64,000 bases of DNA from Sinohyriopsis cumingii (taxonomy: Eukaryota > Mollusca > Bivalvia > Unionida > Unionidae), in assembly GCA_028554795.2 (NCBI GenBank), contig CM068835.1, positions 28,894,311-28,958,310 of the forward strand. Reading direction: 5' to 3'. Under the pieces are notes generated by a model. The model did no database searches and was not told the origin of the DNA. It was given only the letters and a program-made list of their open reading frames with translations. The position numbers and the translations under genes are program-made. Of the stretch, positions 1 to 64,000 are shown in pieces. Within the stretch, counting starts at the first letter, position 1; each line of letters starts with the position of its first letter.

Positions 1-779
1 CCGAGCGTCTGTAATTTCTTGTGGATAATCGCCTTTAATGCCAAGTTCGGTGTCTTTCAGTTTTAAAGCATTTGATAATATCACTTCAACATCCTGATAA
101 TCACGCAAGGCTACTATTATTGGTCTGTGTCTAAATGTAGCAGAACGGCTGATATGATTAATATGATTGCCGTTGCAAACTCTTTCCAATGGTGGGTCAT
201 AATACATGTTGTCCATTACACGGCACCTTTTGAATTTTTTATCATCAATACGTCTACACAAGCCTTTTTTTATTGGTTCAACACTTTAAATACATTTAAA
301 ATCAAATGGTTTCCTTCCTTAATTGAGATTGGGTTATATGCTTTGACTAAAATTCTTTCAACAATATACATTCCTCATTCTGCTGTACATTTATCTTGTT
401 GATTATCTTGTTTATTTTAGCTGATGCAATTGCTGATAGAGGCTTTGGTGATGTTAGTGAATTTAATTCCTCTAACTCATTTGTGTGTTTGTTTCTAACG
501 TTCATGTGTACGTTCCACATGATTTTATATGCATGAGTTCAATGAAGTCACTGCTAAGGCATTTCGTTTCTATTTAGTGAAACCATTAAGACACGGATGT
601 ATAAAATAGGTACTGTTTACCATAAAAAGTTTACAAACTCAGTAGCATGGACCGTATTTTTCCAGGGTGAGTACCAAAACTTTTAGTCTTAACCTTTTCG
701 CAAATAAAAACCATCCCCACCCCGCAATAAGGGATACAAAAATTGTATATAACCCCACAACCAACACACTTTTTCTAGA

Positions 780-1140
780 ATAATCCCAGAGCTCCACACC
801 CTCCTATCCAAACTTTCACTTTCTAACTTCTAGACCACTGTGTCCCTCTTTAAGAACCCCATGAACTAAAGCTTAAAAATATGCATTAAACAGCATACAT
901 TGAAAATTGGACAATAAGTATGAAAAAAGCAGCTATGAGGTTCTTAATTCTCATTGTTATAGCACATTCAACTTAGTAACTCAGTGAGCTTGTAAACACC
1001 ATCCATTAAACGTTATTTTAAACACTGAATATTGAAAAAGTAAAAGGAAACATTACATTATATCGCCAGCTATTGGCTTATTAATTGGCTAATTAAGTAC
1101 TTAATAAATCTTTTTTAGAACTGACCTACCTGGATAGCTA
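780..1140 (-). repeat. duplicated sequence, copy 1 of 2 (partner 5,310-5,645)
   Basis: Shares with 5,310-5,645 a start block (ACCACTGTGTCCCT), a middle rich in AAACATTATA..CCAGCT and an end block (GAACTGACCTACC..GGATAGCT against AAACTGACGTACC..GGTAGCTG). Spacing between blocks is similar. On the minus strand the end block reads as CCAG/GTAGGT, which looks like a splice donor, so this may be a duplicated exon with intron flank rather than a transposon. Alignment was by eye. Confidence 0.45.
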
Positions 1141-1158
1141 AAATGAAATAAGTGCTCA

Positions 1159-1162
<4 letters not shown>

Positions 1163-1228
<66 letters not shown>
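1163..1228. repeat. (TA)n microsatellite
   Basis: Uninterrupted alternating T and A for about 66 bases. Confidence 0.95.
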
Positions 1229-1229
<1 letters not shown>

Positions 1230-2689
1230 TCTAACACTTACTGGTACATATATGTATACTCACTAAGTCATATAAAAACAATAAAAAAGTAAAATATATA
1301 ATAATATATATCATATTCGTAGATGGAATATATAAAGTCTTCTTTAGTCAGTGAGTGAAACTTTAACGCCCCCTCAATCGCCTACACACACACACACACA
1401 CACGCACTAACTACATAAGGGAATAATAAATGAAAGCAGTACGTCTTATCATTGACTTAAGCTCGGTTTATTGCCTGAGACAGGAAAGTTTATACGGGAG
1501 TTGTTCAAATATTGAATGCTGTTTACTTGGCCTCACTTTGTTGGCAAAATTACATAAATAGAGAATATGTGTCGGATACTCGACATAAAGCCATCGCTAT
1601 CAACAATTTTTTGTCTTCATATAGTTTACTTCCCTCTCACCTTTTTCCACAAGATTTCTTAGAGGTAATTTGAGTTCTTGTTCAGTTTGTTAAGCAAATA
1701 ATACGTGTATGAATATGTATTCATTATTAATACAAATCATATCGACTTTGTTCAGTGGTATACTTTGCAAATGTTTTACCATGACATGAATGAACAGTCG
1801 CACGCAATTGCTGTCTGTTTGAGGATTAATGAAGATTCGTTATTCCTACATTATCGATCTTAAATCAACCACACAACACGGACATCAGTAAAGTATGACG
1901 CTGATCAATATAAGGTACACTCGCAAAAATTTCCCAGGCAAACCAATATTAATCGTACATCAAAACGGATTATTATAACCTATCTTGTGTTGTTTTCATT
2001 TCTAATAACATGTAGGTGTTATAAAGCAAATTGTGTACATCAGTTCAGTGTATTCATTTATATACATTTTTTAAATTGACATAGAGATAAATGCTACATA
2101 CATGTAATACATATTTCTTAGGATATTATTTAAACCAGAAGAGGAACATGAAAGGTAAGAGGGGTGAAAAAGAGAAACTATAAAAAGAAAAGAAATAGTT
2201 TGCATTAAATAATTTCAAGATAATATATTAAAGCGTATGATCATATTTATATTGTAAAGAAATAAATATGAGAGTATGCATAAACAGTTATATTCGTGTA
2301 CAAAAAAGTTCGTAAACGCATACATACATTTATCTATGTTCACATCAATTTGCATATATGTGCATCCTTGTCCGCATACATGCACGAAAAAGGTGTGAGA
2401 GAAAAAGGGTTATATTTTCCCGAGTCAACATTACTTTCAGTATTCACCTTGTTCCACTATCATAGCAATTACTCTGATTCCCATTAAAATATGTTTTTAT
2501 AGGATTCCATTTAGTAAAACATTTGTACTTTGGATCTTCCAGGTCAGACTTATTTGTTTTAGATTCAAAATGAAATATCAAATCATTTGTAAAGCTATTG
2601 CAGGTTTGGTTTTAGTTTTGATAGTTCAATATAAATATAATATATTTTGCTATTAATAATACCAGATTTACAAAATTAGACTGGCAAGA

Positions 2690-4480
2690 TTCATTTAAAT
2701 TTCCAAACAAAATAAGATTTTCAGAAATCTAGAAATTCTATCTAATCTCAGCTCCACAAAAATGTAAAATCCTACCCCAAAAATGTTTTACAACACAGCT
2801 GCCTAAAAAAATGTTTCGTCGATTCTTCCCACTATTAAAGAAAAAAAACAACACTTTTTTTCAGCTACGAAACCAATTTTGAATAGAAAAATGTTTGTAG
2901 TCAGTATGTTATGGTTGATTCTAAACTGGAGCCTCCATAATTCTGTATCCAAAGTAATCTTATACGAATCAAATCTACGGTATTACACCAAATTTTGTCT
3001 TTAGGAATGTTTAATCTAATAAAAAAAGGTTTCTTGAACTTTGGAACAATGTAATAAAGACTTTATTAGATTATTGTACATCTTTCTGCATCTTTTTTAT
3101 TTTTGAATAGAACTCCAATATTCTTCAGGAAAAAGAGGGTGCAGATTTTTTCTCTCATGTTGCAAATTAAATATTTTTAGATATAGTCTGATGGCACTTA
3201 CACTACCGTAATATTGTGTAGTCTGGGATGAAAGATCATATAGGACTCAAAATCCTTCATATGTTAAGTAAAAACCTTGTTCATCCTAGAAATGATACAT
3301 AAATTTTACCCCCTTCGACAGTCCCGATCGGTACAAAACGGGTCTGTTCTTAATCGTAAAAAAAAAAAATTCTATTCAACTTTATGCGAAATTTGAAGGA
3401 AGTTTCTGTCTTTTTCTATTGTCATAAATTCTGCCCATACTAAAAGAACATCCGTCCAAAACAATCTTGCAAAAATATTTTTGGTTAGTCTCTATATTTG
3501 CAAATCAGTTAATTGAAGAAATGTGTAATATGACAATTCGTATTTATCCAGAAATTAGTCTATTATATTTTGCCATTCAGAATGATTAGTCACGAAACGC
3601 TTTATCGAAGATGATTTTAAAGATCTGATAAAAGATGCTAGATGCTTCATGCATAATCCACCGTTTAGCTAATTCCTAAGTGTTGTTCTAGTTATTTTAT
3701 CACGACCGTTCTTCCACATAAATTAAAAAAAAAAATATTTGTTCGATTCTCTTTAGAATACTTGCTGCTGGATTTGGTAACATTAAGAATAAATATGTCA
3801 GTTTAGATAAAGCCATTGATTTTAGAACAACAATTTTCCTATATGTTGTTAATTTTCTTCGATTCCATTCCCATAACAGTTTCTGTACATCTTGATTTTT
3901 TTTAAATTCATATCTACAATGTCTTCTGTATTTACAGATAACTCAATCCCTAATAGAGAGGAATTTGAAACCCAATAAAATTATAAATTTGTTCACATCT
4001 GTGCCTGTGAATTTTTGAATGACCATTACTTTTTAACTTTTGTTTTATTGATGTTCACCTTTAGTCCCGACAATGATGCTAATGCGTCTAATGTTTGTAC
4101 TGAGGCATACAAAGAATTCTCGGATTCATCTAATAGGAACGATGTGTCATCAGGATAATGAGGCTGTTGAATATACCTTTAATGTCATTATTGTCACGAA
4201 CCATAATTCCAAACATTTCTTCCACTAATAAAACTAGATAAGGAGAAAGGGGATCTCCTTGACCACAACCGCGTCCAACATAAATAAACGGCGACGCTAA
4301 TCCATGTGCGTCACAAATACCGTTTGCATTTCTATAGAATGACAACGCTTCCTGTATAAAACTCCAAGAGACAGAGTCAAAAGCTTTTATTAAAATCAAC
4401 CTGTAAAATTATACAATTGATATTATTCTCTTCTGTAAATCATATAGTATAAACATGTCAGTTTAACAACCTCCCTTTTA
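2690..4480 (-). pseudogene. non-LTR retrotransposon relic (reverse transcriptase, C-terminal part)
   Basis: Minus-strand remnant of a LINE second open reading frame. The best stretch (4,130-4,399) reads KAFDSVSW at reverse-transcriptase block A, then GRGCGQGDPLSPYL, the conserved block around GQGDPLSP. After a one-base shift the catalytic box appears as YPDDTSFLLDESENS (normally F/YADD; the Ala is Pro here). It continues to GLKVNINKTKV, the usual thumb boundary. Further toward 2.7 kb a degraded tail with GGLCMKHLASFIRSLK fits the C-terminal region of L1/Tx1-like elements. No endonuclease domain is present, so the copy is 5'-truncated near 4.48 kb. Several frameshifts and stops make it dead. 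Clade assignment is a guess from block style. Confidence 0.8.
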
Positions 4481-4539
4481 AGAGTAATAAAATAACGAAA
4501 TATACTTGAAATGAAAGTTGTTGATATGTTAATTAATTA

Positions 4540-5040
4540 AATTGTCTTACCTTAAACTGAATAACAGCTATTAAATAGACTGTGCAAATACCTCAACAAA
4601 AAGACCGTGTGGATGTCGTTCTGGAGAACAAACAGAAAGATAAAGTCGCTAGCATAACACGTTGATGACATCGTAGCCATTAGAATCAGTAGTATGAAAG
4701 TTATGCATCACAGGACACCTGCTATGAAGGTTTACTTCGTGTTTAATCTTCTATTCTATGCTATACATGTCAAAATTGTATTTTATAACAAACCACTATT
4801 TATTAAAAAGTCCTTGAGCAACTGAAGAAACTTACATTTACATTTTGCTTCGATTGACCTTTCGAAACTTATTTTGTATGATGGTCCAATTTGTAAATAC
4901 GTAGCTTTATTAGGAAGATAGTATATGATATGATGACACTGTCTCGAGTGACGAATGATATATACACAAAACTGAATGCGCGTTTTGTTGTGAGTGGAAG
5001 AATTTGAGATAACTTTGGGATGCATTAAATCCGTTAGACT
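4540..5040 (-). repeat. exon-like dispersed repeat, copy 1 (partners 7,015-7,950 and 61,680-61,915)
   Basis: The first part (4,545-4,730) matches 7,019-7,215 and 61,708-61,911: all start ATTGTCTTAC, contain ACAGCTAT or near it, TGCAAATACC and GTTCTGGAG, and end in an AGTAGTA..GAA block followed by CCACCTACTAT or its variants. On the minus strand each ends in /GTAAGACAAT, a good splice donor. The second part (4,785-5,020) matches 7,638-7,830 (AACAAACCAC..CTTATTAAAA..TCCTTGA, then GTATATGATATGATGACACTG). An open frame of 80 codons on the minus strand has no known domain. Either a transposon-like repeat or a decayed exon family. Confidence 0.55.
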
Positions 5041-5309
5041 AAGACATCTTCGTAACTGTTTGTTTTGTTTATGTACACAAGTGTGATTTTATATTTATTA
5101 ATTACCCCTTTCTCACGTCTGATATGGACGTAAATATTAATATCTAACTACAGATCAACCACATACGATTAAATAGGTATGTCCTTTTTAGTTAGCTCTT
5201 TTACTACAGCCTAATATATAAAATTTCAAAGCATTTCTTCACATCTCATAAACCAACTACATTGGATTTTCTCGATGAATCCCAGATATCCATATCCGTA
5301 ATATCCACA

Positions 5310-5645
5310 GTTTGCTCGTTAAACTCCTAAACCACTGTGTCCCTATTTAGGAGCATAAACAACTAAAACCAAAAACAATGAATTACACCGTATATATTAA
5401 ACAATATTCAATACACATTAAAACTCCTAGCTCTAAGTTTGTAACTTTAATTGTTTTAGTAGACTGAAACGTAGAACCTCAATCAAACAAAATTGTAAGC
5501 ATTATGCAATAAACATTAGCAACTCAAAAAAAAAAATGAAACATTATACCACCAGCTGTTTGGTCACTAACTGGCTGGTTAAGTCTTTAAGTTGGAAGTT
5601 TGTTTATTTAATTAAAACTGACGTACCCCGGTAGCTGATACTCAA
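5310..5645 (-). repeat. duplicated sequence, copy 2 of 2 (partner 780-1,140)
   Basis: Partner of the 780-1,140 copy; same block order and spacing. The minus strand has GGG/GTACGT at the matching donor-like place. It lies between the two local copies of the exon-like repeat, so the two repeat families may belong to one duplicated unit. Confidence 0.45.
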
Positions 5646-6750
5646 TAGACAACAAGCAGTACAGACTGTAATCCACTATTTTATATAAAGCTTTCAAGTA
5701 CTATCACCTATAAAAAATAGAAGCGGTTAAACTAAAAAATAATAAGCATTAACAGAATGGATAAAAATATCACTTATTCGATTATAATTGTATACAAATA
5801 GTACAAACAGGTGTACATTATGAAAATCGATCACTAGTCTAGATTTTAAATTCCATTGAAAGAAAAGCCCAAGCAAAACATTTATGGGGAAATTAAATTC
5901 ATTATCTTTAAGTAACAGAAAATACTAAGGTTTCATTTATGTGATAAACAGTGTTTACTAAACAAAATTTCCAAATATTTTGTCTTATTCTCTATGTGAA
6001 TTTTGATTCATTGGGCCAGCAACCAAAGTGTTATAACTGCTTAAAATCAACTATGTATATTAAACACATACCTTGGAGACGTTCAAGACTAATCTTGCTT
6101 AAAAATACACTTTACTCTATTTGAAGATGATTTATACTTTAGGGAGATGTGAGTGTGGTTTATTATACTTCACTTGCGCAGATCTGGGTGCAAGTCTTTA
6201 AATAAAAAAGCAAAGTAAACATAACCAATCACAACCATTAACAACATTCAATCCATTCCTTTGAACTGTCGACTCCAAAAGTACTTAGCACATGTGCAGG
6301 GTTTGATTTATTGGGTCCATACCGGTTGTTTAAAAAAAAAAAAACTAGATGAATAAATACGGGTGCATAGAGTACTGGGGTTGGGTAAATATTCTAAAGA
6401 GAAACCTGGTAAGCTATGTCCAGTCGATATTTAATATTAAATAATCTAACTGTACTATAACATTAAGTGGACATCTTCACACATACAACAGTGACTTTTC
6501 CGTCACAAACCGTTGAGAACTATCTAAGATTACCTTTGACATTTGCATATTGTTGATAAATGTACTAGAAAAATACATACTTCTTAAAGATTTTCAAAAT
6601 CACTACATGAATACGTGGGAGGTGGAGAAAAACGTTGATTCGGTCTCATAAAGAAAGTGTTCTTCATTTTAAAAGTGAGAGCATAATAAAAGCAACAGTA
6701 CAAAGTTTTTCCCTTCAAATGGTTCAAATCTGTTAATTTTAAAAGCTTTA

Positions 6751-6802
<52 letters not shown>

Positions 6803-7015
6803 TAGAGAAAAAGAGAGAGATAGAGAGAAAGAGAGAGAGAGAGATAGAGAGAAAGAGTGAGAGTGTATCAGAAACTCCTCTTCAAGGCTGAAAGCCATCA
6901 CTCTAAATATGTTATGTTTGTGAGGTTTCCTTCCCTCAAACATATTTTTCCTCAACATTTCTTAAAGAAAAATTGAACAAATATTTCAAATGAAATTTGT
7001 TAAAACTCGAAATTG
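5645..7015. other. non-coding, no gene seen
   Basis: No domain or sizeable frame. The only long frame (6,584-6,958, minus) is produced by the (GA)n run and is not a gene. Confidence 0.6.
6754..6864. repeat. (GA)n microsatellite, interrupted
   Basis: About 110 bases of GAGA with scattered AAAG and GATA interruptions. Confidence 0.9.
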
Positions 7016-7950
7016 ATCAAATTGTCTTACTTTAGACCGAAGAACGGCTATGCAATAGATGATGCAAATACCCCAGGAAAGAATGACTAGTTGCTGGTCG
7101 TTCTGGAGAACAAACAGGAAGACAAAGCCGCTAGTTTTACACATTGAATGACATTATCGTCATTAAAATCAGTAGTATGGAAGTTACCTATCTCAGGCCA
7201 CCTACTATGTTAAACGTTTTACTTTTTGCATTTTTCAGTGTGATGTGGGGAAAATAGACTAAATCCAAACTTCAAATGATGTTGGAGCAGCTTTGGTTTA
7301 CTCTGGTGCTATACAAACACCAAATTAAATTGATCCATACTTATTAGAGCTTGCAAATTGCAATAGAACATAAGTCAAAAACACTAGCAGAAACTTAAAA
7401 CGCGCCAGATTGATACTTATATATTTGTATTCTCTTGACAATGACCAGTCTAGTGTAATTCTCTGACTACTACAAGAGCACAATTATGAAATTTACCACG
7501 CGAAATGATGGGTGGCTTAGTAATATTGTCATATTCTTACATGAATGCATACTTAAAAAATCAGCGATTGGAGAAACGAATCCCACTTACTGGTATTTCC
7601 CTATTTTATATTATATTTGTCAAGCTTCTATTTGGTAACAAACCACCACTTATTAAAAGGTCCTTGACCAACTGGAAGAAGCTTACGTTCAAAATTCGCT
7701 TCAATGAACTCTTCGAAATTTTATTATGTATGATGATCCGATATTTAAGTGCATATCTTTATTAAGAAGGTAGTATATGATATGATGACACTGAATCGAG
7801 TGACGGATGATATATATACAACATTAAATGTCTTGCTGTAGTTGACTGAGCGAACGAATTAGGTATAACGTCGGGATTCGTCCAGACCGTACGACGGAGA
7901 CATATTCGTTAGTCATATTAAACGAGGCTTGTTTTATGTGTCCCCTACAC
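7015..7950 (-). repeat. exon-like dispersed repeat, copy 2
   Basis: 7,019-7,215 repeats 4,545-4,730, and 7,638-7,830 repeats 4,785-5,020, in the same order and orientation but with about 400 extra bases between the parts. This suggests a local direct duplication of about 2.5 kb followed by insertion or deletion. On the minus strand the first part reads as a hydrophobic stretch (FVFLFVLQND...) and then a donor-like sequence with GTAAGA changed to AGTAAGAC context. No complete gene can be drawn. Confidence 0.55.
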
Positions 7951-8690
7951 TTGTGCGGTTTTCCATTTATTAATTTATTTCGCTTTATAAATAATTGTAA
8001 ATTTCCAGCTTAGTCAGAGATAAACAATATAATTAATATAGACTTTAAATATACTTTATTCATTTGTTAAATGACCATCTATTACTGACTTTATTTTTCA
8101 TATTTTCTTTTAGTCTTTATGCTCTCTTGTTCTTTTCATTTTGTGGTTTGCTTATTCTTATTTCATTCTCTTCTTATGGATGGAACAAACTGGTAATGTT
8201 TCCGTCTTGAAAAGATCAGCTTTCTAAAAACATATTTAATATATTCATTTCATTGTCAAAATCAATATTTCCCATCTTAAAATCATACTGTGTTTCTCTT
8301 CCAGCGTTTACAGTTCTTTCAACTCTGCTTCATCATCGTATATTGTCGCTTTCCTGTTGGTTTCTTTTTTCTCTAATGCTTCATTTGTTTTAATTGTTCG
8401 CCTTTACTCCTTGTTGGGAACCTTTTGTCAACTTTTGGATTCCATATATTTCCTTCCCTTGTCGAATCCAAAGCCTTCCGAAAAATACTTCCGCATTTTT
8501 TGACTAGCTATATCATTTGTTAATAACATTTTATTTGGAATATCCTTATTAGAAATTTGTTTTGGTTCATCACCTCTTTCTTTGGCACCTTTAATATCTC
8601 AGTGTGTGCTCTTCGTTGATTAACTTGGGTTTAATTGTTTTATATTAATGTTCATATATTTTAACCCAGGTTTAATGACACTTTTATTTT
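7950..8690. other. gap, nothing recognised
   Basis: T-rich sequence. The left end of element C should lie at or before 8.69 kb, but I could not find a matching terminal inverted repeat to place it. Confidence 0.4.
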
Positions 8691-11640
8691 CGTCTGATCC
8701 TTTTGAATCGAAAAGTACCTGAAGAGCATTTAAATATCGGAAGAGCTAAACAACGACAGCAGGCAGGAATATAGAAAGAAATGGTGTGTGGTATTCCTGA
8801 AATGAACCAGCTTCAAGTCGTCTTGGCTCTACACTACACGTTGACATTTTATCCTCAAGTAGTTTAAGGACCTCTGGTGTTTTGATGGCCCAGTTTCCCA
8901 GACGAGAATTAAAGTCAAGTCAATCGCCATTAAGAACAGTTCGATGCCATCACCAGTATTACTAGATCTATCGTATATAATAATTATTGTGGGAAAGGTG
9001 ACAAAGAATTTAAAAGTCGAGAGTAATACAATCATTGCAGATAGAGAGATGTGAGTGTGTTTAGCTTCTAAATCCTTCAGCTTGGAAAGAAACAAACTAA
9101 TTCATTACATTTGTAGCCAGCGATCCAGTGTCAGTCCTACATGATACCAAAAACATCGCATGACGCAAGGTCGACAGCAGAAACGTGCTTACCAATTATT
9201 GCGGTTTTGCTGTACCGATGAACACCTCCTACGCACTAAGAACCACTGGGCTCACGTTTGTCAAGGCAAGAAACGATGCCGTATTTTGTCGCCACATCGT
9301 CGACTTTGAACATGATTGTTATATCCAAAACACAATACTGAGCAGGATGACGTAGAAAGGAAAAGACGCAAGTGGATTTCATCTTTTTTATTCCTAATGT
9401 ATGCAAGAGACAGTCATTCACGTTCCTAATTTATGCGTCGCTCATCGAGCTTGCGAGAAGTGCATCCAAGAACCCATCTTTTTCATTGTCCCTACTGTAG
9501 CGAGATTCCAGGAAGGAGTGAACAACATTTGTTGAGGATCCAACATTCTTTCCGAATTCACTCAATGAATCTTAGACCCTATGGACTACACTTGGAGCCA
9601 AAAGGACATTCAACGATACATATACTGTAATCGCTATGCCACGGTGATGTCTCACAATTTGTAGGTATGCGATGGAAATCTATGCTAGATCAATTGCAGT
9701 TTAAAGATTCAATGAGTTCTTTGGCTATGCCATTTGGTCGAGTCCCTAAAACATTTATAATGACAAAAATAGAAAAGGGTATTTTCCACACTTTTCGAAT
9801 GCCGAAGCCAATCAACATGCAGTTCTGCCGCATTTGCCTGATGCTGAGTATCACGACCCGACAGTATGTGCTCCGAACAACGAGAAGCCTTCTACGCTTG
9901 CTACCATTCTCACGCTTATTACCCTTCGACTTTCAAGATGAAATGTTTAAGTATTACCAATCCTATGTGGGCATTTTACGCCGTTGCTGAGGAACATTTC
10001 AAGGAAGCCTCTACCATCGTCAAAGCGCGTTCCTTAGTTTACCACAACCGGTTCATGTCCAAGAATACACTAGCTATCATACACTCTCAAACTTTCCAGC
10101 GCATCAAGAGTCTATTAACGGCCAAAGTTCTGTGTTGGTTTAATTTCTTGTGCGCCAAAGAACACAACTGGATCCGACATGCCAAACATGGACGAGGAGT
10201 AAAGCCTAAGGAAATATTTTGGTGGATCATTGGGATTTTGAAGACCCCAATTTCGTCTCCGAATTGTATGGATGCTCATTTCATGCGAGAAAACTTACAA
10301 ACGACCCCTGAAGTTAGAGCAACAAGGATACCGAGTGATATAAATGTGGGAACGTGATTACAGTTGCGTTTTAAAACCAATACCAAGTTTAGACGCATTG
10401 CAGAAAGTTAAGACGTGGTGAACGTGGAACATCTGAACCCTCGCGAAAGTTTATTTGGAGGAAAAATTAATGTCACATGCTTGCTATACGAAGCGGACGA
10501 ATCTCAAGGAAAAGAAATCATATGCCTCGACGTGTGTTCGATGTATCCTTGGTTTCAGCAAACAATGTTGCTTTCCGATAGGACACCCTCAGTCTTATCT
10601 CCCACCGAATTTTGTCATCCCGTGTTACCACACCATTGCCGAAAAAAACTTTTGTTTCCTTTGTGTCGTATCTGCGCCGAAACCTGCAAAAAGACCAACC
10701 TTGTCGTCCCACCGAGGAAGAACACGCTTTGACAGCGTGGGATTGTTTCGTCCACGAAATTTACCACCTATTTTATACAAAGTGTGACGACTCCCAGAAA
10801 GGGATTGTCTTGGGCTACGTCAACGACTTTTTGGTACTTTCCGGCGTTAGACTCCCAAAAAAACGAAAGAAGGCTCTATAACCAAACGTCACGCTGAATT
10901 GCTTGTTGGAGAAACATGACGGAAGGACAGTATTTACTGAAGACTGAGTATTTGGCAGATTGCTACTGCAAACTATGCTCTGGTGGACGACAAATTAAAA
11001 GGAATGAAACACGTGGACGTCGTTCGCGAAGACTTCATCTTGGTCAGTTACGAGGAAGAATCCGAGTTTGTACATCCTGAAGAATTTGGAAATGTCATTA
11101 TTGAAGCATATGTCACAGCATGTGCTCGCTTTAATTTATGCGAAACCTTATTGTTTTTTGGAAGATCGCGTCGTATACTTTGATACGGACAGTTGGATCT
11201 ACATTCATCACCCTGATAAACGATCGTTTAGAGGTATGGATGGAGGTGCACACCGAAGACAAGATTTTGAGTTTTGTTAGTGGTTGTTCCAAAAATTACA
11301 GCTACCAATACCAAGACCCACTGGGAGAAATGCATACCGACTGCAAAGTCAAAGGATTGGCGCTGAACTATTGAACAAGTGAAGCGGTGTACTTTTGTGT
11401 GCTGAAACAAGCAATACAGTCTGGAGATAGTCAACAGTTTAGCTAGACGAGCTTTGAGCCCCACAAAATTGTAAGCGTACAAAACCACCAAATCGGCTGT
11501 CGACCTCTGAAGAAAAAAAAAACATGTATCAAAACATATACCTAAAAGAGTTCGCTTTCCAAACCACAACACGTTACCTTAAGGACACGTGGATATCGAC
11601 CAGTACAATAAAAGGAAAACTTCCAAGACCAAAACTTCAT
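8690..11640 (+). pseudogene. polB: family-B DNA polymerase of element C (broken)
   Basis: Replicative polymerase of the Polinton/adintovirus type, spread over three frames. An N-terminal part (about 9.2-9.6 kb) has FCRHIVDFEHDCYIQ followed by a Cys-rich segment (CVAHRACEKC...CPYC) and ATVMSHNL, the exonuclease I region. At 9,700 a conserved exonuclease II block reads DSMSSLAMPFGRVPKTF. Polymerase motif A is at 10,529-10,552 as DVCSMYPW, preceded by NPRESLFGGK. Motif C is at 11,176-11,193 as YFDTDS, with the general region between them (motif B) degraded. The C-terminal part has SGCSKNYSYQY and CKVKG, typical of the family tail. At least eight frame changes or stops occur, so no product is possible. 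The start is uncertain; coding-like sequence begins near 8.69 kb. Confidence 0.85.
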
Positions 11641-11738
11641 TACGACTACAAACGCAGAGCTGGAAAGATTAATCATTTTACACAGACACAAATAAATGAG
11701 GGGTTCATATTTAGTGATAACCTAGAAACCACTTTACT

Positions 11739-12045
11739 TTTAAGTGGCATTCATGTGAAGAACTGTGCAATGATGATGTACTGCATAAGAAGGGACCAGT
11801 GTGCATATAGCAAATTGCATGAGTGATAGTGTTATAATGAGGTGCTGTATAGTTAGAGACCAGTGAACTTTGAGTGATATTCAAGAGAAATAGTGCTATA
11901 ATGAAAAGTGTCGTATAATCAGGGACCATTGTATTTTGAGTGATATTCATGTGACAGTGCTATAATGAGGTGCAGTATAGTTAGGGACCAGTGTACATAA
12001 AGTGACAGTGCTGTAATGAAAAGTGCTGTATAGAAAGTGATGCTC
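11739..12045. repeat. minisatellite, about 62-bp unit, five degenerate copies
   Basis: Repeated blocks AGTGATATTCA..GTG, AGTGCTATAATGA, GTATAGTTAG and GGACCAGTGTAC occur in order about every 50-65 bases. It sits between the polymerase and the BIR gene; its last unit runs up to the BIR start codon. Confidence 0.8.
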
Positions 12046-12500
12046 TTTGTGTACCACCCTAAGGATGCAAAAGCGATGGCACATATTACACAACTCGGAA
12101 TATTACCGCCACCTCAACGAAATGCGCCCGTGAAAGAAGAATACATGTTGCCTCTGGCTTTCCCTGGCTACTGCAACGTTGAAAGTCGATTCAAAACGTT
12201 CAAGGGTAAATGACCTCAATATATGGAAGGACCTACATCCGAACAATTGCCCAGAGTTTGAATTCTCTACTTGGGTGAAGAAGATTAAGTCAAGTGTTTT
12301 ACTTTTGGTGTGTAACTTCACCAATGGGAGCAGAAATACACCGCTTACCTGGAACATGCTCGATAGTTTCCGCACCGTCACTAACTTCCTTTGGTGGGAC
12401 TCAGGTAATATGTCTCGAACCAACTATCACGTACCATGTTGTTTAAGAAACCAGATTTGCTATCAATCGAAAGTTGTGCAACACAATTTACGCATTGAAG
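12040..12500 (+). pseudogene. BIR-domain (inhibitor of apoptosis) protein, nonsense-broken
   Basis: From ATG at 12,040 one reading frame is kept without indels to about 12,400. An N-terminal leader of about 45 residues is followed by FPGYCNVESRFKTFKG, the usual start of a BIR fold, then EQLPR, LYLGEED and VKCF. The zinc-ligand spacing C-x2-C-x16-H-x6-C is exactly kept (KCFTF ... EHAR*FPHR), but the second Cys is Phe and the fourth is Arg. Six in-frame stops (for example at the conserved WP, as *P, and in HARWFP, as HAR*FP) show decay by point mutation. BIR proteins bind caspases or other apoptosis factors; some large DNA viruses carry them to delay cell death. No RING domain was found. That it belonged to element C is inferred from position and strand. 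Confidence 0.72.
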
Positions 12501-12967
12501 CTTAGTCTTTAATCCAAATTTTGAATTGTAATCACCAGGGATTGACAAGAGGATTGCAAGAAAAGATGTAGAAAAATGTTTGGACCTGCCTTAAGGCCAT
12601 ATAAACATTTCAATTTGTGACTGCATAACTCTTGTGTCAAGAAATTCTCATGAGCAAAATAAAGTGAACAAAGAAATTACATTCATCTTAGTCACGACTC
12701 TGTTCTCCAGAGTATACATCTTCTAAAGGGCTTCCATTACAATAATTAATTGACATTCTTGAAAGATAACCTCGTGGATACTGGTCAGAAGTTAATCGCT
12801 ACATCGATGTCTTCAACTTTGCCACAAGAGTATGAATACATAAGGACATTCAGAATCTATCTGACATGGATATACCGCCAAGTAACGACCTTTATCAGCA
12901 ATGTTCCAACAGACTCGATTACCAAAACCTTTTACAACATTTGTTTCCATTGAATTGTGGACGCCAT

Positions 12968-12970
<3 letters not shown>

Positions 12971-13007
<37 letters not shown>
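12971..13007. repeat. (GT)n microsatellite
   Basis: About 18 GT units. Confidence 0.95.
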
Positions 13008-13008
<1 letters not shown>

Positions 13009-14545
13009 CTACGTTTCTGTGATTTTGTTTAATAACAGATTCCTAGTGGACTATTTACGAACAGTTCCTGCAAAGACAGCATGATCACTACACGTTTAAA
13101 TGTGCACGAGAGACTCGTTCTGCTAAAAGTGTTGCTTTCGTATCAATACCTTTATGCCTTCTTGTGAAGAAAAGATTCGTGACAATTTATTCACTTTAGA
13201 TGCTTACGGAGATGCTCGTGTAGCTCGTTGGTTACAGAAACATAGAAAAGATGTACTTGACCGGAAAGGTTTGGTTTCCATACTTGGAAGCAAGAACTAG
13301 CTAACTATGCCAAATGGTTGCGCAATTGACTTAAAAAGTGAACACAACTGTCACAGACTAAGGCAAGAAATATACTGGCTTCGCCTTAGAACGATTTGAT
13401 CATTTTCGTCGTACATTACCTGGGGTGGATAATTGTTTTTCTAGTTAAGTGACTGAGATAGCACGCATCTCGTCGTAGATCGCTTGCGGTGAGAGACAAA
13501 ACAAGCATGGTATGCACGGGTATTTTACTCCTGCTACTATTCATTTTCCTGTAGATTTAAGGCAAGTTTCTGTTCTAATCGACACATTGGCCTTTTGGGA
13601 TCTTGTCAAGGAGTGTATCCTCTCCATTTCATTATACAGCCATAAGGATAAGTGTTACAATATATTTTATTTGGAAATATGTGAAGCATATTCAATTTTA
13701 ATTATGTAGCGTGAAATGTTGCCTTTATCATTTCGCGGATTTGAAACTTTGAACTGTTAAAAATTGCTATTAAAAGTTTAATTTAGTAGCATTTATGTAC
13801 ATATTTTAATTCCATACCTGTTATTACGACCAGTTTGGTTTTATTCTAGATGTGTGTTTGCGGGTGTTGGTATTGGGATGGAAGCATGTGCGACCATCAA
13901 GGCCATACGAGGACGGAAGTGCTGTGCTGTAAACTTGTGCGCATGGTGCGCATGGTGGATCCATGAAGGGGGTGTGTGGTCAATACAAGTGTGGGAAAAC
14001 CCAAGAATTTAGGAGAAATGAAGTCTGAAAATTCACATGTGAACCAGGTCAAAATTTTTCGTTTACAAGGTCTACAAGTATTTAAATGAGACATACGTTA
14101 TTATGAATCGTATGTGCTGTACAAATAACTATATGAGTCATGAGTCATATATTCGATACAATTGTTATATTTATTTTAGTTGACCATGTTTGTTTCAATT
14201 GATTTTGTTGTGTTTTAATTGAGTACGTGGAACATATGTGGTGTTTCAGTTGAGTATATTTGAGTACAATTTAATTACACCTATTTGCATGAGATTATAT
14301 GAATCTTACTTTTAATACATAAGATTATGTGAATCACATCTTGGTTTTCCTGTATCATGTGTCTACAATTTTCAATATATAAATCAGCATTTTTGTTTCC
14401 CCATTTTTGAATGATTGTATGAATTAATGTTTCTTTTATGTCAAAAGGTTTCTTAAAATCACAAATTCATTCAAATATAACAAATAAGTAATTGAATGAG
14501 TCGTATCTTTAGAGCTTGAAATAATCACACTGTATATGTTTACGA

Positions 14546-14667
<122 letters not shown>

Positions 14668-15289
14668 CTTAATTTATTTAATAAACTTCCATCTTTCTTC
14701 ACATTGTGTTTGTGTTGTCATTTAATCCAGGCATCCATTCAGGTCAAATCATGTTATAATAACATTCATACAATGTTAGAAATAGTGGCAGACAAACACG
14801 ACACAGAGTAAAATCAGCTTCAAGACTGTACTGTCGTCGACATCAAAACGAATGAAAACCCATTTTAGGAGGAACATTCAGAGACTGTCAATAGAGTAGA
14901 CACTTAAAGACCATTACAGCGTGTCACTAGAAATTGTAAAGCACACTCTGATCAACGATGTCTTATAATGACATGTTTGCATTTGACTTTGATCATTTTG
15001 CTTTGTACTGTATCGATGTACTGGACCGGTTGTCTGTTAAGTGTTTTTGTAGTTTATGTCAATTGTGACTTTGAACACTCAATAAATGAACCCTCAAATT
15101 ATATTACAAAACCTTTTGTATTTAAATTTAAATCCATCACTGTATCGATATCTTCCACCTCCTCTTCTTCCTCTGCTATCAATGCTCTCGACGAAAAGTT
15201 AGATCGTCCATGTAGGGAGGCATTGTATCTTCGACATCTCTTAACATGTTAATTGCTGGACCGAGGGCTTCAGGCACAAACTAATTTAT

Positions 15290-15900
15290 CAAAAATGTCA
15301 GTGAAAACAAACCCATTTGACCGATCGTCCTTTCCATCGCATCGTGTGGTGTTACCGTAGTGGCAGTCGGCTTACATCTTCCTTCAAGAAAGTCAAAGAG
15401 AATCCATCGTCTTTGCGGAAGTCATTTATCACAAAGACGATGGGATTTTGTCTGACATAAGACAAACACATCTGGTCCTCTTCGAGGACTATTTAGAAGA
15501 AGAGGAAGAAATTAAACTTTGGTTTGCACGCAGAGGGAATCATCATAGTTCCTATATCATTTATATTACCCAAAATTTGTTTCATTAATGTAAAATCCAT
15601 TGTATCATCAAGCGCAATCCCATTGCATGGTCTTGTTTAAAATCTCTAGAGATAAATCTTGAGTGCACTTGTTAGCTAAATATGCGTACCAAGACACCAC
15701 TCAAATACCTCATGCCTATTTATTCGTTATTCGTCGATTGTAAAAGAGACCACACCCGAGTTTTTGCGATTTGGATCCATCTTTTTAACGAATTGTGTCA
15801 AGAAGGAGGGCCAGTCATTTATACATCCCCATTAGCATACAAAACTATAAAATCCTCCGGCATTTCTTGTCTGTTTCATAATCAACATGGCTTCAAAATT
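15290..15900 (+). pseudogene. packaging ATPase of element C (FtsK/HerA type, broken)
   Basis: Genome-packaging ATPase of the adenovirus/Polinton A32-like group. It begins with PFDRSSFPSHRVVLP; the expected P-loop falls at about 15,345-15,375 and is degraded (RSGSRLTSS in one frame, so the catalytic Lys appears as Arg). Walker B is clear at about 15,472 as HLVLFEDYLEEEEE. It is followed by the family's next block, LWFARRGNHHSSYIIYITQNLFH, the sensor region with RGxH...TQN that is also seen in element A (SRGRHKNTDIIYVTQ). A frame shift leads to SRDKS*VHLLAKYAYQ and then YLFVDCKRD, matching the C-terminal part. Stops and shifts make it inactive. Integrase and capsid-type genes lie downstream on the same strand. 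Confidence 0.75.
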
Positions 15901-15929
15901 GATTCATGCCCTGTACTGTAAATACTTGC

Positions 15930-17200
15930 TTGTGTCTTAGAAGCCAGTCTCAAAGAAGTCTTACTATATTTTACGCTGACAGCACATCCGTTACTTCATG
16001 GGATCATTCACATCCCAACATCACGCCGAACGCCTTATGATAATTATAAAGTTGCCTTGTCACACGTGAGGGATCCAAGAATCGATACTTAAATAAAAAA
16101 GCAAATCATTTTGAAACACGGAGGCAGTATTCCTCGATGAGAAACCATTATGTGTTCCCCCTTAAAATGGGATCCTAATCCCCATGAAGTGGCAAAGGAA
16201 ACAAAACTCCCAAACGACATCCAAATAAAAACAGTGGCACGTTAAGTTGACATCCACAATCAGTAGAAAACAGCTTCAGCCAAACAAAGAGGCACTGCTG
16301 CTCGGACGCAACCGTCCTGGTCCAAACCACGCCCCACGGTGATCCTGTCTCCAGCTTCTTCGACGTCGCCGTTGCTCGTGATGCTCTCACTACTCGATTT
16401 ACCTAGCGACTTTCCCAACTTAATGAAAAAAAAGAAACCCGTTTCTAAACGAGCTTCTGTGTTACCAGTGCCCTCTTTTTCTTTAGTGGCAGCGGAGGCC
16501 AATAAAAAGAATCCTTCCCTAAGATCAAATACAAGAGAGATCGGTAATATTACAAAGTTTACTGGATTTATCAAGACAAGAACTTTCACGGTTTAGTCTG
16601 TTGCAAACATCTTATCGTAGCGTCATGCTATCTTGAAAATTGTACGAAATACCGACCATTAGTGGAAATGAATTCCAGTATAAGACATACGTGTGTAAGT
16701 TGATTCACTTCAGAGTTTTCATAGCTCCTGAAATAAACGATGTTATTCCCCAGAAGATAACACCACTCTCTTCCCAAAGAACAAAATGAAAAAGGACTTC
16801 CTCCTCGTTTGGACAAACATTGGGACGTGTTATCGATACTGACGTAAATCGATCCACCCATGCGTAAACAACTCATTCAATTAGACACCAAAGATACCGT
16901 GTTTGAATGTTGTTGGAATGCTTTGAAAGGTTCCTTGTCCGAGCACTAGAAAGAACGCTAATGAGAACATCGAAACGATCTTCGTACAATTGTCAAAAAA
17001 TATCCATCAGTCAAAAGAAAAGATTTTAGTGCAAGGCAGAAAATTTCTACCCATGTTGATAGGACCCTTGCTAGAAGTGTCTGCTTGTTTGTAAGGATCG
17101 GTTGCTGTACCGCTTTTGAGAGGCATCACTAGAAGATAAAAATGGTCCCTTTCTGGAAAAACCTAATACGTGTACCCTCGAAACTCATGGAAGGACGAAA
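15930..17200 (+). pseudogene. small unassigned genes of element C
   Basis: Three weak units. At 15,935-16,130 a frame ends DNYKVALSHVRDPRIDT...HGGSI, a layout seen in small structural proteins of these elements. At 16,180-16,596 a Ser/Pro/Lys-rich frame (LLVMLSLLDLPSDFPNLMKK..) has no known domain. At 16,960-17,110 LSKNIHQSKEKILVQGRKF followed by LPMLIGPLLE looks like the short basic protein with a hydrophobic tail (RGGF-type ending) that Polintons often carry, and KMVPFWKNLI at 17,140 may be its C-terminus. Functions are not established; none has an intact frame. Confidence 0.35.
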
Positions 17201-17204
17201 GTTG

Positions 17205-17934
17205 ACTTTAATATTCTAGTACCAGCGTTAAAACTGATACTGAAGCAAAGTGGTCGTCAGCCTCTTCCATAGAAAACAGAAAAGGCACAAAATTCCAGAA
17301 CCAAGCTTTCCAAAAATAATTGAAGAAAAGTGATTTCCATTTTTTCACCACCGAGAATCCTGAAACGAAAGTCAGCGTCGAGGAACGTTTACAACGCACT
17401 TTAAAAGAAGGCATTTGGAAATATTTTGCGCATCAACACACGATCAAGGGCATCAACGTCATACAACGTCTGGTCAAGCTTACAATCAATTGTACCCTTG
17501 CAGCATCGGATGCACCTCAAAGAAGTAGCCCCCGACAACGAAGCGGTCATGTTTGATTGTTTGTTTGGAACATCCTTACTGCGCCAATAAATGTGGCCTG
17601 TTAACACCGGGAGACTTGGTACACATCGGAAAACCCAACGCACTTTCCACAAAGGTTATTTACCTAACTTGACCCCGAATTGTTTGATAACTTTGACGAG
17701 GGCGTGATCGTCATCTTCCCGCCTAAAATTGGAAGACATAAACGGCGATGTGTTGAAAGGAACGTTTTACTTGCTCGAGTTACAACGAGTGACCGAAGAA
17801 GAAGACGAAGTAATCTCAATCGAATAACCCATACAGGAGGCAAACGCCTAGTCGAAACAGTGAAAGTGCGTTGGAATGGATATCCCCTGAGGTTTGATCC
17901 TTTCATTGCCGATTGGCAAATGTTACCATCATGA
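17205..17934 (+). pseudogene. integrase of element C, C-terminal two-thirds
   Basis: Retroviral-like (rve, DDE) integrase fragment. From 17,215 it reads VPALKLILKQSGRQPLP, then KGTKFQNQAFQK at the second catalytic Asp region (the Asp itself is not visible), then SDFHFFTTENPETK and VSVEERLQRTLKEG with the catalytic Glu. After a shift AYNQLYPCSIGCT and LTPGDLVHIGKPNAL follow, then a chromodomain-like end with ETVKVRWNGYPLRFDPFI. The N-terminal zinc-finger region and the first catalytic Asp are missing, so there is an internal or 5' deletion joined to the preceding small genes. The chromodomain-like tail is typical of Polinton integrases. Dead because of the deletion, a stop at 17,309 and several frameshifts. 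Confidence 0.8.
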
Positions 17935-17939
17935 CGTTG

Positions 17940-18364
17940 AACACAGCAACAGCGACCGCTCTTTCTCAGAGTTCCTAAAACGCAAACCGTCCTTTTTTTT
18001 TACTAATCCCTGTGGTTTATTTTTGTTATTGGTGCCGCCATCGCCAAGTTTAGCTTGCAACAAGGAGACGAAAAATTGTGGACCACTTTACCCAGCAAAT
18101 TACGTATTATGAGTTACCAATTTTATTTAACTTTATTTAAATTTACTCAGTGACCGCTGTATGGATATATTTCTAAGACACACCCTATATTGTTTCACAG
18201 CCATATGACCCCAGGCCACCCAATTTGATCACGAAGTGAATTGGGAAGTCGTTTTCGTAGAAATCTTTCATCCCATGCATCTCATAAGTATCACCAAAAT
18301 TAAAAATACTTTCGTCGGCGGTTGCGATTTTTTGGTCTGATATCTTTCTGTTGAGAATAGACTT
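17940..18364 (+). pseudogene. candidate minor capsid (penton-like) gene start, interrupted by element A
   Basis: Downstream of the integrase, two + frames together read YQFYLTLF ... YISKTHPI ... HEVNWEVVFVEIFHPM. In many Polintons a minor capsid candidate begins with an FY.TLPS-like strand, then a WEV...EI..P strand, at about this spacing. The gene is cut at 18,364/18,371 by element A. Assignment rests on two short similarities remembered from the family, so it is tentative. No clear continuation is visible after the insertion at 29,278. Confidence 0.4.
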
Positions 18365-18370
18365 TTCTTT
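18365..18370. other. target-site duplication of element A, left copy (TTCTTT)
   Basis: TTCTTT directly precedes the left terminal repeat and recurs at 29,272-29,277 directly after the right one. Polintons characteristically create 6-bp duplications. The exact boundary can shift by one base because the repeat end may include a T. Confidence 0.75.
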
Positions 18371-18643
18371 AGCAGCACAGGAGGCGAACAGATCTTTTGC
18401 CGAAACGTAACTTTGAAAACTAAAACCTCATACGAAAAATTAAAAATGCTAAGGACAATAACGTCAAACCGAAGCTTCTAAGTTATCAAGAGTTTTTTCT
18501 CCCAGAGTCTCTCTTGTGGGTTAGTTTCTTTTTGTTACTTTATTTTTGTCATTAGTGTTTTTCTAAATTTGTATGGATTTTTTTTGTTTACCCACCGGAC
18601 GTTTCATTGAGGTCGCGCCACCTCTGGTGCTATAATTAGATCA
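18371..18643 (+). repeat. left terminal inverted repeat of element A
   Basis: Matches the reverse complement of 28,995-29,271 across about 273 bases, by eye at roughly 75-80% identity. Long exact runs include AGGAGGCGAAC, GAAACGTAACTTTGAAAAC and TTACTTTATTTTTGTCATT. The inner end is marked by CTAATTAGATCA or its variant. Confidence 0.9.
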
Positions 18644-18657
18644 TTATTATATCAATA

Positions 18658-19002
18658 ATGACACCAGATACGGAATCTTATACAGCTAGATTAGCTAGAG
18701 AAAGATTGGAAGCAATCAAAAAGTTTTTGCCTGTTCGTGGTTCTCTTAAACAAAAACCTCAAGAACGTCAAGAAGCACACGTTGAATTTTCAGAAGGTAC
18801 AGAAAAGTTATTTAAACCCATGACAAAGGTTACTGAAAAAGCTGCAGTAGTTGCTAAAAGTCTTCGTCCAACGTTAGAACAGACTGCTAAATATACTAAG
18901 GGAACAAAAAGACGTTTACAAAAACTTCCAGCCGCAATAGTTGCTGTTCAGCCTCTTCCTGCTGATGCATATGAAGAAATACTTGATGAATGGCTGATAT
19001 AA
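18658..19002 (+). CDS. coiled-coil-like virion protein of element A
   Basis: Intact frame of 114 codons starting just inside the left terminal repeat. The first ATG (18,658) directly follows the repeat end. The sequence is rich in Lys, Glu, Ala and Thr, helical, and without membrane segments; a central block GTEKLFKPMTKVTEKA resembles ETARLFRPLTETLLG in the element B protein at 34,216-34,425, which lies near that element's capsid genes. The shared block and similar size suggest a homologous structural or accessory protein of unknown role. Its stop overlaps the next start (ATG at 18,990). Confidence 0.55.
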   Translation: MTPDTESYTARLARERLEAIKKFLPVRGSLKQKPQERQEAHVEFSEGTEKLFKPMTKVTEKAAVVAKSLRPTLEQTAKYTKGTKRRLQKLPAAIVAVQPLPADAYEEILDEWLI

Positions 19003-19295
19003 AAGAATCTGTATAAAAAAAAACAAGAGAGGATAAACCAAAGGGAAGAAAAGGTGTTATATTTATTGTAAAATTATCTGATAAAGGTGTTAATAAAATA
19101 AAAAGTCAAAAAGATATAGTTAAATTATCTGCGTTTGCTGTGTTAGGTTATCCTCGAAGAAGAAATTTTTTAAACCCTAAACATCTTAAAGGTGTTAATC
19201 ATAACACATGGTATAATTGGGTGTATTGGGCACATCAAGGACTTGATCAGATAGATAGTAACGATATAAATACATTAATTATTCTAGGGGAATAA
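18990..19295 (+). pseudogene. small basic protein of element A, one in-frame stop
   Basis: Frame starting at ATG 18,990, overlapping the end of the previous gene, kept to a stop at 19,293. One TAA at 19,014 interrupts it. The residues after it are basic (KKTREDKPKGRKG), then VIFIVKLSDKGVNKIKSQ and an aromatic end (HNTWYNWVYWAHQG). No family recognised. The 13-base overlap with the upstream gene supports both as real genes of one transcription unit. Confidence 0.4.
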
Positions 19296-19299
19296 ATAA

Positions 19300-19479
19300 T
19301 TTTCTACAGCAGTAAGAAGACGAGAAACAAAAACTACCAATATATTAGAAGTTCTGATTGGAGGAAAACGCGCAGGAAATAATTCGCCGGAAATTATTAA
19401 TGAAATCTCTGATATTTGTCGAAGGTTGTTTACTGGCGGTATTATAGATCGCAACATTTATTTTTCTCTCATCGACTAA
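19300..19479 (+). CDS. short unassigned frame of element A
   Basis: 59 open codons without a clear ATG at the start, reading STAVRRRETKTTNILEVL then IGGKRAGNNSPEI. It sits between two supported genes in the same direction and may be a fragment. No function can be given. Confidence 0.25.
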   Translation, partial: FSTAVRRRETKTTNILEVLIGGKRAGNNSPEIINEISDICRRLFTGGIIDRNIYFSLID

Positions 19480-19534
19480 AAAACAAGTAATTAATCAACA
19501 TGAATTTAAAAAATGATTATACACAATGCACAAC

Positions 19535-19894
19535 GTGGACCTGTAATGATTAGCAACTTACAAATCGATTTACAGAGATGGACTTGGTGATGTTGTCGAT
19601 GTTCTATTTAGAAGGATAGCCCCAAAAGCAATACCGATTGCATAACAACTAGGAATGAAGGCTATTAAGGCTATTCGTGATAAAGTTATTAATGCTATTG
19701 GTAATCTTGCTGTTAAAGCGTTCTCGACAGTCAAGGATAGATTAGCTCCATTATTACGAAGAAAACCACAGCCCGTAAAATTACCTAGCACTGAAGTTAT
19801 GCATGCAAATGTCAGTAAAATAATAAATCAAGCTGCAAATAAAAAAACTATCAGAGTTGGCTCAAACGTATATCCGATCCAGCGTTCGATATAG
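19535..19894 (+). pseudogene. small core- or membrane-associated virion protein of element A
   Basis: The frame reads YRDGLGDVVDVLFRRIAP then, after one stop (TAA at about 19,645), an amphipathic stretch from an internal ATG (19,655): MKAIKAIRDKVINAIGN followed by LAPLLRRKPQPVKLPS. A Gly-x-Gly-Leu-Gly start followed by LFRxIxP and then an amphipathic basic helix is the layout of small adenovirus/Polinton minor virion proteins that contact membranes or DNA. The position directly before the major capsid gene fits. Exact homology is not shown. Confidence 0.45.
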
Positions 19895-21140
19895 ACTCAC
19901 CAGTTATCAAGGATGAATCTGTATGTGATTGTCAATTTTATTCTTACGACGCAAGACAACCAAATCGGCGTGAAAGAAACGAATTACAACTTCAAGATAC
20001 AAGTAACATTTATTGAAGTAGAAGGTAGCATTTTACAAGATGATGGTGCAGTAGTTCCACTCGGTGATTCTCCTTGTTTTGTTAACAATGGTATTATGGC
20101 GTTGCTTGACAGCGCAACATATATGATTGATGGAATAAATATTGAAACAATTCAGAAGGACGCCGACGTTGCTACAACGATAATAGGTTCAGCAAGCTAT
20201 TCAGATGATTATACAAGATCAGCCGGCCCATCAATGATATTTGCTAAAGATACATATAATAAACCTAAACATGCAAACTTAAGAGTGGAAGCAGCTGGAA
20301 CTGAAGTTGCATCGATGGACGATAATTTCAACATAGGCTTTGCTACACGTTGAGCAATGTTAAATGATGAAGAAACTTTTTCATGTGCAACTCAAATATC
20401 TCATATCTTTGGATTTTGTAGAAATGTTAGAAAAGGATTTTTTGGAGCTAAAACTAAAGTTGTACTTGTAAGGAAAGCCAATGACAATCATGCAATCTGG
20501 CTTCCTGCTGCTGCTCACAACTGTATGATAAGATTAACAAAACTTTCATTATGGATGCCATTGCTTGCTGATGAGCAAAAATTAATTTATTTCATGGACC
20601 AAGGTGGTAACTCATTGTTATCATGGTTAACAATGAAAATAGATAGCTTTCAAAGTAATATTTCTGGGTTATTTACATAGTAAATAGCATCACAACAAGG
20701 AGTTTCTGCGCCGAGGCATATATTTATCGCTTTACAATATACTAATCGACAAGATTCACAAGAACGTAGTCGTATGATATTTGACAAACTTGCAGTTAGT
20801 GAAGTTTCCTTACGAATAAATGGACATCAAGAATCGTCTGAAGATATATTATTAAGTTTTGAACACAATCATGTAGCACATGCATATCATCGTTTGATGA
20901 CATTTATGGGACGTGATCAAAATATAGATACCGGTTTACAATATCGCAGTTAGATTTTTTAAATATGTATCCGATCTATTACTTTTCATTGGAACATCTT
21001 GATTTATCTAGACAGTCTGTTGCTTATATTCACTTTGGAGAGCAATTGCAGTTATTCTTTCAGATAAAGTAATGTTACTTGAAGGTGCTGGTTGAAGAAT
21101 GAGAGTTATTGACGCACCAGTAGAAAACATGTAATTAAAT
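19895..21140 (+). pseudogene. major capsid protein of element A (double jelly-roll type)
   Basis: Capsid subunit of the Polinton/Maverick lineage, in pieces. An N-terminal half (19,913-20,353) has VTFIEVEGSILQDDGA, VPLGDSPCFVNNGIMALL, a SDDYTRSAG turn and WTFAKDT-like MIFAKDT. A TGA separates it, in the same frame, from 20,357-20,680 with HIFGFCRNVRKGFFGAK and MIRLTKLSLWMPLL. After a TAG-TAA pair, still in frame, APRHIFIALQ, MIFDKL and LRINGH follow, and then NMYPIYYFSLEHLD in another frame. These last blocks line up with the element B capsid (PRHVFHVFQ, YVFDSP, FRTLYPIFHFDVSKH), which supports both calls. Family members assemble the pseudo-hexameric capsid shell. Confidence 0.8.
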
Positions 21141-21144
21141 ACTT

Positions 21145-21400
21145 ATCATATTATAAAATGTTGTATGATCACGTTAGAGTCACTCTGACTTCCGGTCAGG
21201 AGACAAAATTACAATCAAATCTTGCAAGTAAATGCGGAATAAAAATATCACTAAAATAAGATCAAATTTGATTTTCACGCAAGCACGTTTACAGGACTTC
21301 GTCGAAACTTTCAAAAACTTAATGAAATCGCAGATAATTTCTTTGGCACTCCGTTGACTGTTGACGTAAAACTCCGATATTAACACAAAACTTGGCAATA
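21145..21400 (+). pseudogene. possible pX-like core peptide of element A
   Basis: Following the capsid gene, a frame from ATG 21,159 reads MLYDHVRVTLTSGQETKL then CGIKISLK before a stop. The layout V-x-LT-x-x-Q-x-x-K-[LI] ... I-x-[IL]-x-[IL] resembles the start of the element B protein at 32,340-32,615 (HQVNLTPRQLKKITQ ... VSLKI), also placed beside the capsid gene. The rest is scrambled by indels. Low-confidence assignment. Confidence 0.35.
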
Positions 21401-21798
21401 TTAAAACAGTTATATCAGATATTGAAATGATTAGAAAAAGACTAGAAGATGTTATAAGTGGAATTCCTTATATCGTTAATAAAATTAATCACATTAAAAT
21501 TCCCCACAAGCAAATTAGCAACATAGTATTTACAGCAGGGTCTGACCAAGCAGTATGGTCACCAGTCAATAAAACCAATAAACATTGTGCTGAGGTTACC
21601 GGTAAATACAGGTTCTCAGTAATCGGTGCTGTAATATCTACCACGATTTCACGGCGTTATTCGTCAGGTGGGTCCATGTTAGTGATGTTAGATCAAAACG
21701 ACGAGATAACATTTAATGTGGAACCTGAAGAAGAAAAAAATCTCGGTTTGATTTCTTATTGGTGCCTTGAATTAGTAGCTACGTTCTCACCTAATTAA
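21400..21798 (+). CDS. unassigned structural-type protein of element A
   Basis: Open frame of 123 codons from ATG 21,427; the frame is also open some 60 bases upstream (NTKLGNIKTVISDIE). Helical start, then a beta-rich domain (KYRFSVIGAVISTTISRR, GGSMLVMLDQNDEITFNVE) that looks like a small jelly-roll or trimeric fibre head, and a hydrophobic end (LISYWCLELVATFSPN). It could be a spike or penton-associated protein; there is no clear family. The next gene begins six bases later. Confidence 0.45.
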   Translation: MKTVISDIEMIRKRLEDVISGIPYIVNKINHIKIPHKQISNIVFTAGSDQAVWSPVNKTNKHCAEVTGKYRFSVIGAVISTTISRRYSSGGSMLVMLDQNDEITFNVEPEEEKNLGLISYWCLELVATFSPN

Positions 21799-21804
21799 AA
21801 TATA

Positions 21805-22020
21805 ATGAGTATTCAACGTGATGTTGCAGCGCAAAATTATAGATATAATCAAGCACGTGAATGGCAAACAAATTTTTTAAAAAATATCGTTGACGAGAAT
21901 GTAATAAATATAAAGAAATATCGCAGACGTGTAGTTATTGTTGATATAATTGTTTATTCAGCGTCTGCTGTTATTGCTGGAATCGGCATGATATTATCAT
22001 CAATAACATGGAACCAGTAG
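21805..22020 (+). CDS. small membrane protein 1 of element A
   Basis: 71 codons, intact. The N-terminal half is charged (YRYNQAREWQTNFLKN), followed by one strong membrane segment near residues 45-68 (VVIVDIIVYSASAVIAGIGM). The stop overlaps the start of the next gene within ATGGAACCAGTAG, a 13-base overlap typical of compact viral genomes. Likely a membrane or virion-associated protein; function unknown. Confidence 0.55.
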   Translation: MSIQRDVAAQNYRYNQAREWQTNFLKNIVDENVINIKKYRRRVVIVDIIVYSASAVIAGIGMILSSITWNQ

Positions 22021-22397
22021 TTGTAACAATTTGTGTTTCAACTGCAACAACGATTGCCGGTATTCTCAACATCGTTGCAAGAAACTACGTGCATGGAACA
22101 ACTGCAAAATTGCATGATTATATAATAACATTACATACAGCAACGTTAGCATACTCCAAATTATCCTCGTTATTATCAAAGAGCCTTAGTGATGGGAAAA
22201 TATCAGATTTTGAGTTCACGGAGATGATCAAAATCTACGAGGAACCAATGACAGTGATTGATTTAGAAAATCAGGATTTAAAAAACAATGTCAATTCCAC
22301 TGACATAGCCAAGCGAGCTACTACAACGAATCGAAGCGAATACGACTCCGTCAAAAACGACAATGATATCGGTAAGCTTAACTCATCGAAAATTTAG
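22008..22397 (+). CDS. small membrane protein 2 of element A
   Basis: 129 codons, intact, starting inside the previous gene. The first 25 residues are a membrane segment (VVVTICVSTATTIAGILNIV), followed by an alpha-helical region (KLHDYIITLHTATLAYSKLS) and an acidic, polar C-terminal tail. The two adjacent one-segment proteins may work as a pair. No family recognised. Confidence 0.55.
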   Translation: MEPVVVTICVSTATTIAGILNIVARNYVHGTTAKLHDYIITLHTATLAYSKLSSLLSKSLSDGKISDFEFTEMIKIYEEPMTVIDLENQDLKNNVNSTDIAKRATTTNRSEYDSVKNDNDIGKLNSSKI

Positions 22398-22810
22398 TAT
22401 TAACTTTCCAACTGCAATTTCAGTGAAAGAAATCGCACTTGCGCAATTACGAGTATATTACAGCTGGCCAAATATAAGATGAAAATCATTTGGTGCATTA
22501 CAGGCGAATAATTCGTTTGTATTTGCAAATAGTAATAAAGATAATGGAACACCTGATTGGAATGTTGTTTCTATTCTTACAGGAAGTTATCAAATCGAAC
22601 AAATCAATGATGAATTTCAGCGCAGACCAAAAACTATAAACGAAAAAGAAGCGAAAATAGCTAATTTCAGTTCACCAACCAACTTTATCATCTGCGATTG
22701 AAATATATTCTCCAGATTACGTTGTAGATATTTATCACTCGTCAATCAGATCTGTTTGATTTGAACTATTAACATATACTACAAAGTTATTTCTCATTCC
22801 TTCAGGTCAT
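22395..22810 (+). pseudogene. candidate minor capsid or tail-type protein of element A, N-terminal part
   Basis: The frame reads INFPTAISVKEIALAQLRVY then YSWPNIR*KSFGALQANNSF, WNVVSILTGSYQIEQIND and EFQRRPKTINEKE, with TGA stops at NIR* and ICD*. The pattern 'hydrophobic strand with SWPNI, then TGSYxIEQINDEFQR' recalls a recurring Polinton structural protein whose start spans this region. No C-terminal part is visible, so the gene is truncated near 22.8 kb. Tentative. Confidence 0.4.
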
Positions 22811-23250
22811 TGACTTTAAGAAAGTGAGGTAACCGCTAAATTACTCTGTCAAGGAGAGGAGAGTCATCTCCCTTCAATAATACTGAAATTGGATTAATAT
22901 ATCAGATAAAAACACAATTATTCTATCTTACATGTTTTGTGAGTGGGGAAACTTCCGTTTTCATATATATACATAATTATAAAATTTCCTCTTCAACGAT
23001 AAAAGTCTTGAAATGGTAAAAATAATCGTTCTATCACTATTATTTTAACAATGACATGATAATACAAAAAAAAAAAAATTAAATAGTTTAGTAATATAAG
23101 CGGCATAACTACTTAATACCTCTACCGGATAGAGACAGAGTTATCTCTCTTAACAATAATGGAAAATGTTTTTTGTTTATATTTCTTAGAGAGAGCAGAT
23201 TTGGTTATATTTTCTGTGACAAAGTATACGGAAGACATGAAAATACCAAA
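22810..23250. other. intergenic, convergent gene ends
   Basis: No domain. It lies between the + strand structural genes and the minus-strand HNH gene, where their 3' ends meet. Contains two similar short segments (GAGAGGAGAGTCATCTC near 22,855 and GAGACAGAGTTATCTCT near 23,131). Confidence 0.4.
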
Positions 23251-23253
23251 ATA

Positions 23254-23612
23254 TCATTTCTTCGTATTTGTAGATTTAATTGATCTTGCAATGTTTGAAT
23301 ATTTGCCAGTATTACCGGATTTACAATTTTGCCTTTTTGTGACAGTTCGTAAATTTGATAAAGAGTTATATTTTGGATTTGAGTCAATATGATCGATCAC
23401 AAGACCGTCTTCGAGCACTCCGTTGAAATACTCGTAAATAAATATATGACAAAGATATCTTTTTATATTATTTTCCCGATACTGAATATGAGATAACATT
23501 GATTATTAACATAACCGACTGGTATTTTGCGTCGACAGTGCCTCATTACACCATCAGGATTTGCTTCATAATTTGTTATAATAGGGTGTCTAACAAATTC
23601 CTTTTGCTCCAT
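23254..23612 (-). pseudogene. HNH endonuclease of element A, one frameshift
   Basis: Begins at an ATG (complement of 23,610-23,612) with MEQKEFVRHPIITNYEA and NPDGVMRHCRRKIPVGY, then after a frameshift near 23,480 continues as CHIFIYEYFNGVLEDGLVID, HIDSNPKYNSLSNLRTV and TKRQN. The central HNH signature (D-H-I-D, N.., N-L-x-x-V-T-x-x-x-N) is complete. The nuclease would nick or cut DNA; HNH genes of this style occur as homing-type or accessory genes in large DNA viruses. It is on the opposite strand to the surrounding genes, so it may be a separately mobile insert within the element. Confidence 0.75.
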
Positions 23613-23614
23613 TA

Positions 23615-23947
23615 ATATATAATATAATTTGTTTAAATAATAATGTGTCTAAATCATCGCTTTGAAAATCTTGTTAGGTAATCGTCTACATCTTTTATAA
23701 CTTCAAAACTGTCATTATTTGTTTTAGCATAATATCTTTTCAGTTCTCTGTATTTTTACCACCACATTGCAAACACAACCGCGTTTCTCAGCTCACTCCA
23801 AAATCGCATTTCAAACGCGGTTTTGGCCCTAGACTTACATTACGTACGCTTTGAAAATGATGTCCGCAGAATCCGTTTACGCAAGCTTAGCTACAAAGGG
23901 TCTTAGAACGTATCATTAATCACTTGCATTTGTCCTTTTTATTAATC

Positions 23948-24031
<84 letters not shown>

Positions 24032-24056
24032 ATTTAAATATGTGCCTTAATTATAA
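23615..24056. other. intergenic gap of element A with (AT)n
   Basis: Upstream region of both the minus-strand HNH gene and the + strand polymerase, hence probably a divergent promoter region. No motif can be assigned. 23,949-24,023 is a pure (AT)n microsatellite. Confidence 0.5.
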
Positions 24057-26110
24057 ATGGATGAATTCGAGAGATTATCTACGATTAAGCCTTCTAAAAT
24101 AAATTTAATCTTGACAGAATATCCTCTGACTTACCAATAAAAACTCTGGTTGATCCGAAGAATAAAACCTTGATTAATAAAATTCACGACGCCAGGAAAG
24201 AATTTAGCAAAGATGGCGCGTCTCATGTGTGGTCAACATTCAAAATCACCGAGGATGTCGATGCAACGATGAATGACAAAGGAGCAGCAACGATCATTAA
24301 TTCTCTCAACAATCGAAAATATCTTTTTTTTTTAAATTTTTTGTATTAGTAGAAACACAATAATACCTGGATTATCCGTGACAAATATGACCCTGTCCTT
24401 CATAATGAAAAAATTGCAATACTGAGTAAAAATTCCCAACCAGGAAAGTTGACTGGTATTGACAAACCGTATTATGAAATAGCGTATCCTGTAACCACGG
24501 TTATTTATGGAATTTATCCGATAAATGATAAACCCATCGTTAATAATCTAAAGCCAATTAAATTTTCAAGACTGAATTGTATAGCCGAAGGAGTAGTGGA
24601 AACGGTCTAACGGATAAAAGACGTAAAATAATAAATGAGTGGGGAGAAATAATTAAGGATACCGGAGCGTCTGTCAAAGATATCACTGAGCTAGGAAAAA
24701 AAATATTCCCGATAACATTAAAAACAATAAACGGAGAAATTTTATACGAATCAAAATATAAATCGAAAGGTGCTTCGATTGAAATTATTGATTATAGTGT
24801 GCATGCGTGGACTAATGCAGAAACAATCTTTCCACGAAATCAAACTGTTAAATTTTACCAAGTAGATATGTTTGATTTTATTAACGAAATAAGTAAAAAC
24901 GATCCTGTATCAGTATGGTTATTTCAAAATTCTGATGATGGAAACTATGATCCGTTTGGACGACTTAATTGCGTTATTTGTCGCATAGATTCTCTCCACA
25001 AAGAAATGAAACATCTTGCGTGGAAATATACCGATGATGCTGAACAATTACTCAGCAATTGTTTTACTGTTCCTTCAGTCGTGGCTCATTTTGCTAAAGT
25101 GAAAAATTCGTGGAAACCAACTCGATTGATTTTCTCAATGATATAATATCGAGTTCTGTCGAATATGGACACGGTGAGTTGTGGAATAGTAAACACAGTC
25201 ATAAAGATGTTATTTTGGTTGATATGGTTGCATGTTATCCTGGAAGTTTCTTGGTATGAGAGAGTGTTCTCTATATTTTAAAAGATTTTGTCTTCCCACG
25301 CAAGAAATTACCAGAGAATCGATAAACGGACCATTGCCAGATTTTGACTTGACTGGATTCACTTGTATTGAGTCATTTAAGTTTGCTAAAGGTCTTCATA
25401 CAATCTATTACGCTTGGTTTGGCAATCATTTTTCAGAAAAAGATGTGGGTACCTACAATATTGTTACGATCTATGCTCGACATAAAAATACGGATATTTC
25501 TGACAGTGAATGAAGCAATTATATCATATCAATTATAGCAAATATTCTGATGATGAAAATCCTGATACAACCGATTACGAAAATAAAATCGCAAAAGATC
25601 TCGGCAGAAAAATAATCGGTAAATTCACCGTGGGAAGATCATATGATCATAAACGACATTGTACATGATTGATTATAGACAATGCTGAGTGAGATTTAAA
25701 ATTGCTGATGCAACGAGAAAAAATACATTTATAAGTCGAAGCAATGCTAACTTATCGGACGGAACCAAATTAGGTATAATTGTGAGTTATATGGACGATG
25801 AGTCACCGCAGTTTACTCATTTAAGATCTTCAATGCTCGCGTACGTTTCGATAAATCTATTATCGATGATAAATAAAAATTCTGTTTGATGTCAGAGTCG
25901 CTACAGATTCGTTTTTTATCAACAAAAAATATTCAGGATTGTTGGAAAAATTAAATATCGGCACTTATTCATCATGGGGCGAATGGAGAATACAATAAGA
26001 AAATATACTTGATTATTCTGAATCCGCCGACGTTGAAATCAAAGATATTTATTACAAAAAAATCAGATATTAAAGCTATCATCTGCACCGTCAGTGTATG
26101 ATCCCGTAGC
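24057..26110 (+). pseudogene. polB: family-B DNA polymerase of element A (unusual type)
   Basis: ATG at 24,057 opens MDEFERLSTIKPSKINLIL. After indels, 24,577-25,146 gives 189 open codons of exonuclease-like N-terminal region. Motif A is at 25,212-25,250 as VILVDMVACYPGSF (usual form DxxSLYPS). Then YFKRF, DFDLTGFTCIESFKFAKG and AWFGNHFSEK, and the motif B region IIGKFTVG. Before motif C is FTHLRSSMLAYVSINLL, and motif C at 25,891-25,911 reads VRVATDS, keeping the catalytic Asp. The replacement of SLYP by ACYP and the style of the blocks differ clearly from the element C polymerase. In-frame stops (HCT*LII, NAE*DLK) and frameshifts break it. The reading continues without a gap into the helicase, so the original may have been one long polymerase-helicase protein or two overlapping genes. 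Confidence 0.78.
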
Positions 26111-27110
26111 TAGACATTAAACAGTTTATCTCAATCGATCTTGGGGTTCTGGTAAAATAACTCGTGTGATTAAACTATTTGAGAATGTTATTATGGTAGT
26201 TTTAACCCCTACACACAGATTCGAGAGAAAGAAATATTAAATCATGTACTTATCATAAATTCTTTCGATGGAAGGGAGATAAATGGACTCTTGATCGAAT
26301 GGGTGAAAAATACGTTCCAAAGATTATCGTTTAGGATGAAATATGTACAGTGCCGCTAGAAACATTAAAAACATTTCTTGATTGGTTATTAACAAAAAAT
26401 ACTGCTGTGATAATGTCCGGCGATCATGGTCAACCACCACCTTTTGTTGGATTGTTTCCACATAAATGGCTGAGGACTTTTGTTGATTATTATGAAGAAA
26501 TAACTGATGACCATAGAGCACTTGATCCAGTATTAAGAGAGTTTAAAAAATGAATCAGTCTACAACCGAATAAAGTTCAGTGTGAAATAATGCGTGAAGT
26601 AATTTCAGAAACCCCTATTAACACTTTTTGGAATTTGTGGAGACCAGATGATTTGATAGTGGCAAGTAGAAAGATAGTTCGTGATACACTTCAACAACAA
26701 TTATTTATGATACATGAAGAAAAGTTTTCAAATCTACCCTTACCATTATGTTATCGACCAGTTGATACGCGACGACAGAATATCGACGTTGATATACCAG
26801 AATCGTCAGAAAAACAAAATCTTGTACTAAATGATATTGTTTTTGTTCCTGTCAATGTTGTTGGAGATGCGCTAAAAATGGACAAATCTCCGTGGACGTT
26901 AGGATTCGCGATGACAATTCACACATCTCAGGGGTTAACCATCTCTGATACTCGAATTTGGATCGTCGATGGTCATATCGAATGGTGAAATTTAGTTTAT
27001 ATCGCATTGTCTAGAGTTAGGAAAATATCTCAGTTGCGGTGGGTTATCATAGACTTTACAAAAACCAACGGCGATGTTATTGACAGTGATATAATAAGAA
27101 AAAAAAAAAT
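26110..27110 (+). pseudogene. superfamily-1 helicase of element A, joined to the polymerase
   Basis: Walker A at 26,142-26,162 reads WGSGKIT (GSGKT-like), followed by LTPTHRFERK (motif Ia position). Walker B at 26,326-26,340 reads IIV*DE, the stop replacing one residue. Motif III is GDHGQPPP. YYEEITDDHRALDP and KVQCEIMREV follow, then a long open frame (26,590-26,985) with VASRKIVRDTLQQQLF and TIHTSQGLT (motif V) and YIALSRVRK (motif VI). The order and spacing are those of Pif1/RecD-like SF1 helicases. Stops at 26,551 (TGA) and 26,986 (TGA) interrupt one continuous frame. It would unwind DNA ahead of the element's own polymerase. Confidence 0.82.
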
Positions 27111-27124
27111 AGTTATAAATAGTG

Positions 27125-27350
27125 TGACACAAAATATAAGCGCGAATTTGACCTTGATGCTGAATTTATAATGATGCTGAAACAACAGCAAAATTATCAT
27201 TGTTCGAGCTGTAAAATAGTAATGTTGCGGAGCAATTGTCTTAATGATCCAAGACAAATAACGTAGACAGAATTAATAATAAGTTTGATCATCCACGCGA
27301 AAATGTAATGCTGACCTCTCTTGAATGTAACTGACGACGAGGTGCTAGTT
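27125..27350 (+). pseudogene. Cys-rich HNH-like module after the helicase
   Basis: Directly after the helicase, KREFDLDAEFIMMLKQQQ then HCSSCK, and after a one-base shift VDRINNKFDHPRENVMLTSL followed by ECN*RRG. A C-x2-C pair, D-R-I-N-N, H-x-R-x-N-V and a C-N-x-R-R end are the layout of an HNH/zinc-ribbon nuclease. It may be the C-terminal domain of the helicase protein, giving polymerase, helicase and nuclease in one run. The link depends on a frameshift in an A-run at about 27,100. Confidence 0.55.
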
Positions 27351-27404
27351 TACATAAAAAGAATGCAGTGGTAATTGTGTGTCTTTAGGTATTACTTGTA
27401 ATTG

Positions 27405-28319
27405 TTAACGTACAAATGCACGTTGAGGAGCAGTTGAATCTAATCTGTAGATTGCAGGTCTACCCGTAGATCTTAACACGCTAGATATTTTATGTGTCGT
27501 TACACTCCAAATAGGATCAGTCGCTCTTTTTTTTACCACCTTCAAGTTCACCAGGTTCATATAAATATCTGACAGTAACATTACCTAATACTGGTCGGTT
27601 TGAAAAATCATGTCGTTGTATTGGTATCTGTTTTTTTTTTTCTAATTGCATTAATAGGTTTCATGACGGTTGGTCGAGTAATTTCCTTACTTAATGCAGC
27701 TATCACACTTGGTAATCTTGCAACCCATTCACGAGATCTCGTATCTTGAAGTATTTCCTTCGCATACTGATATCCAAATAACCGCTCAGCAAGTGTTCGA
27801 TTAAATCGTCCAACAATTGCTTGATCTGGATGTATTGCAATATGTCCTCGTCTGATTTTGACAGTATGTTTTTTCATCAGAGATAATACTGCACCAAGAA
27901 ATTCCTTACCAGGATCAACCTGTAATAGTTGTGGCCATGCTAAGGGTCCTCGTTAATAAATTCGCTCAAAAGCAGATACAACGTCAGTTGCTGTTTTAGC
28001 TGATAGTGGCTCTGCTTCTTTATATATACTTGCAACGTCAGCGACAGTTAACGCGTATTTCTATGTTAATTGACGTCTTCCAATTTCGATAGTATCGTGT
28101 GGCAAAAATAAAATATCAGCCAGATGAACTTCATTAGGAATGCTGACATCAAAATGTGCATGCTAAATTCGTTTAGGTGGTGGTAAATAAATTTTCCAAT
28201 TGCCTGTCGTGCTAACCATATTTCAGCAGTAAAACGTGTAACATTTGCTGCATCAGCAAGTTTATTAGTTGCTGCTCTACTCTCCAATATCCCCTTGGCC
28301 TATAGTAAATTGATTCCAT
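27405..28319 (-). pseudogene. integrase of element A (rve type), catalytic Glu lost
   Basis: Start is the complement of 28,317-28,319 with MESIYYRPRGYW. The N-terminal helical part (TRFTAEIWLARQAIGKF) shifts into HFDVSIPNEVHLADILFLP, the first catalytic Asp. KYALTVADVASIYKEAEPLS follows, then QVDPGKEFLGAV with the second Asp. The third block reads DQAIVGRFNRTLAERLFGYQ: where this family has a catalytic Glu (IVERFNRT) the codon is GGA, Gly. The C-terminal part runs through REWVARLPSVIAAL to YLYEPGELEGG and ends RLDSTAPQRAFVR at TAA 27,405. No chromodomain is seen, unlike integrases B and C. Stops (RI*H, LT*K, IY*R) and two shifts also break it. Confidence 0.85.
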
Positions 28320-28338
28320 TATTTTAATAATTGGTTAA

Positions 28339-28610
28339 TTAATTACCAGCCCCTAATGCTAGTTTACCTTTCATCGCGGATCATACCAACCAATTATCTA
28401 ATGAATCTCTGATATTTTTATTTTGTATGAAATGTAACGATTGAATCAACTTCACTTCTGTAATATATCTATCTTGTAGGTTTTTACTTTTATAAGCTAC
28501 ATCATGAATTTGACACGCTCTATCAATAGCATTTATAGGACGCTCTCGTCAATTCGAATATCAAGTAGGGTTCCAGGACCACAATAATTATATCCTGATA
28601 TATGAAGATA
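28339..28610 (-). pseudogene. phospholipase A2-like domain of element A
   Basis: Upstream of the integrase on the same strand. The frame reads HPYLHISGYNYCGPGTLLD, a Ca-binding loop of the YxGxGT/CGPGT type, then after a shift RPINAIDRACQIHDVAYK with the catalytic His-Asp (D-x-x-C-x-x-HD-x-x-Y). It ends KGKLALGAGN at a stop at 28,339-28,341. This combination matches the secreted-type PLA2 fold found in parvovirus VP1 and in some adintoviruses, where it opens endosomal membranes. There is one frameshift between the two motifs and a TGA (LV*SAM). Its N-terminus meets the ATPase fragment of the opposite strand. Confidence 0.75.
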
Positions 28611-28861
28611 TGGATGAATCACCGTCCGTAGATGAATTATTGGGGTTTATTAATAATTTCGTAGTATATGATGACGTAATGTTGGACAAACAATCAAATC
28701 CAGCTAGAATATTTTCTCGAGGAAGGCATAAAAATACAGATATAATTTATGTCACTCAACGATACACACACATACCAAAAGTAGTTAGAGATAACTGTAA
28801 TATTTTAGTTGTGTTTAATGGAGTTGATAGACATATTCTGATAATTATTGATCAGACTTAG
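28590..28861 (+). pseudogene. packaging ATPase of element A, C-terminal half only
   Basis: Open frame from ATG 28,610 reads ESPSVDELLGFINNF, then Walker B VVYDDVMLDKQ, the conserved SRGRHKNTDIIYVTQRYTHI and VVRDNCNILVVFNGVDRHI. The same blocks occur in the element C ATPase. The P-loop half is absent: upstream sequence is the PLA2 gene on the other strand. So the gene was cut, probably by a deletion or inversion joining it to PLA2 near 28,600. It ends at 28,861, about 130 bases before the right terminal repeat. Confidence 0.75.
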
Positions 28862-28994
28862 TGCAGCGGAGATCTGGACATAATTAGATTTAAAACTTCT
28901 TTTCAAAAGCACGATCTCCTCCGCACGGATTTATAACAATAATGTACACGATACTATAACAAGATGTCGTGTAGGTCTTGATAAAATATGTGGT

Positions 28995-29271
28995 TGATCT
29001 AATTAGAGCAGCAGAGGAGGCACGACCTTAATGCGACGTCAGGTTGGTAAATGAGAACATATATACTTTTTAGAAAACACGAATGACAAAAATAAAGTAA
29101 CAAAACCTAACCCCAAGAGAGAATCTGGGAGAGAAACTCTTGGATAGAAAATCTTGCTAAAATTAGATGCTTTGGTTTAGCGTTGTTGACCTTATTATTT
29201 TATTTTTTTCGTATGAAGTTTTAGTTTTCAAAGTTACGTTTCAGCAAAAGGTTGTTCGCCTCCTCTCCTGC
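28995..29271 (-). repeat. right terminal inverted repeat of element A
   Basis: Reverse complement of the left repeat, ending GCCTCCTCTCCTGC followed by the TTCTTT duplication. The inner boundary is TGATCTAATTAGA. Differences from the left copy are scattered substitutions and short indels. Confidence 0.9.
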
Positions 29272-29277
29272 TTCTTT
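29272..29277. other. target-site duplication of element A, right copy (TTCTTT)
   Basis: Identical to 18,365-18,370; it lies directly after the right terminal repeat. Confidence 0.75.
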
Positions 29278-29439
29278 GTTATATCGCAAGTTTCTACATT
29301 CGATATCTACTGTTTTATATTTCTTTAATTAAGTGTGCCGTGAAAAGTGTCAATTAGAGAAACAAAAAAGACAATAATATGTGATGGAAAATTTATGACA
29401 GATGCCGATGATCATCACAAATCTTGCTAGACATCAAGA

Positions 29440-30205
29440 GATTTTCTGTTGTCACAAGAGGTATATTTTTTTGCTGGTAAAAGGCTTGGCGTTGTGATAA
29501 ACATAAAAACAAAAAATGCAATCAGAATCTCAACGCCGGCGGGTCATAATATGAAACTGAAAGTCGTTAATAATAGCGAATACACCAGGATGTTCTTACA
29601 CGATTTTATCTGGACCTTGTTTAGCGGTGATGATATTCCAGACGGAATGAGAGCTTTCCCTATCGACAGCAGTGTAACAGACAATAACATCGCTAACTTG
29701 TCATTGCAAGACGAGTTTCAACCACATTCGATTTATATTTTTTACGAGGCCAACGACAGAGGTATGCTAACATATATTAAAACAAGGAAAGTTATAGAAA
29801 ATCTAAATAATCGTGGTTACTTGCAGGTGATGATCCGTGGAACTAATACTAATCAGGTTTGTTACAGATCCCACATATTTATCGACGAAGTGTTTCGTGG
29901 TTTAATTCCTGATGGATTAGTTGTTGATTGTCTTAATAATATTAAAACAAATAACCGTTAGAATAACTTGGACCTTGTTACACAACAAGAGAATAATAGG
30001 CGGTTAATGTTGGAAATCCTAACACTTTTAAAAATCTAAGACCGGTTGTATCACCTAACTCTGAAACAAACGAACAAATGTCGTTTCCTTCTATCACATC
30101 AGCCTCAAAGTATTTTAAGATTAATCCAAGATCAATTAAATGTGTCGCAGATGGTATCACTAAATCTGCGTCAATATCAACAGGATATAAAATTGTCTTT
30201 CAATA
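29440..30205 (+). pseudogene. tandem HNH-type endonuclease
   Basis: 170 open codons (29,449-29,961) and a continuation in other frames. Two similar modules follow each other: HDFIWTLFSGDDIPDGMRAF, PIDSSVTDNNIANLSL, and then SHIFIDEVFRGLIPDGLVVD, CLNNIKTNNR, NNLDLVTQQENNRR. Both follow the HNH layout (PDG...V-D-H-x-N...N-N...N-L-x-x-V-T-x-x-E-N), but the His of the core is Pro in the first and Cys in the second. A C-terminal DNA-binding-like part, SFYHISASKYFKINPRSIKC and ADGITKSA, reaches 30,205 after frameshifts. Relationship to element B or C is not settled; it starts only about 170 bases right of element A. Confidence 0.65.
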
Positions 30206-30229
30206 AGAATCACCTGCTATTTAAAATAT

Positions 30230-30490
30230 TAGCGACGTCGTTGTTGTCAAACATTAACTGAGATATTTGTTTAAGGTTTCCTTGTCGTATTGTACAAATA
30301 TTTTGCCGTATTTCAGCATGTGAACAAATTCTATTACTGCCTACAAAAATCAAATTATTTTTTCTCTTTCTACCTCAAAGCAAGCTACCACGTTGTCGTC
30401 ACCGGGGAACATATTTCTTACAACCTCTTCCAGCTGCAAGGGATTTACAACATTAGCTCGAGTAACAAATCTGTTCATATTTGATAATTA
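30230..30490 (-). pseudogene. small acidic protein, paralogue of the next gene
   Basis: The minus frame begins MNRFVTRANVVNPLQLEEVV then RNMFPGDDNVVACFEVE. After a stop it has HMLKYGKIFVQYDKETLNKY. The last block matches LEKYSKIFVRYDRDTVTKW in the neighbouring gene. No known family. The pair looks like a tandem duplication. Confidence 0.4.
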
Positions 30491-30498
30491 ACACAAAA

Positions 30499-30813
30499 CT
30501 AGAATGCAAGGCAGTCCATTTTCATATCATTATTTAGAATATTTCCAAGATTTTCCCTTGTCAAGCGGCAGTGAGCCCACTTAGTAACAGTATCCCTATC
30601 ATATCTAACAAATATTTTTGAATATTTCTCAAGTTCTAATACCTCAAAATATGTCAGTAATATATCAAACGCCGAATAAGAATCGTATTCAACGATAAAA
30701 TTTGCATACATTTTTCTGTTTTCTTATCACTCATAAACAGTTTGGCAGCGTCGAATAAGAAGTTCATATTTAAGATTTTAGCTTGGACGATTCTTCTTAT
30801 TTCGTCCGGCATT
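30499..30813 (-). pseudogene. small unassigned protein, paralogue of the previous gene
   Basis: Starts at the complement of about 30,811-30,813 with MPDEIRRIVQAKILNMNF. A frameshift near 30,710 leads into 70 open codons with VEYDSYSAFDILLTYFEV, LELEKYSKIFVRYDRDT and RLTRENLGNIL. Helical and acidic, without membrane segments. Function unknown. Confidence 0.4.
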
Positions 30814-30850
30814 TTATTACAGTAAATTAGATAAACGTATTATGTATAAG

Positions 30851-31115
30851 ATGTCTCAGACAAATTTCTCGTTTGCGAAAAATTTGTCAGATTTTTATAA
30901 TGACTTCGATTGTGATGCAGAGCATAAAAAATTCTATGAATGCCAATACTGACATTAATGCAAAACATCTCGAGTTCGATCTAGAAATATATTTATTTCC
31001 TGTCGTTGGGAATAAATTTGCCGATGAGCCAGGTATAATACAAGAACATGAACACGTTTATATCGCAGCAAAATCACAACATAATGTAAACTATCTCCTC
31101 CCTACAAAGATTTAA
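30851..31115 (+). pseudogene. unassigned + strand frame of element B
   Basis: ATG 30,851 reads MSQTNFSFAKNLSDFYNDF then CDAEHKKFYECQ and a stop; an alternate frame continues NANTDINAKHLEFDLEIYLF and EHEHVYIAAKSQHNVNYL to 31,115. The composition is protein-like but no family is recognised. It faces the integrase end to end. Confidence 0.3.
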
Positions 31116-31145
31116 ACGATTAATTTTACTGTATCTGGACGGACA

Positions 31146-31990
31146 TCAGATATTCTGGGAGTTGTTAAAGCCATTTATGAATCGTGGACAGTTAGAGCTT
31201 TGTGGTGGTCGGAAAAATCTAAAATTTGATATTCTGTTTGTTAAGATTTTTATCTGGATCGGAGAGTTCGCACTAACAACAACACGAAGATAAATATTTA
31301 ATATCGTTGTACAGGCCAGTGAAATGTAAATATGTCCTTTTGAAATACGAAAAGATTTATGGTAAGTGGATTGGATAGCTGGATTATATGAATTACGCGG
31401 TTGGATTGCTAGCGATTTCATTAAAGATTTTTGATATTTCACTGTTGGTCTCCAGCTATTAAAACTATCACCGTAACTTGTCCATTTGACCAAACTTTTC
31501 TTATCTTTTCGTGGTATCACTCGCTCGACGACAAATATATCCTGCCCTGTCCGCTGTAGCTCCTGTTTGTAGAAATTTCCAATAATTTTATCTCCGGCAG
31601 GTATTATCGTTAAAATTTTATCTACCACGAATACGTCCGCGGAGTAAATCCTTTTTCGAATGTTTTTGTTTCACTAGTGAAATTCTAACTCTATCACTAG
31701 CGCTAAACCTGTGTCTGCGGTAAATTTTCTCGTTCAAAAGTATTGGGTTATTTACAGCTTCATTTGGTAACAGTCGAAGTGTTTTATGTTTTGTGTTAAT
31801 GAAATCTGATACAGTCTTTGGCAGATCATTAACATATCTGTTAGTGTTTTTGGCTATGAGTTGCTTATATATATTTTATTTTAGCGTACGATTAAATCTC
31901 TCGACAATGACACTTTTCTAAGACTATCAACTACGATCATAAGGTACCTGCTATTGTCAATGTGCTTATCAAATTTTTTTTTAGGTCAGC
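31146..31990 (-). pseudogene. chromodomain integrase of element B with internal deletion
   Basis: Upstream end (31,930-31,980) reads FDKHIDNSRYLMIVVDSLRK, the block with the first catalytic Asp. It is joined almost directly to SVIVERFNRTLK, the block with the catalytic Glu, so the part with the second Asp is deleted at about 31,920. Then NTNRYVNDLPKTVSDFINTK, LRLLPNEAVNNPILL and FSASDRVRISLVK follow. After frameshifts, 31,440-31,628 has a chromodomain-like end: QELQRTGQDIFVVERVIPRK then SLVKWTSYGDSFNSW. The chromodomain tail is the hallmark of Polinton integrases and is thought to guide insertion through histone marks. The downstream 90 codons to 31,146 have no recognised domain. Confidence 0.82.
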
Positions 31991-31999
31991 GAAGTTCAT

Positions 32000-32293
32000 G
32001 TGCTAGAGCGCTCTGCGGTCCTTCGTTCATAAAGTACATTTCGAAATACTCCATGAAGTCCGCTTATATTTCTAACTTTATCTAACATCTCAAAGTTGCT
32101 CAACGGGCTTTCGGGAAATATTAGTCCTCTCCAAAGTCCGATTCTCAGCAGACTGAGAAGTAGAATTACCGCCATTACTGCCAGCAATGGACATATGAAT
32201 CCACCGTGGATCGCTTTCAGGTCTATCTTTTTTCTTCGTTGTATTGCTTTTCTTTGCTGTTTTACGTTTATGAACTCTTCGTGTTTTGGGCAT
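32000..32293 (-). pseudogene. basic protein with possible protease start
   Basis: ATG complement at 32,291-32,293 gives MPKTRRVHKRKTAKKSNTTK, a strongly basic start as in core or nuclear proteins. An overlapping frame has LSNFEMLDKVRNISGLHGVF, which weakly resembles the start of the adenovirus-type maturation protease found in Polintons, but the catalytic His-Asp-Cys part is absent, so the protease cannot be claimed. It lies between pX-like and integrase. Confidence 0.3.
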
Positions 32294-32339
32294 TTTTATT
32301 TATAATCGTTAGACGAAAGTGAAATGCTTGCATTTTACA

Positions 32340-32615
32340 CTAATTGATACCGTCAAAGAAAATAGCCTTCTTCATGGCACCGGATATGGCCCCCGAGGCA
32401 GCAGCTATCCGCAATGTGCCTGATACTGGTAATAATCCGCGTACATTGCAGTAACTTGCGCTGCTGACTGTCAGCATCAGTTTTGCTGACAAAACGCCAT
32501 CTCTCTGGTTTCTGAAAACTATCTTCAGCGAAACAGACTGTCGTTCAATAATAGCTTGTGTTATTTTTTTTAATTGTCGAGGCGTTAAATTCACTTGATG
32601 TGTAATGTAACTCAT
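32340..32615 (-). CDS. pX-like core protein of element B
   Basis: Intact frame of 91 codons. It begins MSYITHQVNLTPRQLKKITQ, then RQSVSLKIVFR and LMLTVSSASYC, and ends in an Ala/Gly-rich hydrophobic stretch (LRIAAASGAISGAMKKAIF). The layout 'V-x-LT-x-x-Q-x-x-K-I, LxI strand, second LT strand, Ala/Gly-rich hydrophobic tail' is that of the virion protein called pX-like in adintoviruses. It sits just downstream of the capsid gene, as expected. It is one of the few undamaged frames of element B. Confidence 0.6.
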   Translation of the reverse strand: MSYITHQVNLTPRQLKKITQAIIERQSVSLKIVFRNQRDGVLSAKLMLTVSSASYCNVRGLLPVSGTLRIAAASGAISGAMKKAIFFDGIN

Positions 32616-32840
32616 TTTGTGTTTATTTTTCTTCTGTTTGATACAATTTGTATTGAGGTCATTCCGCTGCTTGTTTGTGAATTAATATATTCCGCCCGCT
32701 TGTCTGATAAAATTGTAAAGTACAAGGCACCTGGTAGTCAGTCTAGCCAGTAAATCAATACATTCCACGGCTTGTTTGATAAGGTAATACCGCCAACATT
32801 GAAACTAGGACGGTCATCACGCAATTGGTTGAATATGTAG
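32615..32840. other. short intergenic of element B
   Basis: No gene or signal recognised between the pX-like gene and the capsid remnant. Confidence 0.4.
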
Positions 32841-33830
32841 TTAAGAATATGTCAGCTACAATCAGTACTTATGCATAATACACATTATCTGGAGCAACTG
32901 GAGCCTGACTAAGTGACCACGTCACTTCAATGTCAGAATTTGACCTGATAGCTCGTTTGCTATGCTTACTGACATCAAAGTGAAATATCGGATAAAGTGT
33001 TCTAAATTCTTCGATTGAAAGGTTGGATCAGCTATCAGCATCTTGATATTTTTGCATAGCTTCCATTAGGTATATGTACACAGGAAATACGTCTCTGTTA
33101 GCTAATGCAACAGCATCAGCTGCAAAGTTACATTCCATCGCTCGTTATGGATACTACTTTGAATTTATTCTAACAAATATTCTTCTGACATCTGGACTAT
33201 CAAATACATATTTATTTTGAAGCTGACTTCCACGTTTATCCTGTCGTTGAAACACATGAAATACATGCCTTGGTAACTGCTCACTTGGTTATGTTGTTAT
33301 CCGCCATGTGTTTTGGATCGAATTCAGTATTGTGGTTTGATAAACTTTGTTCTCCATAAAATGAATCTTTTGCGTAAATGTTGTTAGCATCGTCTCAAGT
33401 TCTATTGATTTATAGATCGATGAAACTACACGTGGCATTCTCAATGCTAGCATTATCACCACAAGTTCCATCAAACAATCGTTTTGATCTACTCGGTCAA
33501 GTATAATTGTATGTTTTATCCTACGAAATACCTTAATGTAGTCTCTTCAAAATCCGAATATTGCGCTAAGCGGAAGCATCATAGTTATTTGATGTGAATT
33601 ATCTGTTAATTTTCGTCGTTTAACAAAATCCTCGCTGTAATATTGAACTCTTTTTTTAAATTCCGTTTACAGTTAATAACATTGCGATTTCGTTAGCATC
33701 ATCAGCTGGTGTAGGAGTTCCATGGAAATTTTCTAGTTCTATATTTTTTATCAGTTAAAAACATAACACCACCAATAAACCTAGCACGCATTTTATTATT
33801 CAAATCTAAAAATTATACTTCATCTTCTGC
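32840..33830 (-). pseudogene. major capsid protein of element B, C-terminal jelly-roll
   Basis: Pieces in order on the minus strand: VQYYSEDFVKRRKLTDNSHQ, PLSAIFGF, YIKVFRRIKHTIILDRVDQN, LALRMPRVV, NSIQNTWRITT, EQLPRHVFHVFQRQDKRGSQ, NKYVFDSPDVRRIFVRIN, ECNFAADAVALANRDVFPVY and FRTLYPIFHFDVSKHSKR, then IEVTWSLSQAPVAP. These match block by block the element A capsid (HIFGF; APRHIFIALQ; MIFDKL; MYPIYYFSLEH). Only the second half is recognisable; the upstream remainder (33,780-33,830) is short, so the N-terminal jelly-roll appears lost. Several frameshifts and stops. Confidence 0.78.
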
Positions 33831-33849
33831 TTTGTCAAAATGTCTTTTC

Positions 33850-34425
33850 TTTCAGCTTGTGATCCAATATTTTGAATATGTTTCAGCTTATCATTAATTT
33901 TTTTGTCTTTGTCCACTAGCTATTCGCGAATTTGAAAACCGTTATGCTTGTCAATAGGAATATAATCGATCAAAAAATTGTTGTAATCTTCTTGTAATAT
34001 TGGTTCTCGGGCAGATTATTTTAAAAAAATAATTTGATTCTCATTTGGCATTTTTGTGACTACGATGTCGGTAAAAGCTTTTTGTTTCCCTGATAATACC
34101 TCCTGACGTTGTATCGATTCAAAAATTACATTTCTTTTACCTCTTTTTGTAGCGCACTATGGACTCCTATTCGCACAATAACTTTCTTCTGTCGTTCTTC
34201 AAGTAGACCAAGTAATCATTTCTTTGATAACTTTTTAAGATCTTCAGGTGATACTGCAGAAATATCTGGCTGTTTGCCAAGTAAGGTTTCGGTCAATGGT
34301 CTGAAAAGTCTAGCAGTTTCTTCTGCAGTTTGCTGTAGACCCTGAATTTCCTTTTCAATCTTCTTCTTGAATGTGGCTCTATTTGGAACAACTTTCATTA
34401 GAACCTCTATTCGCTGTGCGTCCAT
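33850..34425 (-). pseudogene. coiled-coil protein of element B
   Basis: 69 intact codons from ATG 34,425: MDAQRIEVLMKVVPNRATFK, IEKEIQGLQQTAEETARLFR then PLTETLLGK. After a stop the sequence continues LLGLLEERQKKVIVRIGVHS and, in shifted frames, SIQRQEVLSGKQKAFTDIVV and DYNNFLIDYIPIDKHNGF ending near 33,850. Helical and charged. Its helical block resembles the first gene of element A. In related elements a protein like this precedes the capsid gene; its role is unknown. Confidence 0.5.
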
Positions 34426-34521
34426 TTATTCGTTTTATTTATTTTGTTAGACTAATTTTAGATTTTGGCTGAAAGACCAATTTTTAGATGTTTACCGTTA
34501 GATTCATTTTCAGTCCAAAAA

Positions 34522-35180
34522 CTACTCTATTCCACATCTCAACATACGATTGCGATCTCGTGCTAGCTTATCGAACAATAAAAAGTTGTGTCCGCCATCA
34601 CCAGTAGCGTTATGATAAAGTTCAGCACATTTGTCTTTTTATACACCCCCGCACTGTTCTCGGGCTATATTTTGTACGTCGATATTGTCTAGTCCAGCGA
34701 ATATTATGAAACAACATGTATTTTGCCTGGTTCACCGATCCACGTTATAAAATCTGTAAGCTAGGTAAACTGCATTTCATTTTGTGTTCCGCGATAATGA
34801 AAAATAAGATTTTATCTTATTCATCTCTGCATTGCTTAGCGGAATTTCATCAAAGACGATTATTTTATGCTCGTCAGAATCTAGTTCAGCAACGGGAATT
34901 AAATCTTCGGGTTGTTTTATGATAAATATATCATCGCAAACGCGTAGCTAAGTTTCCAGTTTTTAATTGTATTCGCAGAGCAGCCGTATTTATCTAGATG
35001 TGGATTGATCGTGCAGATATAAGCTCAATCGTAGTTGAAGAGGTCGTTAAGAAACAGATTCATCAAAAGATTAGTTTTGCCCGATCCAGTTCGTCCTACT
35101 ATCAGATAATGGCAGTCCGGTAGATCATCGTTATGTTTATCTTTGACTATGCGCTCCATGTCAAAGTCGATTACGCTCAT
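34522..35180 (-). pseudogene. packaging ATPase of element B (FtsK/HerA type)
   Basis: ATG is the complement of 35,178-35,180. The start reads MSVIDFDMERIVKDKHNDDL, then HYLIVGRTGSGKTNLLMNLF, a perfect Walker A. After frameshifts CTINPHLDKYG, ELDSDEHKIIVFDEIPLSN with Walker B, and a C-terminal part FAGLDNIDVQNIAREQCGGV, DGGHNFLLFDKLARDRNRML, ending at 34,522. This is the most readable of the three ATPases, with about three shifts. It would power DNA packaging into the capsid. It is divergent to the fibre-like gene (47 bases between starts), so they may share a promoter region. Confidence 0.8.
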
Positions 35181-35226
35181 TCTACACCAGGTATTCACAA
35201 ACTTTTATCTCGCAGTAATAATAAAA

Positions 35227-35957
35227 ATGAAATACTACTCAAAATTTGGTACGTTAAATGACAGCTTAACCGACATCAGAGTTTCAGCTACATCCACTAC
35301 GGCTGGAGTAGTTTTAACAAATTATCTATATAAAAAAATACGGCCATAAAATGACCGGTAACTTAAATATGTCAGGCCAGCGAGTGCTAGACCTTGAAAC
35401 AACATATCCACCAATCAACGTAGCTGACTCACAAGCAGTAATCTTCGCACACCTTATCACGGTAAGCAAATGTAAGTTTATCATTGTCAGGTGGAAAGTT
35501 GACCGAAAATGTCAATATGAGTCAAAAGCATGTAAATCTTGAGACAGAATACCCCCCCCCCAACATAGATAACTCAGATGTCGTATGTTTTGCACAACTT
35601 AATGTTGTTAATAATATCAAGTTATCACTAAATGGTGGGACGATGGCTGAAAATGTAGATATGGGTGGGAAAGTATTTAATGCTAAACTTGATAACACAA
35701 CTTTGACTAATAACGATTCTGTAACAAATGTGAAGTTTGTCAAAGACAAGTTTGTTATAAAATCCTGTGATACTATGGTGGAAAATCTGGACACGGGATC
35801 GAATAAGAAAACAACTAAGGGCAATTCCATCAGCGGTATGAGATTTAACAAATAAAAATTACGTTGAGAATAACATAGCAGGGAATATTGCATCACAGTG
35901 TCCAGTGGCTGTTGGGATTTTGAAATTTCAACTACAAGGCGTATTAAAATTAAGTGT

Positions 35958-36021
<64 letters not shown>

Positions 36022-36194
36022 ACTGGAGATTAGAAGGATCGAAGGATGATTTAAGATACCTTACGCCATATGCGGCACCAAGTGTTTATATTGTTGATTC
36101 TCAGCAAATTATATTTGATCCTACAGCACCCACAAACAAATACTTGTATTTCCGGATTTATGTTGTCAAAGCTGGAAGTTCTTACCCAGGTTAG
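35227..36194 (+). pseudogene. fibre-like protein with phage-tail-style repeats
   Basis: Starts MKYYSKFGTLNDSLTDIRVS at 35,227. Four imperfect repeats follow about every 44-48 residues across several frames: MTGNLNMSGQRVLDLE (35,351), LTENVNMSQKHVNLET (about 35,499), MAENVDMGGKVFNAKL (about 35,644) and MVENLDTGSNKKTTKG (about 35,775), each following a (G)G-x-[ML] start and preceding N-x-D-[SA]-V-x-[FNV]-type blocks such as NNDSVTNVKFVKDKF. This is the layout of trimeric tail-fibre repeats of phages (MxGxLDMGGxxIxNLxxPxxxxDAxxKxYVD), also seen in some eukaryotic DNA elements. After an (AT)n run at 35,963-36,017 a head-like beta region follows (DDLRYLTPYAAPSVYIVDSQ). Broken by shifts and by the microsatellite. 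Confidence 0.65.
35963..36017. repeat. (AT)n microsatellite inside the fibre-like gene
   Basis: Pure AT run of about 55 bases between the repeat part and the head-like part of the gene; it must have grown after decay began. Confidence 0.9.
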
Positions 36195-36329
36195 TCGACG
36201 TTTCAGATATATTCACTCGATGACCTAGTATAGGTCTGGCGTGCTAGAACGCTGTCATTGTAATATACAATGTATGTTGATCCTCCGTCGATCAGAGTCG
36301 CAAAAGAGTTTTATAATTTCATACTAAAC

Positions 36330-37040
36330 TAGAAAACAGAGATCGAAAAAGCCGATTTTCATCACCTAGATCCAGACAGTGTGGAGGAGACAAGATCAGT
36401 AAATAATTGCTCGAATGAAAATTTAACTTTAAAATCACCCGGTTTCATTATGGTAAAAAATCAGAGCAAGAGCGACAAAATAAAGATTCACGACGAGCTT
36501 GACAAACTAGCTGTAACAAGGAAACACAAGTTTCTTCAAAATCGTAAGCTCAAGAACACATTTGTTGAACGTCTAATATTTTGTGTGCTTGGCATGGACT
36601 ATTATGACAAAACGGATGCTATTAGAAATAGTGAATAACAGTCCTGACACTAACCTGCTAACATTATCATATATATTTCTAGTAGACTCTCTCACCGGCG
36701 ATAAAGAAAAGTATGACATATATCACATTAATGCTGCACTAAACGCAGTAGCAGATATTTAGTATAGGATTGAGTTAAATTAAGATGTCGAACAAGACAT
36801 ATTTTATCAAGAGATTGACGCTATTATAGATGTAAAATCTGGAATTTATAAAGATTATGAAATACATAATAGTTCTAAAACTTTGCTTGCAAAAACTATT
36901 TTGAAAAGAAGCTGGAAAGTTACTGACAGAAAACAAATACAGAAATATCAAAGAGCTGATGGTTGGATACCTAGACATACCCACCATAAGTATACAGTAA
37001 GCTGATATTCGCGGTCTTTTCAGTTTCGCAACAACATGCA
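36330..37040 (+). pseudogene. unassigned structural-type gene of element B
   Basis: Coding-like in two frames: EIEKADFHHLDPDSVEETRS, 85 open codons from 36,381 (NENLTLKSPGFIMVKNQSKS, NTFVERLIFCVLGMDYYDKT), and in another frame LSYIFLVDSLTGDKEKYDIY, VEQDIFYQEIDAIIDVKSGI and ADGWIPRHTHHKYTVS up to about 36,995. It may be the C-terminal part of the fibre gene or a separate protein. No family recognised. Confidence 0.35.
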
Positions 37041-37109
37041 ATTCTTAAGCATCATTTATTACTATAAAAATTTAAGCTGGATCAGTTATTGTTATGTGTG
37101 AAATATAAA

Positions 37110-37520
37110 ATGTAATGGAAGATATTACAGTGGAAGATACCAAGTTAAAGATGAAAAGAATTATTTTCCGATGTAAGCATATGACGATTGAGCTTGACAA
37201 TGAAAAGTACAGCACAGCACGTATTTCAAAAACAGAAATAAGATAAAGCTGTCTCTGGTTCGCACGAAAAATTGGGATTATTTTAGTAAGCTACCTGAGT
37301 TACAGATTCATTTCTGATGCTGCTGATAATCTTTACAATCCAAGATCACTGGATAAATACACTAATGTCACAGTCCACGACGAATTGAAAAAATGTTATG
37401 TCGTTAAATTAATCGTCTCACATGGAAATTTTATTAAGATGCTAGAACACGGATCTCCTATCAGCGGTAACGTTAATCTGTACTTGTTTCGTCATGAGGA
37501 TGAGACTTATACACAATAGA
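37110..37520 (+). pseudogene. unassigned gene at the right end of element B
   Basis: ATG about 37,115 reads MEDITVEDTKLKMKRIIFRC then KHMTIELDNEKYSTARISKT and a stop; in other frames YLSYRFISDAADNLYNPRSL, DKYTNVTVHDELKKCYVVKL and GNVNLYLFRHEDETYTQ follow to 37,519. Protein-like composition throughout 400 bases, so a decayed gene is likely, but no function can be given. Confidence 0.35.
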
Positions 37521-37539
37521 GAAAGACGAGATTCTAAAA

Positions 37540-40500
37540 ATATCTCGACAGGTGGCTTTATAAATTATCTTTTTTTGTTTTTTTGTAGAATCCCAGATAA
37601 TTATTAATAGCATATTCATTAGCAGTCAGACGTGTGACCTGCAAATCACAGCGAGTTATTAATAGCGGGTTAAAAATTAATGTGAATGTTAGGATAGTAA
37701 TTTTGTGTAAAATATAAATATAAATCGGTAGCGATTTCAAGTAAAAACCGCAGTAGTAAGCTTACAAGGGCGTATCTTAGTCAACCACTAATTTGTATGA
37801 CGACGCTGATGATTCACTGATGGGTCCTTAACAGGTGACCAATAATGAAATTGAAGTTGTTGCCTCAACAAAGTGTTTTCGTAATTTGTTTGAACTAACA
37901 TCGGGGGCCTGAAGGAGGGCAATCATGTGGTCGTTGTAATAAAATGAGGGCTTTGGATTAGATACCCCCTTTAAGCTAACTACTTCGATTGTTTGAGAAT
38001 ATATTGAATGCTGCATATACATGCATACTTATCGATTACTTGTGCCTATATTTGAAGATGCTTATACATGTATATTTATCGATTACTTGTATCCATATTT
38101 AAAGTTACATATACATGTATACATATCGATTACTTGTACCTATATTTAATGCTGCATAAAGATGTATACATATTGATTACTTGTACCATTATTTAATGCT
38201 GTATATACTTATATGCGTATTTATTTCATTCTAGAAATGTTGGTACAACTTCCCCCGCTTAAAACTTACGGATCTTTCCTTTATTGCGACTAATTCAAAG
38301 ACTAATTGAAATAAGGCTTCTTTCATCTTTCCTTGTTGCTAGCAAATTTATAAAATGGAAAATATGTTTAATCTACACGGACGAAACGGAGATTAATGCT
38401 TCTTTAAGAATCAGATTCAGAATTTTGTACCCAGAATGCCATGGCGATGTTATCAAATTGAAAAGAACAATATAATGCAATCTGTCTCTGGCTTTTGTGA
38501 TATAGCTGTGGGTTAAATGGGGTGACATGAAAGAGAACCAAGTAGCACGAGTCCATCTCAAACGGCATTAAAAGAAATCCCATGGACTGGGACAAAATTA
38601 AAAGTGGTGTTGAATTTGAAGATATAATCATGACTGGCATACATGGACGCCATCATACGTATATCCCGGGTCATCCCTGTACTTCAAACAAAATTTAAGA
38701 TGTCAAGAAACCAAAGAAACCGTGAAGTATTGACCTTTGCATTATAAATACGACACTTGATATAAACGTAGCATATATTTTGCTGACAAAGATCAAATTA
38801 TTCAGCTTCATATGTTTGTCATAGACATCTTTCTATAGAGCGAAAGGTAAAATATATACGAAACCTAATGTCATTTACCCTGAAATCTTAAAATTAAAAA
38901 CAGCACCCAAAATATGATGCGCGACATCCTTTTATTTATAATATACAAGAATAACAAATTTATCCACAAATTTCAATGGATTTAAAAGTTAACAACAGTA
39001 AACGCGAGCGTGATGGAAAACAAAAATATTTATCCCAGACTTTAACATCAATGCACTTTTGGGTGCCAGTTGCCGCGTACAGCGTTAGCCACGGAGTATG
39101 ATTTAACCTTGGCCATGCCGAAATAGCGATTTATGTTCAGTTACTGCAGCACACACGAAGTGTTGGCAGCGACCGACGGGGTGTTTACCCCGTGTCTTTT
39201 TGCCCGTAAGTTGATTACATCCTTAGTAAGTATGGTGCTATTTTTCACTATATGATGATAAGTCACATCTAAAGGCAGCTAGAATGGTCAAACGTTATTC
39301 TTTCTTACTATTTATTAAATGTTATTAAAATTTTGTAATATTTTGAATGTGTCGGAATTATTCTGCATTCCTAGAAAGTCAGAGCTATGTCACATAGGAT
39401 CATGCTACTGGTTTCAATATAGCCTGTGTTATGTTAGACATTTTATTGCTGAACAAACAAGCTAAATTCAATGTGATGCTGTACGTATTAAATATCCAGA
39501 AGAGTTCTAGCCTTTATAATCCAGTATGATTATTTCTGTCATAAAAAAATTCATGTGTAACCGTGGTCATTATTTTAATAATCTCGTACTGATCTTCTTT
39601 TGAAAATGTTTCGCGTGTAAGACAGTCATTTTATGTTTTACGCATGTGTAAGGTACATCACTCTATTCGTTCTTTAGCAATTGTATAGTGTTCAAACCCG
39701 AATTCTGTAGTCAATTTTGACTTCGGCAATGTTCCTTCGCCGAATGATACTGGTCGGCTGAGTATGAGGGCCAAATGAAGGTTCTGGACCAACGGGTGTG
39801 CGGATAGGTAGGATCTAGTGGCGTCTACAGCAGGCCTGGAGGGTTCGATCTTCACCCATTCATCACGAGCCGTGGACTGGGAGTATTCAGCATTTTCGTT
39901 GGGGATGTTGTAAGATAAATGCGTTATATTTGTTGGTGAACATTACGATACTTTTCATCTAAAATCAGTATCATTAAATGTGTGACACGATAATGCATCA
40001 TAATACTTGTTGATTAATAATACGTTGACCCCATTTGTTGATAAATCCAAACATTAATCTTGTCTGTTGGTACCAACACTGATCGTATCCGTTGGCAAAA
40101 GATACCGTTTGTTATATCCATTCATATACTTTGTTTGCAGGTGTAGTTTTCAGCAATTTGGGTTTGGTCTGTTACAGATAAGCATCAGGGTGTGTAGATT
40201 CAAATATCATTAAATTGCGTATATCGATAAACATGCACGTGCTTTACTTATGTGAATTCAATAGATCCAGTTCCACCCGGTTTCATCCTGTTACATCCAG
40301 TATGGTATGAGGCACACATTTTATTAACGATGTGTACACATCAGATTTATGTTAATAATCTAAAATGGCTTTGAGCATTTTTTCCAGAAATAAAAGTATG
40401 ATTACAAATTAAATGTTTGATCTCCGACTTTGACCTTATAGATTGCATACAATAAATGGGACGAGATTTTCAATTTTTGTTATGATGTATATTTACACTT

Positions 40501-40790
40501 AGTTTCCTCCCTTGACCTCAAATGGCTTTTTCGTTCTAAGCAGAGAGGAACGCGTGATGGAAATTCAAAATATTGACCTTGGGCTTTGATCTTTCGGATA
40601 ACACGCCCGATGAACTACGCATAACACCTATTAGAATGATATGTATTCATACTTTGATTTCATCCTTCAGCCTCAAAATCAACATATGCGAAATGCAAAT
40701 TCCACACAGAAGCTTTGGCTCATCAAACCCATCATTGTAAAGTGACATCCCTCATAGAAACCAAATCAAAGAGATGACATGGTATTGAGT
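37540..40790. other. non-coding host DNA
   Basis: No domain on either strand. Holds a tandem repeat at 38.0 kb. The edge of element B probably lies at 37.5-37.8 kb, but no inverted repeat was found. Confidence 0.5.
38005..38215. repeat. minisatellite, about 55-bp unit, four copies
   Basis: Each unit carries ATACATGTATA or its variant, then TATCGATTACTTGTA, then CATATTTAA and TGCTG or a variant; starts near 38,010, 38,060, 38,115 and 38,165. Confidence 0.8.
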
Positions 40791-40797
40791 ATATTGC

Positions 40798-40995
40798 GTG
40801 TTTGACACATATGTGTCTCATGCGTGTGTTCTAAAGAGTGAAACTCGACCAGAGTGCATGACATGCCAGTGTCAACTGACGATGAAGCACATTATTGTCG
40901 AGCGTGTCGATTTCTACACTGCGACTGAGTATAAAAGAAAACTTGATGGCCAAAACGAAGCAATGATCGGTCATCTTGACCTAGACAAACCGTAG
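40798..40995 (+). pseudogene. LINE relic, C-terminal zinc-knuckle tail
   Basis: 65 open codons: TYVSHACVLKSETRPECMTC then QCQLTMKHIIVERVDFYTAT. Compare the LINE at the right edge of the window, where the same tail reads HTYITHSHILKGEDPPECVSC then EPFTVKHFMIECFDLQPTRD. The C-x2-C...H...(C) pattern and flanks agree, the last Cys being Arg. So this is a short relic of a jockey/I-type LINE after its RNase H domain, in the opposite orientation. Confidence 0.65.
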
Positions 40996-40999
40996 TTTG

Positions 41000-43900
41000 A
41001 TAATGTGAAATGATACGTTTCATGTCTAAATCTCACACAGAATAAATGAAGGTCGTGTCAAATGCCGCATACGTCATCTGTGGTTTTATATGGAAATATT
41101 GTGTGGTACAGACCCATAATGTTGACAAGTGACCTTGACATTCATCAGATTAGAAATATTGTCCTAGAACAAAATTATATTAATAACGTGTAACCAAAAC
41201 AACTTTGAAATACAGAGCGGTTAAAATGGGTCTCGTAGACTACATTAGGTTGGGGTGGGATGCTCCCAGTATTATCTTTAATTATTACAGAAGACCCACC
41301 CTGGCTCGTTTTTGTTAGAAATTGAAGTAGTGATAGAGATGCAAAGCTCCGAGCACCCAGTCAGCGATGCCGACAGTTAATTTACTGAATACACAAAAGG
41401 TGAAATTCAAATAAACAACAAATTTAATGTCATTCAATAACAGATATTCCTTCCTCAAATGAAATTCAATATTCAAAACCCTATCACTCGTCTTTCACTC
41501 GACCAAGAGACTGCCTATTTCATCATCTGACTTAGTGTGATAGAGTTTCCTCCTGTCCTGTGTTTCTACTCATCTGTAGTATTTCTTGACTGGTACCCAG
41601 TACCCCTTCAGTCCAACAACCACGTTCTTCACCCTTCCACTTCCTCCACTTCCGTTCTCTCCTTTTCTTGTCTCCCAGAGACTCGGGACCAACTGTACCA
41701 GGGTATTTACCTTTTCTGTTTCCTACAGCTCCTCCGGTCCCTAAAAACTTCATTGCCGTAATAGATTGCGACAATCGAGCAAATAAGTCACTAACCTTTC
41801 CGAAGCTCTTTTGTAATTCCCATAATAACAATGTTTACCGCCAATTTCGATTGACGTCGGAGTAGCTTATAACTTCCTTATGTAATTCCTGCAAGATGGT
41901 TTAGCGACTACTGACGTTTAGTTCCAAGACACTAGATTTAATCTTGCGATTCCAATGGTGGCCAGGCCTTACTCAATTCCAAGTGGATGTCGATTCACCC
42001 ATGGTTTACATCATTAGCAGACATTGCCCCCTCCCCAGCAGTCTGTCAAGGGTGGATTTACGACCCTCACTTGATGTTCCTTTGATCCCAAACTGGCAAT
42101 TCATGCCACTTACCTGTGAATCGCACGCTACAGAATAAGGCGCCAGTAACAAGTTCCTATGGCCATATAATATAAAAATGGCTTCCCATCCGTCTTTTTT
42201 TATGTCGGCTTACACTCGCAACATGTATGAAGCGAATAGTTAGCCACGGGGTCTATCATATACATGTTGCAATCTGGCTATTGTTCCTTACTTATAACGT
42301 GACAAGCGGAAAGAAAAATGTGATGAAAAGCTTGAATAATGACCCACGACCTTGAAAACTTCTAATAATGGTGCATGTATATTCGAAACACTTCTAAATT
42401 GTGACTTAAACTATACCATGTTTCACACACTAGTATCAGGTTATGTAGATTTAATCTGTATTGTGTGATTGATCTTTGTGTATAACTAAGAGTATGAGTT
42501 TGAGCCTTCCAGACTAATGTTTAAGTTTTGTAAACAACATTTTACATTGCTAATTTTTGTTGATAATTGTAAATTTTATATGAAGATAAATATTGCTTGT
42601 TGGTGAAAATGTTTACTTGGATTTGAGTTCAGGACATTTGTATTACCCTCGAGAAAAATGGTCTATATGATCATTGACAGGTAGCATACAAAAATTTAAG
42701 TCATATGCCTGATCTTGTTGACAGGTTAGAATGTTCTTGAAATGAGCGTTTGATCCTCTTCCTGGTCCTCCTATTGTGTATTAATGTTTTATATAAAGAT
42801 AATGATCAATATAACTTCTCATTCCTACTTTAACATCTACCTAGTGGAATGGGTATTTTGGATATGCTTCAGTTATATTTGAGAATATTTATTTATTTCA
42901 ATTATTTGTTGGCTTTACAGAGTGCTCATTAATAGTTTTGGGACAAAATCATTAATTTGGTATGATTGTGAATTCATTTATAGGCATTTTGAATATATCA
43001 TTGTGATATATCACGACTGATAGCACAACAACTTTGTTCCGAGCTTATGTTCCTTCAATACATTCAAGATTTGAATTAATTTGGAACACCAATGAAATTT
43101 ATTCAGAATGCTTATTCTTTTGGACTTGTAATATAATTTTAGGACTCTTTGGGATTTAATTCACAATGCTGTAAGTTCATCATAAATTTCCACTTTGTAT
43201 TTCAGACAAATAAATTATTTGCTCAATTTTACTTACTTTATTGGTTTCGGTCTTTTCTGATACTTAGTTTAAGACCATATAGCCGTAATAAACAAATGGC
43301 TTTAGGTTATAAAGTGGAAAAAACAGTCCGATGGTGAACTCAACTATTGAATGCCATCTTGAATTTGAGGAGAAAAAACAAGCGTGGTACCCAATACAAT
43401 GCCTTGAAATGCGACGTATAAGTCTGGAAAAATGTGTCCTATAATCTACATCGACTTATGACTTAATGACTTAAGCGGGACTGAAAGCGTCAAAGGAAAC
43501 TAGAAATATTGAAATATAACTTTAACCTTGAAGACAAAACCGCCATTTGTGTACTTGATGATGTAGGCATAATCAAAGTTCCTTCCCATAATTTACAAGG
43601 GCCTTAAATGTATAATCGAGGAAATGTATGGGCAAAGGAACTTAAAATACTCATATGTGGCAGAGACTAAGAAAAAAAAAAGCGTTTTCCGTCTAGTTGC
43701 GATTTCGAGAAGTAATTTGTCACTGAACAGCTGTCATTATCATTTGGAACGTGTCACATATGTGGAACCTAAGTTTGACTGTAACACATGTGGAGCCTAT
43801 ACTGGGTGGCACATATGTGTAACTTACGTTTGGGTAGCACACACATAGCAGTTTGTTTGCCTCGCATTGTCCATGCTGGACATTATGATATAATCCTCTT

Positions 43901-44510
43901 TGGACTCAGGATACACTCTGATCCTTGCAACATAATTTGTAAAGAACAAATAATGTGGCAACAGAACTACAGCTAACTATTAAAGATACATCAATTGAAC
44001 CAACTAATCGTTGTTTCACTCAGTATAATTAATTGTATGCAAGGAGAGAGAGAGAGAGAGTTGTGGAAACAATGCATTGGTAATAACTTAATGTGTTTAT
44101 GCTACAGACATGGTCTTTCTAAATACATGTTTTGTCTATTGTATTCAGGCTTGCTTGTAAAATCCATATCATGATCATGAACCTTATGATTTTCAATTTG
44201 TAGATAGTTGTCTTAAAACAGACCACCCCTTTTACAAACGGTATGATAAAGAGCGAAATGTATTACTTTTAAATAGGCGACGACACAATTCGAAAGCGTG
44301 CAATAAAACAGTAAGCTTGTACCTCCAAGTGATTGTCGTAAAAGTGTGTCGTAAGATTGTGCCATAAGATTGTGTCATGTTCTCTTGTTCCATTTATGTG
44401 GTAATACCATGAGAGCTACGTGTTAAATACTAGAATAGATTAGCATGTAGAATGTATTTTTTAAGCTGTAGGGTATGCATAACACTTTCAGTCAGGTTTA
44501 TTTCCTGGAC
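41000..44510. other. non-coding host DNA
   Basis: No supported gene. A slightly GC-richer block at 41.5-42.1 kb has short open frames on both strands (up to 99 codons) with no recognisable domain. A short (GA)n lies at 44,045-44,060. Confidence 0.5.
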
Positions 44511-44519
44511 ATTGTTTAA

Positions 44520-45715
44520 TGCAGATTTGTCATCCTTCTTGCTTATAATTATGTCATCTTCCTTGCTTATGATGTCATCCTCCTTGCTTATAATTATGAT
44601 ATCTTCCTTACTTATAACTATGTCATCATCATTGCTTATAATTATGTCACCATCCTTGCTTATAATTATGTCATCCTCCCTGCTTATAATTATGTCACCC
44701 TCCTTGCTGATAAATATGTCATCATCCTTGCTTATAATTATGTCATCCTCCTTGCTTATAATTATGTTATCCTCCTTGCTTATAATTGTGTCATCATACA
44801 TGCTTATAATTATGTCATTCTCCTCGCTAAAAATTATGTCATCCCCCTTGCTTATAATTATGTCATCCTCCTTGCTTATAATTATGTTATCCTCCTTGCT
44901 TATAATTATGGCTTCCTCCTTGCTTATACTTATGTCATCCTTCTTACTTATAATTATGTCATCCTCCTTGCTTATAATTATTGCATCCTCCTTACTTATT
45001 ATTATGTCATCCTCCTTGCTTACAATTATGGCATCCTCCTTGCTTATAATTATTGCATCCTCCTTATAATTATGTCATTATCCTTGCTTATAATTATGTC
45101 ATCCCCCTTGCTTATAACTATGTCATCCTCCTTGCTTATAATTATGTTATCCTCCTTGCTTATAATTATGGCTTCCTCCTTGCTTATACTTATGTCATCC
45201 TTCTTACTTATAATTATGTCATCCTCCTTGCTTATAATTATTGCATCCTCCTTACTTATTATTATGTCATCCTCCTTGGTTACAATTATGGCATCCTCCT
45301 TGCTTATAATTATGTCATCCTACTTGCCTATAACTATGTCATCCTCCTTGCTTATAATTATGTTATCCTCCTTGCTTATAATTATGGCTTCCTCCTTGCT
45401 TATACTTATGTCATCCTTCTTACTTATAATTATGTCATCCTCCTTGCTTATAATTATTGCATCCTCCTTACTTATTATTATGTTATCCTCCTTGCTTATA
45501 ATTATGTTATCCTCCTTGCTTACAATTATGGCATCCTCCTTGCTTATAATTATGGCATCCTCCTTGCTTATAATTATGTCATCATTCTTGCTTATAATTA
45601 TGTCTCCCCCCTTGCTTATAACTATGTCATCCTCCTTGCTTATAATTATGTCATCATACATGCTCATAATTATGTCATCCTCCTTGCTTATAATTACGTT
45701 AGAAAGACGTGTGGT
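44520..45715. repeat. 24-bp minisatellite, about 50 copies with higher-order structure
   Basis: Unit like TCCTCCTTGCTTATAATTAT followed by GTCA, period 24. Because 24 is a multiple of three, the + strand frames and the minus frame stay open for up to 243 codons, but the 'proteins' are just an 8-residue repeat and are not genes. A larger block of nine or more variant units recurs, starting with GTTATCCTCC at about 44,886, 45,146 and 45,362. Confidence 0.95.
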
Positions 45716-47640
45716 CAGAAGAGGTATGGTCAGAAATACTGCACATTTACAATAATAGGTTGTACTTCACATTTACAACAGTAGCTTGTACATGCATTTT
45801 CTGTCTTTGAATTCATTCAGGACATCAGTCAGATGGTGTTCTGCTAAATGATTATTAATGTAGGTCACAGTTATCTCATTTTAATGTATCAAAAAGTCTT
45901 TTGAAAGTTGGCATCTAGCTAATTCTCACATGAAGCACTAAATGACTTTCGTATATGCAGGTTGATTCATGTAGTGAGTGTGTTTGTAACCTTCAAGGTT
46001 AAAATAATATTGAGAATATATTACTACCTTTTAGAAACCCATGTACAAGACACGATTCCATGTCCTATAGTGAGCACGTAGTCTGCAACCAACATTTAGT
46101 GTAAAACTGTTTTACTAACGACACAGGTTTGTACATGGTTTTGTAGCATGCACTGAGCGTTCGGTAAGTAGTTTATACTTGAAGATAGATCAGCGTGGAA
46201 ACTCTTGTCGTTACAGATGTACAAGAATGGGTGCTCTCATAAAATCAATTCAGGGAAAAAAGTAGTACCAAATCAATTAAAAAGACACATTATAAAAACA
46301 CCAAATTTAATAGGAAGATACATTAGTCATGATGTTTGTATTACGACCTTCTAAGAAGAGCAATAATTGCGCACGTTTAGATCACATATCTAATTACTCT
46401 ATACAGAGAATGCCGAGTTATCTAACTGTCACAGAAAGCTACTTTCTGGCCAAACAAATTAATGTTTATTTAGACTATTGTTTAACTCTGTTAAATACGT
46501 ATTTCTTTGAGCAAGAGAAGCAATAAATTGTAATAGATTTGCTTATGTGACGGTCGATAAAGCCGATCATCGTTTGCAATACAAATTAATAGAAACACGA
46601 AAGGCAAAGTTTATTTTCTAATGGTACATAATTGCTGCATATTTGACACATTTAGGAGCTGTGTGAGAAGCACACACTGTATTCAGATTGGTTTAAAAAG
46701 ATTCTCTTTGTTGGCTAGAGTCCCATTGCTGTTAGCTCTCGGTTCATCTGGCAAATTACGCATTCCGTGCAGAAGGTCGCAGCGCACCAGTCATTGCAGA
46801 TAGAGCCCTGTAAGAAAGTTAAACGTATGAAATATGAAGTTATGGGGTGCTTGCCACTTGATTACCTATACCATTCCTCAAATTACAGGTTGAACACTGG
46901 ATCATCCATTTGTCTGCACATTTCGAAATGCAAATTTATACCTGTTTATAAACTGACATTAGCCTCAGCCTTGCAAGTGAATGTTCGGTGTATGAAAGGG
47001 AAAAAAAATGATTTGAAATAAGGATAGGAGTAGCTCTTTTACGATGTGTACGACTAATTGTTATGTATATCTACTATTTGTAACTGTATCTATATTATGT
47101 ATATAAATTTAAGTGTTCTAAGAAGTTCTGGACAATGTCATTTGGATACATCAGGACTTTTGGCAGACCAGTACATTCGGAACACTCGATTATTTTGGAC
47201 CTGAATAGAACTTTAAAGGATTACTTTGGATTCACTTTATACTACTGTATGTTCCTCTTACATTCTTATTTTATAACTTTGAAATTATTTGTTGAGTTTT
47301 ACAACACCTGATGGTTTTGCTTGTTTCTGTTACTTAGTTTTTAACCACAGAGTTGTAATACAGTGATGTTGTGATATTTGAAAACAAAACGTACTGAAGA
47401 TATTTCACAGGTAAAGTTCTCGTCATTCTTTATGTTTCTATGAGTCTATATTTATTGAAGCAAAAGAGTAAAAAGCAAATTGTACCAGCGGTTGTTAAGT
47501 CTAGATGCTAATGACAGAAATCGATCAGTAATGTTGGAATACCCGTGAAAGTATTGCGATATTAAGGAACCAAAATACAAGAAACAAACTGTGTTACGCT
47601 CCTAATCTCGGCTCACTAGACAGTGCTGACAAGACATTAC
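45715..47640. other. non-coding host DNA
   Basis: Short frames only (up to 84 codons), none with a domain. Confidence 0.5.
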
Positions 47641-48600
47641 CCATACGTATTGGCTGCCAGTTCATTTCTTCACTTCACAGCCAGATCCAACTCGATTCAC
47701 TTTCAGATGCCTTGATCAGTGGCTGCGCCGATGTTTTGGGATCTCTTCTTCTTATTCCTAGTGTACTGAGTATCCTCCAGGTCGACTTTGCAAGAATCTC
47801 CCCGCATCCTACTTTCACTGGGAAAACCCCTCCGTTTTTCCATATTGTTCTACAGCTCTCTACTAACTACTGGTATTTCTCCGTCTTCCTTTCATATGCC
47901 TCTTCCCGTTCGTTTTCCCATGGGACGATTAGTTCTACCAAGACGATCCATTTTGCAGTCTGACATCATATGACGATATACGGACGAAGTGATGTATGCA
48001 TAACGTCAGGGAATATGAGTTTTAGCCCCGTGTTTCCCGTGTTTGCTCTCATGTTCCATGCTTTGCCTCATGAAATGATTCAGCATTGCTTGATGTTTAC
48101 AGGTTTCATTTGTCACTATCTAACAAATTCAATGAACCGGGATCCTGTCCGGAATGTAGTTCAGGACTTTTTGTCGTTCTTTCTCCAGCAAATCTGCCGT
48201 CACTCCCAAGACCTTATCGTATCTCCATCTGTGTCACTCTTGCGTGAAAGCAATCTGACCTGAGGATAGAATATGCTGGAGTGTAGCACTTTTCTCGTAC
48301 AACACAACGGGCATGTGGGACGATCTGTCAGGTTCCATCTGTACAGATTTAAAGGCTATGGGAGAAGACCGGACACGGACCAAAGAAGGAACTCGATTCG
48401 CAGTGGTTTCTATTGCAAAAGGTCTGTTCGTTTATGTTATCTGGCAGATCCCAACTTTTCCACATTGCTAGGAACCCATTTGGACTGCTCCTTTTCACCT
48501 CACATCATCCTCACCTCTGCGAATTTCATCCTGGACCGTGGTGCTTCGGTCTTCTGAGTTTGATTCATTCCATCGCTCAAATTGGCACATCAAGCTAAAG
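47640..48600 (-). pseudogene. non-LTR retrotransposon relic with zinc knuckle and nuclease-like end
   Basis: The minus strand, through several shifts, reads EFLLWSVSGLLP, LNLYRWNLTDRPTCPLC then CTRKVLHSS, in another frame ATLQHILSSGQIAF and RWRYDKVLGVTADLLEKERQ. It then has TSLRPYIV, KWIVLVELIVPWENEREEAY, ERKTEKYQ, VFPVKVGCGEILAKSTWRIL and STLGIRRRDPKTSAQPLIKA. The order C-x2-C / H(I)LS knuckle, WRHDxVL-like block, then R-P-x-I-V...ELxVPWE is that of the C-terminal region of LINE-type polyproteins with a restriction-like (PD-(D/E)xK) endonuclease; the Asp of RPD is Tyr here. The reverse transcriptase part is missing. The + strand frames of 83-97 codons over it are shadows. Confidence 0.6.
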
Positions 48601-48924
48601 AATATATTAACAAAATGTCATTCTTAACATGTATGAAAAGACCAAAGAAAAAAGTGAAAGGTTTGGTCATAGGACACGCATGTCCTGTTGTCGTTGATAT
48701 AATCTTATCAGCATATTAATATCACATGGTCTATCTGGAGGACATGTAAAATTGAGCAGAATGGAACAACATCAATGTAACAGACTGCGATTTTAAATGC
48801 ATTAATTAGTAAATCTCTTTAGCAGCCTTTGTTTTGATTCACACTGTATTGTGTTAATTTCCGACTGATATACATCGGATGTTCAGCTGTGCTTTGGTAA
48901 CCTAATACATGCTTTATTCACTAG

Positions 48925-49000
48925 ATACTCACATGAATGTCCCCTAGGGTACGAGTCCGGGTTCTCATTATAACCACTGCGCCAGGGACACAAAAAGGCA
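48925..49000 (-). repeat. tRNA-like SINE head (degenerate)
   Basis: The minus strand has CCCTGGCGCAGTGGTTATAA, a good RNA polymerase III A box (TGGCGCAGTGG), and then CCCGGACTCGTACCCTAGGG, which looks like a tRNA anticodon arm (loop with CGT, Thr type). The B box after it is degraded. This is the usual state of an old tRNA-derived SINE. A functional tRNA is excluded by the lost T arm. Confidence 0.4.
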
Positions 49001-49231
49001 TACAGGCACTGTCCCCCAGACGAACGGACAGCTGAATCACCGATACTCCCCCGCAACACAAGGCCATGCACACTAAAATTATAATATAGAGTGTCCATTC
49101 GTAATTTAGAAATACATCATTTCGGAGTTCATATCAAATATTTTCTAAAATTAAAAATTATGAGAGCAGCAAGCAGTGGAAATAGATAATGAAAATAGGA
49201 CACCACTCTAAATACCAATGTTTAAATCAAA

Positions 49232-49303
<72 letters not shown>

Positions 49304-51990
49304 GTGGGTGTTTTGTATTTGATAAATGTATGATAACTTGTGCTAATTGCTTCATACCGTTATATCCTAGTGTCATAAATAAAACGGCATTGAAATGGAT
49401 AAAAGCTAAAAAATGAGAGATGAAAAGTTAAATCAACAATGCAGTTAGCTTAAATTTGTCCATGCCTATGTCTCTTCTGATGTGTCATGCTATTGATCAA
49501 TCGATTGAAGGACTGATATCCCTATCTGTCGGCACACACACACACACCGGACATTTTCACCGTCTTCAAAGACATACAGGAATGTGCCTTTTGTAGTATA
49601 TTTTCTTTTTAAGATGTTTTGACCCCTCCAAAAGGTATCGTCAACTAGGACTGATACTTATTACTGTCTATTCTAGGTATATATAAGTCTAACAAATTTA
49701 GAATAAGAATAATCTATAATGACAAACCGATAATTTAAAGGATTAAACTGCCCTTCAATATCCCCATTAAACCTGCTAACTGTTAGCAGCATAGCCTTCA
49801 AGTAGCTGAGCTATAATAATATTAGTGGATTACACCTCTTTGGATTGTCGGACAACGAAACAATGTGTAATATAGAAACAGTGATATTTCAATATTTTAC
49901 TTCGCTAATGTGTTTGACAGTTTAATGGATATATAAAGCAAACGTAATTTGATAAAATGATAATTACCATATCCTATGACCGGCGTCCGGCTGCTCACAG
50001 TATTGTTAAAAATCTATGATATTTTGATGTATCGAAATGATATAATCAAAAAGGTCCCTGTCTGAATTCACAATAATTTAAAATTAATGTTTTAGTCCAT
50101 GAATGGTATTGAGCGATTTTTATTCCAATAAATAATAATCTCAGCAAATTTATCTAGCCGATTACAAATGATCACTTCAGTAAGACTGATTTTTAAAGTA
50201 AACGATATTATATGAAAAGTTAATACGCAATAACAGAACCTGGATGTAGGTCACCTTTCTCCCTAAAGCATTCAAAGTTGACAACAAGTTTAGGAATTTC
50301 CAAAATATCCTACATTCTTATAGAAGTAAAAATATACGCTTCGCTTAATAATGACCTGAATATATATTCTGTACTCACAGAAAAATATTAGCTATGTAAT
50401 ATGTTGTTTACAAAATAAATGTCACTGGTTAGGTATACCAGTAACTTGAATCTGGACAAAAATCAAATACAAAATGCAGATTTGCATATAATATAATCAT
50501 TGAAAAAAGCCAACAAACAATACAAATTAAATATATACAGCAGTATGTGCTGGTCATGGTCTTTGAACTGGCTGTCCTATCCGACAAATACACCTAAGAA
50601 AGGAAGCCAAAATAATAAATCCAGTCAAATCTGAGGATGGTTGTGTGCGTTTAAAATACTTCTGGCATACCCTAAGAAAAAATTCTTTAATAACACTTCC
50701 AGTTTCGTAATTGATAATATTCAAAGATACTAGGGAATATAAGGTGATTGCTGATTAAGGCAATGAAAACCAGCGCCTAATTGATGCAGGAAAACGAAAC
50801 ACGTATAGGAAGAGTTAAAATTACGACATGCGTAGTACTACAGAGAATTTGAATTTTTAAATAGTATTTCCAACAAAAAATTTAAACATTTTCTTAGTAT
50901 GGAGAAAATTTATCCACAACTGTAAAATCACCATAAACACCATAAAATCCTTAAACATATTCAGAATTCTACGTCATTACGGAACTCACTCGACTCGCAA
51001 TCCTCGCAGCATCCAAAGAGCCCAGTCGTCCAGTCTCTGGTTCCGTTCCTGCTCCCAACTAGTAACTTTAGACCCTGTGCAACGGGTTGATTGATGACAA
51101 CTGTCGTGTTGCTAATTTGATTCATCTTTGGGTGTCCTCTGCAAATGTTATCTCTGATTTATATCATAGTTGTTCCCATTTTAATCCATAATAAAGAGTG
51201 ATGGCTGTAACTATAATAATATAAATAATTTGATGTAATTCCACTTATGAGTATGTTCCCATTAAAATACATTCTTCTTCATTAAAAAGTACTGCATGTA
51301 CAACAGAGACCTAAATTTTCTAAACGACGTGCTCTATCAGTGTTTTCGATGCGTTATTCGCTTTTGGAGTTTTAGCAATGCACTCTTGCATCAGCTACAT
51401 AATTTATGTCAAGATAAAACTATGAACAAAGTTCGTTATCAATACGTGTTCATTCTATGCATTTTGTTACAAAATAGGAAACTCCAAAACCGTACATTGA
51501 TGAAATTTGAAAGTTTTGAATTCTAATCCGTTTAGGTAGGGGAATCGTCCTGCTAACAATGATAAAAATAGAACTGTTTGAATTCTAATCTGTTTAGGGA
51601 ATCTTTCTACTTAGTGAGAAAATATATCCTTACAAATCATGTCTCAAAGCGATTATATTAAGTGTTGTTTGGTGAATTTTGTTTCTTCAAAACAATTGTT
51701 TAGGAAATTTTTGCAACTTATCTCATATGTTTATAAGACTAAGAAACTTAAAGGCCTTGCACTCTTATAAAATATTTCGATTTCATCCATTTAAAATTTC
51801 ATGAAAATGTCACCTTCTTTTCAAGATGGGGGATTATTTTGGTCCTGGAACAAGATATTTTCTGAAACTCCTTCCATCTTGACCTACTATTGAAAGCAGA
51901 TGCTTTATGCAAATGCTGAATAGCTGAGAGTGGTTCGTAATTAAATGCAAGCCGTTCGATGTTTCTATTGGAAATTCGCTTCTTAGGTTG
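49000..51990. other. non-coding host DNA
   Basis: AT-rich; an (AT)n run at 49,234-49,301 and a short (CA)n at 49,533-49,548. No gene supported. Confidence 0.55.
49234..49301. repeat. (TA)n microsatellite
   Basis: About 68 bases of TA alternation; the open frame over it is an artefact. Confidence 0.95.
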
Positions 51991-51994
51991 TGGT

Positions 51995-52350
51995 TTAATA
52001 TACAGACAGGATGTGGAACAATTTATACATACAGGATGTGGGACAACATACAAACATGATGTGGGACAATATACAGACAGGATATGGGACAACGTACAGA
52101 CAGGATGTGGAACAACATATAGACAGGATGTGGAACAACATACAGACGTGATTTGGGACAATATACAGAGAGGATCTGGAACAACATACAGAGAGGATGT
52201 GGGACAACATACAGACAGGATGTGAGACAGCATACAGACAGGATGTGGGACAGCATACAGACAGGATGTGGGACAACGTACATACAGGATGTTGGACAAC
52301 ATTTAGACAGAATTGAGAAAACATACAGACAGGACGTGCGGCAACATACA
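51995..52350. repeat. 23-bp minisatellite, about 15 copies
   Basis: Unit ACAGGATGTGGGACAACATACAG with variants (GGAACA, CGTACA). The period of 23 rotates the frame, giving long but meaningless open frames on both strands (Cys/Ser/His-rich on the minus strand). Confidence 0.95.
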
Positions 52351-54035
52351 GACATATGCTTTTTGTTGAGGTTATCACGAATCCACACCTTTATCTTACT
52401 TCTTTAAACATGTTTCTTTGGACCACGTGACTACTACATGTTTACAAGTATACATGATACAGGATACACGCTACTTTGACTATTAGACCCTATACAAGCG
52501 ACGTTAACCAAGCTTTAATAACCCTAATAAGTGGTTCATTTCTCTCAGTATCCAGTACATAGCTAACATGAAATGTTTAGTCCTTGTTAGAACATTGAGA
52601 TATATTGCATCTGGTCATGATGTTAAAGAAATTTGAACATATCTTTAGATGTTCTAAAATCACAAATTTTATGTCTCAGCAATGCAACTTTGTGTCTTCG
52701 ATGTGAGCAAGATTTTTTCATTAATATGGCCTCTCAAAAAATCAGAAGGTGGCTAAGCAGGTGTAGAAGACAGGTGCGTGCATCTGAGAGCTGGTTAGCA
52801 TGACCATATATCAATAATCCGATTGGCTGTTGAAAACGTAGGTAGAAAAATCAAGGAAAAACTTTATCATCGTACTGTTCTGCTCAGATATTGCTTATGA
52901 TTAAATTAAACCAAATTCAGATAAGCGGATTTCCGTAGACTATAAAGTCTATCTATTCATTCTTCGAAACTGCAGATACCACCGGAAATTTGCTCTTATG
53001 AGATTTTGTATAGGCACAAACAATCAAAATTCATTTTATTGTAGCCCATCCAGCTGACGAGTTCTAATCAGTTGATGCCATTTAGAGCATACCAAAATAA
53101 GGCTATTGTTTATGTTTGGTATGTTTGAAAACGTCCAAATTATCGAAAGTTTGCAAGTTATCAAGATTTACCTTTCTTATAAACTTATATGAATGTATAA
53201 TGCGTACAGTTATGCCAACAATGGGACAACAAATTAAGTCCTTCACAATGGCTTGTCATCACATACAATATGTGTTTGTGTTAATCTATCCTTTTATATT
53301 TCCAATTAGATTACATATTGTTGTATTGGATGGGAGTAGAATGCACCCAAATGAAGGAGACAATTTTCCATGAAAAAACATTTCTATGAATGCCGTATCA
53401 TTACGCAATGAAAGAACTGTTCATGTTTATTGTCCTTTCAAGGACTAAACTGTGGAGAAGCTTTTCATATGAATCACAATAGGTTTCAAGGCTTTAAAGT
53501 TTAATTTAAATTTTAGTTTGAAGATTTTATTTTGGTGTGTTTCTTTGCATGTGTTATCTACCATGCACCGAAACATCAAAAAAAAAAAATTGAAATTTAA
53601 AGGGGTATAAATCCTATATAAATATATACCTGAAAGATCAAGAGTTGTGTCCCCGATTGGACAGTCGATAAAATGTGTTTCTCTTCTTTTCGTTGTGTTA
53701 GAATTATGAATAACTAATTTACATATTAGTCGTGTTAAATTTATGTTTTGAAACTTGTAGTCATATATATATAGAATATACAAATCATAATTTTGTTTGT
53801 TCTGAAACAATATTTCATTCAGTTTTTCCGGTGGATGGTTGTTTAGAAGAGGGTGTTCGCTTAACAATATATTCATTTATTTATTTATTGTTTGCTAAAT
53901 GTTACAGTGGGAACTCTGAGCATTATAACCTTTCGGTAGAGGATGGTAGTAATATACGATAATTGGGGGGAATGGAAGTTTCCATCGAAAAAAGGTAAAA
54001 AAAAAAACAATTATGGTGACCATGGTAAATTTAAC
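52350..54035. other. non-coding host DNA
   Basis: No domain. A 143-codon minus frame at 53,445-53,876 is AT-rich, Asn/Leu/Ile-heavy and matches nothing I recognise; I do not call it a gene. Confidence 0.5.
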
Positions 54036-54039
54036 ATCT

Positions 54040-54200
54040 GGTGACTTCATGGGGTTTATAGCGACAAAAGGGTTTATAGGGACAGAAGCGTTTTATAGCG
54101 ACAAAAGTATTTATGGAGATAAACAAATATACACCGAGAAGCACTTATATAACACAAAGAGAAAAACAAATTTGACAAGAGTAGAAGAGTATACCGGAAT
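54040..54200 (+). repeat. dispersed repeat, copy 1 (inverted partner 60,825-60,980)
   Basis: GGTTTATAGCGACAAAA, GGGACAGAAGCGTTTT, AGCGACAAAA and AACACAAAG occur in order and match the reverse complement of 60,825-60,980 (GGGGTTTACAGCGACAAAA, AGGACAGAAGCATTTT, AGTGACAAAA, AACACAAAG) over about 155 bases, roughly 75% identical by eye. Also internally repetitive (GCGACAAAA, GGGACAGAAGC, GCGACAAAA). Probably copies of one short non-autonomous element. Confidence 0.65.
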
Positions 54201-57200
54201 GCTATGGTGTCGTGTGTCTTCAAGTTTGCAATCGGCAAATAAGTAAATAAAAACAATGACAGTCAAGATATATTATGTCTATTTGTTGTTCTCTTCATTA
54301 TATTATAATGCATTTAATTTGCAGTTTAAATCAGATGACTTCAGGAAACGATAGACAAACATACGTCATGCAGATTCTAGTTTATGAATGTTGTGTTATT
54401 CTGATATAGTGGCTATACCGGAGAAAGATGTTTGCAAAAGCATATACATGTTCTATTGTTGAGAACTTGATGTATATGTTGCATAAAGTGTAAATCAACA
54501 TGGAAACTACTTCCATGGAACTCATTCTGCTATATGTGCCTTCCAACAGAAACCTATCATAGAGAATTAAAGAAATTCATCTGTAACCACATGTGACGGG
54601 GAGGGTAGCGCCGGGATGGTCGCTGAGAATGGACAACCAACATGAGTATGAAAGTACATGACGACCTCAGACTTTTTATTCAGTTCCCAGTGTTCAAGTG
54701 AAAAGTAATAAATGCTGAACAACAAAGTTTTCAAGCCAACACCTGTCAATTGCGACAGCCACCAGAAAATAAAAACAATATAGATGTTACACGGGGGGAG
54801 TGAATGTCCCTCCGTATTTGGTTTTCGTTATCTAGGGGTTGACCGCCCTCGATGTTATTGCCCGGTTCGAGTAAATATAAATATAAGTGGTGAAACTTAT
54901 AGGTGGAATAGATAGAGATCTGAGCCGGTATATAGAAGAAACCAACACGAGCCCCCGTAAATGTAAACAAACAATTTAATCAATTACATACAAACACTGT
55001 GAAAATTCATTACATCAGGAATGTACTCTGCTTTTAGAAATTTAACTTTCACCGAAATACAAAGAAAACGCAAATAGATTAAAATAAGATAGTCGATCTG
55101 TTACTGATAGATTTAGTTCATCATAGGATCGAGTGACCAATCGAAGTCAACGTCTTGTACGGTTTCATAACCTGCTCATCCTCAGTCTGTTTTTGCTTCC
55201 TCTGTCGCTGTTCAGACCCTTGGATCTCGGGATGATACTTTCTACCACCCGTCTCAGGACACTCTCAAAATACTTCTTCAGAAATTAATACGTCGCAGGA
55301 TTGCGTCACAGGATTATACGTCTCACTGCACTCTTCTCTATGCTTCTCCGTATAGGTCTCAGAATAACATCACCTCATTCGTTCCATACGTCTCTGGAGC
55401 TATTTTCTCCCTTTTAAATAAATATAAATAGAGACAACCTAAATTTCCCGTTATTTATGAAACGGTTAATTCTTCATTATTCTCCCTCGTTATCAGATTT
55501 CACTATCAGTGCTAAACAGACGCTAAGGCTATCAATCGACTCCACATGTCCTATAATGACCCTAGTTAGTCAAATGGCTAATTCGTTACGCCTTGACCTT
55601 ACACATTACCACATACACAGCGAATAAATAGGATACATCACGTCAATCAATTACTAGATCATTTCCGTCAATACACACTTATTCTTAATCATACGTGAAA
55701 TCTTCTAAATTCGGCGAATTCACACGGATTCTTGTAATCATATTAACTAATGTAATGCATTAAATTCTTAGAACATAATTCTTATGCAAACAAGACGACA
55801 AATTCAAACAATTCGTCAAACTTATCTAAAGAAGATTAATGTACAACTTCCTATGCATAAACTCAACACAGTTATACTTCATAAAGCAAATTATTACACG
55901 AATGTAGAAAAAAGATTCATGCAGATACAAATAAATAACTTCAGCAAAGCATTATATATGGCATCAACAAATTACATGGAATTGTCACACTACCTTTGCT
56001 GTCAGCATTTCTCCCTCTAATCGGTAAATTAGTTCGTCGGATCCTTTCGACAATCGTCCCCTTTTTGGACAACAGTTTTACGGAAATTTCTTGCAAATTC
56101 CTGGAGTAGTACTTTTTGGGTCTCCTCTCGTAGGAAAAGCTTAGACTGATTAAAATTCGATTCGGGCGATATTAAAACCTATGAAATTTTGTGTTGGAAC
56201 ACGCCCTCTCATTTAACGTACCAATCAGAATCAAATACCTCTGCCGCCTTTTTCCAGAGGCGCCAGAGTCAGGGTAAACTTGACCCTGGTAGGTTGAGTA
56301 ACAGAGTTTCTGCGTTCTCTCAATTGTGACAACTTTACCATGAAAATGAAGTTTTCCTTGTCCTGAATTGTCCGCCTGGCTGCTGTATAAACAAATGTTT
56401 AATTAGGAACAGAATTCTCCCTCTAAAGGACATTACCGTACACGGTAGTATGGCGATATGATACGCGCTTGTCTCCATAAATCTAATTAATGGTTGTCTG
56501 GTCTCAGCTAATGTATTCTTGTTAGATCGACATAAAATTTGCCACTTCACAATAGAATTCACATTTTGACTCTTATTTGCTACCACATATTCGATGTCTT
56601 GTTTCTTGACAAAAACGTTAATCATGTAATCTAATTCTTCAATAACATCACTGGACAGGGTTACTAGAAACACCAAAATACATTTTTAATGTATTATAAT
56701 TTGTATGTGTTTGAATAATGATAAAAAAAGCAAAATAAAAGTTGTTTTCGGTGATTTCTAAGGGATTGTTTTTTTTTTTTTTTTTTTTTGTCTAGTTATA
56801 GCTCTATTCATATAAATCATGATGTCATCCTGTACACCAATATATACACCCAAAAGATATAAATAATTGTGTATTTTGGCGTGTGTTTCCGTGTATTTCG
56901 GTTTTTGAGCGTATTTCAGTGTTTCTAATCACCGCATTGGACATTATCAAACGACTAACTGGATACATGATTTGTTACAGTGATAGTAATTTTAAGTTGA
57001 CATAGCTTCCATATGAGAACATGATGTTCGGGCATTATTTGAAAACAATGATAATCATGGGTGGTTTTTTTAACATAATGTACTCGACAGCAATTCCCAC
57101 ATTTTTCCAAAATCAACCGGTGATGCAGAACTAGTAACTTGTGGTCATGAAATGTATATAAGTACACAATAGGTGGCGCTATGCAGAAGAATGCAGAAAA

Positions 57201-57845
57201 ATGGGATATCACGATACCATATAACCCAATATATCATAATAACCTACCATATATCTTTTCGAGGCATAGTAGTGGCCCTAAAAATTGCCGTTGGGGATTG
57301 TTAACTAAGGACCGTTAACATACCGAACATCACACTGGTCTTCTCTTCCTTAAACTTCGTTTGACAACGTGACCGTACATTAAGACTCTCCTCAGACAGC
57401 CTTGCCTCTCCACATAAACAATTCTCTTCCAGACAGCCTTATCTGTTATCTTAGTGATAGCCCATGATGATTTCACATACATGTTATTGTCCGGTCTGAG
57501 CAGCATCTCCAAAATTAGGATAGACGACTCCACGTTTGTCTGCGTCTTATCATCAGAACAAATTAATTCACGAGACGAGCCAGTGATATTTATAGCTTAA
57601 AGGAGACCAGAAACCAATGGTAAAATAGAATAATAATAAAAGCACTATAAAATAAAATCTTATTCTGAAGTATCATCTGCGACCGTAATGCCAATATTTA
57701 AATATTGGCATATCTTGGCATATCTTCTAGGAGACGAATTTCCGTGACCTCGTATGCAAACTTTCCGCACCTATTCGGTTACTTTCGGGATGTGACATAA
57801 TAGCAGAAATTCCAGCATGCCAACTGGGAGTTGCCAGAGTAAAAG
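54200..57845. other. mostly non-coding, one weak coding-like zone
   Basis: 55.18-56.1 kb is less AT-rich and partly protein-like on + (TLGSRDDTFYHPSQDTLKIL; 78 open codons from 55,784; then LPLLSAFLPLIGKLVRRILS, an amphipathic hydrophobic stretch), but no family is recognised. A 113-codon minus frame at 56,335-56,676 is also unassigned. A poly-T tract is at 56,769-56,789. The rest is empty. Confidence 0.4.
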
Positions 57846-57848
57846 ACA

Positions 57849-58175
57849 ATGATGTTTTGCGCTGCTTTCGGGCACAGTAAGAAAAGCCTGTGGACAACAT
57901 TTTATTTTTCTTTTCCAAAAGATAAAGGCATAAAGAAAGTATGGATACATGATTACAAGCGAGTCAATTTCAAAACAACACAATACAGAACTCTGTGCTC
58001 ATTTCATTTCATAAAGGAATGTTACGAGAGGGATCCTGACAAAAGTGGCAGCTCTAGGATACGCAAATGCTAGGCCAAGACTAAAAGTTAGCGCTGTTCC
58101 AGACATACCGTTGGAAATTTTAAATCCTGGGAAATGTGTTAAACGTGTGAGTTACGAAAATAGGCAGAAGGCGGA
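57849..58175 (+). pseudogene. THAP zinc-finger exon, one-base frameshift
   Basis: From ATG 57,849 (or 57,852): MMFCAAFGHSKKSLWTTFYF, SFPKDKGIKKVWIHDYKR, TTQYRTLCSFHF and CYERDP. This is a THAP domain (C2CH DNA-binding finger): C-x4-[C/H], SFPKD, conserved Trp of KVWIH, and LCSxHF giving the last Cys and His. The second ligand is His instead of Cys. The frame stops at 58,073, but with one A fewer in the AAAA run at about 58,040 it continues VAALGYANARPRLKVSAVPD up to a splice-donor-like GGA/GTAAGT at 58,175. THAP proteins are sequence-specific DNA binders, either transcription factors or P-element-type transposases. No later exon was recognised; a pseudogene or sequencing error cannot be separated. 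Confidence 0.75.
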
Positions 58176-58179
58176 GTAA

Positions 58180-58900
58180 GTGACCACAAAAAGCATCAAT
58201 CAATTCACAGTTTTATCTAGACTAGCAGTGCATAAAAAAATCTGATAGCCCGACACCCGGAGCCATTCTGATTTTAGTTCGGGCCCATCCTGTAAGTGAG
58301 GTGCCCGTCGGGATTGTCGAATCAAGAATTGTTTGCCTGAGGAAACTTAGATGGCGCTGATGAAATGAATAAATGTATTTTCAAGATGTTGACATACATG
58401 TCTTAACACGGCACAATCTAAATCAAATCACCAAACCTGTCGTGTTTCGAGAAAACACAATTTTCAGTAATCTTATAAAGAAATGTTTTTTTATATTTTT
58501 TGTTCTATGTCTGTTACATGTAGTATGTATAAACGGTAATCAGTAATGATTGTAAGTGATATAAAACTATCCCTTGGGCAGTTAAATAGCAGCGATTAAA
58601 AGAAAAGAGGTCATGTATAAAATCAAAGTTTCACATTAACTGGCTGACAATAGAAATTGAGGGGAGGCTACTATTAACCCCACCCCTTGCCCCAATGTGC
58701 GCGCGCCCATGGGACGCGCCATTTCTCCCTGTGATACGCCTTATTATTCCCCAGGGCAAGCCCCTTTTTCAAATTCTGTTCAGCTGTAGCTAAACTACAA
58801 AATAGCTAAAAGTTTTTATTAAGTGCACAAGCAATAAAGCCAGCATGACTAATTAACTGTTAATCCTTATCCTTGCATTTATCTATTTTGAATTACACAG
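58180..58900. other. intron-like gap
   Basis: Downstream of the THAP donor. No acceptor plus coding continuation was found; 58,660-58,760 is GC-rich (CCCCACCCC, GCGCGCGCC) without a gene. Confidence 0.45.
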
Positions 58901-59860
58901 CGGTGGTTGAAATTTCAATACCATATGTCAAGAATTCCTATTTCACACGTTGTATGTAACTGTTTGTGATGAAAGTTCCATTTCATATGGCGAGTATTTA
59001 GATTTCATCTGTTGAATTTCACAGCAACAATAAACAGCCTCCTTGTTTAAAAAGAACGCGGTCCGTTCACGAGAGCGACCTCTAGCGAAGAAATTTATAG
59101 TAATTCTCGAGATGTAATGGTAACTTTCAAATTGTAAATGCATGAAATGTAATGGCACCTCATAATTGAATACACGAATGATGTATCTTAATACTCGATA
59201 TTATATTGAATTGTTAAAGTGGACATTGTGTAATGTTACTTGTAACACTAACACATCATTTCACCATATAAAAATAACAATTCTGACAAGCACAATAAAA
59301 TATCCAGTCACCGCTGTGTAATTCAATAGATACAATATGAAAATTCAACATACGAAACAGAACTTTCAGCACAATCAGCATGGTTCAACATGCTAAAGTG
59401 AAACTCTCGACTTACGGCATTAAAATTTCAACAATTGCCGTGCACTTCAGAAGATACAGTCTAAAACAACTCTACATTGGACATCGAATTTTCAACCAGC
59501 GCTCTGTGTGTGTGTGTGTGTGTGCGTGTGTGTGTGTGTGCGCGTGTGTGTAATTCAACAGATGAAATGGAACTTTCAACAAAAACTCGTTGAACCAATA
59601 GATAAATTATGAATTCTCGACGTATGACATTGAAATTTCAACCACCAACGTGTAATTCAAGCGACACAATCTAAAACCTCGACATAGAAAATATAACTTT
59701 CAACCACTACTGTTTAATTCAGCAGATACATTCTAAAATCTCGACCTAGAAAATGGAACTTTAAGGACAAGCATTTCTGATACAACAAGTGAAATTGGAA
59801 TTCTGGACATATGACAGTACAATTTCAACGGGAGCATTCTGATCGGACCAGCTTTTGTCC
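58900..59860. repeat. degenerate tandem array, about 65-75-bp unit
   Basis: Recurring order TGTAATTCAA.AGATACAAT, CTAAAA..TCTCGACATA or TTCTCGACGTATG, then GAAATTTCAACCACCA or GGAACTTTCAAC. At least eight copies with 60-80% similarity are visible from 58,905 to 59,850, interrupted by a (GT)n run at 59,505-59,551. No coding. Confidence 0.7.
59505..59551. repeat. (GT)n microsatellite with CG interruptions
   Basis: GT repeats broken by GC and CGCG, about 47 bases, inside the tandem array. Confidence 0.9.
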
Positions 59861-60825
59861 GCTACATCGCCTCATACGATGTCCTATTTTGTTGTAACCT
59901 ACGATGCCTAGGACTTCATTCTAACAGTGTTAAAATAGAATATGACATCTGTGGATTGCATACGTTATATCTCTATATGTGGGGGGGGGGTTCTCTTCTT
60001 CTGATAAATGAAAATTGACAGACATAATTAATAATCGGGAGTTCTCTTCAAAAGGTCGGGAAATATCACGAGATCGGTGTGGAAATACCCCCCAAAATCG
60101 GGAGATTTTTCTCCCCCTGCTTGAGAGTTGACATATAAGAACTGTCCGGGCTTGTGGAATTTCAGTCAGGGCTAGTGAGTTTATTTAAGTCACCAGCCCT
60201 GGGCCTGTGCCTAAAAACATTTCTTTGAGCACTGACCAATGCAGTACATAAACTATTTATACCATCCATGTATATACTATCAGATTTGTCAATATGCTAA
60301 CTATAGCCTGCGTGTAAAATACACTGTAATTGACTACTAGGAAGGAAGTTTCTTGATGTTTAAATTAATTACTTATAATTTCTGATTTGCAGATTTACTT
60401 GTGGGAAGGCGGTGGGGGGGGGGGGTGTGTGTGAAAACTAATGCCCGTAAGGCCTGGTTCGATTGGTCTTACCAAAACTTAAACAGTGTAAGAAGAGGGA
60501 CAGTTGCCGTAACGAGAGCTGAGGTTTTAGTGACAAGAGTGAAGTATTAGGAAGTAGCAATGATCAAGGCTACCTGGGCGAAAGAGAAGAAGGAAAAAGA
60601 AAATGTGAAAAAAACAGACTTTGAGAGATTGGATACTAATTGGATGAAGGCCCAGAACAAGTTTAGAAGGATTGGGCATCCAGACTGGATACATGAGGAT
60701 GGAAAGAAGGATGGTAAGAAGATGAATTTCATCCAAAAACTGAGAACATGGTGGAAGAACTGAAGGAAATATAAAAAAAAAATTCAAAGCCCTTTTCAAG
60801 GCCACTCGCATGCTTCGAAAAGATA
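59860..60825. other. non-coding; G-runs and one Lys-rich frame
   Basis: G-runs at about 59,980-59,990 and 60,413-60,425. A 67-codon + frame at 60,560-60,763 (TWAKEKKEKENVKKTDFERL ... GHPDWIHEDGKKDGKK) is Lys/Glu-rich and unassigned; I give it little weight. Confidence 0.4.
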
Positions 60826-60980
60826 TACTCTTTTACTCTTGCCTCTCGAAAGAAAATTGTCTTTGTGTTGTAATTTTTTGTTGGTGTGGTTATTTTTCTT
60901 CCCATAACCATTTTGTCACTACAAAATGCTTCTGTCCTTGTAAACATTTTTGTCGCTGTAAACCCCGTCATGTCACTTAT
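60825..60980 (-). repeat. dispersed repeat, copy 2 (partner 54,040-54,200)
   Basis: Inverted copy of the 54-kb repeat, see there. The 80-codon minus frame over it starts with the repeat and is not a gene. Confidence 0.65.
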
Positions 60981-62355
60981 AATAAATTTCCCATTTGCCC
61001 TATAAATAGGTTACCTTTTTCAATGAATACTCCCATTGTCCCCCAAGAGTCCCACATTAGAAATGACGATGCCCAACTTCTGTTTAATCAACGAGACCAG
61101 ATTAAGTAATAAGAATATGCATATACGTTGTCTTTCTACAATCATTTATTTAGTTCTATTTCCGATTTCATTCCTGTTCTTTCATATGCAGACAATGGCT
61201 CATCGATATAATTCTAAACTTTACATTTGAAACTGGCTGAAATGGTTTGGATAATGTGTGACAATTGTTAGCCTGAATTATGACAAATAATGGGAACGTT
61301 TTTTGATTTTTGAAGAATAAGACAAATTAAAGTTTTCTTTCGGACTTTTCAATCAAAGTTAAAGAAATATCGTTTTGAAGCGAAAGTTGGTAATTAGAAA
61401 ATAAATTTGTTTATGATATTTTAAATGTAACGGCAAATACATTTTGGAAACATATTTTAAGGGTTAACAATGGGAATATAAAGGACATTGGCGCAACTTT
61501 AATATAAGCACTAGAAGCCACGGTTACAACACATCCCTTATTTTGCAATCACGTATATTGAGAAAAGGTATCGGATGCTCATCTCTAAAATATAAACCAT
61601 AAATACGAACAATTTATCTCCGTATTGTTTACTTTCATTCCACTTTTTCGTTGTTGTTAAAATAAATCGATGATTATATATTTGAAATGAAAATATTTTG
61701 AATAATTAGATTGTCTTACCTTTGCAACACAACAGCTATGCAACAGACCCTGCAAATACCTCAACAAAGAATGCCTAGCTAACAAGTGTTCTGGAGCTCA
61801 GACCATACGAAAAAGCGGTTGACTTAACACAGTGTAGTATGGTGTCGTCATTAGCAGCAGTAGTATTGAAATTATAGATTCTAGGCCACCTACTATAGAT
61901 TTTACATTTGTTGTCGATTTCCAAAGTAGTGTAGACAAACTATTCTTGAATATTATGAATAATGTTTTCAATATGGCTATAATACACTCAGCCAAACATA
62001 AGCTTGCCAAGTCCAACTGAGTTCAGAGGCAAAAAAATGTTATTTTCAAGATTCTTACTGTTTAAATTATAATGCCAATCTTGACATGCAAAGTTACTTT
62101 TATATTGATACTCCATGGTAAAATATGCCAACAAGTGCGGTCCTAAGATAAACGAATCCTGCTTTTCTTTCTCTAAGAACTATTGCTTTATTTGTTTGAA
62201 ATTTTTTTGTTATGTTGTTTCTGACGTCCAGAAATGGATATCGCGTCTGTCACAGTCAAAATGGCTGCATAACTGCAACAACTAATCAAACTTTAGCAAC
62301 TAGGTTTGCAACGAGGCAATACAAAAAGGTTAAATTATCTACGTGAATTTCGTCT
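60980..62355. other. non-coding apart from one repeat copy
   Basis: Only the third copy of the exon-like repeat (61.7 kb) is recognised here. Confidence 0.5.
61680..61915 (-). repeat. exon-like dispersed repeat, copy 3
   Basis: ATTGTCTTACCTTTGCAACA start, CAACAGCTATGCAACAGA, TGCAAATACCTCAACAAAGA and a GGCCACCTACTAT end match the 4.5-kb and 7.0-kb copies in the same orientation. On the minus strand it reads ...AAAG/GTAAGACAAT, a good splice donor, and upstream a hydrophobic open frame (61,798-62,016) with LESIISILLLLMTT. Confidence 0.6.
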
Positions 62356-64000
62356 AATGAATGATTGATTGATTGTTTTTATTTTTAACGGCGCATCAGC
62401 ACTGTTAGGCTATTTAGCGCCAAACAAAATGTTATTTGTATAATCTTTTAAAAAATTATAAAAGGTCCTATATCGACCAGCGATATAAAAGAACAAATGG
62501 TTGAAATTAAAAACGGTAAGATGGTATCGGTGCAAAATAAAGCTTCCCGATCAACGGGGGGTGTAAATGTTCTATGTTAATAAAAAAAGATGAAAAGGTA
62601 TTAAAATGGGACGGTATATATACTGCATAAAACTGCACAAGGTGATAGCATAAAAGTTAGAGTTTAGAGTAAATATTTACGGCTTTCAGGAACTCTATAA
62701 TACGAGTGATGTTTATAGTATCAAAAAGTTCTTTCATGTCATGCACAGTGTAATAACGATCGCGCGTAGGTTGCAGGTCAAAACACTCTATCATAAAGTG
62801 CTTAACAGTGAATGGTTCATTGCAAGAAACACACTCTGGTGGGTCTTCACCTTTTAGTATGTGGGAGTGGGTGATATAAGTATGACCAATTCGGATTCTT
62901 GCAATGACTATCTCCTCCCTACGAATGGTTCTGTAGGAAGGAGTCCATTCTCCTAGAGTTGGCTTGATTGCATGAAGTTTGTTATTTACAGCATCATTCC
63001 ATGATGCCGGCCACTTCTGACGTAAGGACTTTCTGATACAAGGTTTAAAATCAGTATACGGTATTTTAAAATCAGATGGTTCTAGAGTAAGGGCCATTTT
63101 AGCAGCGCGATCCGCTTTTTCGTTGCCTTTAATACCAATATGGCTAGGTAACCAGCAATATATTATATCGTGGGAGACACTCATCTCGGTATTTTTGACG
63201 AGTATGTTTTTCAATAATGGATTCTCCAGTTTTCTATTGTGTAGTGACTGAAGTATTGATAGTGAGTCGGAGAAGATCATACTGTTTAAAATACGTTTGC
63301 TTGCTATATGTTGCAGAGCAAGGTCTATTGCTCTGATTTCGGCTGGAAAAAATTGATGTTCCATTTGGTAAGCAAACTTGTGTTATGTGATTTCCACAAA
63401 CGAAGGTTGCAGCAGCCTTTTCCTCATCCTTTGATCCGTCGGTATATATTCTTATGTAATTTTTAAATTCGTTGAGGAGTTCTTGATAACAGTTGTGGAA
63501 GACGGAAGGGTTTGTCTCAGATTTTTTTCCATGGTGTAGCTTAAAAAGTACTTTTGGTTGTTTAAGTAGCCAGGGTGGAGTTTCGGAGATGGACGTTTTC
63601 TGAATTCTAGAGAGATCTATTTTTGTACTGTCAAGGCTGGATGATATTCTAATGCCAAAGGAAGGTATGGCGTTTGGTTTATTTTCGTACAAGGTTTTGT
63701 ATTTGGGTTGAAAAACAGTCGAAAAAGCAGGATTCAAAGAGTTTGATTTTAATTTGAGTGCATACAGTGTGGAAAGCATTTCTCTACGAAACGATAACGG
63801 TGGTTCGTTCGCTTCAGCTAGTAGGCTTTCACACGGGGATGTTTTAAATGCTCCCAAAGCCAGTCTTATTCCCTGGTGATGAATTGGATCAAGCATTTTA
63901 AGATAAGATTTTCTGGCTGATCCATACACAATGCAACCATAGTCCAGTTTGGAGCGAATAAACGTTCTATATAAATTCAGGATGACTTTTCTATCAGCAC
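62355..64000 (-). mobile_element. jockey/I-type non-LTR retrotransposon, 3' part
   Basis: Minus-strand element that runs off the right edge of the window. The 3' end is marked by a short (AATC)n tail (plus-strand GATTGATTGATTG at 62,362-62,377), preceded by about 260 bases of 3' untranslated sequence with AACGGCGCATCAGCACTG near 62,388. The coding part is described below. Confidence 0.75.
62657..64000 (-). pseudogene. LINE polyprotein C-terminal part with RNase H, one frameshift
   Basis: The upstream frame (63,234-63,929, open to beyond) has the post-reverse-transcriptase region SYLKMLDPIHHQGIRLALGA and FKTSPCESLLAEANEPPL, then IRIYTDGSK, the RNase H first Asp. After a one-base shift in the A6/T6 run near 63,350, the second frame (from about 63,364) continues FFPAEIRAIDLAL with the Glu, MIFSDSLSILQSL with the Asp, and CWLPSHIGIKGNEKADRAAK with the His and last Asp. 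A terminal zinc knuckle ECVSC...VKHFMIEC follows and the stop is at 62,657. All RNase H catalytic residues are present, so this copy is young and broken by a single indel within what is visible. Confidence 0.88.

Follow-up and report, generated by a model that had tools for sequence, protein, structure and literature searches.

In the genome assembly of the bivalve Sinohyriopsis cumingii, a stretch of 64,000 nucleotides (C12:28894311-28958310, hereafter the window) holds a decayed virus-like element, element A, in which the motifs of a DNA polymerase are followed by those of a helicase. The question raised by this locus is whether the two form a single enzyme and, if so, to which kind of element such an enzyme belongs. 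The initial annotation, made from the letters alone, had claimed polymerase motifs A and C, then every motif of an SF1 helicase, then a CxxC...DRIN...CN module. Three-frame translation of 23900-27700 on the + strand bears out the modules and their order.

The replicase gene (24057..27350, +) is broken, and comprises a Cys/His N-terminal region, a pPolB palm, an SF1 helicase and a Cys/HNH-like module. Its motifs are spread over all three + frames, with frameshifts and stops in between. Position 24057 is approximately that of an ATG matching the Met start of the protein relatives P0020, P0021, and P0024, and from the length of 24057-27350 the intact replicase would be one protein of ~1,100 residues. 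Upstream of the palm, an open piece (24562..25143, +) contains a VHAW motif, conserved in relatives as HNxHAW, and RLNCIAEG lies at ~24580 in a neighbouring frame. Motif A, VDMVACYPGSF (~25218), falls in a piece at 25098..25256 (+). A further polymerase piece with THLRSSMLAYVSINLL occupies 25689..25886 (+), followed in another frame by motif C, VATDSFFINKK, at ~25897. The Walker A-like GSGKIT at ~26145 lies ~250 bases after motif C, just as had been claimed. The helicase continues with motifs II and III (DEICT 26335; GDHGQPPPF ~26419) in the piece 26335..26550 (+), a region up to motif V (TIHTSQGLTI ~26914) at 26554..26985 (+), and motif VI (YIALSRV ~26998) in an open reading frame piece at 26989..27168 (+). 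The set of SF1 motifs is thus present in order, but the Walker A of the window copy is degraded (GKIT instead of GKTT) and many frameshifts interrupt the series. The Cys/HNH-like module (27123..27350, +) is divided between two frames, with CSSC at ~27201 and DRINNKF...SLECN at ~27266-27331 as its landmarks.

The open pieces of the window were searched separately, with no frame repair. The helicase piece 26554-26985 has 19 protein relatives of 43–73% identity (best E 1.0e-58), and a wider profile gives 30 matches, two of which are the query's own rows. Pfam returns no match for this piece and no relevant match for the piece with motifs II and III; the corresponding region in the open frame of another genomic copy, L003, matches PF13245 AAA_19 with an E of 2.6e-9. 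Furthermore, when nine slightly overlapping pieces of the window are each compared with 21–27 copies, the summed mismatches are 2095/2185/2875 at codon positions 1/2/3, an excess at third positions as expected if selection acted on the gene before it decayed. Eight of the nine pieces show the excess; the exception is the motif VI piece, with more mismatches at first than at third positions. Taken with the genomic copies and the protein relatives, this codon-position pattern shows that the motif series is not due to chance.

Mere adjacency of a polymerase gene to an unrelated helicase, of host or other transposon origin, is another reading, and in the window itself the two are indeed in different frames. 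This reading, which the initial annotation had named as one of two that would overturn its claim, is contradicted by uninterrupted proteins and is extremely improbable. One frame spans both polymerase and helicase in P0032, P0031, P0029, P0024, P0041, P0028, and P0023, and also in the genomic copy L003. For instance, all 12 landmarks, beginning with motif A and ending with ECN, stand in a single frame of P0032 (793 aa); among them are motifs A and C of the polymerase, the Walker A site, motifs II, III, V, and VI, and the Cys/HNH module. P0024 (979 aa) runs uninterrupted from its Met start to past motif III, and P0023 (561 aa), from a 143-Mb contig of the mussel Sinanodonta woodiana, joins the palm to Walker A. 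At the other end, P0016 and P0019 cover motifs V and VI and read on into a CxxCN / DRLDN / LECN module. The Cys/HNH-like module as a whole (CxxCN, DRxxN, (C/Y)LECN) is uninterrupted and in frame with motif VI in P0016, P0019, P0032, and the genomic copies L006 and L011. Moreover, the order is kept between relatives that are 46–51% identical (P0032 versus P0041, P0023, and P0024). Polymerase and helicase are therefore one fused replicase, as these uninterrupted relatives show.

Across the assembly (2.90 Gb, 1,138 contigs), the replicase region yields 55 matching pieces from 40 scored places of 14,057 first-look candidates, a minimum for the number of copies, the window being one of the 40; the other matches are 76–88% identical to it. 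In the 28 places examined (L002-L029, where L002 is the window's own place and several cover the region in part), neighbouring motifs do occur in one frame, but motif A and motif C share a frame in none (0/28). Single frames run from motif C to III in one place, from II to VI in two, from V to ECN in two, and from VI to ECN in three; examples of frames with several motifs are L003 3298-3993, L006 4349-4831, and L011 2979-3869.

The distribution of the copies bears on the host. A contaminating protist or fungus, rather than the animal, might be proposed as the source of the elements, as a distant relative of the family is found in the arbuscular mycorrhizal fungus Diversispora epigaea. However, the copies are distributed over many contigs of chromosome size, and the Sinanodonta relative likewise lies on a contig of 143 Mb in a mussel assembly, which leaves contamination very unlikely. 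A bivalve host, perhaps a freshwater mussel, is also suggested by this Sinanodonta protein, the nearest relative with a named source and from a unionid, and by TTAGGG repeats, which occur at 1,357 places versus 0 for the reversed pattern. In the tree, four rows from the genome itself group with P0024, P0028, P0034, and the Sinanodonta P0023 at 100/100, and the Diversispora protein P0051 and other rows are separate from this group; the root serves for drawing only, several rows are fragmentary, and P0051 and P0026 form long branches. P0051 is a damaged-looking polymerase-helicase relative of 24% identity, and its sequence suggests that the family may have a wide host spread.

The domains of the replicase indicate what kind of enzyme it is. 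Structure models match the protein-primed polymerase of phi29 and then RecD2/Dda/Pif1 helicases, so that both folds proposed from the motifs are supported; mean pLDDT is 69 in both models, and the N-terminal 270 residues are poorly modelled. The palm is of the protein-primed family B type by its match to phi29 polymerase, and the helicase, which stands C-terminal to it within the same protein in the uninterrupted relatives, is as modelled of the SF1B, RecD2/Pif1 type. The first Asp of motif C is replaced: VATDS stands in the window and in 12 of the 13 alignment rows covering the motif, the divergent P0051 being the exception. Upstream of the palm, the His of HNxHAW (His257) is kept in 10 of 11 rows and NCVA in eight of the 10 rows with letters there, P0038 and P0051 excepted; copy L003 has Tyr in place of the Cys. 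This Cys/His pair fits a putative OTU-like site, and the N-terminal region probably combines a primer domain with a self-cleaving protease of the OTU type. From H257 up to motif A, the alignment rows have no acidic position in common except E395 beside the palm, which fits a replicase whose exonuclease site may have been lost. Some rows, however, align to phi29 from as early as its residue 52, or 5, and so reach into the exonuclease fold, of which a remnant may persist. The C-terminal module resembles Pfam HNH weakly (E 0.02–0.06, below cut-off). By E-value, the best structural match of both models is the BFVD entry H6WBE3 (999 aa; 5.5e-15 and 2.5e-16), with alignments of 1000 and 741 columns at 12–14% identity and low TM-scores of 0.20–0.25.

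An enzyme of this build is already on record. Krupovic et al. (2016) are said to have described pPolB-S1H fusions of Tlr1, polinton-like viruses, and transpovirons, and reportedly called the polymerase of the fusion inactivated. In PMC11071308, Tlr1-like helicases are TP-vOTU-palm-S1H proteins of polinton-like viruses (PLVs), Tlr1, and transpovirons, in which the exonuclease is absent and motif C is altered, with GIY-YIG or HNH domains at the C-terminus; the palm with changed motif C is predicted there to synthesise DNA. The replicase of element A agrees in its protein-primed palm followed by an SF1 helicase and in the change of the first motif C Asp; it resembles them in a putative homing-nuclease-like module, in the missing conserved exonuclease acidic pair, and in a Cys and a His kept by most rows ahead of the palm. 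Tlr1-like helicase architecture is thus matched as far as tested, so the replicase is of a known type and not a new kind. Element A is very probably the decayed remains of an old polinton-like virus, endogenous and of the Tlr1 type, a kinship drawn from architecture, folds, and descriptions rather than from sequence. In this respect, the proposal of a poorly described lineage holds for host and lineage, probably animal, but not for the replicase.

Another polymerase-helicase fusion is described in PMC12721341, where a PLV of Oxyrrhis marina, endogenous and decaying like element A, has a single protein made up of an SF1 helicase and pPolB. That protein starts with the helicase and retains an exonuclease, whereas here the helicase is C-terminal and conserved exonuclease residues are missing. 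Close kinship to the Oxyrrhis type is at odds with this domain order and is exceedingly unlikely.

The extent of element A, 10.9 kb (18371..29272), is given by inverted arms at both ends and by matches to its left end elsewhere in the genome. The left terminal inverted repeat (18371..18643, +) starts with AGCAGCACAGGAGGCGAACA and aligns with the right one (28995..29272, -) at 85.2% identity over 264 aligned bases. The K2P distance between the arms, 0.165, points to an old insertion. Other genomic copies fix the left end: among 40 scored matches of 3,501 candidates, 39 are not the window copy, and of these 20 start at precisely 18371 and 33 within -4/+3 bases. AGCAGCA opens 25 of the 30 left ends examined (the window and some duplicates included). 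Outside the arms, TCTTT is repeated at 18366..18370 and 29273..29277 as a 5-bp target-site duplication, and 5-base repeats flank other copies too. Of six copies with both ends, three have exact repeats (TCTTT in the window, TAAAC, and GCACC), one has a repeat with one mismatch, one lies in an uninformative TA simple repeat, and one has no 5-bp repeat; the chance of a 5-bp match is 0.0015, given the base composition. In other copies, the distance between the left end and the start of the replicase ranges from ~1.7 to ~10 kb, so element lengths vary.

Within these ends, the capsid gene that had been reported alongside the replicase is found. Double jelly-roll (DJR) capsid pieces at 19895..20950 (+) match PF21738 DJR-like_dom over profile positions 64-133 (E 2.7e-4) and 181-246 (E 5.3e-5); both matches are under the curated cut-off, and the two neighbouring pieces correspond to successive parts of the profile. 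Pfam gives no match for 19895-20350. A genome-packaging ATPase piece (28514..28858, +) matches PF04665 Pox_A32 with E 4.1e-7 and 30.2 bits, above the curated cut-off of 22.8. Additionally, an RVE (DDE) integrase is recognised by motifs and matches in the copies: its C-terminal part lies at 27611..27952 (-), for which the window piece itself has no Pfam match, and its probable N-terminal part at 28069-28299 (-). In the copies, the motifs HQAD, VDPGKE, and AIVERF are seen. One of the four copy integrase pieces scanned, that of L008, matches PF00665 rve (E 1.4e-7; 32.2 bits versus a cut-off of 32.6) and has weak PDB matches to retroviral integrases (E 0.013–0.084); the other three give no match. 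No minor capsid protein or Ulp1-type protease has a Pfam match among the element A pieces scanned, which are short and decayed.

Two further genes distinguish element A from the Tlr1-like systems, which share the RVE integrase through Tlr1 itself. The first is a phospholipase A2-like gene, of which a piece with DRACQIHDVAY lies at 28384..28548 (-). The match of this piece to PF08398 (E 4.3e-4) is below the cut-off, and those of copies L006 and L009 (E 4.2e-14 and 1.1e-10) are above it. The gene (L006:5821-6153, L009:68-523) has an HD active-site-like motif and adjoins the integrase. The second is an HNH_3 homing-type endonuclease (23257..23502, -; PF13392, E 7.6e-14), which lies inside element A on the opposite strand and is distinct from the Cys/HNH tail of the replicase.

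The RVE integrase, DJR capsid, packaging ATPase, and inverted terminal repeats are shared with canonical Polintons/Mavericks and adintoviruses, and Polinton inverted repeats begin with AG, as do these. A canonical animal Polinton or adintovirus that has gained a helicase would account for them. Against it, the replicase is fused to the SF1 helicase, the stretch from HNxHAW to motif A is without a conserved acidic pair of the exonuclease, and the target-site repeat is 5-bp, whereas that of canonical Polintons is 6-bp. Moreover, none of the seven relatives scanned (0/7) matches DNA_pol_B_2 (PF03175) at E up to 10, a scan with no positive control in which HMMER filters drop most matches with E > 0.1. 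A helicase-bearing Polinton is accordingly an unlikely reading, and the view that the element departs from a typical Polinton is upheld.

As an endogenous virus of the Tlr1 type, element A may be given a life cycle modelled on the families of its proteins. Most likely, its linear genome would be copied from the inverted-repeat ends by protein priming, and the N-terminal Cys/His domain would cleave itself. The fused helicase would open the duplex ahead of the polymerase, in helicase-assisted strand displacement. The RVE integrase would insert the DNA with a 5-bp stagger, leaving the 5-bp duplication, while capsid and ATPase are expected to package the linear genome into virions.

The less expected part is the occurrence of an old, high-copy replicase family in a genome that most likely belongs to a bivalve. 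The published work places Tlr1-type viruses in protists and among giant-virus satellites; enzymes of this type have been described from elements in unicellular hosts, and it is thus the occurrence in an animal that may be new. In the openly accessible literature, searched by title and abstract, no report of a pPolB-S1H fusion in bivalves or other animals was found, and pattern scans of viral contigs gave no relative of the replicase. We consider it reasonably probable that Tlr1-type viruses colonised the animal germ line and that a bivalve lineage harbours a strongly diverged family in high copy number, which has an integrase of its own and 5-bp target repeats, an animal pPolB-S1H branch apart from Maverick-Polintons with kin in fungi and metagenomes. 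In a protist-genome survey, the metazoan capsid genes of its data set fall in one Maverick-Polinton group, with cnidarians as the sole metazoan exception (PMC10120064). A pPolB-S1H family in a bivalve would break this split. Additionally, many copies with datable ends offer material on how polymerase-helicase fusions replaced exonuclease-bearing polymerases.

Other features are found to the right of element A. Directly beside it lies an HNH_3 gene (29431-29958, +; PF13392, E 9.4e-9), and integrase-like pieces at 31149-31875 (-) have a weak chromodomain match (E 0.02); window 29431-32681 perhaps holds the remnants of a second element of the ordinary Polinton type. Tandem arrays of 24-bp and 23-bp units occupy 44431-45750 and 51979-52354 and are open in several frames. 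Finally, an RNase H piece at 62657-63379 (-; PF00075, E 7.9e-7) probably derives from a LINE retrotransposon.
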